44,050 bases of DNA from NCBI RefSeq assembly GCF_000720635.1, contig NZ_JOCF01000086.1, positions 1-44,050 of the forward strand. Reading direction: 5' to 3'. The notes under the pieces are model-generated. The model ran no database searches. It was given only the letters and a program-made list of their open reading frames with translations, and had not been told where the DNA came from. Source of the DNA: Streptomyces sp. NRRL WC-3742. GTDB lineage: Bacteria > Actinomycetota > Actinomycetes > Streptomycetales > Streptomycetaceae. Both the position numbers and the translations under genes were made by a program. Below are positions 1-44,050 of the stretch, piece by piece; positions within the stretch are counted from its first letter, which is position 1, and each line of letters begins with the position of its first letter.

Positions 1-1547
1 GGGGTGAGGTCGACGGGGACGGGGCGGACGACGCGGTGGACGGTTTCGGCGAGGTCGCGGGTGGTGAGGGGCTTCTCGTCGGTGAGCGTGAGGGTGAGGG
101 CGGTGGCGGCGGGCGGGGTCTGGAGGAGGAGGGAGAGGGCGGAGAGCAGGTCCTTGACGTGGAGCGGGTGGAGGGGGGCGTCCGGGTCGCCGTCGATGAC
201 GACGGGGTGGCTGCGCAGGGCGCTCCAGACCATGCGGCCGATGGGGGTGTGGCGGGAGGTGCCCGGGCCGTAGAGGTCTCCGAGGTGGAGGGTCAGCGGC
301 TCGGCGGAGGGGCGGTGGATGAGGAGGGGGCCGTCGGCGGCGGGGAGTTCGACGACGGCGTCCGGTGAGGCGGTGGCCTCGACGAGGTGGTGGCCGTGGT
401 CGGCGAGGCCGCGGGCGAGGTGTTCGCCGAGGGGGGTGTCGGCGCCGAGGACGGCGACGGTGGGGGAGGGCCGGTGGCGGCGGCGGGCCGGGCCGGGGGC
501 GTCCTCCCGGCCGGCGAGGAGGCCCTGGCGGGTGAGCTCGGCGAGGCCGTCGCGGAGGGCGGCGATCTCCTCGGCGGTGCCGTTCTGGGCGATGCCGCCG
601 ATGCCGAGGGTGGCGAGGCACTCGTCGAGGACGGCGGGCTCGGGCTCGCCGAGGACGGGCAGTTCGTGATGGACGAGGCCCGTGGTGTACGCCGTCAGCC
701 AGGTGCCCCAGGCGATCTGCGGGTCGACGGCGCCGGTGGAGCGGGGGAGGCGGGAGCGGAGGGAGGAGACGGGGACGCCCCGGCCCTCCAGGTACTGCTC
801 GCAGTCGATGTGCAGCCAGCGGGGGCGGCCGGGGCCGGGTTGGCGGACGTCGCAGCGGGCGATGCCGTACTTGAAGTAGGGGATTACCTGAAGGTCCGTC
901 AGATGGTGTTCCTCGTCGCCGGGTTGGTCGGTGGGGAGGAAGCAGACGGAGCGGCGCGGGCCGCGGAAGGCGTTGCCGGAGATGCTGCCCTGGTCGTCGT
1001 GCTCGGCGAGGTTGGGCACGGCGACGAAGCGGGGGACGCCGGCGGCGCGCAGGTAGCGGTCCATCAGGATGTCGTCGGGCCACGCGAAGAGGTGGCGGCT
1101 CGCGTACTCGACGTACCCGGCGGCGACGGCGCGCGGCAGGATGATGGCCACGCACGGGAAGTACTCGCCGACCGCGCCCACCCAGCGGGCGCCGGAGAGG
1201 GCGGCGAAGCGGGCGGCCGCGCCGTTGCGGGAGTCCCAGAGGGCGAAGAGGGCGAGCGCGGCGTCCGGCATCGCCTCGACGGCCCGGTGGGCGCGCTCGA
1301 AGAAGCCGTCGGAGAGGATCATGTCGTCCTGGACGACGAGGTGGTGGGTGGCCCCCTCCCCGATCGCCGACCAGGCGGCCAGGGCGGTGCGCAGCACGGA
1401 GGGCCGGCCGGTCGGGTCCGGGTCGACGACCACGGACAGGGCGCCGGGCGGGGCGTCGGCGGCGATCCTGCGGGCCGCGTCGAGCCGCTTGGGATGGGTC
1501 ATCACCGAACCGCTCATCCGGTGGCGGGTCGAGCTGGTTCCAGGCAT
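1..1547 (-). CDS. Glycosyltransferase-like protein fused to an SDR/epimerase-like domain, 3'-truncated by the window edge
   Basis: The frame is open without a stop from 1547 to the left edge (515 codons, C-terminus missing). The first ~210 residues resemble a GT-A-like sugar transferase: a VVVDPDP strand, HHLVVQDD in the place of a DxD motif, then RNGAAARFAALSGARWV and VAVPNLAEHDDQGS. After a ~120-residue linker, PTVAVLGADTPLGEHLA (near positions 420-470) looks like a Rossmann dinucleotide-binding loop and LHPLHVKDL resembles an extended SDR. Start chosen at 1547 because its first 19 residues align without gaps to the paralogue at 5863-6987, and GGAG lies 7 nt upstream; 1517 is an alternative. 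It is divergent from the epimerase at 1798. Glycosyl transfer and the partner sugar are inferred; the fold calls are pattern-based. The fused SDR domain is absent from the paralogue. Confidence 0.72.
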   Translation of the reverse strand, partial: MPGTSSTRHRMSGSVMTHPKRLDAARRIAADAPPGALSVVVDPDPTGRPSVLRTALAAWSAIGEGATHHLVVQDDMILSDGFFERAHRAVEAMPDAALALFALWDSRNGAAARFAALSGARWVGAVGEYFPCVAIILPRAVAAGYVEYASRHLFAWPDDILMDRYLRAAGVPRFVAVPNLAEHDDQGSISGNAFRGPRRSVCFLPTDQPGDEEHHLTDLQVIPYFKYGIARCDVRQPGPGRPRWLHIDCEQYLEGRGVPVSSLRSRLPRSTGAVDPQIAWGTWLTAYTTGLVHHELPVLGEPEPAVLDECLATLGIGGIAQNGTAEEIAALRDGLAELTRQGLLAGREDAPGPARRRHRPSPTVAVLGADTPLGEHLARGLADHGHHLVEATASPDAVVELPAADGPLLIHRPSAEPLTLHLGDLYGPGTSRHTPIGRMVWSALRSHPVVIDGDPDAPLHPLHVKDLLSALSLLLQTPPAATALTLTLTDEKPLTTRDLAETVHRVVRPVPVDLT

Positions 1548-1696
1548 CACGGTGCTCCGCGTCTCCTCGGGCGTGGGTGGCCGCGCTCCGCCGGGGCGGT
1601 CGGACGGAAGCGTCCGTTCCGCGTCCGTTCCGCGCCCGTTCGGGCCGCGCAGGGAAGCTACCAGGCGGCTTCGACCTTGAAACAAAGGCGTCTTGA

Positions 1697-1706
1697 TGAC
1701 ATGTCA
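1697..1706. promoter_or_regulatory. Perfect 10-bp palindrome in the divergent promoter region
   Basis: TGACATGTCA lies in the 250-nt gap between the divergent starts at 1547 and 1798, just downstream of a TTGAAA hexamer (1677-1682). It could be an operator serving one or both genes. Nothing else clearly structured was seen in this gap. Confidence 0.25.
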
Positions 1707-1797
1707 GGAGGGCCGAAAAGGCACCCTTGTCGTCCCCTGTGAAGCAAAAGCATGCTGTCCGGGCCACCGCTCCCGCGCAGAAACCGGAGGGGAACCG

Positions 1798-2904
1798 ATG
1801 AACGCGCCCAGCGTGCAGGCAGCATCCCTGGGGTCCGAATCCCAGGGCGCCGCATCCGAAGAATCGTTACTGCAGCGCCTGAGTCAACTACGGGACGCCC
1901 GCGTCGCCGTCACGGGCGGAGGCGGACTGGTCGGAAGCCGCGTCGTCGCCCTGGCGCGCCGGGCCGGCGCCGCCGTCACCGTGCTGGACCGCCTCGACGC
2001 GTACCCCGAGGACGTCCGCGAGCTGTTCGGACTCGACCGCCTCGGCGCCGAGTTGGCCGTCGGCGACATCTGCGACCGGGAGACCGTGCGGAGCGTCGTC
2101 AAGGGCGCCGACTACGTGATCCACGCCGCCGCGTACGCCGACGTCGCCGCCTGCACCCGCCACCCCGACGTGGCCTTCGAGGCGAACGTGCGCGGCACCG
2201 AGACCGTGCTAGAGGAGATCGCCGCCTCCGAGGTGCGCCGGCTGGTGTTCATCTCCTCGGCCGCCGTCTACGGCAACGGCGACCCGGGCGTCACCGGCCC
2301 GCAGGTCTTCCGCGAGGACCAGCCCCTCGTGCCCGTCTCGGTCTACGCCAACACCAAGCTCTGGGCCGAGCACCAGGCCCGGCTGATGCTGGCCGCGCCG
2401 GACAGGCCCGAGTTCACCGTGCTGCGCTACTTCTCGGTCTACGGGGACCCGCAGATCCCCAAGCCCGGCAGCCACTCGTGGATGGTCGCGTGGATGTCCA
2501 TGCACGCCCACCTCGGCCTGCCGATCCACCTCAACGGCGGCGGCGTCCAGGTCCGCGACCTCGTCCACGTGGACGACATCGCGGCGGCGACCGTGCTCGC
2601 CCTCGTCGAGCCCAAGGCGGCCGGACAGATCATCAACGTCGGTACCGGACAGCCCACTTCGGTGCGCGACGTGGCCGACCTGATCTCACCGCACTACCCG
2701 GGCTCGCGCCAGATCGTCACCCCGCTCCCGGAGGGCGACCCGCTGGGCGGCTACGCCGCCACCGAGCGGATGCGCGAACTCCTGCGCTTCACCCCGCGCA
2801 TCGACGTCCGCGAGGGCGTCGAGCGGTACGTACGCTGGCTGAAGGCCAACCCGCAGGCCGTCCCGGAGTGGCTGCGCGCCACGGCGGCCGACCGTAGCGC
2901 CTGA
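1798..2904 (+). CDS. NAD-dependent nucleotide-sugar epimerase/dehydratase
   Basis: This 368-residue extended SDR resembles UDP-glucose 4-epimerase. It has a TGGGGLVG cofactor loop at residues 39-46, ADYVIHAAAYADV, the serine of ISSAAVYG, and the catalytic YxxxK as YANTK at 183-187. VRDLVHVDDIA and IINVGTG near the C-terminus are typical of NDP-sugar epimerases. ATG 1798 follows CGGAGGGG; longer in-frame starts lack such a site. Codon 24 (1867-1869) is TTA, the rare bldA-read leucine codon, which suggests developmental control. Downstream genes for a Nudix hydrolase and a GHMP kinase run in the same direction, suggesting a sugar-nucleotide pathway. Whether it epimerises, dehydrates or reduces cannot be read from the sequence. 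Confidence 0.9.
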   Translation: MNAPSVQAASLGSESQGAASEESLLQRLSQLRDARVAVTGGGGLVGSRVVALARRAGAAVTVLDRLDAYPEDVRELFGLDRLGAELAVGDICDRETVRSVVKGADYVIHAAAYADVAACTRHPDVAFEANVRGTETVLEEIAASEVRRLVFISSAAVYGNGDPGVTGPQVFREDQPLVPVSVYANTKLWAEHQARLMLAAPDRPEFTVLRYFSVYGDPQIPKPGSHSWMVAWMSMHAHLGLPIHLNGGGVQVRDLVHVDDIAAATVLALVEPKAAGQIINVGTGQPTSVRDVADLISPHYPGSRQIVTPLPEGDPLGGYAATERMRELLRFTPRIDVREGVERYVRWLKANPQAVPEWLRATAADRSA

Positions 2905-2957
2905 GCCGGTCCGTCTGAGCCGGTCCGTCTGAGCCGGTCCGTCTGAGCCAGTCCGGG
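2902..2957. repeat. Tandem 14-bp repeat starting at the epimerase stop codon
   Basis: TGAGCCGGTCCGTC occurs three times head to tail (2902, 2916, 2930), followed by a diverged fourth copy at 2944. The first TGA is the stop codon of the epimerase. The array fills most of the 74-nt gap before the Nudix gene. Confidence 0.85.
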
Positions 2958-2978
2958 CCCAACAGGTAGGGAGAGTAC

Positions 2979-3473
2979 GTGAGTTACGTCGGCTCGTACG
3001 TGTGGAAGCTGCGTCAGAAGGTGGGGAGCCAGTTGCTCCTGCTGCCCGGCGCCCAGGTTCTCGTCCTGGACGACCAGGGGCGCTGTCTGCTCCAGAAGCG
3101 CAGTGACAACGGCCTCTGGGAGCTTCCCGCCGGAGCCTGCGAGGAGGGGGACACCTTCGCCGCCACCGCCGCACGGGAGTTGGAGGAGGAGACGGGCCTG
3201 CACGTCGAGGAGGCGGACCTCGTCCCCTTCGCCTCCTTCTCCGACCCCGGACTCCACACCCTCACCTACCCGGGCGGCGACGTGGCCCAGTGCTTCGCGC
3301 TCTGCTTCGCCGCGCACCGCTGGACCGGGACGGTCCGACCCGGGGCGGACGAGGTGCTACGGGCGGGGTTCTTCGACCCGAAGGACCCGCCGGAGCCGCT
3401 GTACCGGGCCACGGCCGCCGTGCTGGAGCTGTACGAGGTCTTCCGCGAGACGGGGAGGTTCCAGGCCCGATGA
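2979..3473 (+). CDS. Nudix hydrolase
   Basis: A 164-residue protein with a near-canonical Nudix box. It begins GACEEGD, with Asp where the first conserved Glu usually is, and ends with intact RELEEETGL, which should still bind Mg2+. Nudix enzymes cleave nucleoside diphosphates linked to other groups. In this neighbourhood an NDP-sugar or a nucleotide precursor is a plausible substrate, but this is inference. The GTG start at 2979 is preceded by GTAGGGAGAG. The stop overlaps the ATG of the GHMP kinase (ATGA at 3470-3473), so the two are probably translationally coupled. Confidence 0.88.
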   Translation: MSYVGSYVWKLRQKVGSQLLLLPGAQVLVLDDQGRCLLQKRSDNGLWELPAGACEEGDTFAATAARELEEETGLHVEEADLVPFASFSDPGLHTLTYPGGDVAQCFALCFAAHRWTGTVRPGADEVLRAGFFDPKDPPEPLYRATAAVLELYEVFRETGRFQAR

Positions 3474-3506
3474 GCCCGGACCCGATGAGCCCGGACCCGA
3501 TGAGCC
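3469..3506. repeat. 15-bp direct repeat spanning the GHMP kinase start
   Basis: GATGAGCCCGGACCC occurs twice in tandem (3469-3483, 3484-3498), followed by the first 8 nt of a third copy. Each copy carries an in-frame ATG (3470, 3485, 3500), so the kinase has three possible starts and an MSPDPMSPDPMS N-terminus. Confidence 0.85.
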
Positions 3507-4453
3507 GATCCCTGCCGGTTCGGAACCCGGTCCGCGCGGTGGTGCCCTGCCGGGCCTGCCTGTCCGGGGAGGACCTGGACTGGCTGGGCGGCCGCTCGGT
3601 CAGCGTGGCGCTCGACCTGACGACCACGGTGGAGGTGCTCCCCTCCGGCAGGGCGGACGGGCCCGGGAGCACCGGCGGCTGGGCGCGGGAGGTGTGGGCG
3701 TACCTGCGCGCCCGGCTGCCCGGCCTCCCGGAGCGGGCGCCCGCCGTACGGGTCGGCAGCGACGCCCCGGCCGCCAGCGGGCTGTCCTCCTCCACGGCGC
3801 TGATCGTCGCCCTCTTCGAGGCGTACCTCGCGGCCTGCGGCCGCTCCGCCGAGGTCGATGTGGAGACCGTCAGCCACTGGGCGTACCACTTCGAGTTCCT
3901 CGTCTTCAACGGCGGCGGGATGGACCAGACGGCCGTGATCCAGGGCGGCGCGCTGCTGCTGGAGGGCCGCACCACCGGGCTGCCCGTCATCCGCGAGCGG
4001 GCCCTTTTCCCGGAGGACTGGACGGTCCTGGTGGTGGACTCCGCCACCGCCAAGTCCACCGGCGACCACATCCGCATCGTCCGGGCGCAGCTCGCCGACG
4101 GGGACCCGAAGCTCGCCGACTACATGGCCACCGCCGACGCCGCCTCCGCGGAGGTGTGGAAGGCCCTCGGCGCCCGCGACCTCACCGCCCTCGGGGACGC
4201 GATGGGCCGGGCCCACGTGGCGATGCGGGACTACCAGGCGATGTCCACGCCGTTCCTGGAGCGCCTCAGGCACCTCGCCGGCGACCGCGTGGGCCTGCCC
4301 CTCAAGCTCAGCGGCGCCGGCGGCGGCGGGGCCCTGGTGGGCGTCTGCCCGGCGGACGAGGCGGAGGCGACCGCCGCCCGGCTGCGCACCGCCTACGAGG
4401 GCCACCCCGACGTGCGGGTGATGCCCGTACGGGCGGCGGGGTTCAGGCTCTAG
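3470..4453 (+). CDS. GHMP-family sugar kinase (galactokinase-like)
   Basis: This 327-residue protein has a galactokinase-like N-terminal signature SGEDLDWLGG, the phosphate-binding motif AASGLSSSTAL and the C-terminal glycine motif LSGAGGGGALVG. The family phosphorylates sugars or other small alcohols with ATP. An anomeric or primary hydroxyl of a sugar intermediate is the likely target here, because the upstream genes are a sugar epimerase and a Nudix hydrolase. The first of three repeated ATGs (3470) is preferred, since GGGAGG lies 11 nt upstream and it overlaps the Nudix stop; 3485 and 3500 are alternatives. It is the last gene of a three-gene + strand unit that ends at a strong hairpin. 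Confidence 0.88.
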   Translation: MSPDPMSPDPMSRSLPVRNPVRAVVPCRACLSGEDLDWLGGRSVSVALDLTTTVEVLPSGRADGPGSTGGWAREVWAYLRARLPGLPERAPAVRVGSDAPAASGLSSSTALIVALFEAYLAACGRSAEVDVETVSHWAYHFEFLVFNGGGMDQTAVIQGGALLLEGRTTGLPVIRERALFPEDWTVLVVDSATAKSTGDHIRIVRAQLADGDPKLADYMATADAASAEVWKALGARDLTALGDAMGRAHVAMRDYQAMSTPFLERLRHLAGDRVGLPLKLSGAGGGGALVGVCPADEAEATAARLRTAYEGHPDVRVMPVRAAGFRL

Positions 4454-4465
4454 AAGCATCGAGGC

Positions 4466-4506
4466 GGCGCCGCCGGTCCTCCCGAGTTCGGGGGACCGGC
4501 GGCGCC
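4466..4506. terminator. Bidirectional hairpin terminator between convergent genes
   Basis: Perfect 14-bp arms (4466-4479 and 4493-4506) enclose a further CCCGA/TCGGG stem, giving one long GC-rich hairpin in the 91-nt gap between the GHMP kinase and the radical SAM gene. It has no long U-tract on either side, as is usual for actinomycete terminators. Confidence 0.85.
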
Positions 4507-4544
4507 TTCGTCGTTCAGGCGTGCGGACGTTCAGCCGTCCCGGG

Positions 4545-5642
4545 TCAGATGAAGGGGTCGTAGTCGGAGTCGAGGACGGGGGCGCCGTTGCCCTCGCCGA
4601 TCCTCTCCAGCTCCAGGTTGGAGGCGTGGCGGGCGCAGTGGAACCGGCAGTCGGAGCTCGGGTTCACCAGGCCGCGGTCGGAGTCGCGCCAGATCTCGGC
4701 GAGGCTCTGGGTGACGGCGTCGCCGATCTTCGCCTTCTCGTTCCCGCGGTGGTACGAGCACGCGTAGACCCCGGACGGCGTCACCAGTGTGCGCAATTCG
4801 GCGATACGGCACCGTTCGTAGTCCTTCGGCTGCACCGGGCCGCGGTGGTTGCGCAGAGAATGCAGGGTGGAGGAGTTGACGATCTGGAATGTTTCGCTCT
4901 CCAGACGGGCGGCTTGCGCCAGCTGGTCCTCGACGGAGGCGAGCAGGGAATCGGCGACCGGGACGATGTGGTGATCGTCGTCGAACATGGCCTTGACCTC
5001 GAAGTAATCGCATCCGATGTCATATGCCAATTCGGCGGCGGTGAGCACCTCGTGGTGATTGCTGACGGTATTCCCGTCCGCTTCCCGGCGGGACATGAGG
5101 AGGAACGAGTAACCGAGCGCTCCGCTTTTCGCCTCGGCGAGCAGCCGCATGTTGGCGACCACCTTGTCGAAGACGCTGGCGCCCTTGCGGTCGGGCCGGA
5201 AAACGCCGTACGTCGCCTTGGTGCCGGCGTCCATCGAGACGCGCACCCAGGAGGCGTAGGCGGCCAGTTCGTCGAGGTTCTGCCTGATCAGCGTGCCGTT
5301 GGTGACCACGCCGATCGCTATGCCGGCCTCCCCGAGGACGCGCAGCACCCGCTTGGTCCCGGAATGGGCGAGCGGTTCCCCGCCACCGATGAGGATGACC
5401 GCCCGGACGGACATCTCCACCAGTTCCCCGGCGAGTTCGGACAGACGGTCCGCGGTGAAACGGCCCTGGTTCAGGAGTTTTCCGCTGATGCACTCCGGGC
5501 ATGCCAGGTCGCAGAAAGTAGTCGGATCGAGATCGACGACGAGCGGGGCACGGGAACGGGCACCCGACGCAACCTCCAGAATTCTCGGCCAGCTCGACGG
5601 TTGGTAAAGCTTGGAGACCAGGTCGAGACGATCGGCACCCAT
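4545..5642 (-). CDS. Radical SAM enzyme with a C-terminal SPASM/twitch-like cysteine region
   Basis: A 365-residue protein. CDLACPEC supplies the CX3CX2C cluster ligands (Cys44, 48, 51), followed by GGGEPL and a VVTNGTLI strand, as in the radical SAM barrel. The C-terminal third has further cysteines (ERCR, YACSYHRG, DCRFHC), resembling an auxiliary-cluster SPASM/twitch domain. Such proteins oxidise, epimerise or crosslink small molecules and peptides. The lack of any nearby precursor peptide and the sugar-enzyme neighbours favour a carbohydrate or amino acid substrate, by inference. ATG 5642 follows AAGGAGAACC; upstream in-frame codons are not needed. It is convergent with the GHMP kinase and divergent from the glycosyltransferase-like gene, with a 220-nt shared promoter region showing no clear operator. 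Confidence 0.9.
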   Translation of the reverse strand: MGADRLDLVSKLYQPSSWPRILEVASGARSRAPLVVDLDPTTFCDLACPECISGKLLNQGRFTADRLSELAGELVEMSVRAVILIGGGEPLAHSGTKRVLRVLGEAGIAIGVVTNGTLIRQNLDELAAYASWVRVSMDAGTKATYGVFRPDRKGASVFDKVVANMRLLAEAKSGALGYSFLLMSRREADGNTVSNHHEVLTAAELAYDIGCDYFEVKAMFDDDHHIVPVADSLLASVEDQLAQAARLESETFQIVNSSTLHSLRNHRGPVQPKDYERCRIAELRTLVTPSGVYACSYHRGNEKAKIGDAVTQSLAEIWRDSDRGLVNPSSDCRFHCARHASNLELERIGEGNGAPVLDSDYDPFI

Positions 5643-5862
5643 GGTTCTCCTTCGTTGGACGGGCAAACAGGCTTCTCCTACCCTGCCCGTAAAGGCCGGG
5701 AGTAGGCATCGAGTTCCGGACACCTTGCGTTCCTGGCCGATTTCCGAGGGGCCTTTTCCGGCCGATTCCCAATCCCTGCGCAAACCGCCCATTCGGAATC
5801 TGCCACGATCGATCACCGGACGACCTCACCCGCCACCGCGCCGTACGACGAAGGAGCACCCG

Positions 5863-6987
5863 ATGAGTGCCGCATCCGCCGCCACACCCCGCGTCAGCGC
5901 CTCCGTGATGACCCACCCGGTGCGCCGGGCGCAGGCCGAGGAGCTGGCGGCCCGGCTCGGAGTCGGCAACCTCGCCGTGGACCCGGACCCGGACGCCGGC
6001 CCGTCCGCGCTGCGCACGGCGCTGGTGGCCTGGGGGCAGGCGGAGGCGACCGCCACCCACCACCTGATGGTCCAGGACGACGTGGCCGCCCCCGCCGACC
6101 TGATCGACCTGGTGACCAGGGCGGCGGCCCGCTTCCCCGAGGACGCGCTGGTCTTCTACACCAACTGGCACGCCCGCAACGGCGCGCTCTCCCGCCTGGC
6201 GGCCCTGGCCGGCGCGGCCTGGGTGCGCGGCGTGCCGCAGGAGTTCACCCCCACCCTGGCCGTCTGCCTGCCCGTCGAAATGGCCGCGCGCTACCGGGAG
6301 TTCGGCCGCCGCAGCACCGACCGCCACGACGACGAGGTGCTCTCCGCCTTCCTGCGCCCGGGCGGGCGGATGGCGCTGCTGGCGGTGCCGAACGTGACCG
6401 AGCACACCGGCACCAGCTCCATCAACGGACACGCCTCCCAGGGCGTGCGCAAGGCCGCCTGCCCCGTCGACGAGGCCACCGCCCGGCCGCTGCTCGCCCA
6501 CGGCCCGGTGCTGGAGCGGCCCGACTGGCTGCCGTACATGCGCAACGGCGAGGGCTACCTCCAGCTCTCCTGGGGCACCGAGTCCTCCGCCCACATTCCC
6601 TGGCGGGAGGCGCTCCCGCACACCGGCATGAGCGAGGAGGCGCTGCGCGGGCTCGAGGCTTCCCACCGCCCCGCCGAGGCCGTACGGGCTGTCGCCGACG
6701 CCTTCGGCGACCGGTACGCCGAGGAGCTGTGGCTGCACGCCGTGCTCCTCGGCGCCCAGGCCGAGGCCGTGGCGGGCCGGCTCGGGGCGGACCGCCCGCG
6801 CGCCTCGGCCGGGCCCGAGCAGGAGCGGCTGCGCGTCCGGGCCGTCTCCACCCTGGGCCTGGCCAGCCTGCCCGCCGAGCAGCGCCCCGGGGTGACCCCC
6901 GGCCAGGCGGCGCTGCTCACCGAGTACGCCTGGAGTGCGATCAGCTGCGGGAGTTCGCTCCTCAGTGAACTCGGGCGTCGTGGGTGA
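5863..6987 (+). CDS. Glycosyltransferase-like protein, paralogue of the gene at the left edge
   Basis: A 374-residue protein related over its first ~200 residues to the protein at 1-1547. Shared blocks are SVMTHPVRRAQ, VDPDPDAGPSALRTAL, THHLMVQDD, ARNGALSRLAALAGAAWV and VAVPNVTEHTGTSSINGH. Acidic QDD and an HDDE segment could bind a metal or nucleotide sugar. The C-terminal ~150 residues are helical and lack the Rossmann domain of the paralogue. ATG 5863 has AAGGAG 8 nt upstream. Its 3' end overlaps the convergent GNAT gene by 26 bp. Glycosyltransferase activity is inferred from the GT-A-like pattern; a role in sugar attachment to the cluster product would fit. Confidence 0.72.
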   Translation: MSAASAATPRVSASVMTHPVRRAQAEELAARLGVGNLAVDPDPDAGPSALRTALVAWGQAEATATHHLMVQDDVAAPADLIDLVTRAAARFPEDALVFYTNWHARNGALSRLAALAGAAWVRGVPQEFTPTLAVCLPVEMAARYREFGRRSTDRHDDEVLSAFLRPGGRMALLAVPNVTEHTGTSSINGHASQGVRKAACPVDEATARPLLAHGPVLERPDWLPYMRNGEGYLQLSWGTESSAHIPWREALPHTGMSEEALRGLEASHRPAEAVRAVADAFGDRYAEELWLHAVLLGAQAEAVAGRLGADRPRASAGPEQERLRVRAVSTLGLASLPAEQRPGVTPGQAALLTEYAWSAISCGSSLLSELGRRG

Positions 6988-7729
6988 TCCACACGCCCGG
7001 CTCCCAGTAGGTGCCCAGGTCTCGCTCCCGGTCGATGTGGACGGGCGCGAGACCGTGGGGGAAGACGTAGTCGCCGTCCTCGGGGAACTCCAGGCCCGTC
7101 CAGGACTCCCACTCGGCGACCGTGCCGGTGATCCGCGAGGACTGCGCCGTGCCGTGCGCGAGGACGCCGCCGACCTTGACCTGGGTGCGCACCCAGGGGT
7201 CGAAGGGCGAGCCGTCCTCGCGCGTCCACGCGGCGTAGCGCTCGATCGGGATCGTCGGGTACAGCTCCTTGTGGGTCGGCCGGACGGGCACGATGACGGT
7301 GTCCAGCCCGGCGGCGCGTGCCACGACGGCCAGCTCCCGCAGCAGGACCTTGGACAGGCCCCGGCCCTGGTGCGCCGGGGAGACCTCCACGCCGAGGGCG
7401 CACAGGGCCGTCGGCGCGATCCCGGCCTCGCGTTCGGTGAAGGCCGCCGCGATGGACTCGTCCAGCCCGTTCCCGAGCCCGGCGGGCGTGCCGTCCCAGG
7501 CGCGGGGGAGCGAGCGGCCGGTGCCGAGGACGGCGTCGGCCCGCTCGTCGTAGAGCAGGAACTGGTACTCCGGGAACTCCTTGAACATCCGGTCCCAGTA
7601 GAGGTCGCCGATGTCGCCGTGGAGGTTGTACTCGGGCACGACGCCGGCGAAGTCCTCCGGGATGCGGTCCCAGAGCTCGGGGCGCTCGCTGTGGCGCACG
7701 GTGGTCCAGTGCGGGCCCCGGTCCGTCAT
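6962..7729 (-). CDS. GNAT-family N-acetyltransferase
   Basis: 255 residues. The acetyl-CoA loop appears as VEVSPAHQGRGLSKVLLREL (QGRGLS, matching Q/R-x-x-G-x-G/A-like motif A), and EPGVWITHDA lies at the C-terminus. GNAT proteins acetylate amines. In an antibiotic-like cluster this could be a tailoring step or self-protection of an amino or guanidino product, which is inference. ATG 7729 overlaps the stop of the upstream methyltransferase (ATGA), indicating a coupled two-gene operon. The 3' end overlaps the convergent glycosyltransferase-like gene. Confidence 0.85.
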   Translation of the reverse strand: MTDRGPHWTTVRHSERPELWDRIPEDFAGVVPEYNLHGDIGDLYWDRMFKEFPEYQFLLYDERADAVLGTGRSLPRAWDGTPAGLGNGLDESIAAAFTEREAGIAPTALCALGVEVSPAHQGRGLSKVLLRELAVVARAAGLDTVIVPVRPTHKELYPTIPIERYAAWTREDGSPFDPWVRTQVKVGGVLAHGTAQSSRITGTVAEWESWTGLEFPEDGDYVFPHGLAPVHIDRERDLGTYWEPGVWITHDARVH

Positions 7730-8598
7730 GCCGGCACCTCCGCGTCCCAGACGACCATCAGCGGCAGGCCCGCCCAGGCGGCGCGGGCGGCGTCGGCCAC
7801 GAACTCCTCGTAACCTCCGGGCGCCAGGCTGCCGTTGAACACCGGCTCGTGGCAGGCGCGCAGTGTCAGGCCCGCCGCCGCGATGGCGGCCAGGTACGCG
7901 CCGGGCAGGTGGAGCCTGTTGCGGACGAAGCCGAGGCTGCCCGGGCCGCGCACGAAGACGCACTGGCCCTGCAGGGCGATGACGAAGGGGTGCAGGTCGG
8001 TGACGACGATCCGCCCGCCGGGGCGGACGACGCGGGCCAACTCGCCGAAGGCCGTGGTGAGTTCGTCCTGGTGGGTCATGGCCATGGAGCAGACGGCCAC
8101 GTCGACGGAGTCGTCCTCCAGCGGCAGCGCCTCCAGCAGGCCGAGGCGGTACTCGGCCTCGGGGGAGTGCCGGCGCGCCTGGTCGATCATCTGGGGCGAC
8201 TGGTCCACCCCGATGACGCGGTGGCCGCGGGCGAGCAGGGTGGCGGTCTGGCGGCCGGTGCCGCAGGCCGCGTCGAGCGCGATCCCGGCGGGCAGCGTGT
8301 CGAGGATGCCGTGGACGACCGGCTCCTCGACCTGGATGAAGGAGCTGGGCAGCGTGTCGTACCGCTCGGCCCACTCCGCGTAGCCGGTGGCGAGGTCCAG
8401 TTCACTCACCGCCGCGTCGGCGTCGGGCATCGGCTGCTCGTCCTGGGTGACGAACCTGCGGATCTCCTCGACGCGGGCCTTCAGGAAAGCCTCGTCGCCG
8501 TCGACGGCGTTGCGCAGGAGCGCCAATCCCTCGATCCCCAGGATCAGTTCGCGAACGTGCAGCCTGCTGTCCATCCGGTTGTCGATCCGGTCGTCCAT
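7726..8598 (-). CDS. Class I SAM-dependent methyltransferase
   Basis: 290 residues. The SAM-binding motif I is LDAACGTGRQTATLL, followed by the acidic VIGVDQS, the motif LPLEDDSVDVAVCSMAM and VVRPGGRIVVTD, the normal order for a Rossmann methyltransferase of the Methyltransf_11/25 type. About 95 residues precede motif I and may contribute to substrate binding. GAGGGGAATCGG precedes ATG 8598. It is coupled to the GNAT gene through an ATGA overlap and divergent from the dimethylformamidase-like gene. The methyl acceptor (O, N or C) cannot be told. Confidence 0.88.
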   Translation of the reverse strand: MDDRIDNRMDSRLHVRELILGIEGLALLRNAVDGDEAFLKARVEEIRRFVTQDEQPMPDADAAVSELDLATGYAEWAERYDTLPSSFIQVEEPVVHGILDTLPAGIALDAACGTGRQTATLLARGHRVIGVDQSPQMIDQARRHSPEAEYRLGLLEALPLEDDSVDVAVCSMAMTHQDELTTAFGELARVVRPGGRIVVTDLHPFVIALQGQCVFVRGPGSLGFVRNRLHLPGAYLAAIAAAGLTLRACHEPVFNGSLAPGGYEEFVADAARAAWAGLPLMVVWDAEVPA

Positions 8599-8628
8599 CC
8601 GATTCCCCTCGGCAGGCGGTGGCAGGAA

Positions 8629-8698
8629 GTCGTGCGGTGAACGTGGTGCGGTGAACCTGGCGCGCTGAAAGTGGTGCGCTGAAAGTGGTGCGGTGAAA
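8629..8698. repeat. Five tandem 14-bp repeats in a divergent intergenic region
   Basis: Units at 8629, 8643, 8657, 8671 and 8685 follow GTGGTGCGSTGAAM with one or two changes each. They lie 31 bp upstream of the methyltransferase start, inside the 266-nt gap to the dimethylformamidase-like gene. The period equals that of the repeat at 2902-2957. The rest of the gap shows no clear structure. Confidence 0.85.
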
Positions 8699-8864
8699 CC
8701 CGAATTCCGCTACCCGGGCCCGGGGAGCGGCAGACGTTTCCGGAACGGCTTGTCCGGAAAGGCGTGATCCTTGGCCGAACTCCGGCCCGTGGAACGGGAG
8801 GTGGCGCGCGGGGTAACGTGACCGTCCGCTCATTCGGGTGAACGGACAAATCCTGGGGGACGGT

Positions 8865-10373
8865 GTGATCGAGGGCTATTTCGGCAGGGAGAGCGTCATC
8901 GCGGGGGAAACGCTGGACTTCCACGTCTCGACGGACGCGGAAGCCTTCCGGCTCAGCTTCCACCGGCTCGGCCGGGAGGTGGAGTTCGTCGCCCGGACGC
9001 CGTGGCTGACGGGCGTCCACCGGCCGCCGCCACCGCACCCGGACGGCGTGCCCGGCCACGCCGACCCGGCGAGGGACTGGGACTGGCCGCCGTACGCGTA
9101 CGCCGTCCCCGAGGACTGGGCGCCGGGCATCTACGTGGCGCTGTTCGTCGAACGGGGAGCGGAGGAACCGGCCCTGGACGCCGACACCCTGGAGGGCCCC
9201 GAGCGGGAGTTCTTCGTGGTCAGGCCCGTACGGCCGGGCACCCGTTCCCGCATCCTGTACAAGAAGTCCAGCTTCACCCGGCACGCCTACAACCGCGCCG
9301 ACCACCCCGCCGCCGAACGCGCCGCCAGCCTCTACGACAACCCCGTCTACCGTGACGGCGCCGACGGCACCGACACCGGCCCGCGCGGCCACAAGCTGAG
9401 CATGCGCCGCCCCGGCGGCATCATCGACCTGGCCCACTGGGACGCCCCGTTCATCGCCTGGCTGGAACGCAACGGGTACGAGGTCGAATACTGCACCGAC
9501 CTCGATCTGCACCGGGACCGGGAACTCCTGGACGCCTACGATCTGCTGCTGAGCGTCGGCCACGACGAATACTGGAGCGCCGCCATGCGCGCCCGGGTGG
9601 AATCCTTCGTCGAGGGCGGCGGAAACGTGGCCTTCCTGAGCGCCAACACCTGCTGGTGGCGCGTTCATCTCACCGACGGGGACACGGCATTCGTCTCCGA
9701 CACCGACCACCACGTCGCAGGGGTCTACCCCCACCTCCCGGCGACGGACCTCTGGTGGGCCGACAAACCCGAGGGCGTCGGCGAACCCGAGAATTCCCTC
9801 ACCGGGGTGAGTTTCCGCAACGGCGGTATGTGGCCCGGAGAATGGCCCGGCGACCGGCCCCTGGACGGCTACACCGTCCAGCACGCCGACCACTGGATCT
9901 ACCGGGGCACGGGCCTGCGTGACGGCTCCGACGGCGGCCCCGCCGACGCGCTCGGCGCCGGCACCCCGCTCATCGGGTACGAGTGCGACGGCGCCGCCTT
10001 CGCCTACGACGCCGACGGCGTCGCCCGGGCCACCGGCGCGGACGGCACCCCCGACTCCTTCCTCATCCTGGGCCTGTACGTGCTGCGCCCGGTCAACGAG
10101 GACTTCCACACCATGAGGTGGAGCCACTGGAACTGCCCCGAACGCGAGCCCGGCGGTACCGGCCCGCGCGCCGCCACCATGGGCCTGTACACCCGCGGCG
10201 GCACCGTCTTCACGGCCGGGACCACCGACTGGCCGACCGTCGTCGGCCGGGGGCAGGACGCGGCGGTCGAGCAGGTCACCCGCAACCTGCTCGACCGGCT
10301 GCGCCACCGTGAACCGGTCCCTACAGCCCCTGCAGCCCCTACAGCAGGGCGGTCAGGGCCCGCAGGGAGGTGA
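8865..10373 (+). CDS. N,N-dimethylformamidase large-subunit-like protein
   Basis: About 502 residues. It starts with an EGYFGRESVIAGETLDFHVS beta segment like those opening dimethylformamidase beta subunits, then ILYKKSSFTRHAYNR, a GGIIDLAHWDAPFIAWLE block, LLLSVGHDEYWS, VAFLSANTCWWR and TVFTAGTTDWPTV. The known enzyme is an amidohydrolase with mononuclear iron held by tyrosines, a glutamate and a nearby histidine; here HDEY (His233, Glu235) and the Tyr of AYN (142) are candidate ligands. It is shorter than the ~760-residue classical subunit and no small subunit is nearby, so the substrate is probably not dimethylformamide. GTG 8865 is preferred because GGGGGA precedes it; 8838 is an alternative. 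A C-N bond cleavage or transfer in the cluster pathway is inferred. Confidence 0.82.
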   Translation: MIEGYFGRESVIAGETLDFHVSTDAEAFRLSFHRLGREVEFVARTPWLTGVHRPPPPHPDGVPGHADPARDWDWPPYAYAVPEDWAPGIYVALFVERGAEEPALDADTLEGPEREFFVVRPVRPGTRSRILYKKSSFTRHAYNRADHPAAERAASLYDNPVYRDGADGTDTGPRGHKLSMRRPGGIIDLAHWDAPFIAWLERNGYEVEYCTDLDLHRDRELLDAYDLLLSVGHDEYWSAAMRARVESFVEGGGNVAFLSANTCWWRVHLTDGDTAFVSDTDHHVAGVYPHLPATDLWWADKPEGVGEPENSLTGVSFRNGGMWPGEWPGDRPLDGYTVQHADHWIYRGTGLRDGSDGGPADALGAGTPLIGYECDGAAFAYDADGVARATGADGTPDSFLILGLYVLRPVNEDFHTMRWSHWNCPEREPGGTGPRAATMGLYTRGGTVFTAGTTDWPTVVGRGQDAAVEQVTRNLLDRLRHREPVPTAPAAPTAGRSGPAGR

Positions 10374-11049
10374 TCCGGGCGGCCCCGTCGCGCAGCGGCG
10401 GGGCCTCGCCGAAGTCCACCGCGCCGTCCGGACGGCACAGGTGCGCGGCCCGCATGCCGGCGGCCAGCGGGCCCTCGACGTCGGGGCCCCAGGCGTCCCC
10501 GACGAACAGGGCCTCCTCCGCCCGCAGGCCGCAACCCTCCAGCGCCGTACGGTAGATGAGGGGGTGTGGCTTGCGGGCCCCGGCTTGGGCCGAGGTGACC
10601 ACCACGTCGAACAGTCCGGTGAGACCGACGGCGGCGACGGCCCCCTCCAGGTCCCAGAACCAGTTGGAGCACAGCGCCACCGTCTGCCCGCGCCGTCGAA
10701 GGTCCGCGAGCGTCGCGCGGACGTCCTCGTACACCGCCAGGCGCATGTCCTTGGTGGCGGCGTCGAGGTCGGCCGCGAGGCCCTCGAGCTGCTCGGCGGG
10801 TACGCCGCAGCCCCTGGCCCTGGTCTTCAGCCGGTCCAACTCCCAGGTGTGGTACGCCTGTTCGCTGGCCGAGTGGGCCGTGTGCTCCTCCCCGTCGGCC
10901 GGGCCGACGGACCACTGGTCGCCCCAGCGGGCGCCCTGGACGCCCAGCCCGTGCCGGTCGAAGACCGACGCGTGGCTGGGCGGCAGGGGGGCGACCATGC
11001 GGACGAGCGTTCCGTAGAAGTCGAAGATCACGCCCCGGGTGCGCGCCAC
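10339..11049 (-). CDS. HAD-superfamily hydrolase (phosphatase-like)
   Basis: 236 residues with all four HAD motifs: DFYGTLV (nucleophile Asp10), CSNW, the lysine of ARKPHP, and GDAWGPDVEG. The insertion after motif I makes a helical cap of the subfamily I type. A sugar-phosphate or similar small phosphate is the usual substrate. Placed 22 nt downstream of the amidinotransferase and in the same direction, it could dephosphorylate a guanidino or sugar intermediate, as phosphatases do in streptomycin-type pathways; this is inference. The start is GTG 11049 with no clear Shine-Dalgarno sequence, because a hairpin occupies the gap. The 3' end overlaps the convergent dimethylformamidase-like gene by 35 bp. 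Confidence 0.87.
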   Translation of the reverse strand: MARTRGVIFDFYGTLVRMVAPLPPSHASVFDRHGLGVQGARWGDQWSVGPADGEEHTAHSASEQAYHTWELDRLKTRARGCGVPAEQLEGLAADLDAATKDMRLAVYEDVRATLADLRRRGQTVALCSNWFWDLEGAVAAVGLTGLFDVVVTSAQAGARKPHPLIYRTALEGCGLRAEEALFVGDAWGPDVEGPLAAGMRAAHLCRPDGAVDFGEAPPLRDGAARITSLRALTALL

Positions 11050-11070
11050 GAGAGCCTGCCGGAGGCTCTC
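11050..11070. other. Stem-loop between amidinotransferase stop and HAD start
   Basis: GAGAGCCT and AGGCTCTC form a perfect 8-bp stem with a 5-nt loop. It fills the 22-nt gap exactly where a ribosome binding site for the HAD gene should be. It could be an attenuator or a processing site. Confidence 0.6.
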
Positions 11071-11071
11071 G

Positions 11072-12235
11072 TCAGTACTTCCCGTACCGCCGGGGGAAGT
11101 AGTCCTCCATCCCGCCCTCGCGCTCGATGTCGACGGTGGAGCAGTGCAGCCCGCCGCCGAAGGGGCCGACCGCGCGGAACGGCACCGGCACGATCTCGAA
11201 GCCGTAGGAGGAGAGCTGCTCGGAGAGGCGGACCTCGTTCTCCTCCACGCACAGGGTGTTGTGGTCGAGGTTGAGCATGTTGGCCGCCAGCCACGGGCTG
11301 CAGAAGGAGAGCTTCGGCGGGTGGTCCCAGCTCGCGGGCTGCACCGCCTCCACGATCTCCCAGTCGTTGAGCTTGAAGAACTCCATCAGCTCCGGGTCGG
11401 CGAGCCGCTCGCCGCAGTGCAGCACCAGGCCCGGGCGCAGCGGCACCCAGGTGGAGTCGATGTGCAGGGGGTGGGTGTTGGTGGAGGTCACCGCGTGGAC
11501 GCGGTGCTCGGGGTAGTGCCGCTTGAGCCAGTCGTAGCCGCTGCGGTTGGTGACGAAGGAGAGCTGGACGAAGAGGTCCTTGCCGAAGCGGGCCACGTCG
11601 GCCGCGTCGAAGAGCGGCTCGGCCTCGGTGAGGACCAGGTCGTAGTCGCGTACGCGGGCCAACTGCTCTTCCGTGGTCTGGGAGTTGAAGACGTCCCAGA
11701 ACCCGGGGTTGAAGGAGGCATCGGTCAGGCGCGGCTTGGGCGCGGCCTCCCAGCGCATCTTCTCGTCGGCCTCGAAGAGCTTCTGCAGGACGGGCCGGTA
11801 GCAGAGGTACTCGAACCACCGGCTGCGGTAGGACATGGTCGCTTCGAGGACCTCGTTGCCCACGGTGAGCAGCAGGTCCCGGGGCGGCATGCAGCCGAAC
11901 ATGGAGTCCTGCGTCCACTCGGGGGTGGAGACGGGGGCGCTGAAGTCGATGGGGGTGGGCCGGTCGACCCGGATGCCGCGCCTGCGCAGCAGTTCGGCGA
12001 AGTTGTCGAGCTCCTCGTTGGCCGCGGCGGTCATGTCCTCGGGCATCGGCCCGTAGGTGCCCAGCGGGAATCCGTCGTCGGGGTAGTCCCGGCGGACGGC
12101 GAGTTCGGGTGCCTGGACCATGGTGCCGTCGGCGCGGCCGACGATCACGTGCCGTAGCGGGTCCCAGCCGTTCCAGGAGTTGACCTTGAGGGGTCGTTCG
12201 TTGGCGTCCGTGGTCTGCGCACTGAGCTCGGTCAT
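11072..12235 (-). CDS. Arginine:X amidinotransferase (AGAT/StrB1 family)
   Basis: 387 residues, full length for the family. The family transfers the amidino group of arginine to an amine through a Cys-amidino intermediate. The triad is visible: Asp210 in FDAADVARFGKDLF, His258 in THPLHIDST and Cys365 in GPFGGGLHCSTVDI, equivalent to Asp, His and Cys of human glycine amidinotransferase and streptomycin StrB1. NSWNGWDPLRHVIVGRA and TVGNEVLEA are further family blocks. Glycine is one possible acceptor; an amino-sugar or aminocyclitol is another and fits the sugar genes nearby. The upstream gap to 12496 is shared with the sugar-importer gene and holds a dre-like site 125-140 bp from this start. 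ATG 12235 has only a weak GGTGGCGG site. Confidence 0.9.
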   Translation of the reverse strand: MTELSAQTTDANERPLKVNSWNGWDPLRHVIVGRADGTMVQAPELAVRRDYPDDGFPLGTYGPMPEDMTAAANEELDNFAELLRRRGIRVDRPTPIDFSAPVSTPEWTQDSMFGCMPPRDLLLTVGNEVLEATMSYRSRWFEYLCYRPVLQKLFEADEKMRWEAAPKPRLTDASFNPGFWDVFNSQTTEEQLARVRDYDLVLTEAEPLFDAADVARFGKDLFVQLSFVTNRSGYDWLKRHYPEHRVHAVTSTNTHPLHIDSTWVPLRPGLVLHCGERLADPELMEFFKLNDWEIVEAVQPASWDHPPKLSFCSPWLAANMLNLDHNTLCVEENEVRLSEQLSSYGFEIVPVPFRAVGPFGGGLHCSTVDIEREGGMEDYFPRRYGKY

Positions 12236-12358
12236 GCCGCCACCGTGCCTGCGGGGGTGGTGACCGTCAAGAGTGGCTCGATTGCCGGTGGTGACCTTTG
12301 CGTCATTGTCGGGGTTGATGGGGGTGGCGGCAATCTATGCCCCGGAAGGTATAACCCC

Positions 12359-12374
12359 ACGTGTCTAGACCAGT
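12359..12374. promoter_or_regulatory. Candidate DasR operator (dre)
   Basis: ACGTGTCTAGACCAGT matches the remembered dre consensus A(C/G)TGGTCTAGACCA(G/C)T at 14 of 16 positions, with a perfect GTCTAGACCA core. It lies 122 bp upstream of a sugar-binding lipoprotein gene. DasR is the GntR-type GlcNAc/chitobiose regulator of streptomycetes, released by glucosamine-6-phosphate. Confidence 0.72.
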
Positions 12375-12495
12375 GAACTGATGTGTCGTCAGTCGTGTGG
12401 TGATGCCGGTGATGGCCGAAAGTCGGTACCAGCAGCGTGAGTTGACCATCCCTTGGGTAATTGCGACCGTCAGTCGGCGGGATTGAGGAGCAGGC

Positions 12496-13782
12496 ATGAC
12501 AAGAAGATTACGAGGCGTCGTCGCGGCGGCCGCCACCCTGGCGGTGGCCGCGGCAGCGGCCGGGTGTTCGAGCGGCTCCGGCAGCTCCAAGGGCTCCGGG
12601 AAGCTCACGGTCTGGCTGACCGTCGACGCCCAGGAGAGCTGGCCGGATCTGGTGGAATCCGTCAACACCCGTTTCAAGCAGGCACATCCGGGCACGGACG
12701 TCTCGGTCGAGTACCAGCAGTGGACCACCAAGAACCTGAAGGTGGACGCCGCCCTGGCCGGCCACGACGTGCCCGACGTCATCGAGATGGGCAACAGCGA
12801 GACGGTCAACTACATCGTCAACGACGCCTTCGCGCCCGTGGACCCCTCGAAGTTCGACCACGCGGGTGAATGGCTGGGCGCCCTGCGTGAACCCTGCGAG
12901 TACAACGGCAAGACCTACTGCGTGCCCTACTACGTCGGTGCCCGCGTCGGCATCTACCGCACGGACCTGTTCCAGCAGGCCGCAGTGGCGAAAGCCCCCG
13001 ACACCTACCCGGAGCTGATCGCCGCCCTCGACGCGCTCAAGGCCAGGTACGGCGCCGGGGACAAGGCGTTCTCCGCGCTCTACATGCCCGGCCGCTACTG
13101 GTACGCCGCCCTCGCCTTCGTCAAGGACACCGGCGGCGAGATCGCCGTCAAGAAGGACGGCCATTGGCAGAGCGCCCTCTCCGGCCCCAAGTCCGTCGAA
13201 GGGCTGAAAGCCTGGAAGGGCCTGATCGACTCCTACTACGTCGGCGACCGCTCCAAGGACAACGGCGACGAGCCCGCCGTCGTCGGCCAGGGCAAGGTCG
13301 GCGTCTTCTACGGCAACACCTGGGAGGCCGACGCCGCCGCCGACCCGCAGTCCGGCGGCAACCCGGAGCTCAAGGGCAAGTTCGCCTCCTTCGCCTTCCC
13401 CGGCCCCTCCGGCGGACCGCTGCCGCCCTTCCTCGGCGGCTCCGAACTCGCCGTCCCCGCGAAGTCCAGGAACAAGGACCTCGCCCAGGAGTGGATCAAG
13501 CTCTTCACCGACCGGACCTCCCAGCAGCGCCTGATCAAGGCCAACGCCCTGCCCAACAACACCGCGCAACTCGGCGACGTCGACGCCAAGGGCGTCAACG
13601 GGCCCGCCGCGAAGGCCGCCGCCCGAGGCTGGGTCACCCCGCAGGCCCCCGGCTGGGTCGCCGTGGAGAAGGCCAACATCCTCCAGGAGATGCTGGAGGA
13701 CATCGCCACCGGCAAGCACTCGGTGGAGGACGCCACCAGGACGGCGGACGGGCGCATCGATGCCGTCATCAACAAGAACTGA
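12496..13782 (+). CDS. Sugar ABC transporter substrate-binding lipoprotein (DasA-like)
   Basis: 428 residues. A lipoprotein signal ends in AAAAAGC (Cys24). The mature part reads KLTVWLTVDAQESWPDLV, then VPDVIEMGNSETVNYI and VPYYVGARVGIYRTDLF, as in family 1 sugar-binding proteins and recalling DasA, the chitobiose-binding protein. GAGGAG precedes ATG 12496. Codon 5 is TTA (12508-12510) within a run of rare codons (ACA AGA AGA TTA CGA), so translation should depend on the bldA tRNA. A dre-like site lies upstream. Two permease genes follow without a gap; no ATPase is present, which is normal for systems powered by the shared MsiK ATPase. Chitobiose or another aminosugar oligomer is the inferred ligand. 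Confidence 0.9.
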   Translation: MTRRLRGVVAAAATLAVAAAAAGCSSGSGSSKGSGKLTVWLTVDAQESWPDLVESVNTRFKQAHPGTDVSVEYQQWTTKNLKVDAALAGHDVPDVIEMGNSETVNYIVNDAFAPVDPSKFDHAGEWLGALREPCEYNGKTYCVPYYVGARVGIYRTDLFQQAAVAKAPDTYPELIAALDALKARYGAGDKAFSALYMPGRYWYAALAFVKDTGGEIAVKKDGHWQSALSGPKSVEGLKAWKGLIDSYYVGDRSKDNGDEPAVVGQGKVGVFYGNTWEADAAADPQSGGNPELKGKFASFAFPGPSGGPLPPFLGGSELAVPAKSRNKDLAQEWIKLFTDRTSQQRLIKANALPNNTAQLGDVDAKGVNGPAAKAAARGWVTPQAPGWVAVEKANILQEMLEDIATGKHSVEDATRTADGRIDAVINKN

Positions 13783-14737
13783 CGAGGCCGTGGAGCCCGC
13801 CGTGCGCACCCCCGTGCGCACGGGCGGCGCCCCCGGCCGGCGGCGGGTGGCCAAGCGGGCCACCCCGTACCTGCTGATCGCGCCCATGATCGGCACCCTG
13901 CTGCTGGTCCTGGGCTACCCGCTGCTCGACATGGTCCTGCTCTCCTTCAAGGACATGACCCGCAAGGAGCTCTTCTCCGGCGAATCCCCGGCCTGGGTCG
14001 GCCTCGACCAGTACCGGGCCGTCCTCTCCGACGGCTTCTTCTGGGTGGTCGTCGCCCGCACCGTGGCCTTCGCCGCGGTCTGCGCGGGGCTCACCATGCT
14101 CGGCGGGCTGGGCTTCGCGATGCTGCTGCGCACCGTCTCCCGCTGGGTGCGGGTGATCATCGTCGGCGTTCTCGTCGCCGTGTGGGCCATGCCGTTCATG
14201 GTCGCCGCCTCGGTGTTCCGCTGGCTCACCGACGCCGACTACGGCGTCGCCAACTGGGCGCTCGGCGAACTCACCGGCTCGGACTTCCGCGGCCACAACT
14301 GGTTCAACAACCCCTGGGAGGGCTACGCCGTCATCGTCGCCGTCGTGGTCTGGGGGGCGATCCCCTTCGCCGCCATCACCCTGCACGCGGCGGTCGTCCA
14401 GGTGCCCCCCGAACTGGAGGAGGCCGCCCGCGTCGACGGCGCCAGAGGACCGCAGGTCTTCCGCCACGTCACCTTCCCGATGATCAGACCGCTGTTCGTG
14501 GTGGTCGCGGCCCTGTCGGCGATCTGGGACTTCGGCGTGTTCAGCCAGATCTGGCTGATGCGCGGCGGCCAGCCCGAACGCGACTACTACCTGCTCGGCG
14601 TCTACTCCTTCATCGAGTCCTTCGCCGTCAACCGCTACAGCGCGGGAGCCGCCATCGCCATCCTCACCGTGCTGCTGCTCCTCGTCGGCTCCGCCGTCTA
14701 CCTGCGCCAGATCCTCCGGACGGGAGAGGTCGAATGA
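13760..14737 (+). CDS. Sugar ABC transporter permease (MalF/DasB type)
   Basis: A 325-residue integral membrane protein with six predicted helices, starting at ATPYLLIAPMIGTLLLVLGYPL. The cytoplasmic EAA loop, which contacts the ATPase, is EEAARVDGARGPQVFRHVTFP. It pairs with the next gene. Start 13760 overlaps the binding-protein gene by 23 bp; GTG 13790, eight bases after its stop, is an equally reasonable start and would remove ten residues. Confidence 0.9.
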   Translation: MPSSTRTDEAVEPAVRTPVRTGGAPGRRRVAKRATPYLLIAPMIGTLLLVLGYPLLDMVLLSFKDMTRKELFSGESPAWVGLDQYRAVLSDGFFWVVVARTVAFAAVCAGLTMLGGLGFAMLLRTVSRWVRVIIVGVLVAVWAMPFMVAASVFRWLTDADYGVANWALGELTGSDFRGHNWFNNPWEGYAVIVAVVVWGAIPFAAITLHAAVVQVPPELEEAARVDGARGPQVFRHVTFPMIRPLFVVVAALSAIWDFGVFSQIWLMRGGQPERDYYLLGVYSFIESFAVNRYSAGAAIAILTVLLLLVGSAVYLRQILRTGEVE

Positions 14738-15573
14738 CCACCGACAGCCGGCGCCGCCGCAACCGCCGCCTCGCGAACACCGCCGGGCTGATCGGCGCCG
14801 CCGTCATGGCCTTCCCCGTCTACTGGATGGTCCTGACGGCCTTCCGGCCCGCGAGCCAGATCCTGCACGTGCCACCAGAGTTCTGGCCCGGCACGTTCAC
14901 CCTGGACAACTTCCGCCGGGCGATGGGCTCCGACACCTTCTGGGACAACGTGCGCTCCAGCGTCCTCATCGGCGTCGGCACGGTGGTGATCTCCCTGCTC
15001 GTCGGCACCCTCGCGGCCTTCGCCGTCGCCCGGTTCGCCTTCGCCGGGCGCCGGGCGCTGATCCTCGTCCTGCTGTGCGTCCAGACCATCCCGCTGATCG
15101 CCCTCGTCATCCCCGTCTACCTGCTGCTCAACGACCTCGCCCTGACCGACACCCTGACCGGCGTCATCCTCACCTACCTCGCCTTCGCGCTCCCCTTCAC
15201 CGTGTGGATGCTGCGCGGGTTCATCGTCGCCATCCCCCCGGAGCTGGAGGAGGCCGCGATGGTGGACGGCTGCGGACGGCTCGGCGCGTTCCGGCGCGTC
15301 ACCCTGCCGCTGCTCGCCCCCGGGCTCGTCGCCACCTCGATCTTCGGGCTGGTCCAGGCGTGGAACGAGTACGTCCTCGCCTACGTCCTGCTCTCCAGCA
15401 ACGACAAGCGCACCCTGCCCATCTGGCTGGTCTCCTTCCAGACCAGCTTCGGCACCGACTACGGCGGGCTCATGGCCGGCGCCACCCTGACCGCCCTGCC
15501 CGTGGTCGTCGCCTTCCTCCTCGTCCAGCGCCGGATCGCCGCCGGTCTCGCCACGGGCGCCGTCCGAGGCTGA
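14734..15573 (+). CDS. Sugar ABC transporter permease (MalG/DasC type)
   Basis: A 279-residue second permease, with helices from GLIGAAVMAFPVYWMVLTAF onward, a FAVARFAFAGRR loop and the EAA loop EEAAMVDGCGRLGAFRRVTLP. ATG 14734 overlaps the stop of the first permease (ATGA) and follows GGGAGAGG, so the pair is coupled. It ends the importer operon; no ATPase, glycosidase or regulator gene follows. Confidence 0.9.
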   Translation: MTTDSRRRRNRRLANTAGLIGAAVMAFPVYWMVLTAFRPASQILHVPPEFWPGTFTLDNFRRAMGSDTFWDNVRSSVLIGVGTVVISLLVGTLAAFAVARFAFAGRRALILVLLCVQTIPLIALVIPVYLLLNDLALTDTLTGVILTYLAFALPFTVWMLRGFIVAIPPELEEAAMVDGCGRLGAFRRVTLPLLAPGLVATSIFGLVQAWNEYVLAYVLLSSNDKRTLPIWLVSFQTSFGTDYGGLMAGATLTALPVVVAFLLVQRRIAAGLATGAVRG

Positions 15574-15967
15574 GCGCGGCCGCCGTCCCTGGGGCGGAGT
15601 GCCAAGACGAGGTCGGCTCGGGTAAGGCGCAGTTAAAATCCGTGCCCGTCCGGGGAGTCGGCGCGCCGGTGCCGACGGCTTCGGTGCGTGGGCGACCGGG
15701 CCGGGTGGGGCAGGCACGGCGCCGTACGGGGGAGTGGCCGGACCGCGGTCGGGCGGTCCGCCCGCGGGTGGGCGGCGCTGTCGGGCACCGCGCGCGGACC
15801 CTTGTGCGCGCCCATCAGTGAAATATCATATGGCGCATTGCACAGCGGCGCCCGGGTGAGATCCGGTTCCCCGTCCCCCGCCGCGATCCGTCGGCGATCA
15901 GTCGACTCCGCGTGCGCGCCGCGCCCTGCGTTCCTCCCCCCACGTCACGAGAGACGGAACCCGACCT
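15574..15967. other. 394-nt non-coding gap with a promoter candidate
   Basis: No credible gene was seen. An AT-rich island carries TTGTGC (15802-15807) and TATCAT (15824-15829) at 16-nt spacing, a possible sigma70-type promoter for the secreted protein at 15968. No obvious terminator was found after the permease. Confidence 0.4.
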
Positions 15968-17959
15968 GTGATCAGATTCCGATCCCGCCTGCCCGAAAGG
16001 GCCCGGCGCGGCCGACGAACCGCCGCGGTGGCACTCGCGGCCGCGCTGTCCGGCGCCGCGCTGAGCAGCCCGCTGTCCGCGATGGCCGACTCCCACGCAC
16101 CGCAGGCCGTCACCGTGGTCGCCCAGCCGGGCACCCCGAAGACGGCCGCAGCCCCGCAGAAGTCCGGCCCGCACCGTGCCAAGGCAGCCAGGACCGGCCC
16201 GGTCGCCACCGCGAACACCGGGGGCAAGAAGGCTCCCGAGCTGGTGGACGGCGCCGACCCGGGCACCGGCAAGAACGGCGACGGCAACGTCGCGAACGAG
16301 TACGACCTCCAGGTCACCTACAAGGGCGGCCAGGAGTCGACCGGTGTGGTGATCGGCGCGCCCAAGGTCTACCTGGTGCTCTGGGGCTCCCAGTGGGGCA
16401 CCCCGTCGACGAACTCGACCGGTGACGTCACGACGACCGGGGACCCGGACCAGGCCGCGCCGTACCAGCAGGACTTCTTCAAGGGCCTCGGCAGCGCCGG
16501 TGACGGCTGGAGCGCCGTGCTGACCCAGTACTGCGAGGGCATCGCCACCGGATCCGTCCAGTGCCCGGCCGGGTCCGCGCACATCCCGTACCCGCAGGCG
16601 GGGAGCGTCCTCGCGGGCGTCTGGGTGGACAACGCCGCCCCCGCGCCGCAGGCCGCCACCGAGCCGCAGCTCGGTGCCGAGGCGCTGGCCGCCGCCAAGC
16701 ACTTCGGCAATCTGACGGAGGCGCAGAACCGCAACGTCCAGTACATCATCGACTCGCCGCAGGGCACCGACCCGGACAAGTGGAAGGAGCTGGGCTACTG
16801 CGCCTGGCACGACTTCCAGCGCTCGCCGTACGGCCAACTCGCCTACACCAACATGCCGTACCTGTCGGACGTGGCCGGCTGCGGCACCAACTGGTTCGGC
16901 GAGAACACCCCGCGGGGCCGGCTGGACGGCTACGGGATCATCGGCGGCCACGAGTACGCGGAGACGGTGACCGACCCGAACACCCCGGGCGGCTGGACCG
17001 ACGCCACCGGCCAGGAGGTCGGCGACAAGTGCGCCTGGATCCCGAAGGGCTCCAACGGCGGGCTGTTCTTCGAGAACCTGTCGACGGGCAGCTTCCCGCT
17101 GCAGACCCTGTGGTCCAACTCCGACCACCTGTGCGTCGGTTCGGACCCGGTCGTGTCGAGCCCGCCGGTCTCGGTGAGCACCATGTGCGACCGGACCGAC
17201 AAGGCCGGGCAACCGCTGTCGATCCCGGCGGTGGGCGTGTCCGGCACCGGTTCGGCCCTCACCTACAGCGCCACCGGGCTGCCGCAGGGGCTGGCCATCG
17301 ACGCGCACAGCGGCGTGATCTCCGGCACCGCCGCCGCGACCAGCGGCTACCAGCGGATCACCGTGACGGCGACGGACAGCGCGGGCAAGGCGGCGTCCAC
17401 CGGCTTCTGGGAGAACCTCAGCGCCTCCGGCGGGTCGGGCTGCGGCACGATCGAGCAGCTCACCGACGCCGGTTTCGAGAACGGCTCGGCCGACGTCAAC
17501 CACACCGTGATGACGGACGCCTGGAGCCCGTCGGGGTACAACACCATCACCCCGTCCAGCCTGCACGCGCCGCACTCCGGCTCCTGGTACGCCTGGCTCG
17601 GCCAGAACACCGGGACGGACGACTCCATCACCGCGTACCTGAACACCTACCCGGGCTACGGGCAGGCCACCTTCTCCTTCTGGCTGGACGTCGAGTCCAC
17701 CAACACCTCCGCCTCCGCGCCCGACACGCTGTCCCTGGTGGCGATCAACCAGTACACGGGGCAGCCGATCGGCACGCTGAGGACCTGGACCAGCCAGAAC
17801 GCCACCGGCGGCTACCAGTACCAGTCGGTCGACCTCTCCTCGGTCATCGGCCAGCTCGGCTGGGGGACCACGGTCGGCCTGAAGCTCGTCTCCCACGAGA
17901 CCGGCACGAGCCCGACCACCGCCTTCCTGATCGACGACACCTCGGCCCGCGAGAGCTGA
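15968..17959 (+). CDS. Secreted multidomain protein with a HEYAE motif and an Ig-like (putative-Ig) domain
   Basis: 663 residues. A Sec signal (RRGRRTAAVALAAALSGAAL, probable cleavage after AMA) is followed by a Pro/Ala-rich stretch and a ~300-residue domain with VYLVLWGSQWG, AYTNMPYLSDVAGCG and GGHEYAETVTDPN (His328, Glu329), then GQEVGDKCAWI. That combination recalls plant EXORDIUM/phosphate-induced proteins and hints at a degenerate metallopeptidase site. Residues ~400-460 form an Ig-like putative domain (ALTYSATGLPQGLAIDAHSG), and the rest a beta-rich module like carbohydrate-binding or MAM domains. GTG 15968 is the start. Role unknown; an extracellular binding or hydrolytic function is inferred. 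Confidence 0.8.
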   Translation: MIRFRSRLPERARRGRRTAAVALAAALSGAALSSPLSAMADSHAPQAVTVVAQPGTPKTAAAPQKSGPHRAKAARTGPVATANTGGKKAPELVDGADPGTGKNGDGNVANEYDLQVTYKGGQESTGVVIGAPKVYLVLWGSQWGTPSTNSTGDVTTTGDPDQAAPYQQDFFKGLGSAGDGWSAVLTQYCEGIATGSVQCPAGSAHIPYPQAGSVLAGVWVDNAAPAPQAATEPQLGAEALAAAKHFGNLTEAQNRNVQYIIDSPQGTDPDKWKELGYCAWHDFQRSPYGQLAYTNMPYLSDVAGCGTNWFGENTPRGRLDGYGIIGGHEYAETVTDPNTPGGWTDATGQEVGDKCAWIPKGSNGGLFFENLSTGSFPLQTLWSNSDHLCVGSDPVVSSPPVSVSTMCDRTDKAGQPLSIPAVGVSGTGSALTYSATGLPQGLAIDAHSGVISGTAAATSGYQRITVTATDSAGKAASTGFWENLSASGGSGCGTIEQLTDAGFENGSADVNHTVMTDAWSPSGYNTITPSSLHAPHSGSWYAWLGQNTGTDDSITAYLNTYPGYGQATFSFWLDVESTNTSASAPDTLSLVAINQYTGQPIGTLRTWTSQNATGGYQYQSVDLSSVIGQLGWGTTVGLKLVSHETGTSPTTAFLIDDTSARES

Positions 17960-17975
17960 GCACCCGCGCGACCAT

Positions 17976-18010
17976 CGGCCCCGGCACCGCCTCCTGCGGC
18001 GCCGGGGCCG
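17976..18010. terminator. Hairpin terminator between convergent genes
   Basis: Outer arms CGGCCCCGGC and GCCGGGGCCG (17976-17985, 18001-18010) plus an inner CCGC/GCGG stem with a CTCCT loop form one hairpin in the 85-nt gap between the secreted protein and the SARP gene. Confidence 0.8.
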
Positions 18011-18044
18011 ACGTCGTGCCCGTCACGGCCCCGGCAGACACGCG

Positions 18045-20756
18045 TTAGACCGCCGTAGCGGTCGCCGGGAGGGCCGCGAGGGCGGCCAGGGCGGCGGACT
18101 CGCCCTCGGCGTAGTCGTGGGTACGGGCGGTGCGCAGTGCCTCGGAGAGGTGGTGCTGCGCCTGCTCGGGCTGGCCGGTGGCGGCGAGGGCGCGGCCGTA
18201 CAGGGTGTGCAGCACGACGTGGCGCAGGGCCGGGAAGGGCGGCTCGGCCAGGGCCAGGCCCCGGGAGGCGTGGTAGGCGGCCTCGACGAAGGCGCCCACG
18301 GCCAGGCAGTGCTCGGCCAGGTGCTGGCGGGCCAGCGCGGTGAGGTCGCGGCGGCCGCCGCGCTCGGTGAGGGCGAGGGCGCGGGTGAGCAGGCCGTGGA
18401 CGCGGGCGAGCCGGTCGCCCCGGACGAGGGCCACGGCCAGGTTGATCAGGGCGACGGCCTCGCCGGTGACGTCCCCGGCCCGGGCGGCGAGGTCGGGGGC
18501 GAGCTCCAGCTGGGCGAGGGCCTCCTCGTGCCGGCCCTCCTCGGTGAGCACCCAGCCGAGCAGGGCCCGGGCGCGGGACTGGGCGCCGTGGTCGTGGTCG
18601 GCCTCGGCGGCGGCGAGGCCCTGTTCGAGCAGCGGCGCCCAGCCGTCCCGGACCTGCCAGACGATCAGCGGCCACTGCAGCAGCACGAGCCGCCAGGCCC
18701 GGTCGTTGAGCCCGACCGCGACGGCCGCCTCCACTGCGCCGCGCAGGGTGTCGCGCTCGGCGGCGTACCAGGCCAGGGCGGTGGCGCGGTCCGGGAACGG
18801 CCGCACCTCGGCGGGCCGGCGGGCGCCCGGCGGCGGGACGCAGCAGGGCTCGCTGCCCGGCTCGGCGGCGGCGCTGGCGGCGAGCAGGGTGCCGAGCAGG
18901 TGGTCGAGGAGGCGGGGCAGGGCGTCGGTGTCGCCCTCGGCGGGCAGGCTGCGGGCGTAGAGCCGGACGAGGTCGTGCAGGGTGTAGGCGTCCTGGCCGG
19001 TCTCGGTGATCAGGTGGGCGGCGGCGAGCTGGTCGAGGGCCTCGATGGCCCGGTCGAGCCGGCAGCCGGCGATGGCGGCGGCGGTGCGGCTGTCCAGGGT
19101 GGTGCCGGTGTGGGTGCCCAGGCGGTGGAACATCCGGCGGGCGGGCTCGGCCAGGTGCTCGACGGTCAGGCCCAGGGTTGCGGCGATGCTGGTGTCCTCG
19201 ACGTTGAGCAGGCTCAACCGGCGCTGCTCGTCGGCGAGTTCGTCGGCCAGGGCGGCGATGCCCCGGGCCGGGCAGCTGGCGATGCGCGCGGCGGCCAGGC
19301 GCAGGGCGAGCGGCAGCCCGTCGCAGAGGGAGGCCAGTCTGGCGGACGCCTCGGGCTCGGCGGCCACGAGGTCGGGGCCGAGGGTGTCGGAGAGCAGGGT
19401 GATGGCGCGCGGCGGGCAGAGCTCGGCGACGGGCACCAGCCGGGCGGCGTCGGAGGCGACGAGCCCGGCGAGGCGGTCGCGGCTGGTGACGACGGTGACG
19501 CAGCCGTCGCCCTCGGGCAGCAGCGGGCGGACCTGGTTGGAGTGCCGGGCGTTGTCGAGCACCAGCAGCATCCGCCGCCCGTAGGTGAGTTCGCGGTAGA
19601 GGGCGCTCATGCCCTGGTACGAGCCGGGCATCTGCTCGGCGGGCACGCCGAGGGCGAGCAGCAGCTCGCGCAGGACGGCGCCGGTGTCCCGGGCGGGGAT
19701 CGGGCTGTAGCCGCAGAGGTCGACGAAGAGCCGGCCGTCCGGGAAGTCGCCCTGGCGCCGGTGGGCCCAGTACCCGGCCAGGGCGGTCTTGCCGACGCCG
19801 GCGCTGCCGGTGACGACGGCGAGCGCGCCGGGGGAGGAGGTGGCCCGGTCCAGCGCCTCCAGCTCGTCCTTCCGGCCGGAGAACCCGCGCGGGCGCCGGG
19901 GGAACAGGTGCGGGGCGAGGACGGGCGGGGGCGCGGTGGCGGTGCCGTCCGACTGGGTGGGGACCGGGACGGGCGGCGCGACCTGCTCGGCCCTGTCCGG
20001 TGCGGCGGGCGGCGCCGGGGTGTGCAGCAGCGCCGCGTGGGCGGCGGCCAGTTCGGGGCACGGGTCGACGCCGAGCTCCTCGGCAAGGGTGCGCCGGGTG
20101 CGGCGGAACAGGTCCAGCGCCTCCGAGCGGCGCCCGGCCCGGCCGAGGGACTGCAGCAGGGCGATGACCAGCCGCTCGCGCAGCGGGTCCCTGGCGACCT
20201 CGGCGCGCAGCACCCGGGCGGCCGCGCCGTGGTCGCCGAGCAGTCCGTGGGCCTGCGCCAGCTCCTCGACGGCGGCCAGGCGCAGCTCCGCCAGGCCGTG
20301 GGCGGCGCTCTCCAGCGCCGGGCTGGCGGTGGTGCCGGCGAGCGCGGGGCCGCGCCACAGGGCGAGGGCCTCGTCGAGGACGGCGACGGCCTCGGCGGGC
20401 GGGGCGCCGGAGCGGGCGCGGCGCAGCAGGTGCTCGAAGCGGTGGGCGTCGACGGCCAGCGGGGGCGTGCGCAGCAGGTAGGCGCTGCCCTCGGTGAGGA
20501 GCTCGACGCCGTGCGCGGCCGCGTCGCCCTCGGTCAGGAGGGTGCGCAGCTGGGAGACGTGGCCCTGGACGACGGTGCGCGAGTGCCGGGGCGGGTCGGT
20601 CTCCCAGAGGGCCCCGGTCAGCTGGTCGACGGTGACGGGCGCGCCGGCGTGGAGGGCGAGCATGGCGAGCAGGCTGCGGCGCTTGACGGGCCCGACCGGC
20701 AGGTCACGGCCGTCCGGCGTGACCGCCGCCACCGCGCCCAGAACCCGGAACTCCAC
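18045..20756 (-). CDS. SARP-type transcriptional activator with NB-ARC and TPR domains (AfsR-like)
   Basis: 903 residues in the AfsR order. Residues ~1-95 are an OmpR-like winged helix (MEFRVLGAVAAVTPDG, SLLAMLALHAG, VVQGHVSQLRTLL), ~95-245 the BTAD domain, then a Pro-rich linker, an NB-ARC ATPase with Walker A GSAGVGKTA (about residue 315) and Walker B MLLVLDNA, and a C-terminal TPR region rich in Ala/Leu helices. Such proteins bind heptameric direct repeats near -35 and activate secondary metabolism. The start is GTG 20756. It is convergent with the secreted protein. The MFS exporter gene upstream runs the same way, so exporter transcripts could read into it across a 181-nt gap. Targets are unknown. 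Confidence 0.9.
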   Translation of the reverse strand: MEFRVLGAVAAVTPDGRDLPVGPVKRRSLLAMLALHAGAPVTVDQLTGALWETDPPRHSRTVVQGHVSQLRTLLTEGDAAAHGVELLTEGSAYLLRTPPLAVDAHRFEHLLRRARSGAPPAEAVAVLDEALALWRGPALAGTTASPALESAAHGLAELRLAAVEELAQAHGLLGDHGAAARVLRAEVARDPLRERLVIALLQSLGRAGRRSEALDLFRRTRRTLAEELGVDPCPELAAAHAALLHTPAPPAAPDRAEQVAPPVPVPTQSDGTATAPPPVLAPHLFPRRPRGFSGRKDELEALDRATSSPGALAVVTGSAGVGKTALAGYWAHRRQGDFPDGRLFVDLCGYSPIPARDTGAVLRELLLALGVPAEQMPGSYQGMSALYRELTYGRRMLLVLDNARHSNQVRPLLPEGDGCVTVVTSRDRLAGLVASDAARLVPVAELCPPRAITLLSDTLGPDLVAAEPEASARLASLCDGLPLALRLAAARIASCPARGIAALADELADEQRRLSLLNVEDTSIAATLGLTVEHLAEPARRMFHRLGTHTGTTLDSRTAAAIAGCRLDRAIEALDQLAAAHLITETGQDAYTLHDLVRLYARSLPAEGDTDALPRLLDHLLGTLLAASAAAEPGSEPCCVPPPGARRPAEVRPFPDRATALAWYAAERDTLRGAVEAAVAVGLNDRAWRLVLLQWPLIVWQVRDGWAPLLEQGLAAAEADHDHGAQSRARALLGWVLTEEGRHEEALAQLELAPDLAARAGDVTGEAVALINLAVALVRGDRLARVHGLLTRALALTERGGRRDLTALARQHLAEHCLAVGAFVEAAYHASRGLALAEPPFPALRHVVLHTLYGRALAATGQPEQAQHHLSEALRTARTHDYAEGESAALAALAALPATATAV

Positions 20757-20795
20757 CCCGTGCCACCCCGCTGCTCACCGAACGATAGGCCCGCG

Positions 20796-20828
20796 ACTAT
20801 AGGCCAGTCAGTGGCTATATGCCAGTCA
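20796..20828 (-). promoter_or_regulatory. Promoter and repeat region of the SARP gene
   Basis: A minus-strand TATAGT (complement of 20796-20801) could be a -10 box about 40 bp from the start codon. It overlaps an imperfect inverted repeat (TATAGGCCA / TGGCTATA, 20798-20819) and two GCCAGTCA copies at 18-bp distance (20803, 20821), a possible regulator site. Confidence 0.35.
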
Positions 20829-20937
20829 CCGACAGGTCGAAGGTGGACCGATGAAAGGTAGACCGATGACATGAACAACAGGTTGACGTACTCAGCAGGC
20901 TTCCAGGTTGCACACAGGTGGACGTGGCCTGCGTCAC

Positions 20938-22170
20938 TCAGCGCTCGCCCGCCGACTCCAGCCGGGCCAGCCGCGGCACCAGCAGCAGGCAGACCAGCAG
21001 GACCGTTCCGCCGAGCACGATCGGCACCCGGACCTCCGAGGCGGCCGCGATCCAACCGCTCAGCGCCGTCCCGACGATGATGCCGAGTCGGCTGAGCATC
21101 ATGTAGCAGCTGTTGACCCGGCCGAGCAGCTCCTTGGGCACCGCCTGCTGGCGCAGCGAGGTGGCCTGCACGTTCCAGATCACCAGGCCGAAGCCCGCGA
21201 CGAGGTGGAGGGCCGCGGCCGCCTCCCAGTTGGGGGAGAGGCCGATGCCGACCCAGGCGGCGCCCATCAGGGCGAAGGCGAGCGCGATCCGCAGCCCCCG
21301 GCCCATGTGCAGCGCCAGCCGGCCGGCGAGGGCGCTGGCGGCGGTGCCGCCGATGGCGCTGGCGGCCAGGACGAGGCCGTACACCGTGGCCGGGGCGTCC
21401 AGGGTCCGGGTGACGAGGAGGACGAGCATGGTGTTCGCCATGAAGAAGGACATGGCGCCGAGGGCGGAGACGAGGGTGAGCAGCCGCACCTCGCGGTTGT
21501 CCAGGAGCCAGCGCACACCCTCGCGGATCTCGGTGGACATCCGGCGGTCGCTGCGCGGGGCGACCCGGCCGGAGCGGCCGGTGGCGGCGACCAGCAGGGC
21601 GGCGACGAGGAAGGAGGCGCCGTCGAGGCCGAAGGGGAACCAGACGGCCGCGGCGAACAGCGCGGTGCCGATGGTGGGGCCGAGCAGGTTGCCGCCGACG
21701 ATGATGCTGCCGTGCATCCGCCCGTTCGCGGTGTCCAGCTGGTCCTGCCGCACGACGTCGGGCAGGGCGGAGGTGGAGGCGTTCACGAATATCGTCTCGC
21801 CGCAGCCGAGAACGAAGGCGAGCACGGCGAGGACGGCCAGCGGGGGCGTGGCGAGAAAGGCCCAGCAGGCGAATGCGAGGACGATCGCACCGCGTGCGAA
21901 GTCGATGGTCCACATCAATCGCCGGCGGTCGTAGCGGTCGGCGATGACGCCGCCGTGGAGGGACATCACGAGCCAGGGGAGGGTGGCGGCGGCCTTGACG
22001 AGGGCGACCGCCGCGGGTGAGTCCGAGAGCGTCGCCGCGAGCAGGGGCAGCGCCGCGTCCCGCATGCCGTCGCCGATCGAGGACACGGTCGAGGCGGACC
22101 ACAACAGGTGGAACTTCCTGCCCAGTTGGGCCGTGCTTCGGGGTGGGGTGTCCAGGCTCGTTGACGTCAC
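20938..22170 (-). CDS. MFS transporter (EntS/MFS_3-like)
   Basis: About 410 residues and 12 predicted helices. LHGGVIADRYDRRRLMW is the loop 2-3 signature (G-x-x-x-D-R-x-x-R-R). SIGDGMRDAALPLLA and VNASTSALPDVV match the subfamily of siderophore and antibiotic exporters. GTG 22170 is chosen because it directly precedes the conserved FHLLWSASTVSSIGDGM region by a short leader; the frame stays open up to 22260 and no good Shine-Dalgarno site was seen, so the start is uncertain. It lies beside a SARP regulator, so it may export a metabolite, but no biosynthetic gene is adjacent. Confidence 0.87.
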   Translation of the reverse strand: MTSTSLDTPPRSTAQLGRKFHLLWSASTVSSIGDGMRDAALPLLAATLSDSPAAVALVKAAATLPWLVMSLHGGVIADRYDRRRLMWTIDFARGAIVLAFACWAFLATPPLAVLAVLAFVLGCGETIFVNASTSALPDVVRQDQLDTANGRMHGSIIVGGNLLGPTIGTALFAAAVWFPFGLDGASFLVAALLVAATGRSGRVAPRSDRRMSTEIREGVRWLLDNREVRLLTLVSALGAMSFFMANTMLVLLVTRTLDAPATVYGLVLAASAIGGTAASALAGRLALHMGRGLRIALAFALMGAAWVGIGLSPNWEAAAALHLVAGFGLVIWNVQATSLRQQAVPKELLGRVNSCYMMLSRLGIIVGTALSGWIAAASEVRVPIVLGGTVLLVCLLLVPRLARLESAGER

Positions 22171-22333
22171 CGGTGCAGTATGGCATGGCCGCCTCAGCGG
22201 CAGGGAGGGCTTTCGCAGACCCCTTTCAGAAGTCCGGGGGTTCGTCCGCCGACCCTTCACCCCGCCTCCCGAGGCGCTTGTCTGATGGGAGGCAATGCTT
22301 AGTTATTGTCCGATTTATGTTGGCGTCAATGTT

Positions 22334-22354
22334 CCATTGGTCCGGGGCCAATGG
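22334..22354. promoter_or_regulatory. Inverted repeat in the divergent MFS/LPxTG-protein gap
   Basis: CCATTGG and CCAATGG are separated by 7 nt in the 299-nt gap 22171-22469, next to an AT-rich stretch (22299-22332). It is a candidate operator for the surface-protein gene 116 bp downstream. Confidence 0.35.
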
Positions 22355-22469
22355 GCTGAGATATGGAGGAGATGCGGCGGAATTCCGGCCGCGTTGCGCG
22401 TTTCGGGTGGTGTGCCGACCAGAAAATCACTCCTCGTCGGACTCACCTCACGAAAGGCGGGACTCCACC

Positions 22470-25400
22470 GTGCAGACCAGACGGCGCCTAGCGGCCCTCA
22501 CCACGGTGCTCGCACTGTGCGGCGGCTACCTGGGCGCGCTCGCCACCTCCGCGGACGCGCAGTCCGGGGACGGTTCCGTGACGGTGCGGGTGGTCCGCAA
22601 GGTCACCGCCGACGGCACCTGGCAGGGCGCCGCCCTGGAGCCCGGCATGTCCGGGGTGACCGTGAACCTCACCGACGACGCCGGCGCCACGATCAGCGGG
22701 CAGACCGCCGCGGACGGCACCGTCACCCTCGACGCCGGAGCGAGCAGCCTCAGCGGCGGCACCTACCGCGTACAGGTCGTCAACCCGAAGCCCGGCGTGC
22801 TGTTCTCCGCCTTCGCCGACCGCCAGGGCGGCATCACCGGCGGACCCACCAAACTGAGCAGCACCGAGGAGTTCGTCGACCTCTCCGGCGGAAAGAACGT
22901 TTCGTACACCACGGGGCTCTGGAATCCCGGCGACTACTGCCAGAAGAACGCCACACTGGTCACCGCCTGCCTGCGCGGCGACGTGACGCCCAGCGAGCCG
23001 GCAACGGCGCGGACCATGGTGTCGTTCCCGTACGACGCGCGCGGCGTCGAGAACCGGACGACCAACCTCGCGACCAAGGCCCAGACGGGCGCGCTGTACG
23101 GCATCGGGTACAGCAAGCAGAAGAAGTGGATCTTCAGCGGCGCCCACGCGCACCGCGCCTCGGGCTACGGCCCCTCCGGGCCGGGCGCCGTCTACCTGAC
23201 CGACCGGGCGACCAACGCGACCACGCTGTTCACGACGGTCCCCGACGCCGGGACCACGGCCCACGACTTCGCCACGGACATGGACCTCGGGTTCGCCCCC
23301 GCCGTCGCCAAGGAGTCGCTGGGGGACGTGGAGGTGTCCGAGGACGGCGCCGACCTCTACGTGGTCAACCTGAACGACCGGAAGCTGTACCGGTACGACG
23401 CGACGAGCAGGACCGCGGCCGCGCCGAAGGCGAGCTACGCCATCCCCGGCCCCGAAACCCCCTGCCCCGCCGCCGGTGACTGGAGGCCCTACGGCCTGGG
23501 GGTCCAGGACGGCGTGGTCTACGTGGGCGGCGTCTGCTCCGGCGAGTCGACCCAGCGAAAGTCGGACCTGCGCGCCGTCGTACGGACCTTCGACCCCGCC
23601 GCGGGCACCTTCGGGCCGGTCATCCTGGACCAGGCGCTGGACTACCCCCGGCTGCGGTCCAACCGCGACTCCGTCTGCCCCGGCGCGGGCTGGTACCCGT
23701 GGCAGGACACCCTCCCCACCTCACAGGACGGCATCGCGTCCTGCGGGGCGGGGAACATCGCCAACCCGGAGCCCATGCTCGCGGACATCGTGGTGGACAC
23801 CGACGGCACGCTGATCCTCAGCTTCCGCGACCGGTACACCGACCAGCTCGGACTGAACCAGCGCTACCAGGCCGGCAACGCCGCGCTGGCCTCCCCGGCC
23901 TCCGGCGGCGCCCTGACCAAGGCGTGCCCCGGCGCGAACGGCCTGTTCGTGATGTACGAGAACGGCGGCTGCGGCAACACCACGCGCGGCGCCACGTTCT
24001 ACGACCAGCACCGCACGCCCTACCACAACAACGCGATGTTCTCGGGCATCGCGCTGTCCAAGGTCGAGACCACGATCGCGAGTTCCGCGATCGATCCGAC
24101 GGACGCCATCTTCACCGCCGGCACGGCCTGGACCAACCGCGACGGAACCCGCGCGGCCGGGCTCGGCAACCAGCTGACGACCACCTTCGGCAAGGGCGGC
24201 TCGATGGCCGACCTGGAGGTGCTCTGCGACGAGGCGCCGCTGCAGATCGGCAACCGCGTCTGGTACGACGTCAACCGCAACGGCATCCAGGACCCGGGCG
24301 AGCAGCCCGTACCCGGCGCCACCGTGCGGCTCTACGACGAGGGCGGCACGGTCGTCGGCACCATGAGGACCACCCCGCGCGGCGAGTACTACTTCGACGA
24401 CACCAACGTCACCGGCGGCCTCAAGCCGCGCACCCGGTACACCGTCAAGGTCGACCTGCCCGCCGACTACGCGCCCGGCGGCCCGCTGTACCAGTGGGTC
24501 GTCACCAAGGCCGACGCCGGGGACAACGACTTCATCGACAACGACGGCAAGGTGCCGCCCGGCGGGACGTACCCCGAGATCACCCTCACCACCGGCGGGC
24601 CCGGCGAGAACAACCACACCTACGACTTCGGGTTCTACCAGCCCCAGGGCCCGGTGAGCGTCACCAAGACCGACCCCGGCGGCAACCCGCTCGCCGGGGC
24701 CACCTTCCAGCTGTGGCGCGAGTCCAACTCCGTCGCCGGGCTGCAGACGGACGGTGCCGCCCCGGACACCAAGGTCGGTGCGCCGTGCACCACCCCGGCC
24801 TCCGGGGTGTGTACGGCGACGGTGGGGCTCGGTTCGTACTACTGGCAGGAGACCAAGGCGCCGGACGGGTTCCTGCTGCCCGATCCGGCGGTGTTCGGGC
24901 CGCTGGACATCACCATGGCGAACTACGGGACCGGGGCGAGCACCACGGCGGTCGACCAGCCGATGACCGGGCAGGTGTCCGTCACCAAGGCCGACCCGGA
25001 CGGCAAGCCGCTGGCCGGGGCCGTGTTCCAGCTGTGGAAGGACGCCGTCGGCGGCAGCGGCACGATGGTCGGCTCCGCCTGTACGACCCCGGCCTCCGGG
25101 GTGTGTGCGGCGACGGTGGGGCTGGGGACGTACTACTGGCAGGAGACCAAGGCACCGGACGGGTTCCTGCTGCCGGACCCGGCGGTGTTCGGGCCGCTGG
25201 CGCTGAGCGCCGAGAACGCCGTCGAGGGCGTCACCGTCACGGCCGTCAACCGGCCCGCACCCGGCACCGTCACCGTGGTCAAGACCGACCCCAAGGGGCA
25301 GGCGCTCGCCGGGGCGGTGTTCCAGCTCTGGCGGACCGCCGTCGGGGACACCAAGGTCGGCGACCCGTGCACCACCCCGGCCTCCGGGGTGTGCTCGGCG

Positions 25401-26888
25401 AGCGTCGACCCCGGCACCTACTACTGGCAGGAGGTCTCGGCCCCGGCCGGATTCCTGCTGCCGGACCCGGCGGTCTTCGGGCCGCTGGTGCTGACGGTCG
25501 AGAACTCCCGGCAGGGGGTGTCGGTCACGGCCGTCGACCAGCCCATGACCGGGCAGGTGTCCGTCACCAAGACCGATCCCGGCGGGAAGCCGCTGGCGGG
25601 CGCGGTGTTCCAGCTGTGGCGCAACGCCGTCGGGGACACCAAGGAGGGGGCTCCGTGCACGACCCCGGCCTCCGGGGTGTGCTCGGCGGTGGTGGGGCTG
25701 GGGACGTACTACTGGCAGGAGACCAAGGCGCCGGACGGGTTCCTGCTGCCCGATCCGGCGGTGTTCGGGCCGCTGGTGCTGACCTCGGACAACTTCCGGC
25801 AGGGGGTCTCCGTCACGGCGGTGGACCAGCCGATGACCGGGCAGGTGTCCGTCACCAAGGTCGACCCGCAGGGCCGGGCGCTGGCGGGGGCCGTCTTCCA
25901 GCTGTGGCGCACGGCCGTCGGCGACACCAAGGTGGGCTCGCCCTGCACGACGCCCGCGGCCGGCACCTGCTCGGAGACCGTCGGCCTCGGGACGTACTAC
26001 TGGGAGGAGTTGACCGCACCGGACGGGTACCAGCTGCCCGACCCGGCCGTGTTCGGGCCGCTGGTGCTGACCTCCGACAACTTCCGGCAGGGCGTCGCCG
26101 TCTCCGTCACCGACCAGCCGCTCACCGGCCGGGTCGCGGTGACGAAGACCGATCCGGGCGGCACGGTGCTCGCGGGCGCGGTCTTCCAGCTGTGGCGCGA
26201 GGCCAACGGCCAGTCCGGTCTCCAGACGGACGCGGACACCAGGGTCGGCAACCCGTGCACCACCCCGGCCTCCGGGGTGTGCGCGGCGACGGTGGGCCTG
26301 GGGACGTACTACTGGCAGGAGACCAAGGCGCCGGACGGGTTCCTGCTGCCGGACCCGGCGGTGTTCGGGCCGCTGGTGCTCACCTCGGCCAACGTCCGGC
26401 AGGGCGCCTCGGTCACGGCCGTCGACCGGCCCAGGCCCGGCTACCTGCACCTGCTCAAGCGCGACGCCGACGGCCACGCCCCGCTCGCGGGGGCGGTGTT
26501 CCAGCTGTGGCGCGAGGAGGAGTCCGGGGACACCGAGGTCGGCGACCCGTGCACCACGGACGCGGCGGGCGGCTGCCACTTCGGGCCGCTCCCGGCCGGG
26601 CGGTACCGGCTGCAGGAGGTCTCGGCACCCGAGGGGTACGTGCTGCCGCAGCAGGCGGACACCCGGGTGACGATCGCCAACGAGGAGGGGGAGGCGCAGT
26701 CGACGAGCGTGACGGTCGACAACGCGAAGCCCCCGGTTCCGCCTCGGCCGCCGACGCCGCCCGTTCCCCCGCTGCCCGAGACCGGTGTGGGGCTCACCCC
26801 GCTCGGCGTGCTCAGCGCGGTGCTGCTGCTCGGCGGTGGCGGGCTGGTGTTCGCCGGAAGCCGCCTGCGGCGCCGGCGCAAGGGGTGA
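22470..26888 (+). CDS. Large LPxTG-anchored surface protein with seven SpaA/Cna-B-like repeats
   Basis: 1472 residues. The frame extends far upstream, but GTG 22470, preceded by AAAGGCGGG, starts the signal peptide MQTRRRLAALTTVLALCGG. The N-terminal beta module (GSVTVRVVRKV) is followed by a ~500-residue beta-propeller-like region with [16 protein letters not shown]. Then comes an SdrD_B-type domain with an intact calcium-loop pattern DVNRNGIQDPGEQ, and seven ~96-residue repeats, each with LAGAVFQLWR, a paired CTTPASGVC disulfide candidate, TYYWQETKAPDGF and LLPDPAVFGPL. A Pro-rich stalk leads to LPETG, a hydrophobic helix and RLRRRRKG, a complete sortase signal. No sortase gene is in the window. 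It probably extends from the wall of hyphae as an adhesin or structural protein. A truncated paralogue lies at 28780-31290. Confidence 0.9.
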   Translation: MQTRRRLAALTTVLALCGGYLGALATSADAQSGDGSVTVRVVRKVTADGTWQGAALEPGMSGVTVNLTDDAGATISGQTAADGTVTLDAGASSLSGGTYRVQVVNPKPGVLFSAFADRQGGITGGPTKLSSTEEFVDLSGGKNVSYTTGLWNPGDYCQKNATLVTACLRGDVTPSEPATARTMVSFPYDARGVENRTTNLATKAQTGALYGIGYSKQKKWIFSGAHAHRASGYGPSGPGAVYLTDRATNATTLFTTVPDAGTTAHDFATDMDLGFAPAVAKESLGDVEVSEDGADLYVVNLNDRKLYRYDATSRTAAAPKASYAIPGPETPCPAAGDWRPYGLGVQDGVVYVGGVCSGESTQRKSDLRAVVRTFDPAAGTFGPVILDQALDYPRLRSNRDSVCPGAGWYPWQDTLPTSQDGIASCGAGNIANPEPMLADIVVDTDGTLILSFRDRYTDQLGLNQRYQAGNAALASPASGGALTKACPGANGLFVMYENGGCGNTTRGATFYDQHRTPYHNNAMFSGIALSKVETTIASSAIDPTDAIFTAGTAWTNRDGTRAAGLGNQLTTTFGKGGSMADLEVLCDEAPLQIGNRVWYDVNRNGIQDPGEQPVPGATVRLYDEGGTVVGTMRTTPRGEYYFDDTNVTGGLKPRTRYTVKVDLPADYAPGGPLYQWVVTKADAGDNDFIDNDGKVPPGGTYPEITLTTGGPGENNHTYDFGFYQPQGPVSVTKTDPGGNPLAGATFQLWRESNSVAGLQTDGAAPDTKVGAPCTTPASGVCTATVGLGSYYWQETKAPDGFLLPDPAVFGPLDITMANYGTGASTTAVDQPMTGQVSVTKADPDGKPLAGAVFQLWKDAVGGSGTMVGSACTTPASGVCAATVGLGTYYWQETKAPDGFLLPDPAVFGPLALSAENAVEGVTVTAVNRPAPGTVTVVKTDPKGQALAGAVFQLWRTAVGDTKVGDPCTTPASGVCSASVDPGTYYWQEVSAPAGFLLPDPAVFGPLVLTVENSRQGVSVTAVDQPMTGQVSVTKTDPGGKPLAGAVFQLWRNAVGDTKEGAPCTTPASGVCSAVVGLGTYYWQETKAPDGFLLPDPAVFGPLVLTSDNFRQGVSVTAVDQPMTGQVSVTKVDPQGRALAGAVFQLWRTAVGDTKVGSPCTTPAAGTCSETVGLGTYYWEELTAPDGYQLPDPAVFGPLVLTSDNFRQGVAVSVTDQPLTGRVAVTKTDPGGTVLAGAVFQLWREANGQSGLQTDADTRVGNPCTTPASGVCAATVGLGTYYWQETKAPDGFLLPDPAVFGPLVLTSANVRQGASVTAVDRPRPGYLHLLKRDADGHAPLAGAVFQLWREEESGDTEVGDPCTTDAAGGCHFGPLPAGRYRLQEVSAPEGYVLPQQADTRVTIANEEGEAQSTSVTVDNAKPPVPPRPPTPPVPPLPETGVGLTPLGVLSAVLLLGGGGLVFAGSRLRRRRKG
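24651..26730 (+). repeat. Seven in-frame ~290-bp coding repeats
   Basis: Units start near 24651, 24969, 25263, 25551, 25839, 26127 and 26439. The middle spacing is exactly 288 bp (96 codons) three times. Long blocks are nearly identical at the DNA level, including the CTTPASGVC and WQETKAPDGF segments, indicating recent duplication or gene conversion; the seventh copy is the most diverged. Confidence 0.9.
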
Positions 26889-26908
26889 TGCGGTAGGTCG
26901 AGCAGGAA

Positions 26909-26942
26909 GCGGGGCGGGAGCGCATCGGCGCTCCCGCCCCGC
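26909..26942. terminator. Hairpin terminator between convergent genes
   Basis: Perfect 15-bp arms (26909-26923 and 26928-26942) enclose an ATCG loop. It lies between the LPxTG protein and the TauE/SafE exporter and can serve both. Confidence 0.9.
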
Positions 26943-26966
26943 TCCCGTGTGCGGCGGCCACGGGGG

Positions 26967-27695
26967 TCAGAGCAGGCCGGAGACGCCCTTGACGAGGGTC
27001 GCCAGCCCGCCGGCCAGGGCGAGGCCGAGGACCACCCGGCGCGCCTGCCGTTCCTCGACCCGGCCCGCCAGGGCGTGCCCGAGGACGGTGCCGGCGGTCA
27101 GGGCCCCGGCGGTCACCACCCAGGCGGGGACGGCGAGATGGGGGACGCCCTTGACCGTCAGAGAGAGGGCGTTCACCACCACGCCGTACAGCTGCGCGTT
27201 GGGCACGAACTCCCGGGCCGTCCAGCCGGTGTTCACCGCGTACAGCGACACGGCCGGGCCGCCCACCCCGGCGGCCGAGTTCATGAACCCGCTGGTCGCG
27301 CCCGCCGCCACCGCCCCGCCCACCCCGCGCAGCGCCGGGACCCGTACGCCCCGGATCACCAGCAGCACGGCCGCGCTCACCAACGCGCCGATGCCGAGCA
27401 GCAGGTGGGGAGTCGCCACCCGCGCCGCCACCCAGGAACCGGCCGGCACCGTGCACGCGGCGGCCGCGATCAGCGGCACCATCGCGCCGGGGCGCAGCTG
27501 CCGCCAGGTGGCGGCCAGGCCGATCGCGCTGATGGCGCCCGCGGCGACGTTGGAGAGCGTGACCCCGTCGCCCGGCCCCAGGAGCAGCACCAGGACGGGC
27601 GCCGCGACGAGCGCGAAGCCGATGCCCGCGAGGCGCTGCACGGAGGCGCCGAGGAAGACGATCAGGCCGAGGGCGGTTTCGGCGGGCCAGGTCAC
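26967..27695 (-). CDS. TauE/SafE-family membrane exporter
   Basis: 242 residues, about eight predicted helices. TALGLIVFLGASVQRLAGIGFALVAAP is the first half of the duplicated family fold, and GFMNSAAGVGGPAVSLYAV the second-half signature. The family moves sulfite, sulfonates or other small organic anions. GTG 27695 overlaps the stop of the upstream lyase-like gene (GTGA), so the two are translationally coupled. That pairing suggests the exporter handles a product linked to the lyase or simply shares its regulation; neither is proven. Confidence 0.87.
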   Translation of the reverse strand: MTWPAETALGLIVFLGASVQRLAGIGFALVAAPVLVLLLGPGDGVTLSNVAAGAISAIGLAATWRQLRPGAMVPLIAAAACTVPAGSWVAARVATPHLLLGIGALVSAAVLLVIRGVRVPALRGVGGAVAAGATSGFMNSAAGVGGPAVSLYAVNTGWTAREFVPNAQLYGVVVNALSLTVKGVPHLAVPAWVVTAGALTAGTVLGHALAGRVEERQARRVVLGLALAGGLATLVKGVSGLL

Positions 27696-28576
27696 GGGTG
27701 CTGGGTGCCGGTGGAGAGGGAGAAGTCCGCGAACCAGGCGTGCTGGGCGGTGGCGGGGCCCCAGGAGGTGTCGTGGCCGCCGTAGAAGGTGGAGAACAGG
27801 ATGCCGCCGAAGGGCAGGCCCGCGATGCCGCTCGCCGTGCCGGAGGCGTGGTGCACCTGGCGGCCGTCGTACCAGACGGTGATGTCGCCGGTGGTGCGGT
27901 CGATCAGCTGCTCGACGGTGTGCCAGCGGTCGTCGGCCTGGAAGTGCCAGTCGCCGAGGCCCTCGTCCACGCCGTAGCCGGTGGGGCCGGAGTTGGTGGG
28001 GGTGTAGAGGTAGACCTCGGCGTTGTCCGGGCTGCCCTTGGCGCCGCGCCACATGTACCGGGTGGACCAGCCCGAGCCGTGGGTGCCGCCGGACTCCTCG
28101 CCGATCTTCCCGCCGTAGAGGCCGGGGAGCTTGCCGGCCTTGCCCCAGTCGCGGCCGGCGGGGAACTTCAGGGCGTACCGGAGGTCCAGGGTGGGGCTCT
28201 GGGCGAGGGCGGGCAGGCCGAGGGCGTTGAGGTCGGTGTAGAACTGGCCGCCGCCCGGGTTGGGGCAGTCGGTGCAGGAGTTGGCGGAGGAGCCGGCGCC
28301 GTACGTCGCCTGGAGCGCCCCCGCGCCGCCGGGCGCGGACGGGTCCTCGACGGCGGCGAAGTCGGCCGCGCCCCAGGCGCCCTGGTCCACCGCGCCCCAG
28401 GTGCGCTTCCACTGCGCGCTGCCGAACTCGCGGAAGCCGCCGTGCCAGGCCGTGGCGCCGGGGGTGACCGGGGCAGCCGAGGTCTGCGAGTGGGAGTGGG
28501 CGTGCGAGGCGGTGCAGGCGGAGGCCGCGAGCAGGGCCAGGGCGGCGAGGGCGGCGGTGCGCGCGGGGCGGTTCAA
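27692..28576 (-). CDS. Polysaccharide lyase family 14-like lipoprotein
   Basis: 294 residues. The leader ([19 protein letters not shown]) is a lipoprotein signal with lipobox ASAC. The mature part has a jelly-roll pattern: [45 protein letters not shown] and [10 protein letters not shown], like alginate/glucuronan lyases of PL14 and relatives. TTG 28576 is chosen because GAGGAG lies 8 nt upstream and the leader starts there; ATG 28618 would add 14 charged residues without a clear site. Catalytic residues cannot be assigned confidently, so binding rather than cleavage is possible. It is coupled to the TauE/SafE gene and divergent from the second LPxTG protein. Confidence 0.8.
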
Positions 28577-28692
28577 GGGGCGGGCTCCTCGGTCGGGGTT
28601 CGAGTCCGCACCGATCATGCCCCATGGGGTGGTTGAGCCGGGAGCCGGTTTTCCCCGGGCGCTGGGACGCGGGGTGGATGCCGCTGAATGAG

Positions 28693-28714
28693 CGAATATG
28701 TGCGATCGTATTCG
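28693..28714. promoter_or_regulatory. Inverted repeat in the divergent lyase/LPxTG-protein promoter region
   Basis: CGAATA and TATTCG are separated by 10 nt in the AT-rich part of the 203-nt gap 28577-28779. A wider ATGAGC/GCTCAT pair (28688-28693, 28733-28738) surrounds it. It is a candidate regulator site. Confidence 0.3.
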
Positions 28715-28779
28715 AACCTCATGCGATTTTCGGCTCATCCCTGTCACACACTCAAGTGAACCTGCCGGAAGTATCGGAC

Positions 28780-31290
28780 GTGAACGACCGGCACTCCGCT
28801 GTCCTGGGGACTCCAGTCCGGATCGGGCATATGCCCGCCGTTGATGGGAGTCAGGTCTTGGCAGGGACGACAGAGGCGACAGAGGCGACAGGGGCAGCAG
28901 GGACGAGACGGCGGACGTGGCGGGTCGCCTGGGGTGCCACCGCCGCAGCCGCGATGGTCGGCGCAGGGCTGCTCGCGGTGGCCCCGGCGGCCTTTCCCCG
29001 GGCGGGGGACGGCACGGTCACGGTCCGGGTGGTCCGGGCCGTCGACACCAGCGGGGTGTGGACTCCCGCACTGGAACCGGGAATCGGCGGCGTGAAGGTC
29101 GAGCTCACCGACGACACGGGAACGGGCATCGAGGGAACCACCGCCCCCGACGGGACGGTGACGCTGCGCCCGGCCGGAACCGAACTCGCGGGCGGCAGGT
29201 ACCGGGTGCAGGTGGTGAATCCGAAGCCGGGCGTGCTGTTCCCGGCCTTCGCCTCCCGCCAGGGGCTGGACGGCGCGCCGAACCAGCTCTCCAGCAACGA
29301 GGAGTTCGTCGACCTCTCCGGCGGGAAGGCGGTCTCCTACACCACCGGTCTCTGGAGCCCCGGGGACTACTGCCAGAAGAACGCCACCCTGGTGACGACC
29401 TGTCAGCACCCGCCCAGGGAAGGCGAGTCGGCGCGCACGCTGGTCTCCTTCCCGTACGGCGCGCGCGGCCAGGACGGCGTGGACGTCCACGTCACCGACA
29501 TCGCCACCGAGGCCGAGACCGGCAACCTCTTCGGCATCGCCTGGAACAGGGCCGACAGGCGGGTGTTCTCCGCCGCCTCCGCCAAACGCACCACCGCCTA
29601 CGGCCCCGGCGGGCCCGGCGCGATCTACGTCACCGACCCCGCCGCCAAGACGACCAGGCTCTGGACCACCGTCCCCGACGCCGGTACCACGCGGCACAGT
29701 CCGGGCGGCGACGACGCCTTCCTGGTCGCGGCGGGCAAGGAGAGCCTGGGCGGCATCAAGGTCACCGAGGACGGCAAGGACCTCTTCGTCGTCAACCTCA
29801 ACGACCGCAAGCTGTACCGCTACGACGCGAGCGCGGCGACCGCCGCCGCACCGAAGGCCGTCCACCCGATCCCCGACCCGGGCTGCCCGGCGGCCGGGGA
29901 CTGGCGCCCCTTCGGGCTCGGGCTGCAGGACGGCCTCGGGTACCTGGGCGGGGTCTGCTCGGCCCAGAACGGGCAGAGCTGCGCCACCTACCTCGCCAAC
30001 CCGGAACCGGAGTTGGGCGAGATCGCCTTCGAGACCGACGGCTCGATGCTGATCGCCTTCCGCGACCGCTTCGGCGACATGTCGGCCGCCGACCCGACCG
30101 GCGCCTCCTTCGCCAGGGTTCTGCCCGGCGGCGACCTGAACAAGGCGTGCCTCGCCAACGGCACGTACGTCCTCGACACCAACCTCGGCTGCGGGCTCTC
30201 GCCCAGGGGCACCCGGTTCTTCGACACCAGCAGCCTGGTCGGCCACCGCAACGCGGGCATGGCCGGGATGGCACTGTCGAAGGTCGAGAGCTCGATCGCG
30301 CTCTCGGGGTTCGACCCGAACAACGCGGCCTTCGGCTACGGCACCGCGTTCCTCCTGCGCGACGGCAAGCGGGACCCGAAGTACGGGCTGCAGCTCAACC
30401 CGAGGGGGACGATCCCGCCGTTCGGCAAGGGCGCGTCGATGGGCGACCTCGAGGTGCTCTGCGACCGGGCGCCGCTGCAGATCGGCAACCGGGTCTGGTA
30501 CGACCCCGAGCGCAAGGGCGTCCAACTCCCCGGCCAGAAGCCGGTGGAGGGCGCGACCGTCCACCTGTACGACGAGTCGGGGAAGCTCGTCGGCACGGCG
30601 AGGACGACCAAGCGCGGGGAGTACTACTTCGACGACTCGAAGTACGCCGAGCGGGCGCTGACCACCGGCGGTCCCGGGGAGAACGACCACACCTACGACT
30701 TCGGGTTCCGCCAACAGGAGGGCGCGCTCACGGTCGTCAAGCACGACCAGGACGGGAAGCCGCTGGCGGGGGCGAAGTTCCAGCTGTGGAAGGAGAGCAA
30801 CGGCACCGACGGGCTCCAGACGGGCGGTGACAAGCCCGACACCAAGGTGGGCGAGCCCTGCACCACCGGCGCCGAGAGCCTCTGCGGCGGCAGCGGGACC
30901 GTGGGCACGTACTACTGGCAGGAGGTGAGCCCGCCGCCGGGCTACGCCGCACCGGACAGCGCGGTGTTCGGGCCGCTGGTGCTCACGGCGGACAACCTCG
31001 AGGACGGGGTGTGCGTGACGGCGGTCAACACGCTCATCCCGACGCCCACGCCGACGCCGACGCCCACGCCTACTTCGACGCCCACGCCGACTCCGAGCGG
31101 CACGCCGGGTGGGCCCTCGCCCAGCGCGTCGCCTCCGCCTCCCGCGACGCCGTCCGCGCCGCACGGCTCGCTGCCGGCCACCGGCGCGGGCCCGGGGACG
31201 CCGCTGGCCGTCGCGGGCGCCGTCGCGCTGGCGGGCGCGGGCGCACTGCTGGTGCTGGCCGCGCGCAGGCGTCGGGCGCGGCACCGGTAG
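28780..31290 (+). CDS. LPxTG-anchored surface protein, reduced paralogue of the 22470-26888 protein
   Basis: About 836 residues, colinear with the larger paralogue: hydrophobic leader ([20 protein letters not shown]), [11 protein letters not shown] module, propeller-like region with the same [15 protein letters not shown], an SdrD_B-type domain, one SpaA-like repeat ([23 protein letters not shown]), then a (PT)n-rich stalk, LPATG, a membrane helix and ARRRRARHR. The SdrD_B domain is shortened by about 50 residues after GEYYFDDS, and its calcium-loop acids are mostly replaced ([13 protein letters not shown]). GTG 28780 is a tentative start; ATG 28831 and later codons are possible, and the leader begins unusually far in. 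Sorting to the wall is expected; partner and role are unknown. Confidence 0.87.
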
Positions 31291-31300
31291 CGGCCGGTGA

Positions 31301-31348
31301 GTGACGGCGGGCGGGCCCGGGTTCCACGGGCCCGCCCGTCGCCGTCAC
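31301..31348. terminator. Long hairpin terminator between convergent genes
   Basis: GTGACGGC pairs with GCCGTCAC (31301-31308, 31341-31348), and GGGCGGGCCCG with CGGGCCCGCCC (31309-31319, 31327-31337). The right arm contains the stop codon of the beta-helix gene. Confidence 0.85.
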
Positions 31349-32682
31349 TTGGGCGGTGCGGGCACCGCCGAGGGGTCGGTCGGCAGCGCGTACGCCGCCG
31401 GGTCGACCGGGCCGGGCAGATCGGTGGCCAGGCGGGCCGGGGCGTTCGGGTCCGGCAGGGAGGGCTGCGCCGGGGGCGCCGGGATCTGGCTGAACGGCAC
31501 ACCGGGCGGTGCCTGAACGGCGGTGGCGCGGCCGGGCGTCAGCTGGCCACGACCCGCTGCGCCGCAGGCCGCGAGCCCCTCCAGGCCGTCCGGGCTCTGG
31601 GCGGCGGGCTGGTTGCCGGTGAAGCAGTTGCCCGGGTCGGCGGAGGCCAGCACCAGGTCCGTGCCGTTGCCGGTGACCCGGTTGCCCTCAACCCGGTTGC
31701 CGCCGGCCGGGTGCCCCGGCGGGTCGGTGACGATGACGCCCGCCGCACGGTTGCCCTGGACGAGGTTGCGCTGCACCTGGTTGCCCGTGCCGCCGCCGAT
31801 GCCGATCCCGATGCCGAAACCGCCGTCCGCCTGCTGCGGGGTCTCGGCGGCGTTGTTGTCGGTCACCACGTTCCCGACGATCACGGCGCCGTGCTGCGGG
31901 GCCAGCGCCTCCAGGTCGTTGGAGTTGACGGTGATGCCGACCCGGTTGGCGCTCACCCTGTTGCCCGCGAAGACGAGGTTGTCCGAGGCGTTGGTGATCT
32001 CGATGCCCACCGCGTTGTGCTCGACGGTGTTGCCGCGCACCAGGGTGTCGCAGGGCTTGCACTGGCCGACGTAGATGCCGGAGTCGGCCTGCCCGGAGGC
32101 GTACGAGTCCTCGATCACGCCGCCGCGCGCGTCGAAGGCGTAGATGCCGTACAGGCCGTTGTCGTAGGCGGTCACCCTCGATGCCCGGAAGCCCTGGACG
32201 ACCGGGAAGCGGGCGGTGTCCAGCGGGTTGTAGGCGGAGCCGCCGGCACCGTGCTGCTGGAGCTGCTCGTCGGTGACGCCGGTGAACAGCACGCCGTTGG
32301 CGAGGTAGTTGTGCACGGTCAGGTTCTCGACCACCGAGCCCGGGCCGGTCACGGTGACACCGTTGACGAGACGCAGTCCGCCGTCCAGGATCACGGTGTT
32401 GCGGTCGCTGCCGCGCAGGACGACGCGGGGCTTGGTGATCCGTACGCTCTCGCGGTAGGTCCCCGGGGCGATCAGGACGGTGTCGCCCTCGCGGGCGACG
32501 TCCACGGCCTGTTGAACGGTCGGGAAGTTCTGCGGGACCCGAACAACCGTGCCGTCCGGGTGTTTCGCGTCGGAACTGGGGCCGGAGCCGGAGGAGGAGC
32601 AGCCGGTGAGCGCGAGGGCGGCGGCGAGCAGGCACAGCAGGCTTGTCCGTGTGCGGAGTTGACGAAACATCAGAATTTGCAT
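31345..32682 (-). CDS. Right-handed parallel beta-helix lipoprotein
   Basis: 445 residues. A lipoprotein signal ends in LALTGC. VPQNFPTVQQAVDVAREGDTV and LIAPGTYRESV are the typical start of pectate-lyase-like beta-helices, followed by coils such as VENLTVHNYLANGVLF, SGIYVGQCKPCDTLVRGNTVEHN, VFAGNRVSANRVGI and VEGNRVTGNG. The C-terminal ~90 residues are Pro/Ala-rich. It resembles NosD/CASH-domain proteins that bind or process polysaccharides outside the cell. Starts at 32682 and 32670 are both possible and neither has a good ribosome site. Its promoter faces the DyP peroxidase gene across 70 bp. Confidence 0.87.
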   Translation of the reverse strand: MQILMFRQLRTRTSLLCLLAAALALTGCSSSGSGPSSDAKHPDGTVVRVPQNFPTVQQAVDVAREGDTVLIAPGTYRESVRITKPRVVLRGSDRNTVILDGGLRLVNGVTVTGPGSVVENLTVHNYLANGVLFTGVTDEQLQQHGAGGSAYNPLDTARFPVVQGFRASRVTAYDNGLYGIYAFDARGGVIEDSYASGQADSGIYVGQCKPCDTLVRGNTVEHNAVGIEITNASDNLVFAGNRVSANRVGITVNSNDLEALAPQHGAVIVGNVVTDNNAAETPQQADGGFGIGIGIGGGTGNQVQRNLVQGNRAAGVIVTDPPGHPAGGNRVEGNRVTGNGTDLVLASADPGNCFTGNQPAAQSPDGLEGLAACGAAGRGQLTPGRATAVQAPPGVPFSQIPAPPAQPSLPDPNAPARLATDLPGPVDPAAYALPTDPSAVPAPPK

Positions 32683-32752
32683 GAAAGGTGTTCTATCGTC
32701 TCCAATGTGCTCCATGCATGCCGAAAGCGGAAAGGCGCGGAAAGAGGGCGGT

Positions 32753-33913
32753 GTGGACCGGAGGGCTCTGCTCGCGGGTGGGGCGCTGCTCGCCGCCGGC
32801 GCCGGGGCGGGCGTCGGGGCGATGGTACGCGGGGCGGACACCACGGGTGTCGCGCGGTCGGCGCCTGAGCCGCCGCCCGAGTCGCCGCCGGTGCCGTTCC
32901 ACGGCCTGCGGCAGGCCGGGGTCACCGCCGCGCAGCAGCCCGCCACACAGCTGCTCGCCTTCGACCTCGCGCCCGCGGCGACCTCCGACGGGCGGGCCGC
33001 GCTGAAGGCGCTGCTCGGGGACCTCACCCGGCTGCTCGCCGAGGCGGTCGGAGGGACGGCCGCCGACCCGCGGCTCGCGGGCGGTGCGGACGCCCGGATC
33101 AGCAGCCTGGTCGCGGTCGGGCCGGGGCTCGCCGGACGGCTCGGGCTCAGCGTCCCGGCCGCCCTGGCCGACCTGCCCGCCTTCCCCGGCGACCGGCTCG
33201 ACCCGGCGCGCGGCGGCGGCGACCTGGTGCTCCAGCTGTGCGCGGCGGACCGCTGGCCGCTTTCCGTACTCACCGAGCAGCTCACGGGCGCGGTGGCGGC
33301 CAAGGGCGGCGGGCTGCGGTGGGCCCAGTCCGGCTTCCTCCCGCGCACCCCCGCCGGGACCACCCCGCGCAACCTCTTCGGCTACAAGGACGGCACGGCC
33401 AACCCCGCCGAGAACGACGCCCGCCAGTGGGTGTGGGGCGCGCCGGGGCCGCACGAGCACGGGACGGTCCTCGTGTACCGGCGCATCCGGATGGACGTCG
33501 CGGGCTTCGCCGCTCTCCCGGAGGCGGGCCGCGATCGGGCGATGGGCCGCCGCCTCGGCGACGGGGCCCCGCTGACGGGGGCGGCCGAACACGACGAGCC
33601 GGACATCTACACCAAGAACCCCGACGGCTCGTACGTCCTGCCCGCGACGGCGCACGTGCGCCTGAGCAGCCCCCGGCTGGACGGCGGCGCGCGCATCCTG
33701 CGGCGGGGCTACAGCTACGACGACGGGCCGGGGGACCGGGGGCTGCTGTTCTGCGCGTTCATGCGGGACCCGGGGCAGTTCACGCGCATCCAGAACCGGC
33801 TGGCGGCGAAGGACGCACTGAACCCGTTCCTGGAGCACACGGCCTCGGCCGTGGCGTACGTCCTGCCGGGGGCGGCGCAGGGCGGGGCGCTGGGGGAGCG
33901 GCTGTGGGGGTGA
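32753..33913 (+). CDS. Tat-exported DyP-type heme peroxidase (EfeB-like)
   Basis: 386 residues. DRRALLAGGALLAAGAGAGVGA is a Tat-like signal. The mature protein has FGYKDGTANP (the GxxDG catalytic Asp), a heme-ligand histidine candidate in PATAHVRLSSP, and RRGYSYDDG, as in dye-decolourising peroxidases of the EfeB branch. EfeB proteins oxidise substrates with H2O2 and have been linked to iron release from heme and to lignin-like dyes. EfeU and EfeO partners are absent here, so a stand-alone peroxidase is more likely. GTG 32753 follows AGAGGG; ATG 32714 would give a longer Tat n-region and is possible. It is divergent from the beta-helix gene. Confidence 0.9.
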   Translation: MDRRALLAGGALLAAGAGAGVGAMVRGADTTGVARSAPEPPPESPPVPFHGLRQAGVTAAQQPATQLLAFDLAPAATSDGRAALKALLGDLTRLLAEAVGGTAADPRLAGGADARISSLVAVGPGLAGRLGLSVPAALADLPAFPGDRLDPARGGGDLVLQLCAADRWPLSVLTEQLTGAVAAKGGGLRWAQSGFLPRTPAGTTPRNLFGYKDGTANPAENDARQWVWGAPGPHEHGTVLVYRRIRMDVAGFAALPEAGRDRAMGRRLGDGAPLTGAAEHDEPDIYTKNPDGSYVLPATAHVRLSSPRLDGGARILRRGYSYDDGPGDRGLLFCAFMRDPGQFTRIQNRLAAKDALNPFLEHTASAVAYVLPGAAQGGALGERLWG

Positions 33914-33927
33914 CGGGCGGGGCCGTT

Positions 33928-33992
33928 ACTACGGATGTAGTGGCACTACTTGCGTAGTGCCACTACTTGCGTAGTGGTACTACATCCGTAGT
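33928..33992. repeat. Four ACTAC-N4-GTAGT palindromes phased at exactly 17 bp
   Basis: Units at 33928 (centre GGAT), 33945 (TTGC), 33962 (TTGC) and 33979 (ATCC) are 14 bp each and spaced 17 bp start to start. Units 1 and 4 are reverse complements; units 2 and 3 are identical. The array fills the 115-bp gap between the stops of two convergent genes, so it is either a complex terminator or a binding array rather than a promoter operator. Confidence 0.9.
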
Positions 33993-34028
33993 GCCGGGCG
34001 TGCCGGGCGTCCCGGGATCGCCGATCGG

Positions 34029-35195
34029 TCACCAGGCGGCCGGGAGGCTCGCCGGGCTGCGGGTGGTGGTGCCCAGGCGCCAGGCCGTCGGTGCGTCCGG
34101 GGCGGCGGTGAGGTGCAGCGCCGGGAGTGCGGCGGCCAGGCGCCGCAGCGACTCGCGCATCTCCAGCCGGACCAGCCACGCGCCCACGCAGTAGTGCGGC
34201 CCGGCGCTGAACGCCAGCGTGGGCGCGGTGAGCGGTAGGGCGAGGTCGGCGTCGAGGCCGTCCGGGTGGACGGCGGGGTCGCGGTTGGCGCTGCCGAGAC
34301 TGAGGGCGATGACGGCGCCGCCCGGGATGGGGACGCCGCCGAGGTCGAGGGGTGCGGTGGTGCGGCGGATCGTGTGCTCGTCGTCGCCGAGCGGGATGAA
34401 GTGGCAGAGGCGTTCGGCGGTGCGTTCGGCGGTGTCGGGGTCGGCCAGGCGCGGCCAGTGGTCGGCGCGTTCGCCGAGGAGGTAGAGCAGGGCGTTGCCG
34501 AGGGCGCCGGTGATGCTCTCGTTGCCGCTGGCGACGAGCCCGCAGACGAGGTGGACGAGGGACTCCTCCGGGATGCCCCCGTCCTCGTCGGCGGCCCGGA
34601 CGAGCCGGCTGACCAGGTCCTCGCCGGGTTCGCGCCGCCGTCGCTCCATCAGCTCGGCCGTGAAGGCCGAGAACTCGGCGACCCCGTCCGGGTCCGGCGC
34701 CGAGTCCTCCCCCTGCGCGAGGACGGCGTGCGCCCAGCGCCGCAGCCGTTCCTCGTCCACGAGCCCGTCCAGCCCGGTGAGCCGGTCGGTGACGGCGAAG
34801 GGCACCGGGCGGGTGAAGGCGGTGATCAGGTCGGCGGGCGGCCCTGCCGCGACCAGCGCGTCGACGGCCCGCTGGACGGCCTCGGCGACCCACGGCCGCC
34901 AGTCCGCGATGGCGCGCGGGGTGAAGGCCCGCTGGAAGGTGGCGCGCAGGCGCCGGTGGGCGGGGCCGTCCTGGTTGAACAGGGAGGCCGGGTTGCCGGA
35001 GACCTCGGCGGTGGGGCCGATGGTGCCGACCTGCTCGAGGTCGGCGCGGGTGAGGCGCGGGTCGCCGAGGGCCTGTTTGACGTCGTGGTACCGGGTGACC
35101 AGCCACGCGGGCGTGCCGTCCGGCAGGGTGGTCGGCCGGGGTGCCCGGGCGGGGGACACGGGCAGCCGGTGGAGGGGAGGGAGTGTCGCGGACAT
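34029..35195 (-). CDS. Cytochrome P450 with a non-canonical ExxR motif
   Basis: 388 residues. The heme loop FSAGPHYCVG is intact with Cys336 as thiolate ligand, and GSANRDPAVHPDGLD is the usual meander-side block. The K-helix reads AERLCHF (Glu261 to Cys264), so the Arg of ExxR is replaced by Cys. The I-helix reads ASGNESIT, with Ser near the position of the usual Thr. P450s without ExxR are known in Streptomyces (CYP157C1), so this may be a related family. No ferredoxin or reductase gene is adjacent. AAGGGACCC precedes ATG 35195. The TetR gene upstream runs in the same direction. Confidence 0.9.
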   Translation of the reverse strand: MSATLPPLHRLPVSPARAPRPTTLPDGTPAWLVTRYHDVKQALGDPRLTRADLEQVGTIGPTAEVSGNPASLFNQDGPAHRRLRATFQRAFTPRAIADWRPWVAEAVQRAVDALVAAGPPADLITAFTRPVPFAVTDRLTGLDGLVDEERLRRWAHAVLAQGEDSAPDPDGVAEFSAFTAELMERRRREPGEDLVSRLVRAADEDGGIPEESLVHLVCGLVASGNESITGALGNALLYLLGERADHWPRLADPDTAERTAERLCHFIPLGDDEHTIRRTTAPLDLGGVPIPGGAVIALSLGSANRDPAVHPDGLDADLALPLTAPTLAFSAGPHYCVGAWLVRLEMRESLRRLAAALPALHLTAAPDAPTAWRLGTTTRSPASLPAAW

Positions 35196-35236
35196 GGGTC
35201 CCTTCGGGGTGGCGTTCCGTCGGTCCGCCGGCTACT

Positions 35237-35262
35237 CCCTCAACTATCATATGTTTAGAGGG
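35237..35262 (-). promoter_or_regulatory. Putative P450 promoter with inverted repeat
   Basis: CCCTC (35237-35241) and GAGGG (35258-35262) flank an AT-rich core with a minus-strand TATGAT (complement of 35247-35252), a good -10 hexamer 52 bp from the P450 start. No strong -35 was seen. The same structure could end the TetR transcript. Confidence 0.4.
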
Positions 35263-35283
35263 AATTGGGTCGGCTTGGCCCGA

Positions 35284-35928
35284 CTAGTCCGATACCGCCC
35301 GATGGTATCCGAACCGCTCCCCGGCGGCCCCGTTCCCGTCCGACAGGAACGGCCCCAGCGCGCCGAGGACGGCCCCGACGCAGGCGTCGCGCAGCTCGAC
35401 CCGGCTGCACGTCTCCTCGGCGAGCCAGTCCAGGACGAGCACCCGGACGAACACCAGCCAGCTGCTGAGGACTTGGGAGGCCGCCGGCCGCGCCGCCTCG
35501 TCCGCGAGCGGCAGCGCGCCGAGCAGCCGTACCCGCAGCTCGTCCAGCTCCTCGGCGATGATCGTCTGGATCACCACGTCCCCGGCCAGCCGGCGGTTGG
35601 CGGCGAGGACGGCGTGCCGGTTGGCGACGAAGTAGTCGAAGTGGGCGTCCAGGCCCTGGACGAGCTGCTCGGCGAGGCTGTCGCCGGGGTCGAGCCGGGT
35701 GCGGACGAGCAGGTCGGCGGACGCCTGCCGGAAGACGGCGGCGAAGAGCTCGGGCTTGCTGGGGAAGTGCCGGTAGAGCAGGGCGCGGGAGACGCCGGCC
35801 CGTTCGGCGATCTCCTCCATCAGCACCTCCTCGTACGGTCGTTCGGCGAACAGGCGGGCGCCGGTGGCGAGCAGCTGGGCGCGGCGCTCGTCGGGGGAGA
35901 GGCGGCGGCGTCGTTCGGTAACGGACAT
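35284..35928 (-). CDS. TetR-family repressor
   Basis: 214 residues. The N-terminal HTH is LATGARLFAERPYEEVLMEEIAERAGVSRALLYRHFPSK-like in pattern (VSRALLYRHFPSK visible), followed by a helical ligand-binding domain. ATG 35928 is chosen because the longer start at 35982 would lie inside the operator. Its divergent partner is the DUF4345 gene, and two GACACGTGTC palindromes sit between them, fitting autoregulation plus control of that gene. The P450 gene 88 bp downstream on the same strand may also be a target or be co-transcribed. Confidence 0.88.
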   Translation of the reverse strand: MSVTERRRRLSPDERRAQLLATGARLFAERPYEEVLMEEIAERAGVSRALLYRHFPSKPELFAAVFRQASADLLVRTRLDPGDSLAEQLVQGLDAHFDYFVANRHAVLAANRRLAGDVVIQTIIAEELDELRVRLLGALPLADEAARPAASQVLSSWLVFVRVLVLDWLAEETCSRVELRDACVGAVLGALGPFLSDGNGAAGERFGYHRAVSD

Positions 35929-35942
35929 GCGGCACACGTTAC

Positions 35943-35989
35943 TTGACACGTGTCTACCGGCGGGCGCTAGCTTGGTAGACACGTGTCAA
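35943..35989. promoter_or_regulatory. Paired TetR operators
   Basis: TTGACACGTGTCTACC (35943-35958) and its exact reverse complement GGTAGACACGTGTCAA (35974-35989) each contain the perfect palindrome GACACGTGTC, 31 bp apart centre to centre. Each TTGACA could also be a -35 box, so binding would block both directions. Confidence 0.85.
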
Positions 35990-36042
35990 CCAAGCGTCGG
36001 CCGAGCGACCGAGCGACCGAGCGAGGAAACGGACGGTGGGAC

Positions 36043-36465
36043 ATGGCCAGGGCCCTGAGGGTGCTCGGATGGGTAATGGGGGTCGCGTGCGTGGCGATCG
36101 GACTGGAGCACGTACTGATCGGCGCCGCGGCCGTCCCCGGCGAGTCGGGCGCCGACGCCACCACGGACAGCTTCGGCCGCTTCATGGGCGCGATCTTCGC
36201 CGGGTACGGGGCCGCCTGGATCTGGACGGTGCGGCAGTCGCCGGTGCCCGCCTGGGCGGTGCGGTGGCTGGCCGGGGTGTTCCTGCTGGGCGGCCTCGCC
36301 CGGGTGCTGTCGGTGGCGGTGAAGGGCTGGCCGGACGGTTTCCAGGTGGCCCTGATGGTGATCGAACTCGCCCTGGGCCCGGTGTACTTGTGGCTCGCGG
36401 ACGCAGATGCGGATGCGGATGCGGATGCGGATGCGGACCGGCGGGCCGCCGCCGCCACCCGCTGA
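36043..36465 (+). CDS. DUF4345-family membrane protein
   Basis: 140 residues with four predicted helices (ALRVLGWVMGVACVAIGLEH, FGRFMGAIFAGYGAAWIW, WLAGVFLLGGLARVLSV, VALMVIELALGPVYLWL). The GLEH and SFGRFMGAIFAGYG blocks match the DUF4345 family as I remember it; function unknown. The C-terminal tail is a (Ala-Asp)7 repeat encoded by a microsatellite. ATG 36043 is preferred because the longer frame runs through the operator. Repression by the divergent TetR is inferred. Confidence 0.8.
   Translation: MARALRVLGWVMGVACVAIGLEHVLIGAAAVPGESGADATTDSFGRFMGAIFAGYGAAWIWTVRQSPVPAWAVRWLAGVFLLGGLARVLSVAVKGWPDGFQVALMVIELALGPVYLWLADADADADADADADRRAAAATR
36397..36438 (+). repeat. Hexanucleotide microsatellite, seven GCGGAT-like units
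   Basis: Seven 6-bp units (GCGGAC, GCAGAT, four or five GCGGAT, GCGGAC) encode an acidic Ala-Asp tail at the end of the DUF4345 protein. Slippage would change the tail length without shifting the frame. Confidence 0.9.
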
Positions 36466-36477
36466 CCCCCGGGAGCG

Positions 36478-38049
36478 TCAGAGGCCGATGCCCGCCATCA
36501 CCTCGGCCAGCGCCTCCGGCCGCGCTGCCACGGAGGCTTCCGAGCCGGTCAGCGCCACGTACCCGTCCGGCCGGACGAGGACCACCGCCGGGCCGCTGAG
36601 CCCGTACGCGCGCCCGGCGTGCCCGGACGGGTCCCGCAGACGGGCCTGCCGCAGGCCGGGGCGCTCGGGCAACCGGAGGTCGGCGTCGAAGGCGAGCAGG
36701 GTGGCGTGCGGGCCCCGGAGGAGGTCGAACAGGCGGGTCGGGGTGCCGGAGGCGGTGGTGACGGGCGCGTCCGGGGCGCGGTCTCCGGCGCGGATGCCGG
36801 TGCTGTCGTCCAGGTCGAGGCCGATCGGCCCGCCCCGGTAGCCGACGGACAGGCCCGTGAAGTCGGCGCCGGAGGCGGTGCGGTGGCTGAACTGCCGGGC
36901 GAGGGCCTGGCCGCCGCCCTCGGTGAACAGCGCCCGGTGCTGGGCGGAGGTGGCGGCGAGTACGCCGGCGGCGACGGGCAGGCGTTCGGCCTGGTAGCTG
37001 TCGAGCAGGGCGTCGGGCGCGCCGCGCAGTACGGCGGCGAGCTTCCAGCCCAGGTTGGCGGCGTCCTGGACCCCGGTGTTGAGGCCCTGGCCGCCCGCCG
37101 CCGACTGGCAGTGCGCGGAGTCCCCGGCGACGAAGACCCGGCCGGCCCGGTAGCGGTCGACCATCCGTACGGTCGGGCGCCAGACGGTGGACCAGCTCGG
37201 CTCGTGCAGCCGGACGCCGGGCAGGCCCGCGCGCTCGGCGAAGAGCCGCTCGAAGGTCGCCAGGTCGGGGGCGGGCGTGCGGCCCTGCTCGTCCGGGTCG
37301 ATCCAGGCGTGGGCGGCCCAGATGTCGTCGGCCCGCATGGGCACGAGGATGAAGGCGCCTGCGCCGAGCCTCTCGTCCGTCCAGACGTGCAGGAAGTCGG
37401 GGTCGAGGCCCTCCACGCGCATGGAGGCGAGCAGGAAGCGCTCCTCGTCCCAGGACTCGCCGAGGAAGGTGAAGCCTGCCTGCTTGCGCACGGTGCTGCG
37501 GCCGCCGTCGCAGCCGACCAGGTAGCGGGCGCGCAGGGTGCGGATCTCGCCGCCGTGGCGGACGGTGGCGTGCACGGCCTCCTCGTGCTGGGTGAACTCG
37601 ACCAGCTCGCAGTCGAGTTCGACCTTCACGCCGAACTCGGCGAGCCGCTCGCGCAGCACCGCCTCGGTGTGGTGCTGGGCGAGCATCAGCGCGTCGGTGT
37701 ACGGCCGGTCCGGGGTGGGCCGGGTGGCGTCGGACGCGGCCGCCTCGCCGATGACCCGGGCGCCGCGGTAGGTGCGCACCCGCAGGTCGGTGCGGCCGAG
37801 GGCGAGCATCCGCTCGACCACGCCGAGGTCCTCGAAGACCTCCAGGGAGCGGGCGTTGATCCCCTTGGCCCGCTCGCCGCGGTCGCGGAACTCCGGCTCG
37901 CGCTCGATGATCCGACACCCGACCCCGGCGCGGGCCAGCCCGATCGCGAGCGCGAGGCCGACCGGCCCGGCGCCGACGACCAGGACGTCGGTCGTGGACG
38001 TGGACGTGGTGGTGGACGTGGTGGTGGTCGCGGACATGGGTGTGCGCAT
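36478..38049 (-). CDS. FAD-dependent aromatic monooxygenase (FAD_binding_3 type)
   Basis: 523 residues. VLVVGAGPVGLALA binds the ADP of FAD, VGCDGGRSTVRKQAG is the DG motif, and GRVFVAGDSAHCQSAAGGQGLNTG the GD motif. A thioredoxin-like C-terminal domain (ALLAFDADLRL, VVLVRPDGYVAL) completes the polyketide/rifampicin hydroxylase architecture. Such enzymes hydroxylate phenols with NADPH and O2, for biosynthesis, degradation or resistance. The first ~20 residues are a Ser/Thr-rich repeat (TTTTSTTTSTST). ATG 38049 follows AGGGGGCC; 38037 is an alternative. It is divergent from a TetR gene with operators between them, so it is probably induced by the regulator's ligand. Confidence 0.92.
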   Translation of the reverse strand: MRTPMSATTTTSTTTSTSTTDVLVVGAGPVGLALAIGLARAGVGCRIIEREPEFRDRGERAKGINARSLEVFEDLGVVERMLALGRTDLRVRTYRGARVIGEAAASDATRPTPDRPYTDALMLAQHHTEAVLRERLAEFGVKVELDCELVEFTQHEEAVHATVRHGGEIRTLRARYLVGCDGGRSTVRKQAGFTFLGESWDEERFLLASMRVEGLDPDFLHVWTDERLGAGAFILVPMRADDIWAAHAWIDPDEQGRTPAPDLATFERLFAERAGLPGVRLHEPSWSTVWRPTVRMVDRYRAGRVFVAGDSAHCQSAAGGQGLNTGVQDAANLGWKLAAVLRGAPDALLDSYQAERLPVAAGVLAATSAQHRALFTEGGGQALARQFSHRTASGADFTGLSVGYRGGPIGLDLDDSTGIRAGDRAPDAPVTTASGTPTRLFDLLRGPHATLLAFDADLRLPERPGLRQARLRDPSGHAGRAYGLSGPAVVLVRPDGYVALTGSEASVAARPEALAEVMAGIGL

Positions 38050-38083
38050 GACAGGCCCCCTGACTCTCCGGCCGATAGATACG

Positions 38084-38138
38084 GCACGTGTCTTGGCCTC
38101 GACTGTAGACTCCCGTCACCAAGACACGCAACGTGTCT
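38084..38138. promoter_or_regulatory. TetR operators between the monooxygenase and its regulator
   Basis: CGTGTCTTGG (38087-38096) and CCAAGACACG (38119-38128) form a 10-bp inverted repeat, and AGACACG-CAA-CGTGTCT (38122-38138) a local dyad. The core resembles the GACACGTGTC operators at 35943-35989. Confidence 0.78.
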
Positions 38139-38159
38139 CCGAGGACGGGTGCGGACTTC

Positions 38160-38777
38160 ATGGCGGACGACGGCGAACGGCCCCCGCGGCGGCACGGCGG
38201 CGAACTGGAACGGGCGATCCTCGACGCGGCCTGGGCCGAACTCGTCGACCTCGGCTACGACCGGCTCACCATGGACGGCGTCGCCACCCGCGCCCGGACG
38301 AGCAAGCCGGTGCTCTACCGCCGCTGGCCGGGCCGCGCGGAACTGGTCCTCGCCGCCCTCGCCCGTGACCTCCCGGACTCCGAGGAGCCGCCGGACACCG
38401 GCGAGTTGAGAGCGGACCTGCTGGCGTTCCTGCACACCCTGCTGCACCGCTTCGACGGCCTGCCGGAGGGCGCCGTGCACGGTCTGCTGATCGACCTGCT
38501 GCGCGTGCCCGAGCTGCGGGCGCGCTTCCGCGACGTCATCGGCGCCCGGGGGCCGGTGGACGGCCTGGCGGTGATGATGCGGCGCGCGGCCGAGCGCGGC
38601 GAGATCGACCAGGCCCGGCTCACCCCGCGCGTGATCGCGATGCCGCTGAGCCTGGTGCGTGACGAGTTCCTGCTCAGCGCGGTCGTACCGTCGGACGAGA
38701 CGGTGGCGCAGATCCTCGACGAGGCGGTGCTCCCGCTCCTGGGGGCGCCGGGGCGGGGGCGGCGGCAGGGGCGATAG
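38160..38777 (+). CDS. TetR-family repressor
   Basis: 205 residues. The HTH reads LVDLGYDRLTMDGVATRART followed by SKPVLYRRWPGRAEL, and a C-terminal ~110-residue ligand domain of the TetR_C_16/C_11 kind follows. ATG 38160 is chosen, with GAGGACGGG upstream; GTG 38133 would start inside the operator dyad. It is divergent from the FAD monooxygenase and likely represses it and itself. The tail is low-complexity Gly/Arg from a CAGGGGCGG repeat. Confidence 0.88.
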   Translation: MADDGERPPRRHGGELERAILDAAWAELVDLGYDRLTMDGVATRARTSKPVLYRRWPGRAELVLAALARDLPDSEEPPDTGELRADLLAFLHTLLHRFDGLPEGAVHGLLIDLLRVPELRARFRDVIGARGPVDGLAVMMRRAAERGEIDQARLTPRVIAMPLSLVRDEFLLSAVVPSDETVAQILDEAVLPLLGAPGRGRRQGR

Positions 38778-38800
38778 GGGCGGCAGGGGCGGGGGGCGGC

Positions 38801-38816
38801 ATACCTCCGAGGGGTA
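38801..38816. promoter_or_regulatory. CsoR-operator-like site in a convergent gap
   Basis: ATACCTCCGAGGGGTA resembles the copper operators at 39169 and 39651 but lies downstream of both the TetR gene and csoR. It may be a chance match or part of a weak terminator hairpin. Confidence 0.25.
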
Positions 38817-38837
38817 GCCGGGCGGCTGAGGCGGGCC

Positions 38838-39119
38838 CTAGGAGCGGACGAGGCGGGCGATCGCCTGGTTGGCCTCGCGGATCTTGACGCCGGCCTCCTG
38901 GCCGCCCTCGGTGATGGCGTCCCGGACGCAGCATTCGACGTGCTCGTCCAGGAGTTGGAGCGCGAAGGACTGCAGCGCGCGGCTGGCGGCGGAGACCTGG
39001 GTGAGGACGTCGATGCAGTAGGCGTCCTGCTCGACCATGCGCTGCAGACCGCGGATCTGTCCCTCGATGCGGCGCAGGCGCTTGAGGAAGTCGTCCTTGT
39101 GGGAGCTGTAGCCGACCAT
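38838..39119 (-). CDS. csoR: Copper-sensing repressor CsoR
   Basis: 93 residues, normal for the four-helix CsoR/RcnR family. The Cu(I) ligands are Cys35 (DAYCIDVL), His60 and Cys64 (DEHVECC). KRLRRIEGQIRGLQRM is the conserved DNA-facing N-terminal helix. Copper binding releases the protein from operators of copper genes. An operator-like dyad lies at 39169-39183, 50 bp upstream of its start, so it probably represses itself, and a stronger one precedes the upstream copZ-like gene. ATG 39119 starts MVGYSSHKDDF. Confidence 0.93.
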   Translation of the reverse strand: MVGYSSHKDDFLKRLRRIEGQIRGLQRMVEQDAYCIDVLTQVSAASRALQSFALQLLDEHVECCVRDAITEGGQEAGVKIREANQAIARLVRS

Positions 39120-39168
39120 GGCCGTCTCCGGTTCCTGTGCGGTGGGGCGTGGGCCGTGGGCCTCACTC

Positions 39169-39183
39169 TACCGGGGGAGGGTA
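39169..39183. promoter_or_regulatory. Candidate CsoR operator upstream of csoR
   Basis: TACCGGGGGAGGGTA has TACC/GGTA-type ends around a G-rich centre, as in GTATACCCCCCTAGGGTA-like CsoR sites. It lies between the copZ-like stop (39255) and csoR. Confidence 0.55.
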
Positions 39184-39254
39184 TGGCGAAACGGCCGGTC
39201 CGGGCCGGAGCTGACGGGTGCTCCGACCGGACCGGCCGTGGTGGGTACGGGCGT

Positions 39255-39572
39255 TCAGGCGCGGCCGACCAGGTCGTAGCCCGCCTCGTCGATCGCGGCG
39301 GCGACCTCGGTGTCCGCGAGCGGCGCGGCGCTGTCGACCGTCACCCGGCCGGTGGCCAGGTCCACGGCGACCTCGCCGACGCCCGCGATCTTCTTCAGCT
39401 CGGCGGTCACCGCGGTGACGCAGTGGCCGCAGGTCATGCCCTTCACCTGGAACACCGCTCGCTCGGCGGCGGCGGTGGCGGCCGGAGCCGCGGCCGTACC
39501 GCAGGAGCCGCCGCCGCAGCAGGAGCCCTCGGTGGCGGCGGACTCGACGACGGTGATGGTGGTCTCGGTCAT
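39255..39572 (-). CDS. copZ: CopZ-like heavy-metal-associated copper chaperone
   Basis: 105 residues. The HMA fold is complete, with the metal motif GMTCGHC (Cys48, Cys51) and VAVDLATGRVTVDS. An unusual ~38-residue N-terminal extension carries GSCCGGGSCG (Cys18, 19, 24), three extra thiols. Copper chaperones deliver Cu(I) to P1-type ATPases; no ATPase is adjacent. ATG 39572 follows AGAGGAG; longer in-frame starts would include the CsoR operator. It is the first gene of the copper pair and is preceded by the best CsoR site in the window. Confidence 0.9.
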   Translation of the reverse strand: MTETTITVVESAATEGSCCGGGSCGTAAAPAATAAAERAVFQVKGMTCGHCVTAVTAELKKIAGVGEVAVDLATGRVTVDSAAPLADTEVAAAIDEAGYDLVGRA

Positions 39573-39650
39573 GGCGTGCTCCTCTGGCGGTCGGGGTGCG
39601 GGGCCGGCCGGGCGGGGTGGCCCGGGCGGCCGCTTCATGATGAACATACC

Positions 39651-39667
39651 ATACCCCCCTAGGGTAC
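39651..39667. promoter_or_regulatory. CsoR operator upstream of copZ
   Basis: ATACCCCCCTAGGGTAC matches the TACCCCCCTAGGGTA-type operator known for Streptomyces and Mycobacterium CsoR. It lies 79 bp upstream of the copZ-like start. The rest of the 286-nt gap 39573-39858 shows no other clear element. Confidence 0.8.
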
Positions 39668-39858
39668 CTGCAAGGGTCGGGCGAACCCCGCGGAGCGTGC
39701 ACGGGCGCCTCACTGTCGGCCGGGCAGGGGCAAGGGGCAGGGCGCATGGAGGCCCGGTGCGGGTGAGACGGTTGCGCGGCGACCGCTGACCGGCCCGGAG
39801 AGCGGGCCGGGGCCGAATTCGGGAGCGGTGCGGCGGCCGGTCGTGGCACGGTGGTGGC

Positions 39859-40431
39859 ATGAACCCACCGGCCGTCCAGCCTCTCGGCGGTCAGGTGACC
39901 GTGCTGACGGGGCCACCCGGTGCCGGAAAGAGCACCGTGGCGGCGCTGCTGGCCGATCGCCTGACGCCCAGTGTCCACCTGCACAGCGACGACTTCTGGC
40001 ACTGCATCAAGCAGGGCTCGATCCCGCCGTACCTGCCCGAGGCCCACCAGCAGAACCAGGTGGTCCTCCGGGTACTGGTCGCGGCGGCCTTCGGCTACGC
40101 CGCCGGCGGCTACCAGGTCATCTGCGACGGCGTCGTCGGCCCCTGGTTCGTCGACCTGTTCCGTGCCGCGGCCGAGGAGCGGGCACTGCCGCTGAACTAC
40201 GTCGTCCTGCGCCCGGACCGACACACCACCCTGGAACGCGCCGCCGGCCGCACCGGCGACGCCCTGACCGACCCCGGGCCGATCCGGTCGATGCACGACC
40301 AGTTCCGCGACCTGGGTGACTACGAGAGGAACGTCCTGGACTCCAGCGCCATGACCGCCGAGGCGACCGCCGACAGCATCCTGGAGGACCTCAGGGGCGG
40401 CGCCTACCTCCTCGTCGCTCCGTCACGGTGA
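39859..40431 (+). CDS. Small P-loop kinase or phosphotransferase (AAA_33/zeta-toxin-like)
   Basis: 190 residues. GPPGAGKST (residues 18-26) is a Walker A motif, HLHSDDFWHCIKQG holds a probable catalytic or Mg2+ Asp, and LRPDRHTTLERAAGRTG resembles a lid with arginines. This is the arrangement of gluconate-kinase-like, chloramphenicol-phosphotransferase-like and zeta-toxin-like proteins; the substrate cannot be read. No antitoxin-like neighbour is present, which argues against a toxin-antitoxin pair. ATG 39859 begins the reading frame, with no strong Shine-Dalgarno site. Confidence 0.8.
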   Translation: MNPPAVQPLGGQVTVLTGPPGAGKSTVAALLADRLTPSVHLHSDDFWHCIKQGSIPPYLPEAHQQNQVVLRVLVAAAFGYAAGGYQVICDGVVGPWFVDLFRAAAEERALPLNYVVLRPDRHTTLERAAGRTGDALTDPGPIRSMHDQFRDLGDYERNVLDSSAMTAEATADSILEDLRGGAYLLVAPSR

Positions 40432-40440
40432 CGGCGATGC

Positions 40441-40806
40441 TCACGATGCTGTCGGGGATTGCGGGAGTTGCCCGCCGCCCATCTCCTCGGCCCACTGTCG
40501 GCTCCAGGCGTTCAGCGGACCGAGCGCCTCGACGAGGGCCTCGCCGAGGCGGGTGAGGTGATACGCGTCCTCGTGCAGGGTGAGCAGGCGGGCATCGGTC
40601 AGTTCGTTGAGCCGGGTGCTGAGCACGCTGGAGGACATGCGCTCGCAGCGACGTTGCAGTTCACGAAAGCCTGCCGGGGACTGACTCAGTTCCCACAGGA
40701 CGCGCAGCGTCCACCGCCGTCCGAGCAGGTCGAGTGCGGCCATGACCGGACGGCCCGAATCGGATCCTCGTGCCGGTGCGCCTGGTCGAGGTGTTCTGGT
40801 GTCCAT
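40441..40806 (-). CDS. HxlR-family winged-helix regulator
   Basis: 121 residues. The family pattern is RPVMAALDLLGRRWTLRVLW, then RELQRRCERMSSSVLSTRL (recognition helix) and LTRLGEAL. No conserved sensing cysteine is obvious apart from Cys in RRCERM, where thiol-sensing HxlR proteins can have one. AAGGAGTGGGC precedes ATG 40806; longer frames overlap the divergent gene. It is divergent, with a 67-bp gap, from the carboxymuconolactone-decarboxylase-like gene, its probable target. Confidence 0.87.
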   Translation of the reverse strand: MDTRTPRPGAPARGSDSGRPVMAALDLLGRRWTLRVLWELSQSPAGFRELQRRCERMSSSVLSTRLNELTDARLLTLHEDAYHLTRLGEALVEALGPLNAWSRQWAEEMGGGQLPQSPTAS

Positions 40807-40820
40807 GCCCACTCCTTGCG

Positions 40821-40860
40821 CTTCGGTTTCCAAAGCATCATAGTGGTGCGAAAATCGAAG
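40821..40860. promoter_or_regulatory. Candidate HxlR operator
   Basis: CTTCGGTTTCC (40821-40831) and GAAAATCGAAG (40850-40860) are inverted repeats with 9 of 11 matches around an AT-rich core holding both promoters. Confidence 0.5.
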
Positions 40861-40873
40861 CAGGAGGTGCAGC

Positions 40874-41434
40874 ATGCCCCGTATCGAGCCGCTGAGCCCG
40901 CCGTACCCCGAATCCATCGACCGGGCGCTCCGCCGCTGGATGCCTCCCGGCGCGCCGCACGAGCCGCTCATGCTGTTCCGGGTACTGCACCGCAACCCGG
41001 AACTGGCCTCGCGCATGTTCGCTCTGGGTTCCGGCCTGCTGGGGCACGGGCTTCTCCCCGCCGTCGATCGTGAGATCGTCATCGCCCGAGTGACCGCGCG
41101 CGCCGGCTGCGCCTACGAGTGGGGCGTCCATGCCGCGACCCTCGCCCAGCAGGCCGGACTCAGCCGGGAGCAGCTCCGGGCCACCACGGAGGTCGACACC
41201 GCGGTCGGCGCCGAGTGGCTGCCGCGCCACGCGGCGCTGCTCGCCGCGGTCGACGAACTGCACGACACGGCGCAACTCTCGCACCCCGCCTGGTACGCCC
41301 TGCTCGCCCACTACGACGATGCCCAACTCCTGGAGTTCCTCGTGCTGGCCGGCTGGTACCGAACCATCGCCTACCTGGCCAGCGGGCTCCTGCTGGAGGA
41401 GGAGACCTGGGCCGCCCCGTTCCCGGCACCGTGA
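40874..41434 (+). CDS. Carboxymuconolactone decarboxylase-like protein
   Basis: 186 residues. DREIVIARVTARAGCAYEWGVHAA contains Glu67, Cys79, Glu82 and His86, the Cys-Xaa-Tyr-Glu-Trp-x-x-His version of the AhpD/CMD helix pair. The second cysteine of AhpD CXXC is Glu, so disulfide peroxidase chemistry is unlikely; decarboxylase, isomerase or thiol-redox roles remain possible. GGAGG lies upstream of ATG 40874. Divergent transcription from an HxlR regulator suggests induction by an electrophile or aromatic compound, by analogy. Confidence 0.85.
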   Translation: MPRIEPLSPPYPESIDRALRRWMPPGAPHEPLMLFRVLHRNPELASRMFALGSGLLGHGLLPAVDREIVIARVTARAGCAYEWGVHAATLAQQAGLSREQLRATTEVDTAVGAEWLPRHAALLAAVDELHDTAQLSHPAWYALLAHYDDAQLLEFLVLAGWYRTIAYLASGLLLEEETWAAPFPAP

Positions 41435-41507
41435 CCACGCCGGACGGCTGCTGATCCTGCCCGCACCAGTGGTGCACCGCCCGGACCGGGCCGGGCGGCG
41501 CACGGGG

Positions 41508-42455
41508 TCAGAGGTGGGGTGGGCCGAGGTAGGGGAAGGCGGGGAGGAGGTCGGTGTGGGGGCCGATGTGGTCGGTGGGGACCTGGCCGTTGGTGAGCAT
41601 GGTGAGGCGGGCGGAGGTGACGTCGTCGGTGAGGGTGCGGCCGTTGGGGTAGGCGGCGGGCCTGGTGCGGTCGTAGCGGAGGATGTCGGGCAGGACGGTG
41701 TGCAGGGCCTCTTCGGCGGATTGCCGGTCGTAGCCGCCGAAGTGTTCGAGGACGGCGGTCCACGGTTCGCGGTAGGTGGCCCAGTCGTCGGCGGGTTCGC
41801 CGGCGTTGTAGGCGTCCTTGACGTCCTCGGCGTTGAAGTAGGCGGTGAGGGAGGGGTGGGCGCCCCGGTCGACGGAGGTGAGCTGTCCGTCCCGGCGGAG
41901 GCTGACCCGGCCCCAGATACCGATCTCGGGGTTCGGGCCGAGGTCGGCGTTCGGCACGGCCAGCACGATGGCGGGGACGTTCTTGTCGGCTCCCCAGTCG
42001 ACGCCCGTCCACTGGAACTTGGCGACGATGCCGTCCAGGTCGGCGAAGAACGGGTCGCTGCGCAGGCCCGCGTAGAAGGTGCCGGAGTCCCCGGCCTCGG
42101 CGCCCGGTTGCACGGGGGCGTCGGCGATGATCTGCGGGCCGCCGGCTTCGTGGGAGCGGGCCTCGGGGCCGGCGGCGCGGAAGACGGAGGCGCTCTGGCG
42201 GCCGTCCTCGTCGGGGGTCGAGAAGACGAAGCTGTACGCGATGTCGGCCCGCTGGTCGCCGTCGGTGTCGATGTTGACGCGGTAGACGGCGTCGGGGTGG
42301 AACGCCTGGCCGCCGGCGGTGGCGAGCGGGTGGACGTTGAGGATCAGGACGGTCCGGCCGCCGTCGGGGGCGGCGAAGGCGAACAGGTCCGTCATGTCGA
42401 GGCGGGCGTCGCCGAGGGGTGAGCGGAGGTTGGGTCCGCTGAGGTGGTGGGACAT
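41508..42455 (-). CDS. DUF4331-family protein
   Basis: 315 residues. MSHHLSGPNLRSPLGDARLDMTDLFAFAAPDG is a typical DUF4331 opening in pattern (SHHLSGPN and DARLDMTDLFAF visible), and DKNVPAIVLAVP, GIWGRVS and TAYFN follow in the expected order. Function is unknown; no signal peptide was seen, so a cytoplasmic location is expected. ATG 42455 is preferred over 42488 because the family starts at SHH. It runs the same way as the NlpC/P60 gene upstream with a 62-bp gap. Confidence 0.87.
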   Translation of the reverse strand: MSHHLSGPNLRSPLGDARLDMTDLFAFAAPDGGRTVLILNVHPLATAGGQAFHPDAVYRVNIDTDGDQRADIAYSFVFSTPDEDGRQSASVFRAAGPEARSHEAGGPQIIADAPVQPGAEAGDSGTFYAGLRSDPFFADLDGIVAKFQWTGVDWGADKNVPAIVLAVPNADLGPNPEIGIWGRVSLRRDGQLTSVDRGAHPSLTAYFNAEDVKDAYNAGEPADDWATYREPWTAVLEHFGGYDRQSAEEALHTVLPDILRYDRTRPAAYPNGRTLTDDVTSARLTMLTNGQVPTDHIGPHTDLLPAFPYLGPPHL

Positions 42456-42517
42456 GGCAGCAGCATCGGCAGCCGGGGGCCGGGGCATGAGTGTGCCGCG
42501 GCCCCCGGCTGGGCCGG

Positions 42518-43603
42518 TCAGGCCGAGACGCGGTACCAGAACCCGCCGGTGTGCAGGCCGACGTAGTGGACGTAGGAGCCCGTCTCCTTCGCCTCGTACA
42601 TCATGTCCGCGCCGGTGCCGGGGTCGGTGCCCGCGTAGAGCACCACGTGGTGGGTGGTGTGGGCGTCCGTCCCGAAGTACTCGACGTCGCCGGGCCGGCG
42701 CTCGGACTCCGTGATCGGGGTGAGGTGCCGGTCCAGGGTCTGCTGGTTGGTGTCACCGCCGTTGGCGAGGTCGATGCCGGCGCCGAACCAGTAGGCCGCC
42801 CGGACCAGGCCGGAGCAGTCCATACCGGCGGTGGTGTCGGCCGGGCAGGGCTGGATGGAGCCGGTGTAGCCGTCGCAGGTGCCGAGCGAGGGGCCGGGGC
42901 CCTCGCCGCGCATGGAGTGGCCACCGCCCCACACGTAGGGGACACCCAGGTAGGACTTCGCCGCGTTCAGGACCTTGGTGGGGTCGACGGGGCCGCTGGG
43001 CAGCGGGACGGGGGTGGCGGTGTAGAGGGCGGTCTTGGTGGTGGCGCCCACGACCCCGTCGATGGGCAGGGCGTGCGAAGCCTGGAAGTTGCGGACGGCC
43101 GTGTCGGTGGCCGGCCCGAACTGCCCGTCCACGGCGAGGTGGCCCGCGTGGAAGGTGTTCAGCATGGTCTGCAGGGTCGAGGCGCACGAGCCGGTGGCGC
43201 CGGTCCGCAGGTCGCCGCACTGGGTGCGCAGGTCCACGGTTCCGGAGGCGGCGGCCGCGGCGGTGTCGAGCGCGGACTTGGTGGCCGGGCCGACGATGCC
43301 GTCGGCGGTCAGGGCGTGCGAGGTCTGGAAGTTGCGGACGGCGGTGCCGGTGGCCGGCCCGAACTGCCCGTCGACGGTGAGGGTCGCGCCGGTCAGGTTG
43401 AGCTCCGACTGGAGCTGGGTGACGCAGCCGTCGTACTCGCCCTGCAGCAGGTTGGCCGGGCAGGCCGGGGAGGTGAGGGGTATCGGGGTCGGCGCGGCCG
43501 TGGCGGCTGCGGACGAGGCGGTGTACGCGCCGACGCCCGTCAGCGCGGCCGCGAGGGCCAGGCCCAGCGACAACCGGCGGCGGGTGGGCAGGAGGATAGG
43601 CAC
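42518..43603 (-). CDS. Secreted NlpC/P60 peptidoglycan hydrolase with two PG-binding domains
   Basis: 361 residues. A signal peptide (RRRLSLGLALAAALTGVGAY) precedes two PG_binding_1 domains, each with VDGQFGPATxTAVRNFQ (about residues 55-115 and 135-195). The C-terminal NlpC/P60 domain has Cys263 in GMDCSGLVRAAYW and His318 or 319 in THHVVLYAG as catalytic pair. It should cleave peptide stems of wall peptidoglycan. An insertion of ~35 residues rich in Gly/Pro with two cysteines (TCDGYTGSIQPCP) precedes the catalytic Cys and may form a disulfide. GTG 43603 is the start. Confidence 0.92.
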   Translation of the reverse strand: MPILLPTRRRLSLGLALAAALTGVGAYTASSAAATAAPTPIPLTSPACPANLLQGEYDGCVTQLQSELNLTGATLTVDGQFGPATGTAVRNFQTSHALTADGIVGPATKSALDTAAAAASGTVDLRTQCGDLRTGATGSCASTLQTMLNTFHAGHLAVDGQFGPATDTAVRNFQASHALPIDGVVGATTKTALYTATPVPLPSGPVDPTKVLNAAKSYLGVPYVWGGGHSMRGEGPGPSLGTCDGYTGSIQPCPADTTAGMDCSGLVRAAYWFGAGIDLANGGDTNQQTLDRHLTPITESERRPGDVEYFGTDAHTTHHVVLYAGTDPGTGADMMYEAKETGSYVHYVGLHTGGFWYRVSA

Positions 43604-43621
43604 AGGAGGGTCTCCGGATCC

Positions 43622-43663
43622 GGTCTCGGGGTTCGGTCTCGTCGGGGTTCGGTCTCGGGGTTC
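43622..43663. repeat. Three tandem GGTCTCGGGGTTC-type repeats
   Basis: Copies at 43622, 43635 and 43651 (the second with a 3-nt insertion) lie in the 5' region of the NlpC/P60 gene. Confidence 0.7.
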
Positions 43664-43749
43664 GGCTCGTGATCACCGAGCTTCACTCGGAACTGTGCCG
43701 CACTCCGCCGTCCGCCCGGGGCGTGAACTGACGTCTCATCAGCCGCTGG

Positions 43750-43787
43750 ACGCGTCCCACGGCTCCGGCCTGCGGTGTGGGACGCGT
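43750..43787. promoter_or_regulatory. 11-bp perfect inverted repeat
   Basis: ACGCGTCCCAC (43750-43760) and GTGGGACGCGT (43777-43787), with a 16-nt spacer, could be an operator or RNA stem upstream of the NlpC/P60 gene. Confidence 0.5.
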
Positions 43788-43841
43788 TTCCACTTGGGTG
43801 TGAGACATCTGTGACGGACGGCTCCCTGTTCCGGGCCCGAA

Positions 43842-43899
43842 CCGTACGAGAAGTGCCGGGCGATCCCGTGGGTGGGTTCGCCCGGCACTTCTCGTACGG
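43842..43899. terminator. Very strong hairpin terminator
   Basis: Perfect 22-bp arms (43842-43863 and 43878-43899) with a 14-nt loop lie 8 bp beyond the stop of the right-edge gene on the minus strand. Confidence 0.9.
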
Positions 43900-43907
43900 G
43901 GGGCTGT

Positions 43908-44050
<143 letters not shown>

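What the first reader, a model, noticed from the sequence alone, without database searches (positions are those of the whole stretch)
1..12235. Unassigned cluster pairing an arginine amidinotransferase with radical SAM, dimethylformamidase-like and sugar-activation enzymes
Eleven genes combine NDP-sugar chemistry (epimerase, Nudix, GHMP kinase, two GT-like proteins), a radical SAM/SPASM enzyme, AGAT-type guanidino transfer, a DMFase-like amidohydrolase, methyl- and acetyltransferase and a HAD phosphatase. I cannot match this set to a known pathway. A guanidylated amino-sugar or cyclitol product with GNAT self-protection is a working hypothesis. Gene directions alternate, so it may be several operons under one control. 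The left boundary is outside the window.
Basis: partly seen in the sequence, partly recalled or inferred. Interest (0 to 1): 0.72.

Follow-up and report, generated by a model that had tools for sequence, protein, structure and literature searches.

The report
Candidate allosamidin (chitinase-inhibitor) gene cluster
A conserved block of 14 neighbouring bacterial genes has nearly all the enzymes expected to build allosamidin, a sugar-like inhibitor of chitin-degrading enzymes whose genes we could not find described, so its unusual five-membered ring could now be studied gene by gene.

Summary
The window is a whole 44,050-base contig. The conserved unit is 14 genes (3-15573): the eleven reported plus a sugar-type ABC importer (binding protein, two permeases). 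Of 20 related loci of at least 19 kb, 13 carry all 14 genes and 19 at least 13; the two nearest flanking genes tested are in none. The left end lacks roughly 50-60 codons of the last gene.

Best reading: a cluster for allosamidin or a close congener. Published labelling (review PMC6269690, passages) derives allosamidin's allosamine units and aminocyclopentitol from glucosamine via a 6-aldehyde, and its (CH3)2N-C unit from methionine and arginine's guanidino group. The cluster offers a candidate for nearly every step: AGAT-type amidinotransferase, DesII/BlsE/SkfB-like radical SAM enzyme, methyltransferase, amidohydrolase, acetyltransferase, sugar epimerase, and two paralogous glycosyltransferases (the one modelled resembles N-acetylhexosaminyltransferases most). 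None of the 14 looks like an exporter or dedicated resistance gene. The product was not shown; substrates and oxazoline closure are inferred. No such cluster was found in the open-access searches made; most subscription papers are not held.

The parts
3..1547 (-). glycosyltransferase (paralog of 5863-6987) fused to a degenerate SDR/epimerase-like domain without YxxxK; 3' end cut by the contig end
   Evidence: alignment with the 06 paralog: shared THPxR, QDD and DD motifs; motif check; of three full-length orthologs scanned one gives a sub-threshold Epimerase hit
1798..2904 (+). extended SDR NDP-sugar epimerase/dehydratase; inferred UDP-GlcNAc 3-epimerase
   Evidence: GalE-like NCBIfam hits below cut-offs; PDB best 132 bits to an entry named only epimerase/dehydratase (6wjb), TunA-type (recalled) 3vps 63 bits; TGxxGxxG and YANTK
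2979..3473 (+). Nudix hydrolase
   Evidence: PF00293 E 9.9e-21
3470..4453 (+). GHMP sugar kinase (start overlaps the Nudix stop)
   Evidence: PF00288/PF08544; best PDB match N-acetylgalactosamine kinase, 41.8 bits over the C-terminal part only, then mevalonate kinases
4545..5642 (-). radical SAM enzyme with C-terminal Cys region (C44,C48,C51; C211,C278,C295,C332,C336 all invariant in 36 sequences); inferred C6 oxidation or carbocyclisation of a glucosamine derivative
   Evidence: PF04055; alignments A1/A4; model pLDDT 88.4, best solved relatives DesII, SkfB, BlsE; Cys positions
5863..6987 (+). stand-alone glycosyltransferase of an orphan family, inferred N-acetylallosaminyl or other N-acetylhexosaminyl transferase
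   Evidence: no Pfam hit; 83 proteins at E<=1e-5 among the 7,997 candidates scored; model pLDDT 92.8, best matches POMGNT1, GnT-I, heparosan synthase GlcNAc-T, K4 chondroitin polymerase
6962..7729 (-). GNAT N-acetyltransferase
   Evidence: PF00583 E 3.5e-6, above gathering score
7726..8598 (-). SAM methyltransferase, inferred N-methylation (mono, then di)
   Evidence: PF08241 E 4.4e-24
8838..10373 (+). dimethylformamidase-like amidohydrolase, inferred N-deacetylase
   Evidence: PF20254 E 2.9e-64; Glu244 aligns with position 521 of solved DMFase; weaker match to N-acetyl-beta-phenylalanine acylase
10339..11049 (-). HAD-family phosphatase
   Evidence: PF00702 E 1.3e-21
11072..12235 (-). AGAT/SxtG-type L-arginine amidinotransferase with D210, H258, C365 at the catalytic positions
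   Evidence: PDB 241 bits to human AGAT, 240 to SxtG, 184 to inosamine-phosphate amidinotransferase 1bwd; residues; the Pfam ADI hit is below cut-off
12496..13782 (+). sugar-binding protein of an ABC importer (part of the conserved unit, outside the reported coordinates)
   Evidence: PF13416/PF01547; PDB best a sugar-ABC binding protein 7c6f 68 bits, trehalose/maltose 62, acarbose/maltose GacH 52, chitin-oligosaccharide NagB2 32; 22 of 26 loci
13760..14737 (+). ABC importer permease 1
   Evidence: PF00528; 23 of 26 loci
14734..15573 (+). ABC importer permease 2 (right end of the conserved unit)
   Evidence: PF00528 in the overlapping frame 14182-15573; 23 of 26 loci

Best explanation
The 14 genes at 3-15573 are a biosynthetic and uptake cluster for allosamidin or a very close congener, a pseudotrisaccharide inhibitor of family 18 chitinases. 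Proposed route (gene families shown; substrates and order inferred): a UDP-GlcNAc/GlcN derivative is oxidised at C6 or cyclised C1-C5 by the radical SAM enzyme to an aminocyclopentitol, with GHMP kinase, Nudix and HAD enzymes handling its phosphate/nucleotide state. The DMFase-like amidohydrolase frees the 2-amino group. The AGAT-type enzyme moves the amidino group of arginine onto it, and closure by a neighbouring hydroxyl with loss of ammonia gives the amino-oxazoline (enzyme not assigned). The SDR 3-epimerises a UDP-HexNAc to the allo form, the GNAT supplies or restores N-acetyl groups, the two glycosyltransferases add the two N-acetylallosamine units, and the one methyltransferase puts two methyls on the exocyclic nitrogen late. 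The importer takes up the product, its fragments or chito-oligosaccharides, in line with allosamidin acting on its own producer.
Against: No product was measured and no named allosamidin producer's genome was found, so the link is by chemistry alone. Oxazoline closure has no assigned enzyme. The 3-epimerase role of the SDR is a guess: solved relatives named are mainly 4-epimerases and dehydratases. GT fold similarity shows no donor: Foldseek TM-scores are only 0.3-0.4, its top hit is Mimivirus R655, and galactosyl- and mannosyltransferases follow within 2 Z units. The fused SDR domain is degenerate. rSAM neighbourhoods also include a ketosynthase (L033) and MoeA (L058). No DasR-like site is conserved in the 22 binding-protein promoters compared; near matches stand out only in the window and L009. 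Species frequency, 7 of 394 (1.8%), is lower than the roughly 5% of random Streptomyces isolates reported to make allosamidin. S. natalensis (L007) lacks the importer; an IS605-type transposase gene lies in its usual place. Six core loci have a further GT family beside the cluster (one member is GT2).
Confidence: 0.6

Rival explanations
1. A different amidinated aminocyclopentitol or amino-sugar pseudo-oligosaccharide (trehazolin-like, or a hexosaminidase/chitinase inhibitor not yet described), made by the same early steps but with other sugars.
For: The same rSAM family occurs in several other sugar-type clusters, so the early module may be re-used for other products; the Catenuloplanes and MAG genomes have only 38-40% relatives of the second GT, at least two of the three being the fusion gene itself; epimerase and GT specificities are unknown. 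Streptomyces amakusaensis, recalled as the nagstatin producer, carries the stand-alone GT family (P0267).
Against: Trehazolin (structure recalled) has no N-methyl groups and one glucose, so it does not explain a methyltransferase, a GNAT and two HexNAc-type GTs. The near-constant gene set in Streptomyces argues for one fixed product type.
Confidence: 0.25
2. A guanidylated aminoglycoside-type antibiotic with GNAT self-resistance.
For: AGAT, sugar-activation enzymes and a GNAT that faintly touches the streptothricin acetyltransferase model, 15.8 bits against a cut-off of 420.
Against: None of the 14 genes hits an inositol dehydrogenase, 2-deoxy-scyllo-inosose synthase, aminotransferase or antibiotic phosphotransferase family; the amidinotransferase is nearer to AGAT/SxtG than to inosamine-phosphate amidinotransferase; an importer, not an exporter, is linked.
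Confidence: 0.07
3. Several unrelated operons that happen to lie side by side.
For: Gene directions alternate; gene order differs between the window and the Streptomyces loci.
Against: 22 of 26 rSAM-anchored loci carry the AGAT (the other 4 are under 12 kb) and 5 of 5 AGAT-anchored loci carry the rSAM, some of these genomes being the same; conservation stops directly outside the unit.
Confidence: 0.02

Closest known systems
Allosamidin biosynthesis as known from labelling (review PMC6269690, passages)
   Same: Precursor pattern (glucosamine for both sugars and cyclitol, arginine amidino carbon, methionine methyls, two allosamine units) maps onto the gene set
   Different: Known from feeding experiments; no gene cluster for it was seen in the listings
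AGAT / SxtG amidinotransferases (PDB 1jdw, 6u1r)
   Same: About 240 bits, nearly full length, catalytic Asp-His-Cys conserved
   Different: N300 and M302 of human AGAT are H255 and L257 here, so the acceptor is probably not glycine; that these positions set acceptor choice is recalled
DesII and BlsE radical SAM enzymes
   Same: Among the closest solved structures, together with SkfB; CxxxCxxC plus extra conserved cysteines
   Different: 16-17% identity; the 25 NCBIfam hits shown (of 49) are all far below their cut-offs; substrate unknown
Acarbose-type clusters with a sugar importer (GacH)
   Same: Pseudo-oligosaccharide inhibitor with a linked binding-protein importer (cluster layout recalled); GacH is among the binding protein's PDB hits
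   Different: GacH is not the best hit; kinship of the biosynthetic enzymes was not tested
GT-A HexNAc transferases (POMGNT1, GnT-I, KfiA)
   Same: Fold of the first 240 residues or so and an acidic QDD (DxD-like) motif
   Different: No Pfam hit; 83 relatives at E<=1e-5 among the candidates scored

Membership tests
Allosamidin pathway | amidino transfer from arginine | tested here: met
   AGAT-type enzyme with D210/H258/C365 at the catalytic positions; the acceptor itself is untested
Allosamidin pathway | enzyme able to build the cyclopentane from glucosamine via C6 chemistry | tested here: inconclusive
   rSAM with DesII/SkfB/BlsE-like fold; reaction not testable by sequence
Allosamidin pathway | N-methylation | tested here: inconclusive
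   one SAM methyltransferase present; N-specificity unknown
Allosamidin pathway | two transfers of N-acetylallosamine | tested here: inconclusive
   two paralogous GTs, one modelled as GT-A nearest HexNAc transferases; a relative of the second found in 7 of 7 Streptomyces genomes searched, in one as fragments; donor unknown
Allosamidin pathway | 3-epimerisation of UDP-GlcNAc | tested here: inconclusive
   intact SDR without assignable specificity
Allosamidin pathway | production of allosamidin by the carrier strain | not testable with these tools
   no metabolite data
Allosamidin pathway | presence in genomes of named producers (strains 1713, AJ9463, S. halstedii MF425) | not tested
   none of these names is among the 57 record titles; their genomes were not at hand
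AGAT-type amidinotransferase | nearly full-length homology and Asp-His-Cys triad | tested here: met
Radical SAM/SPASM enzymes | CxxxCxxC and auxiliary-cluster cysteines | tested here: met
   C44/C48/C51 and five further cysteines invariant in 36 sequences; the SPASM Pfam hit itself is below its cut-off, 19 against 21.5 bits
DMFase-like amidohydrolase | DMFA2_C domain and iron-binding residues | tested here: inconclusive
   domain met; E244 aligns with position 521, recalled as the Glu ligand; the two Tyr ligands (recalled) lie outside the alignment
Streptomycin/2-DOS aminocyclitol antibiotic clusters | cyclitol formation by inositol or DOI-synthase chemistry with aminotransferases and a phosphotransferase resistance gene (definition recalled) | tested here: not met
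   no such family among the Pfam hits of the 14 genes

The most novel reading that the evidence does not exclude
The cluster is the genetic basis of allosamidin, and its radical SAM enzyme is the founder of a family of aminosugar-to-aminocyclopentitol carbocyclases that actinobacteria re-use in several unexplored glycosidase-inhibitor clusters; the producer re-imports its own chitinase inhibitor (or chito-oligosaccharides) through the linked transporter as part of chitin sensing.
Probability: 0.35. Interest if true: 0.8.

Novelty: new variant of a known kind. Interest (0 to 1): 0.66.

Why it matters
The review used here dates allosamidin's discovery to 1986 and calls it the first chitinase inhibitor; it also describes a signal role for it in its producers. 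Feeding studies suggested how its fused aminocyclopentane-oxazoline is made, but I found no genes for it. A 14-gene block in some 2% of the Streptomycetaceae species sampled (7 of 394) makes that question directly testable by deletion and enzyme assay, offers a DesII-like radical SAM candidate for making a five-membered ring from glucosamine, and points to a wider set of apparently uncharacterised sugar-type clusters that share this enzyme family.

Tried and rejected
DasR/chitin-regulon operator (consensus recalled): among 22 binding-protein promoters, matches with at most 2 mismatches occur only in the window (12361-12372) and in L009; both beat at least 99 of 100 shuffles of their own promoter, but the other 20 promoters have nothing closer than 3 mismatches, so it is not a conserved operator. 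A conserved CGTCAAG/GCGTCAA pattern in the AGAT-SBP interval reads on the other strand as TTGACG, a -35-like box of the AGAT promoter (21 of 23); it also occurs upstream of nudix (15 of 24; in the two printed examples more than 300 bases upstream) and of rSAM (7 of 26), and is at or near shuffle level upstream of the other genes; not taken as a shared operator. No 8-mer reached 45% of loci in three or more promoter groups; seven GC-rich 7-mers did. No Rfam match in the window. Tunicamycin-type chemistry was considered because of an rSAM plus SDR; 3vps (TunA, recalled) is one of many SDR matches and no defining gene set was tested. Pactamycin rSAM comparison: no sequence at hand; for only the listing was seen. 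The SARP/NB-ARC regulator at 18045-20756 and the secreted-type protein at 15968-17959 were tested as cluster members: 0 of 26 loci. First-pass ORF clustering under-counts some genes (e.g. permease 2) because its codon filter misses them; one search replaces it. rSAM tree (49 rows kept; rows with stops, matches spanning about 300 residues or fewer, or short loci without AGAT left out): the 25 AGAT-linked rows need one change of label, but the branch uniting them is weakly supported (47/8); only the 23 Streptomycetaceae rows are firmly one group (100/99). Literature: one search listed 15 of 34 papers and 30 of 43, so unlisted papers were not looked at.
Full report
What is there. The window is an entire contig (44,050 bases) of an 8.74-Mb, 99.98% complete genome. 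The closest relatives of its radical SAM protein come from Kitasatospora and Streptomyces. Fourteen open frames without internal stops form the unit: GT-SDR fusion (3-1547, -, cut by the contig end), SDR (1798-2904, +), Nudix (2979-3473, +), GHMP kinase (3470-4453, +), radical SAM (4545-5642, -), GT (5863-6987, +), GNAT (6962-7729, -), methyltransferase (7726-8598, -), DMFase-like (8838-10373, +), HAD (10339-11049, -), AGAT (11072-12235, -), binding protein (12496-13782, +), permeases (13760-14737 and 14734-15573, +).

Conservation. A scan of the genome collection with an rSAM alignment gave 57 loci. Of these, 26 have an rSAM at least 70% identical (one of them a partial match); 20 of the 26 loci are at least 19 kb long, and of those 13 hold all 14 genes and 19 hold at least 13. 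The twentieth, S. natalensis, lacks the three importer genes; an IS605-type transposase gene lies between its AGAT and rSAM genes, and its genome's best match to the binding protein is only 31% identical. The flanking ORFs 15968-17959 and 18045-20756 of the window occur in 0 of the 26. In the all-vs-all clustering (window plus 27 loci as core) the families seen in 13 or more core loci are 13 of the 14 genes, the two GTs falling in one family, and a frame overlapping permease 2; the next family outside the unit is in 6, and its member in L007 is a GT2. One carrier record is a 2.8-Mb Streptomyces plasmid.

What it most likely makes. The review PMC6269690 (passages and sections 2.4-2.5) reports that allosamidin's allosamine and 2-aminocyclitol come from D-glucosamine, its (CH3)2N-C unit from methionine and the arginine guanidino group, and the cyclopentane likely through a 6-aldehyde. 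It reports allosamidin held in the mycelium in media without chitin and released by (GlcNAc)2, a signal role in chitinase production, and production by about 5% of random Streptomyces isolates. The 14 genes supply a plausible enzyme for each of these inputs plus an importer; none looks like an exporter or dedicated resistance gene. A reference title seen in PMC6691824 (passages) mentions didemethylallosamidin and conversion experiments with it, which would fit one methyltransferase acting late. Shown: gene families, catalytic residues, predicted folds, co-conservation. Inferred: substrates, order of steps, product. Not assigned: oxazoline closure.

The wider family. rSAM relatives at 47-62% identity sit in other clusters. 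One recurrent type pairs the rSAM with an FMO-like monooxygenase (19 of 28 non-core loci), GH3 (16) and GH1 (12) glycosidases, an MFS transporter (11) and a GT2 fused to a PIG-L GlcNAc de-N-acetylase (10); all five, and a sugar-binding protein, are also beside the rSAM paralog of the window's own genome (G000:C23, L071). Others pair it with a GHMP kinase and Nudix (L033, L034), with aldehyde dehydrogenase and a GalT-like gene (L034), or with a GHMP kinase and UDP-sugar pyrophosphorylase (L058); a ketosynthase (L033) and MoeA (L058) are near too. In Catenuloplanes and the MAG, AGAT-bearing versions carry a Gfo/Idh/MocA-SDR fusion, and no ortholog of the stand-alone SDR was seen in the stretch fetched. 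On the whole this favours a sugar or sugar-nucleotide substrate. The tree firmly unites the 23 Streptomycetaceae rSAMs of the AGAT type (100/99), but whether all 25 AGAT-linked rows are one clade is open (47/8).

Results against. No conserved chitin-regulon operator, although the window and L009 each have a near match; species frequency 1.8% rather than 5%; the SDR's solved relatives named are mainly 4-epimerases and dehydratases; SPASM and ADI Pfam hits are below their cut-offs; no named allosamidin producer was among the 57 records returned. Literature searches for an allosamidin, trehazolin or aminocyclopentitol cluster showed none in their listings, two of which were capped, in a library that lacks most subscription papers; prior publication cannot be excluded.

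Verdict.

Noticed in passing
L071 (G000:C23:50100-70000) and L035-L062: A second recurrent cluster around a 50-57% rSAM paralog: FMO-like monooxygenase, GH1, GH3, MFS transporter, GT2-PIG-L fusion and, in some, a sugar importer. The glycosidases may hint at a glycosidase inhibitor. The window's own genome carries it too.
   Followed up: partly
protein search of 11072-12235: Many relatives of this amidinotransferase are named 'serine/threonine protein kinase' in public records, although this protein matches AGAT structures.
   Followed up: no
window 22017-26888 and 28624-31290: Two large + strand frames with SpaA/SdrD_B surface-protein domains (seven SpaA stretches in the first).
   Followed up: no
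window 28312-28407: ARAGORN calls a 96-base tRNA-Pro (ggg) on the minus strand; Rfam finds nothing at gathering threshold, so it is probably false.
   Followed up: partly
NZ_CP081497.1:720804-721904: The rSAM gene lies on a 2.8-Mb record listed as a plasmid of Streptomyces sp. BHT-5-2; by length it is the record of L067, which has all 14 genes, so the cluster can sit outside the chromosome.
   Followed up: partly
L031:16663-18711 and L032:15535-17550: Gfo/Idh/MocA-SDR fusion proteins next to the GT-fusion gene in non-Streptomyces versions, a possible pointer to sugar C3 redox.
   Followed up: partly
L007:8352-9593: In S. natalensis an IS605-type transposase (TnpB-like) gene lies where other strains have the importer genes, suggesting loss by insertion.
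   Followed up: partly
L007:15722-16603 and five other core loci: A further GT family beside the GT-fusion gene in 6 core loci (the L007 member is GT2); possible extra tailoring step.
   Followed up: no
window 34029-38777: P450, two TetR regulators and an aromatic-ring hydroxylase-type flavoprotein close together, without relatives in the loci compared.
   Followed up: no
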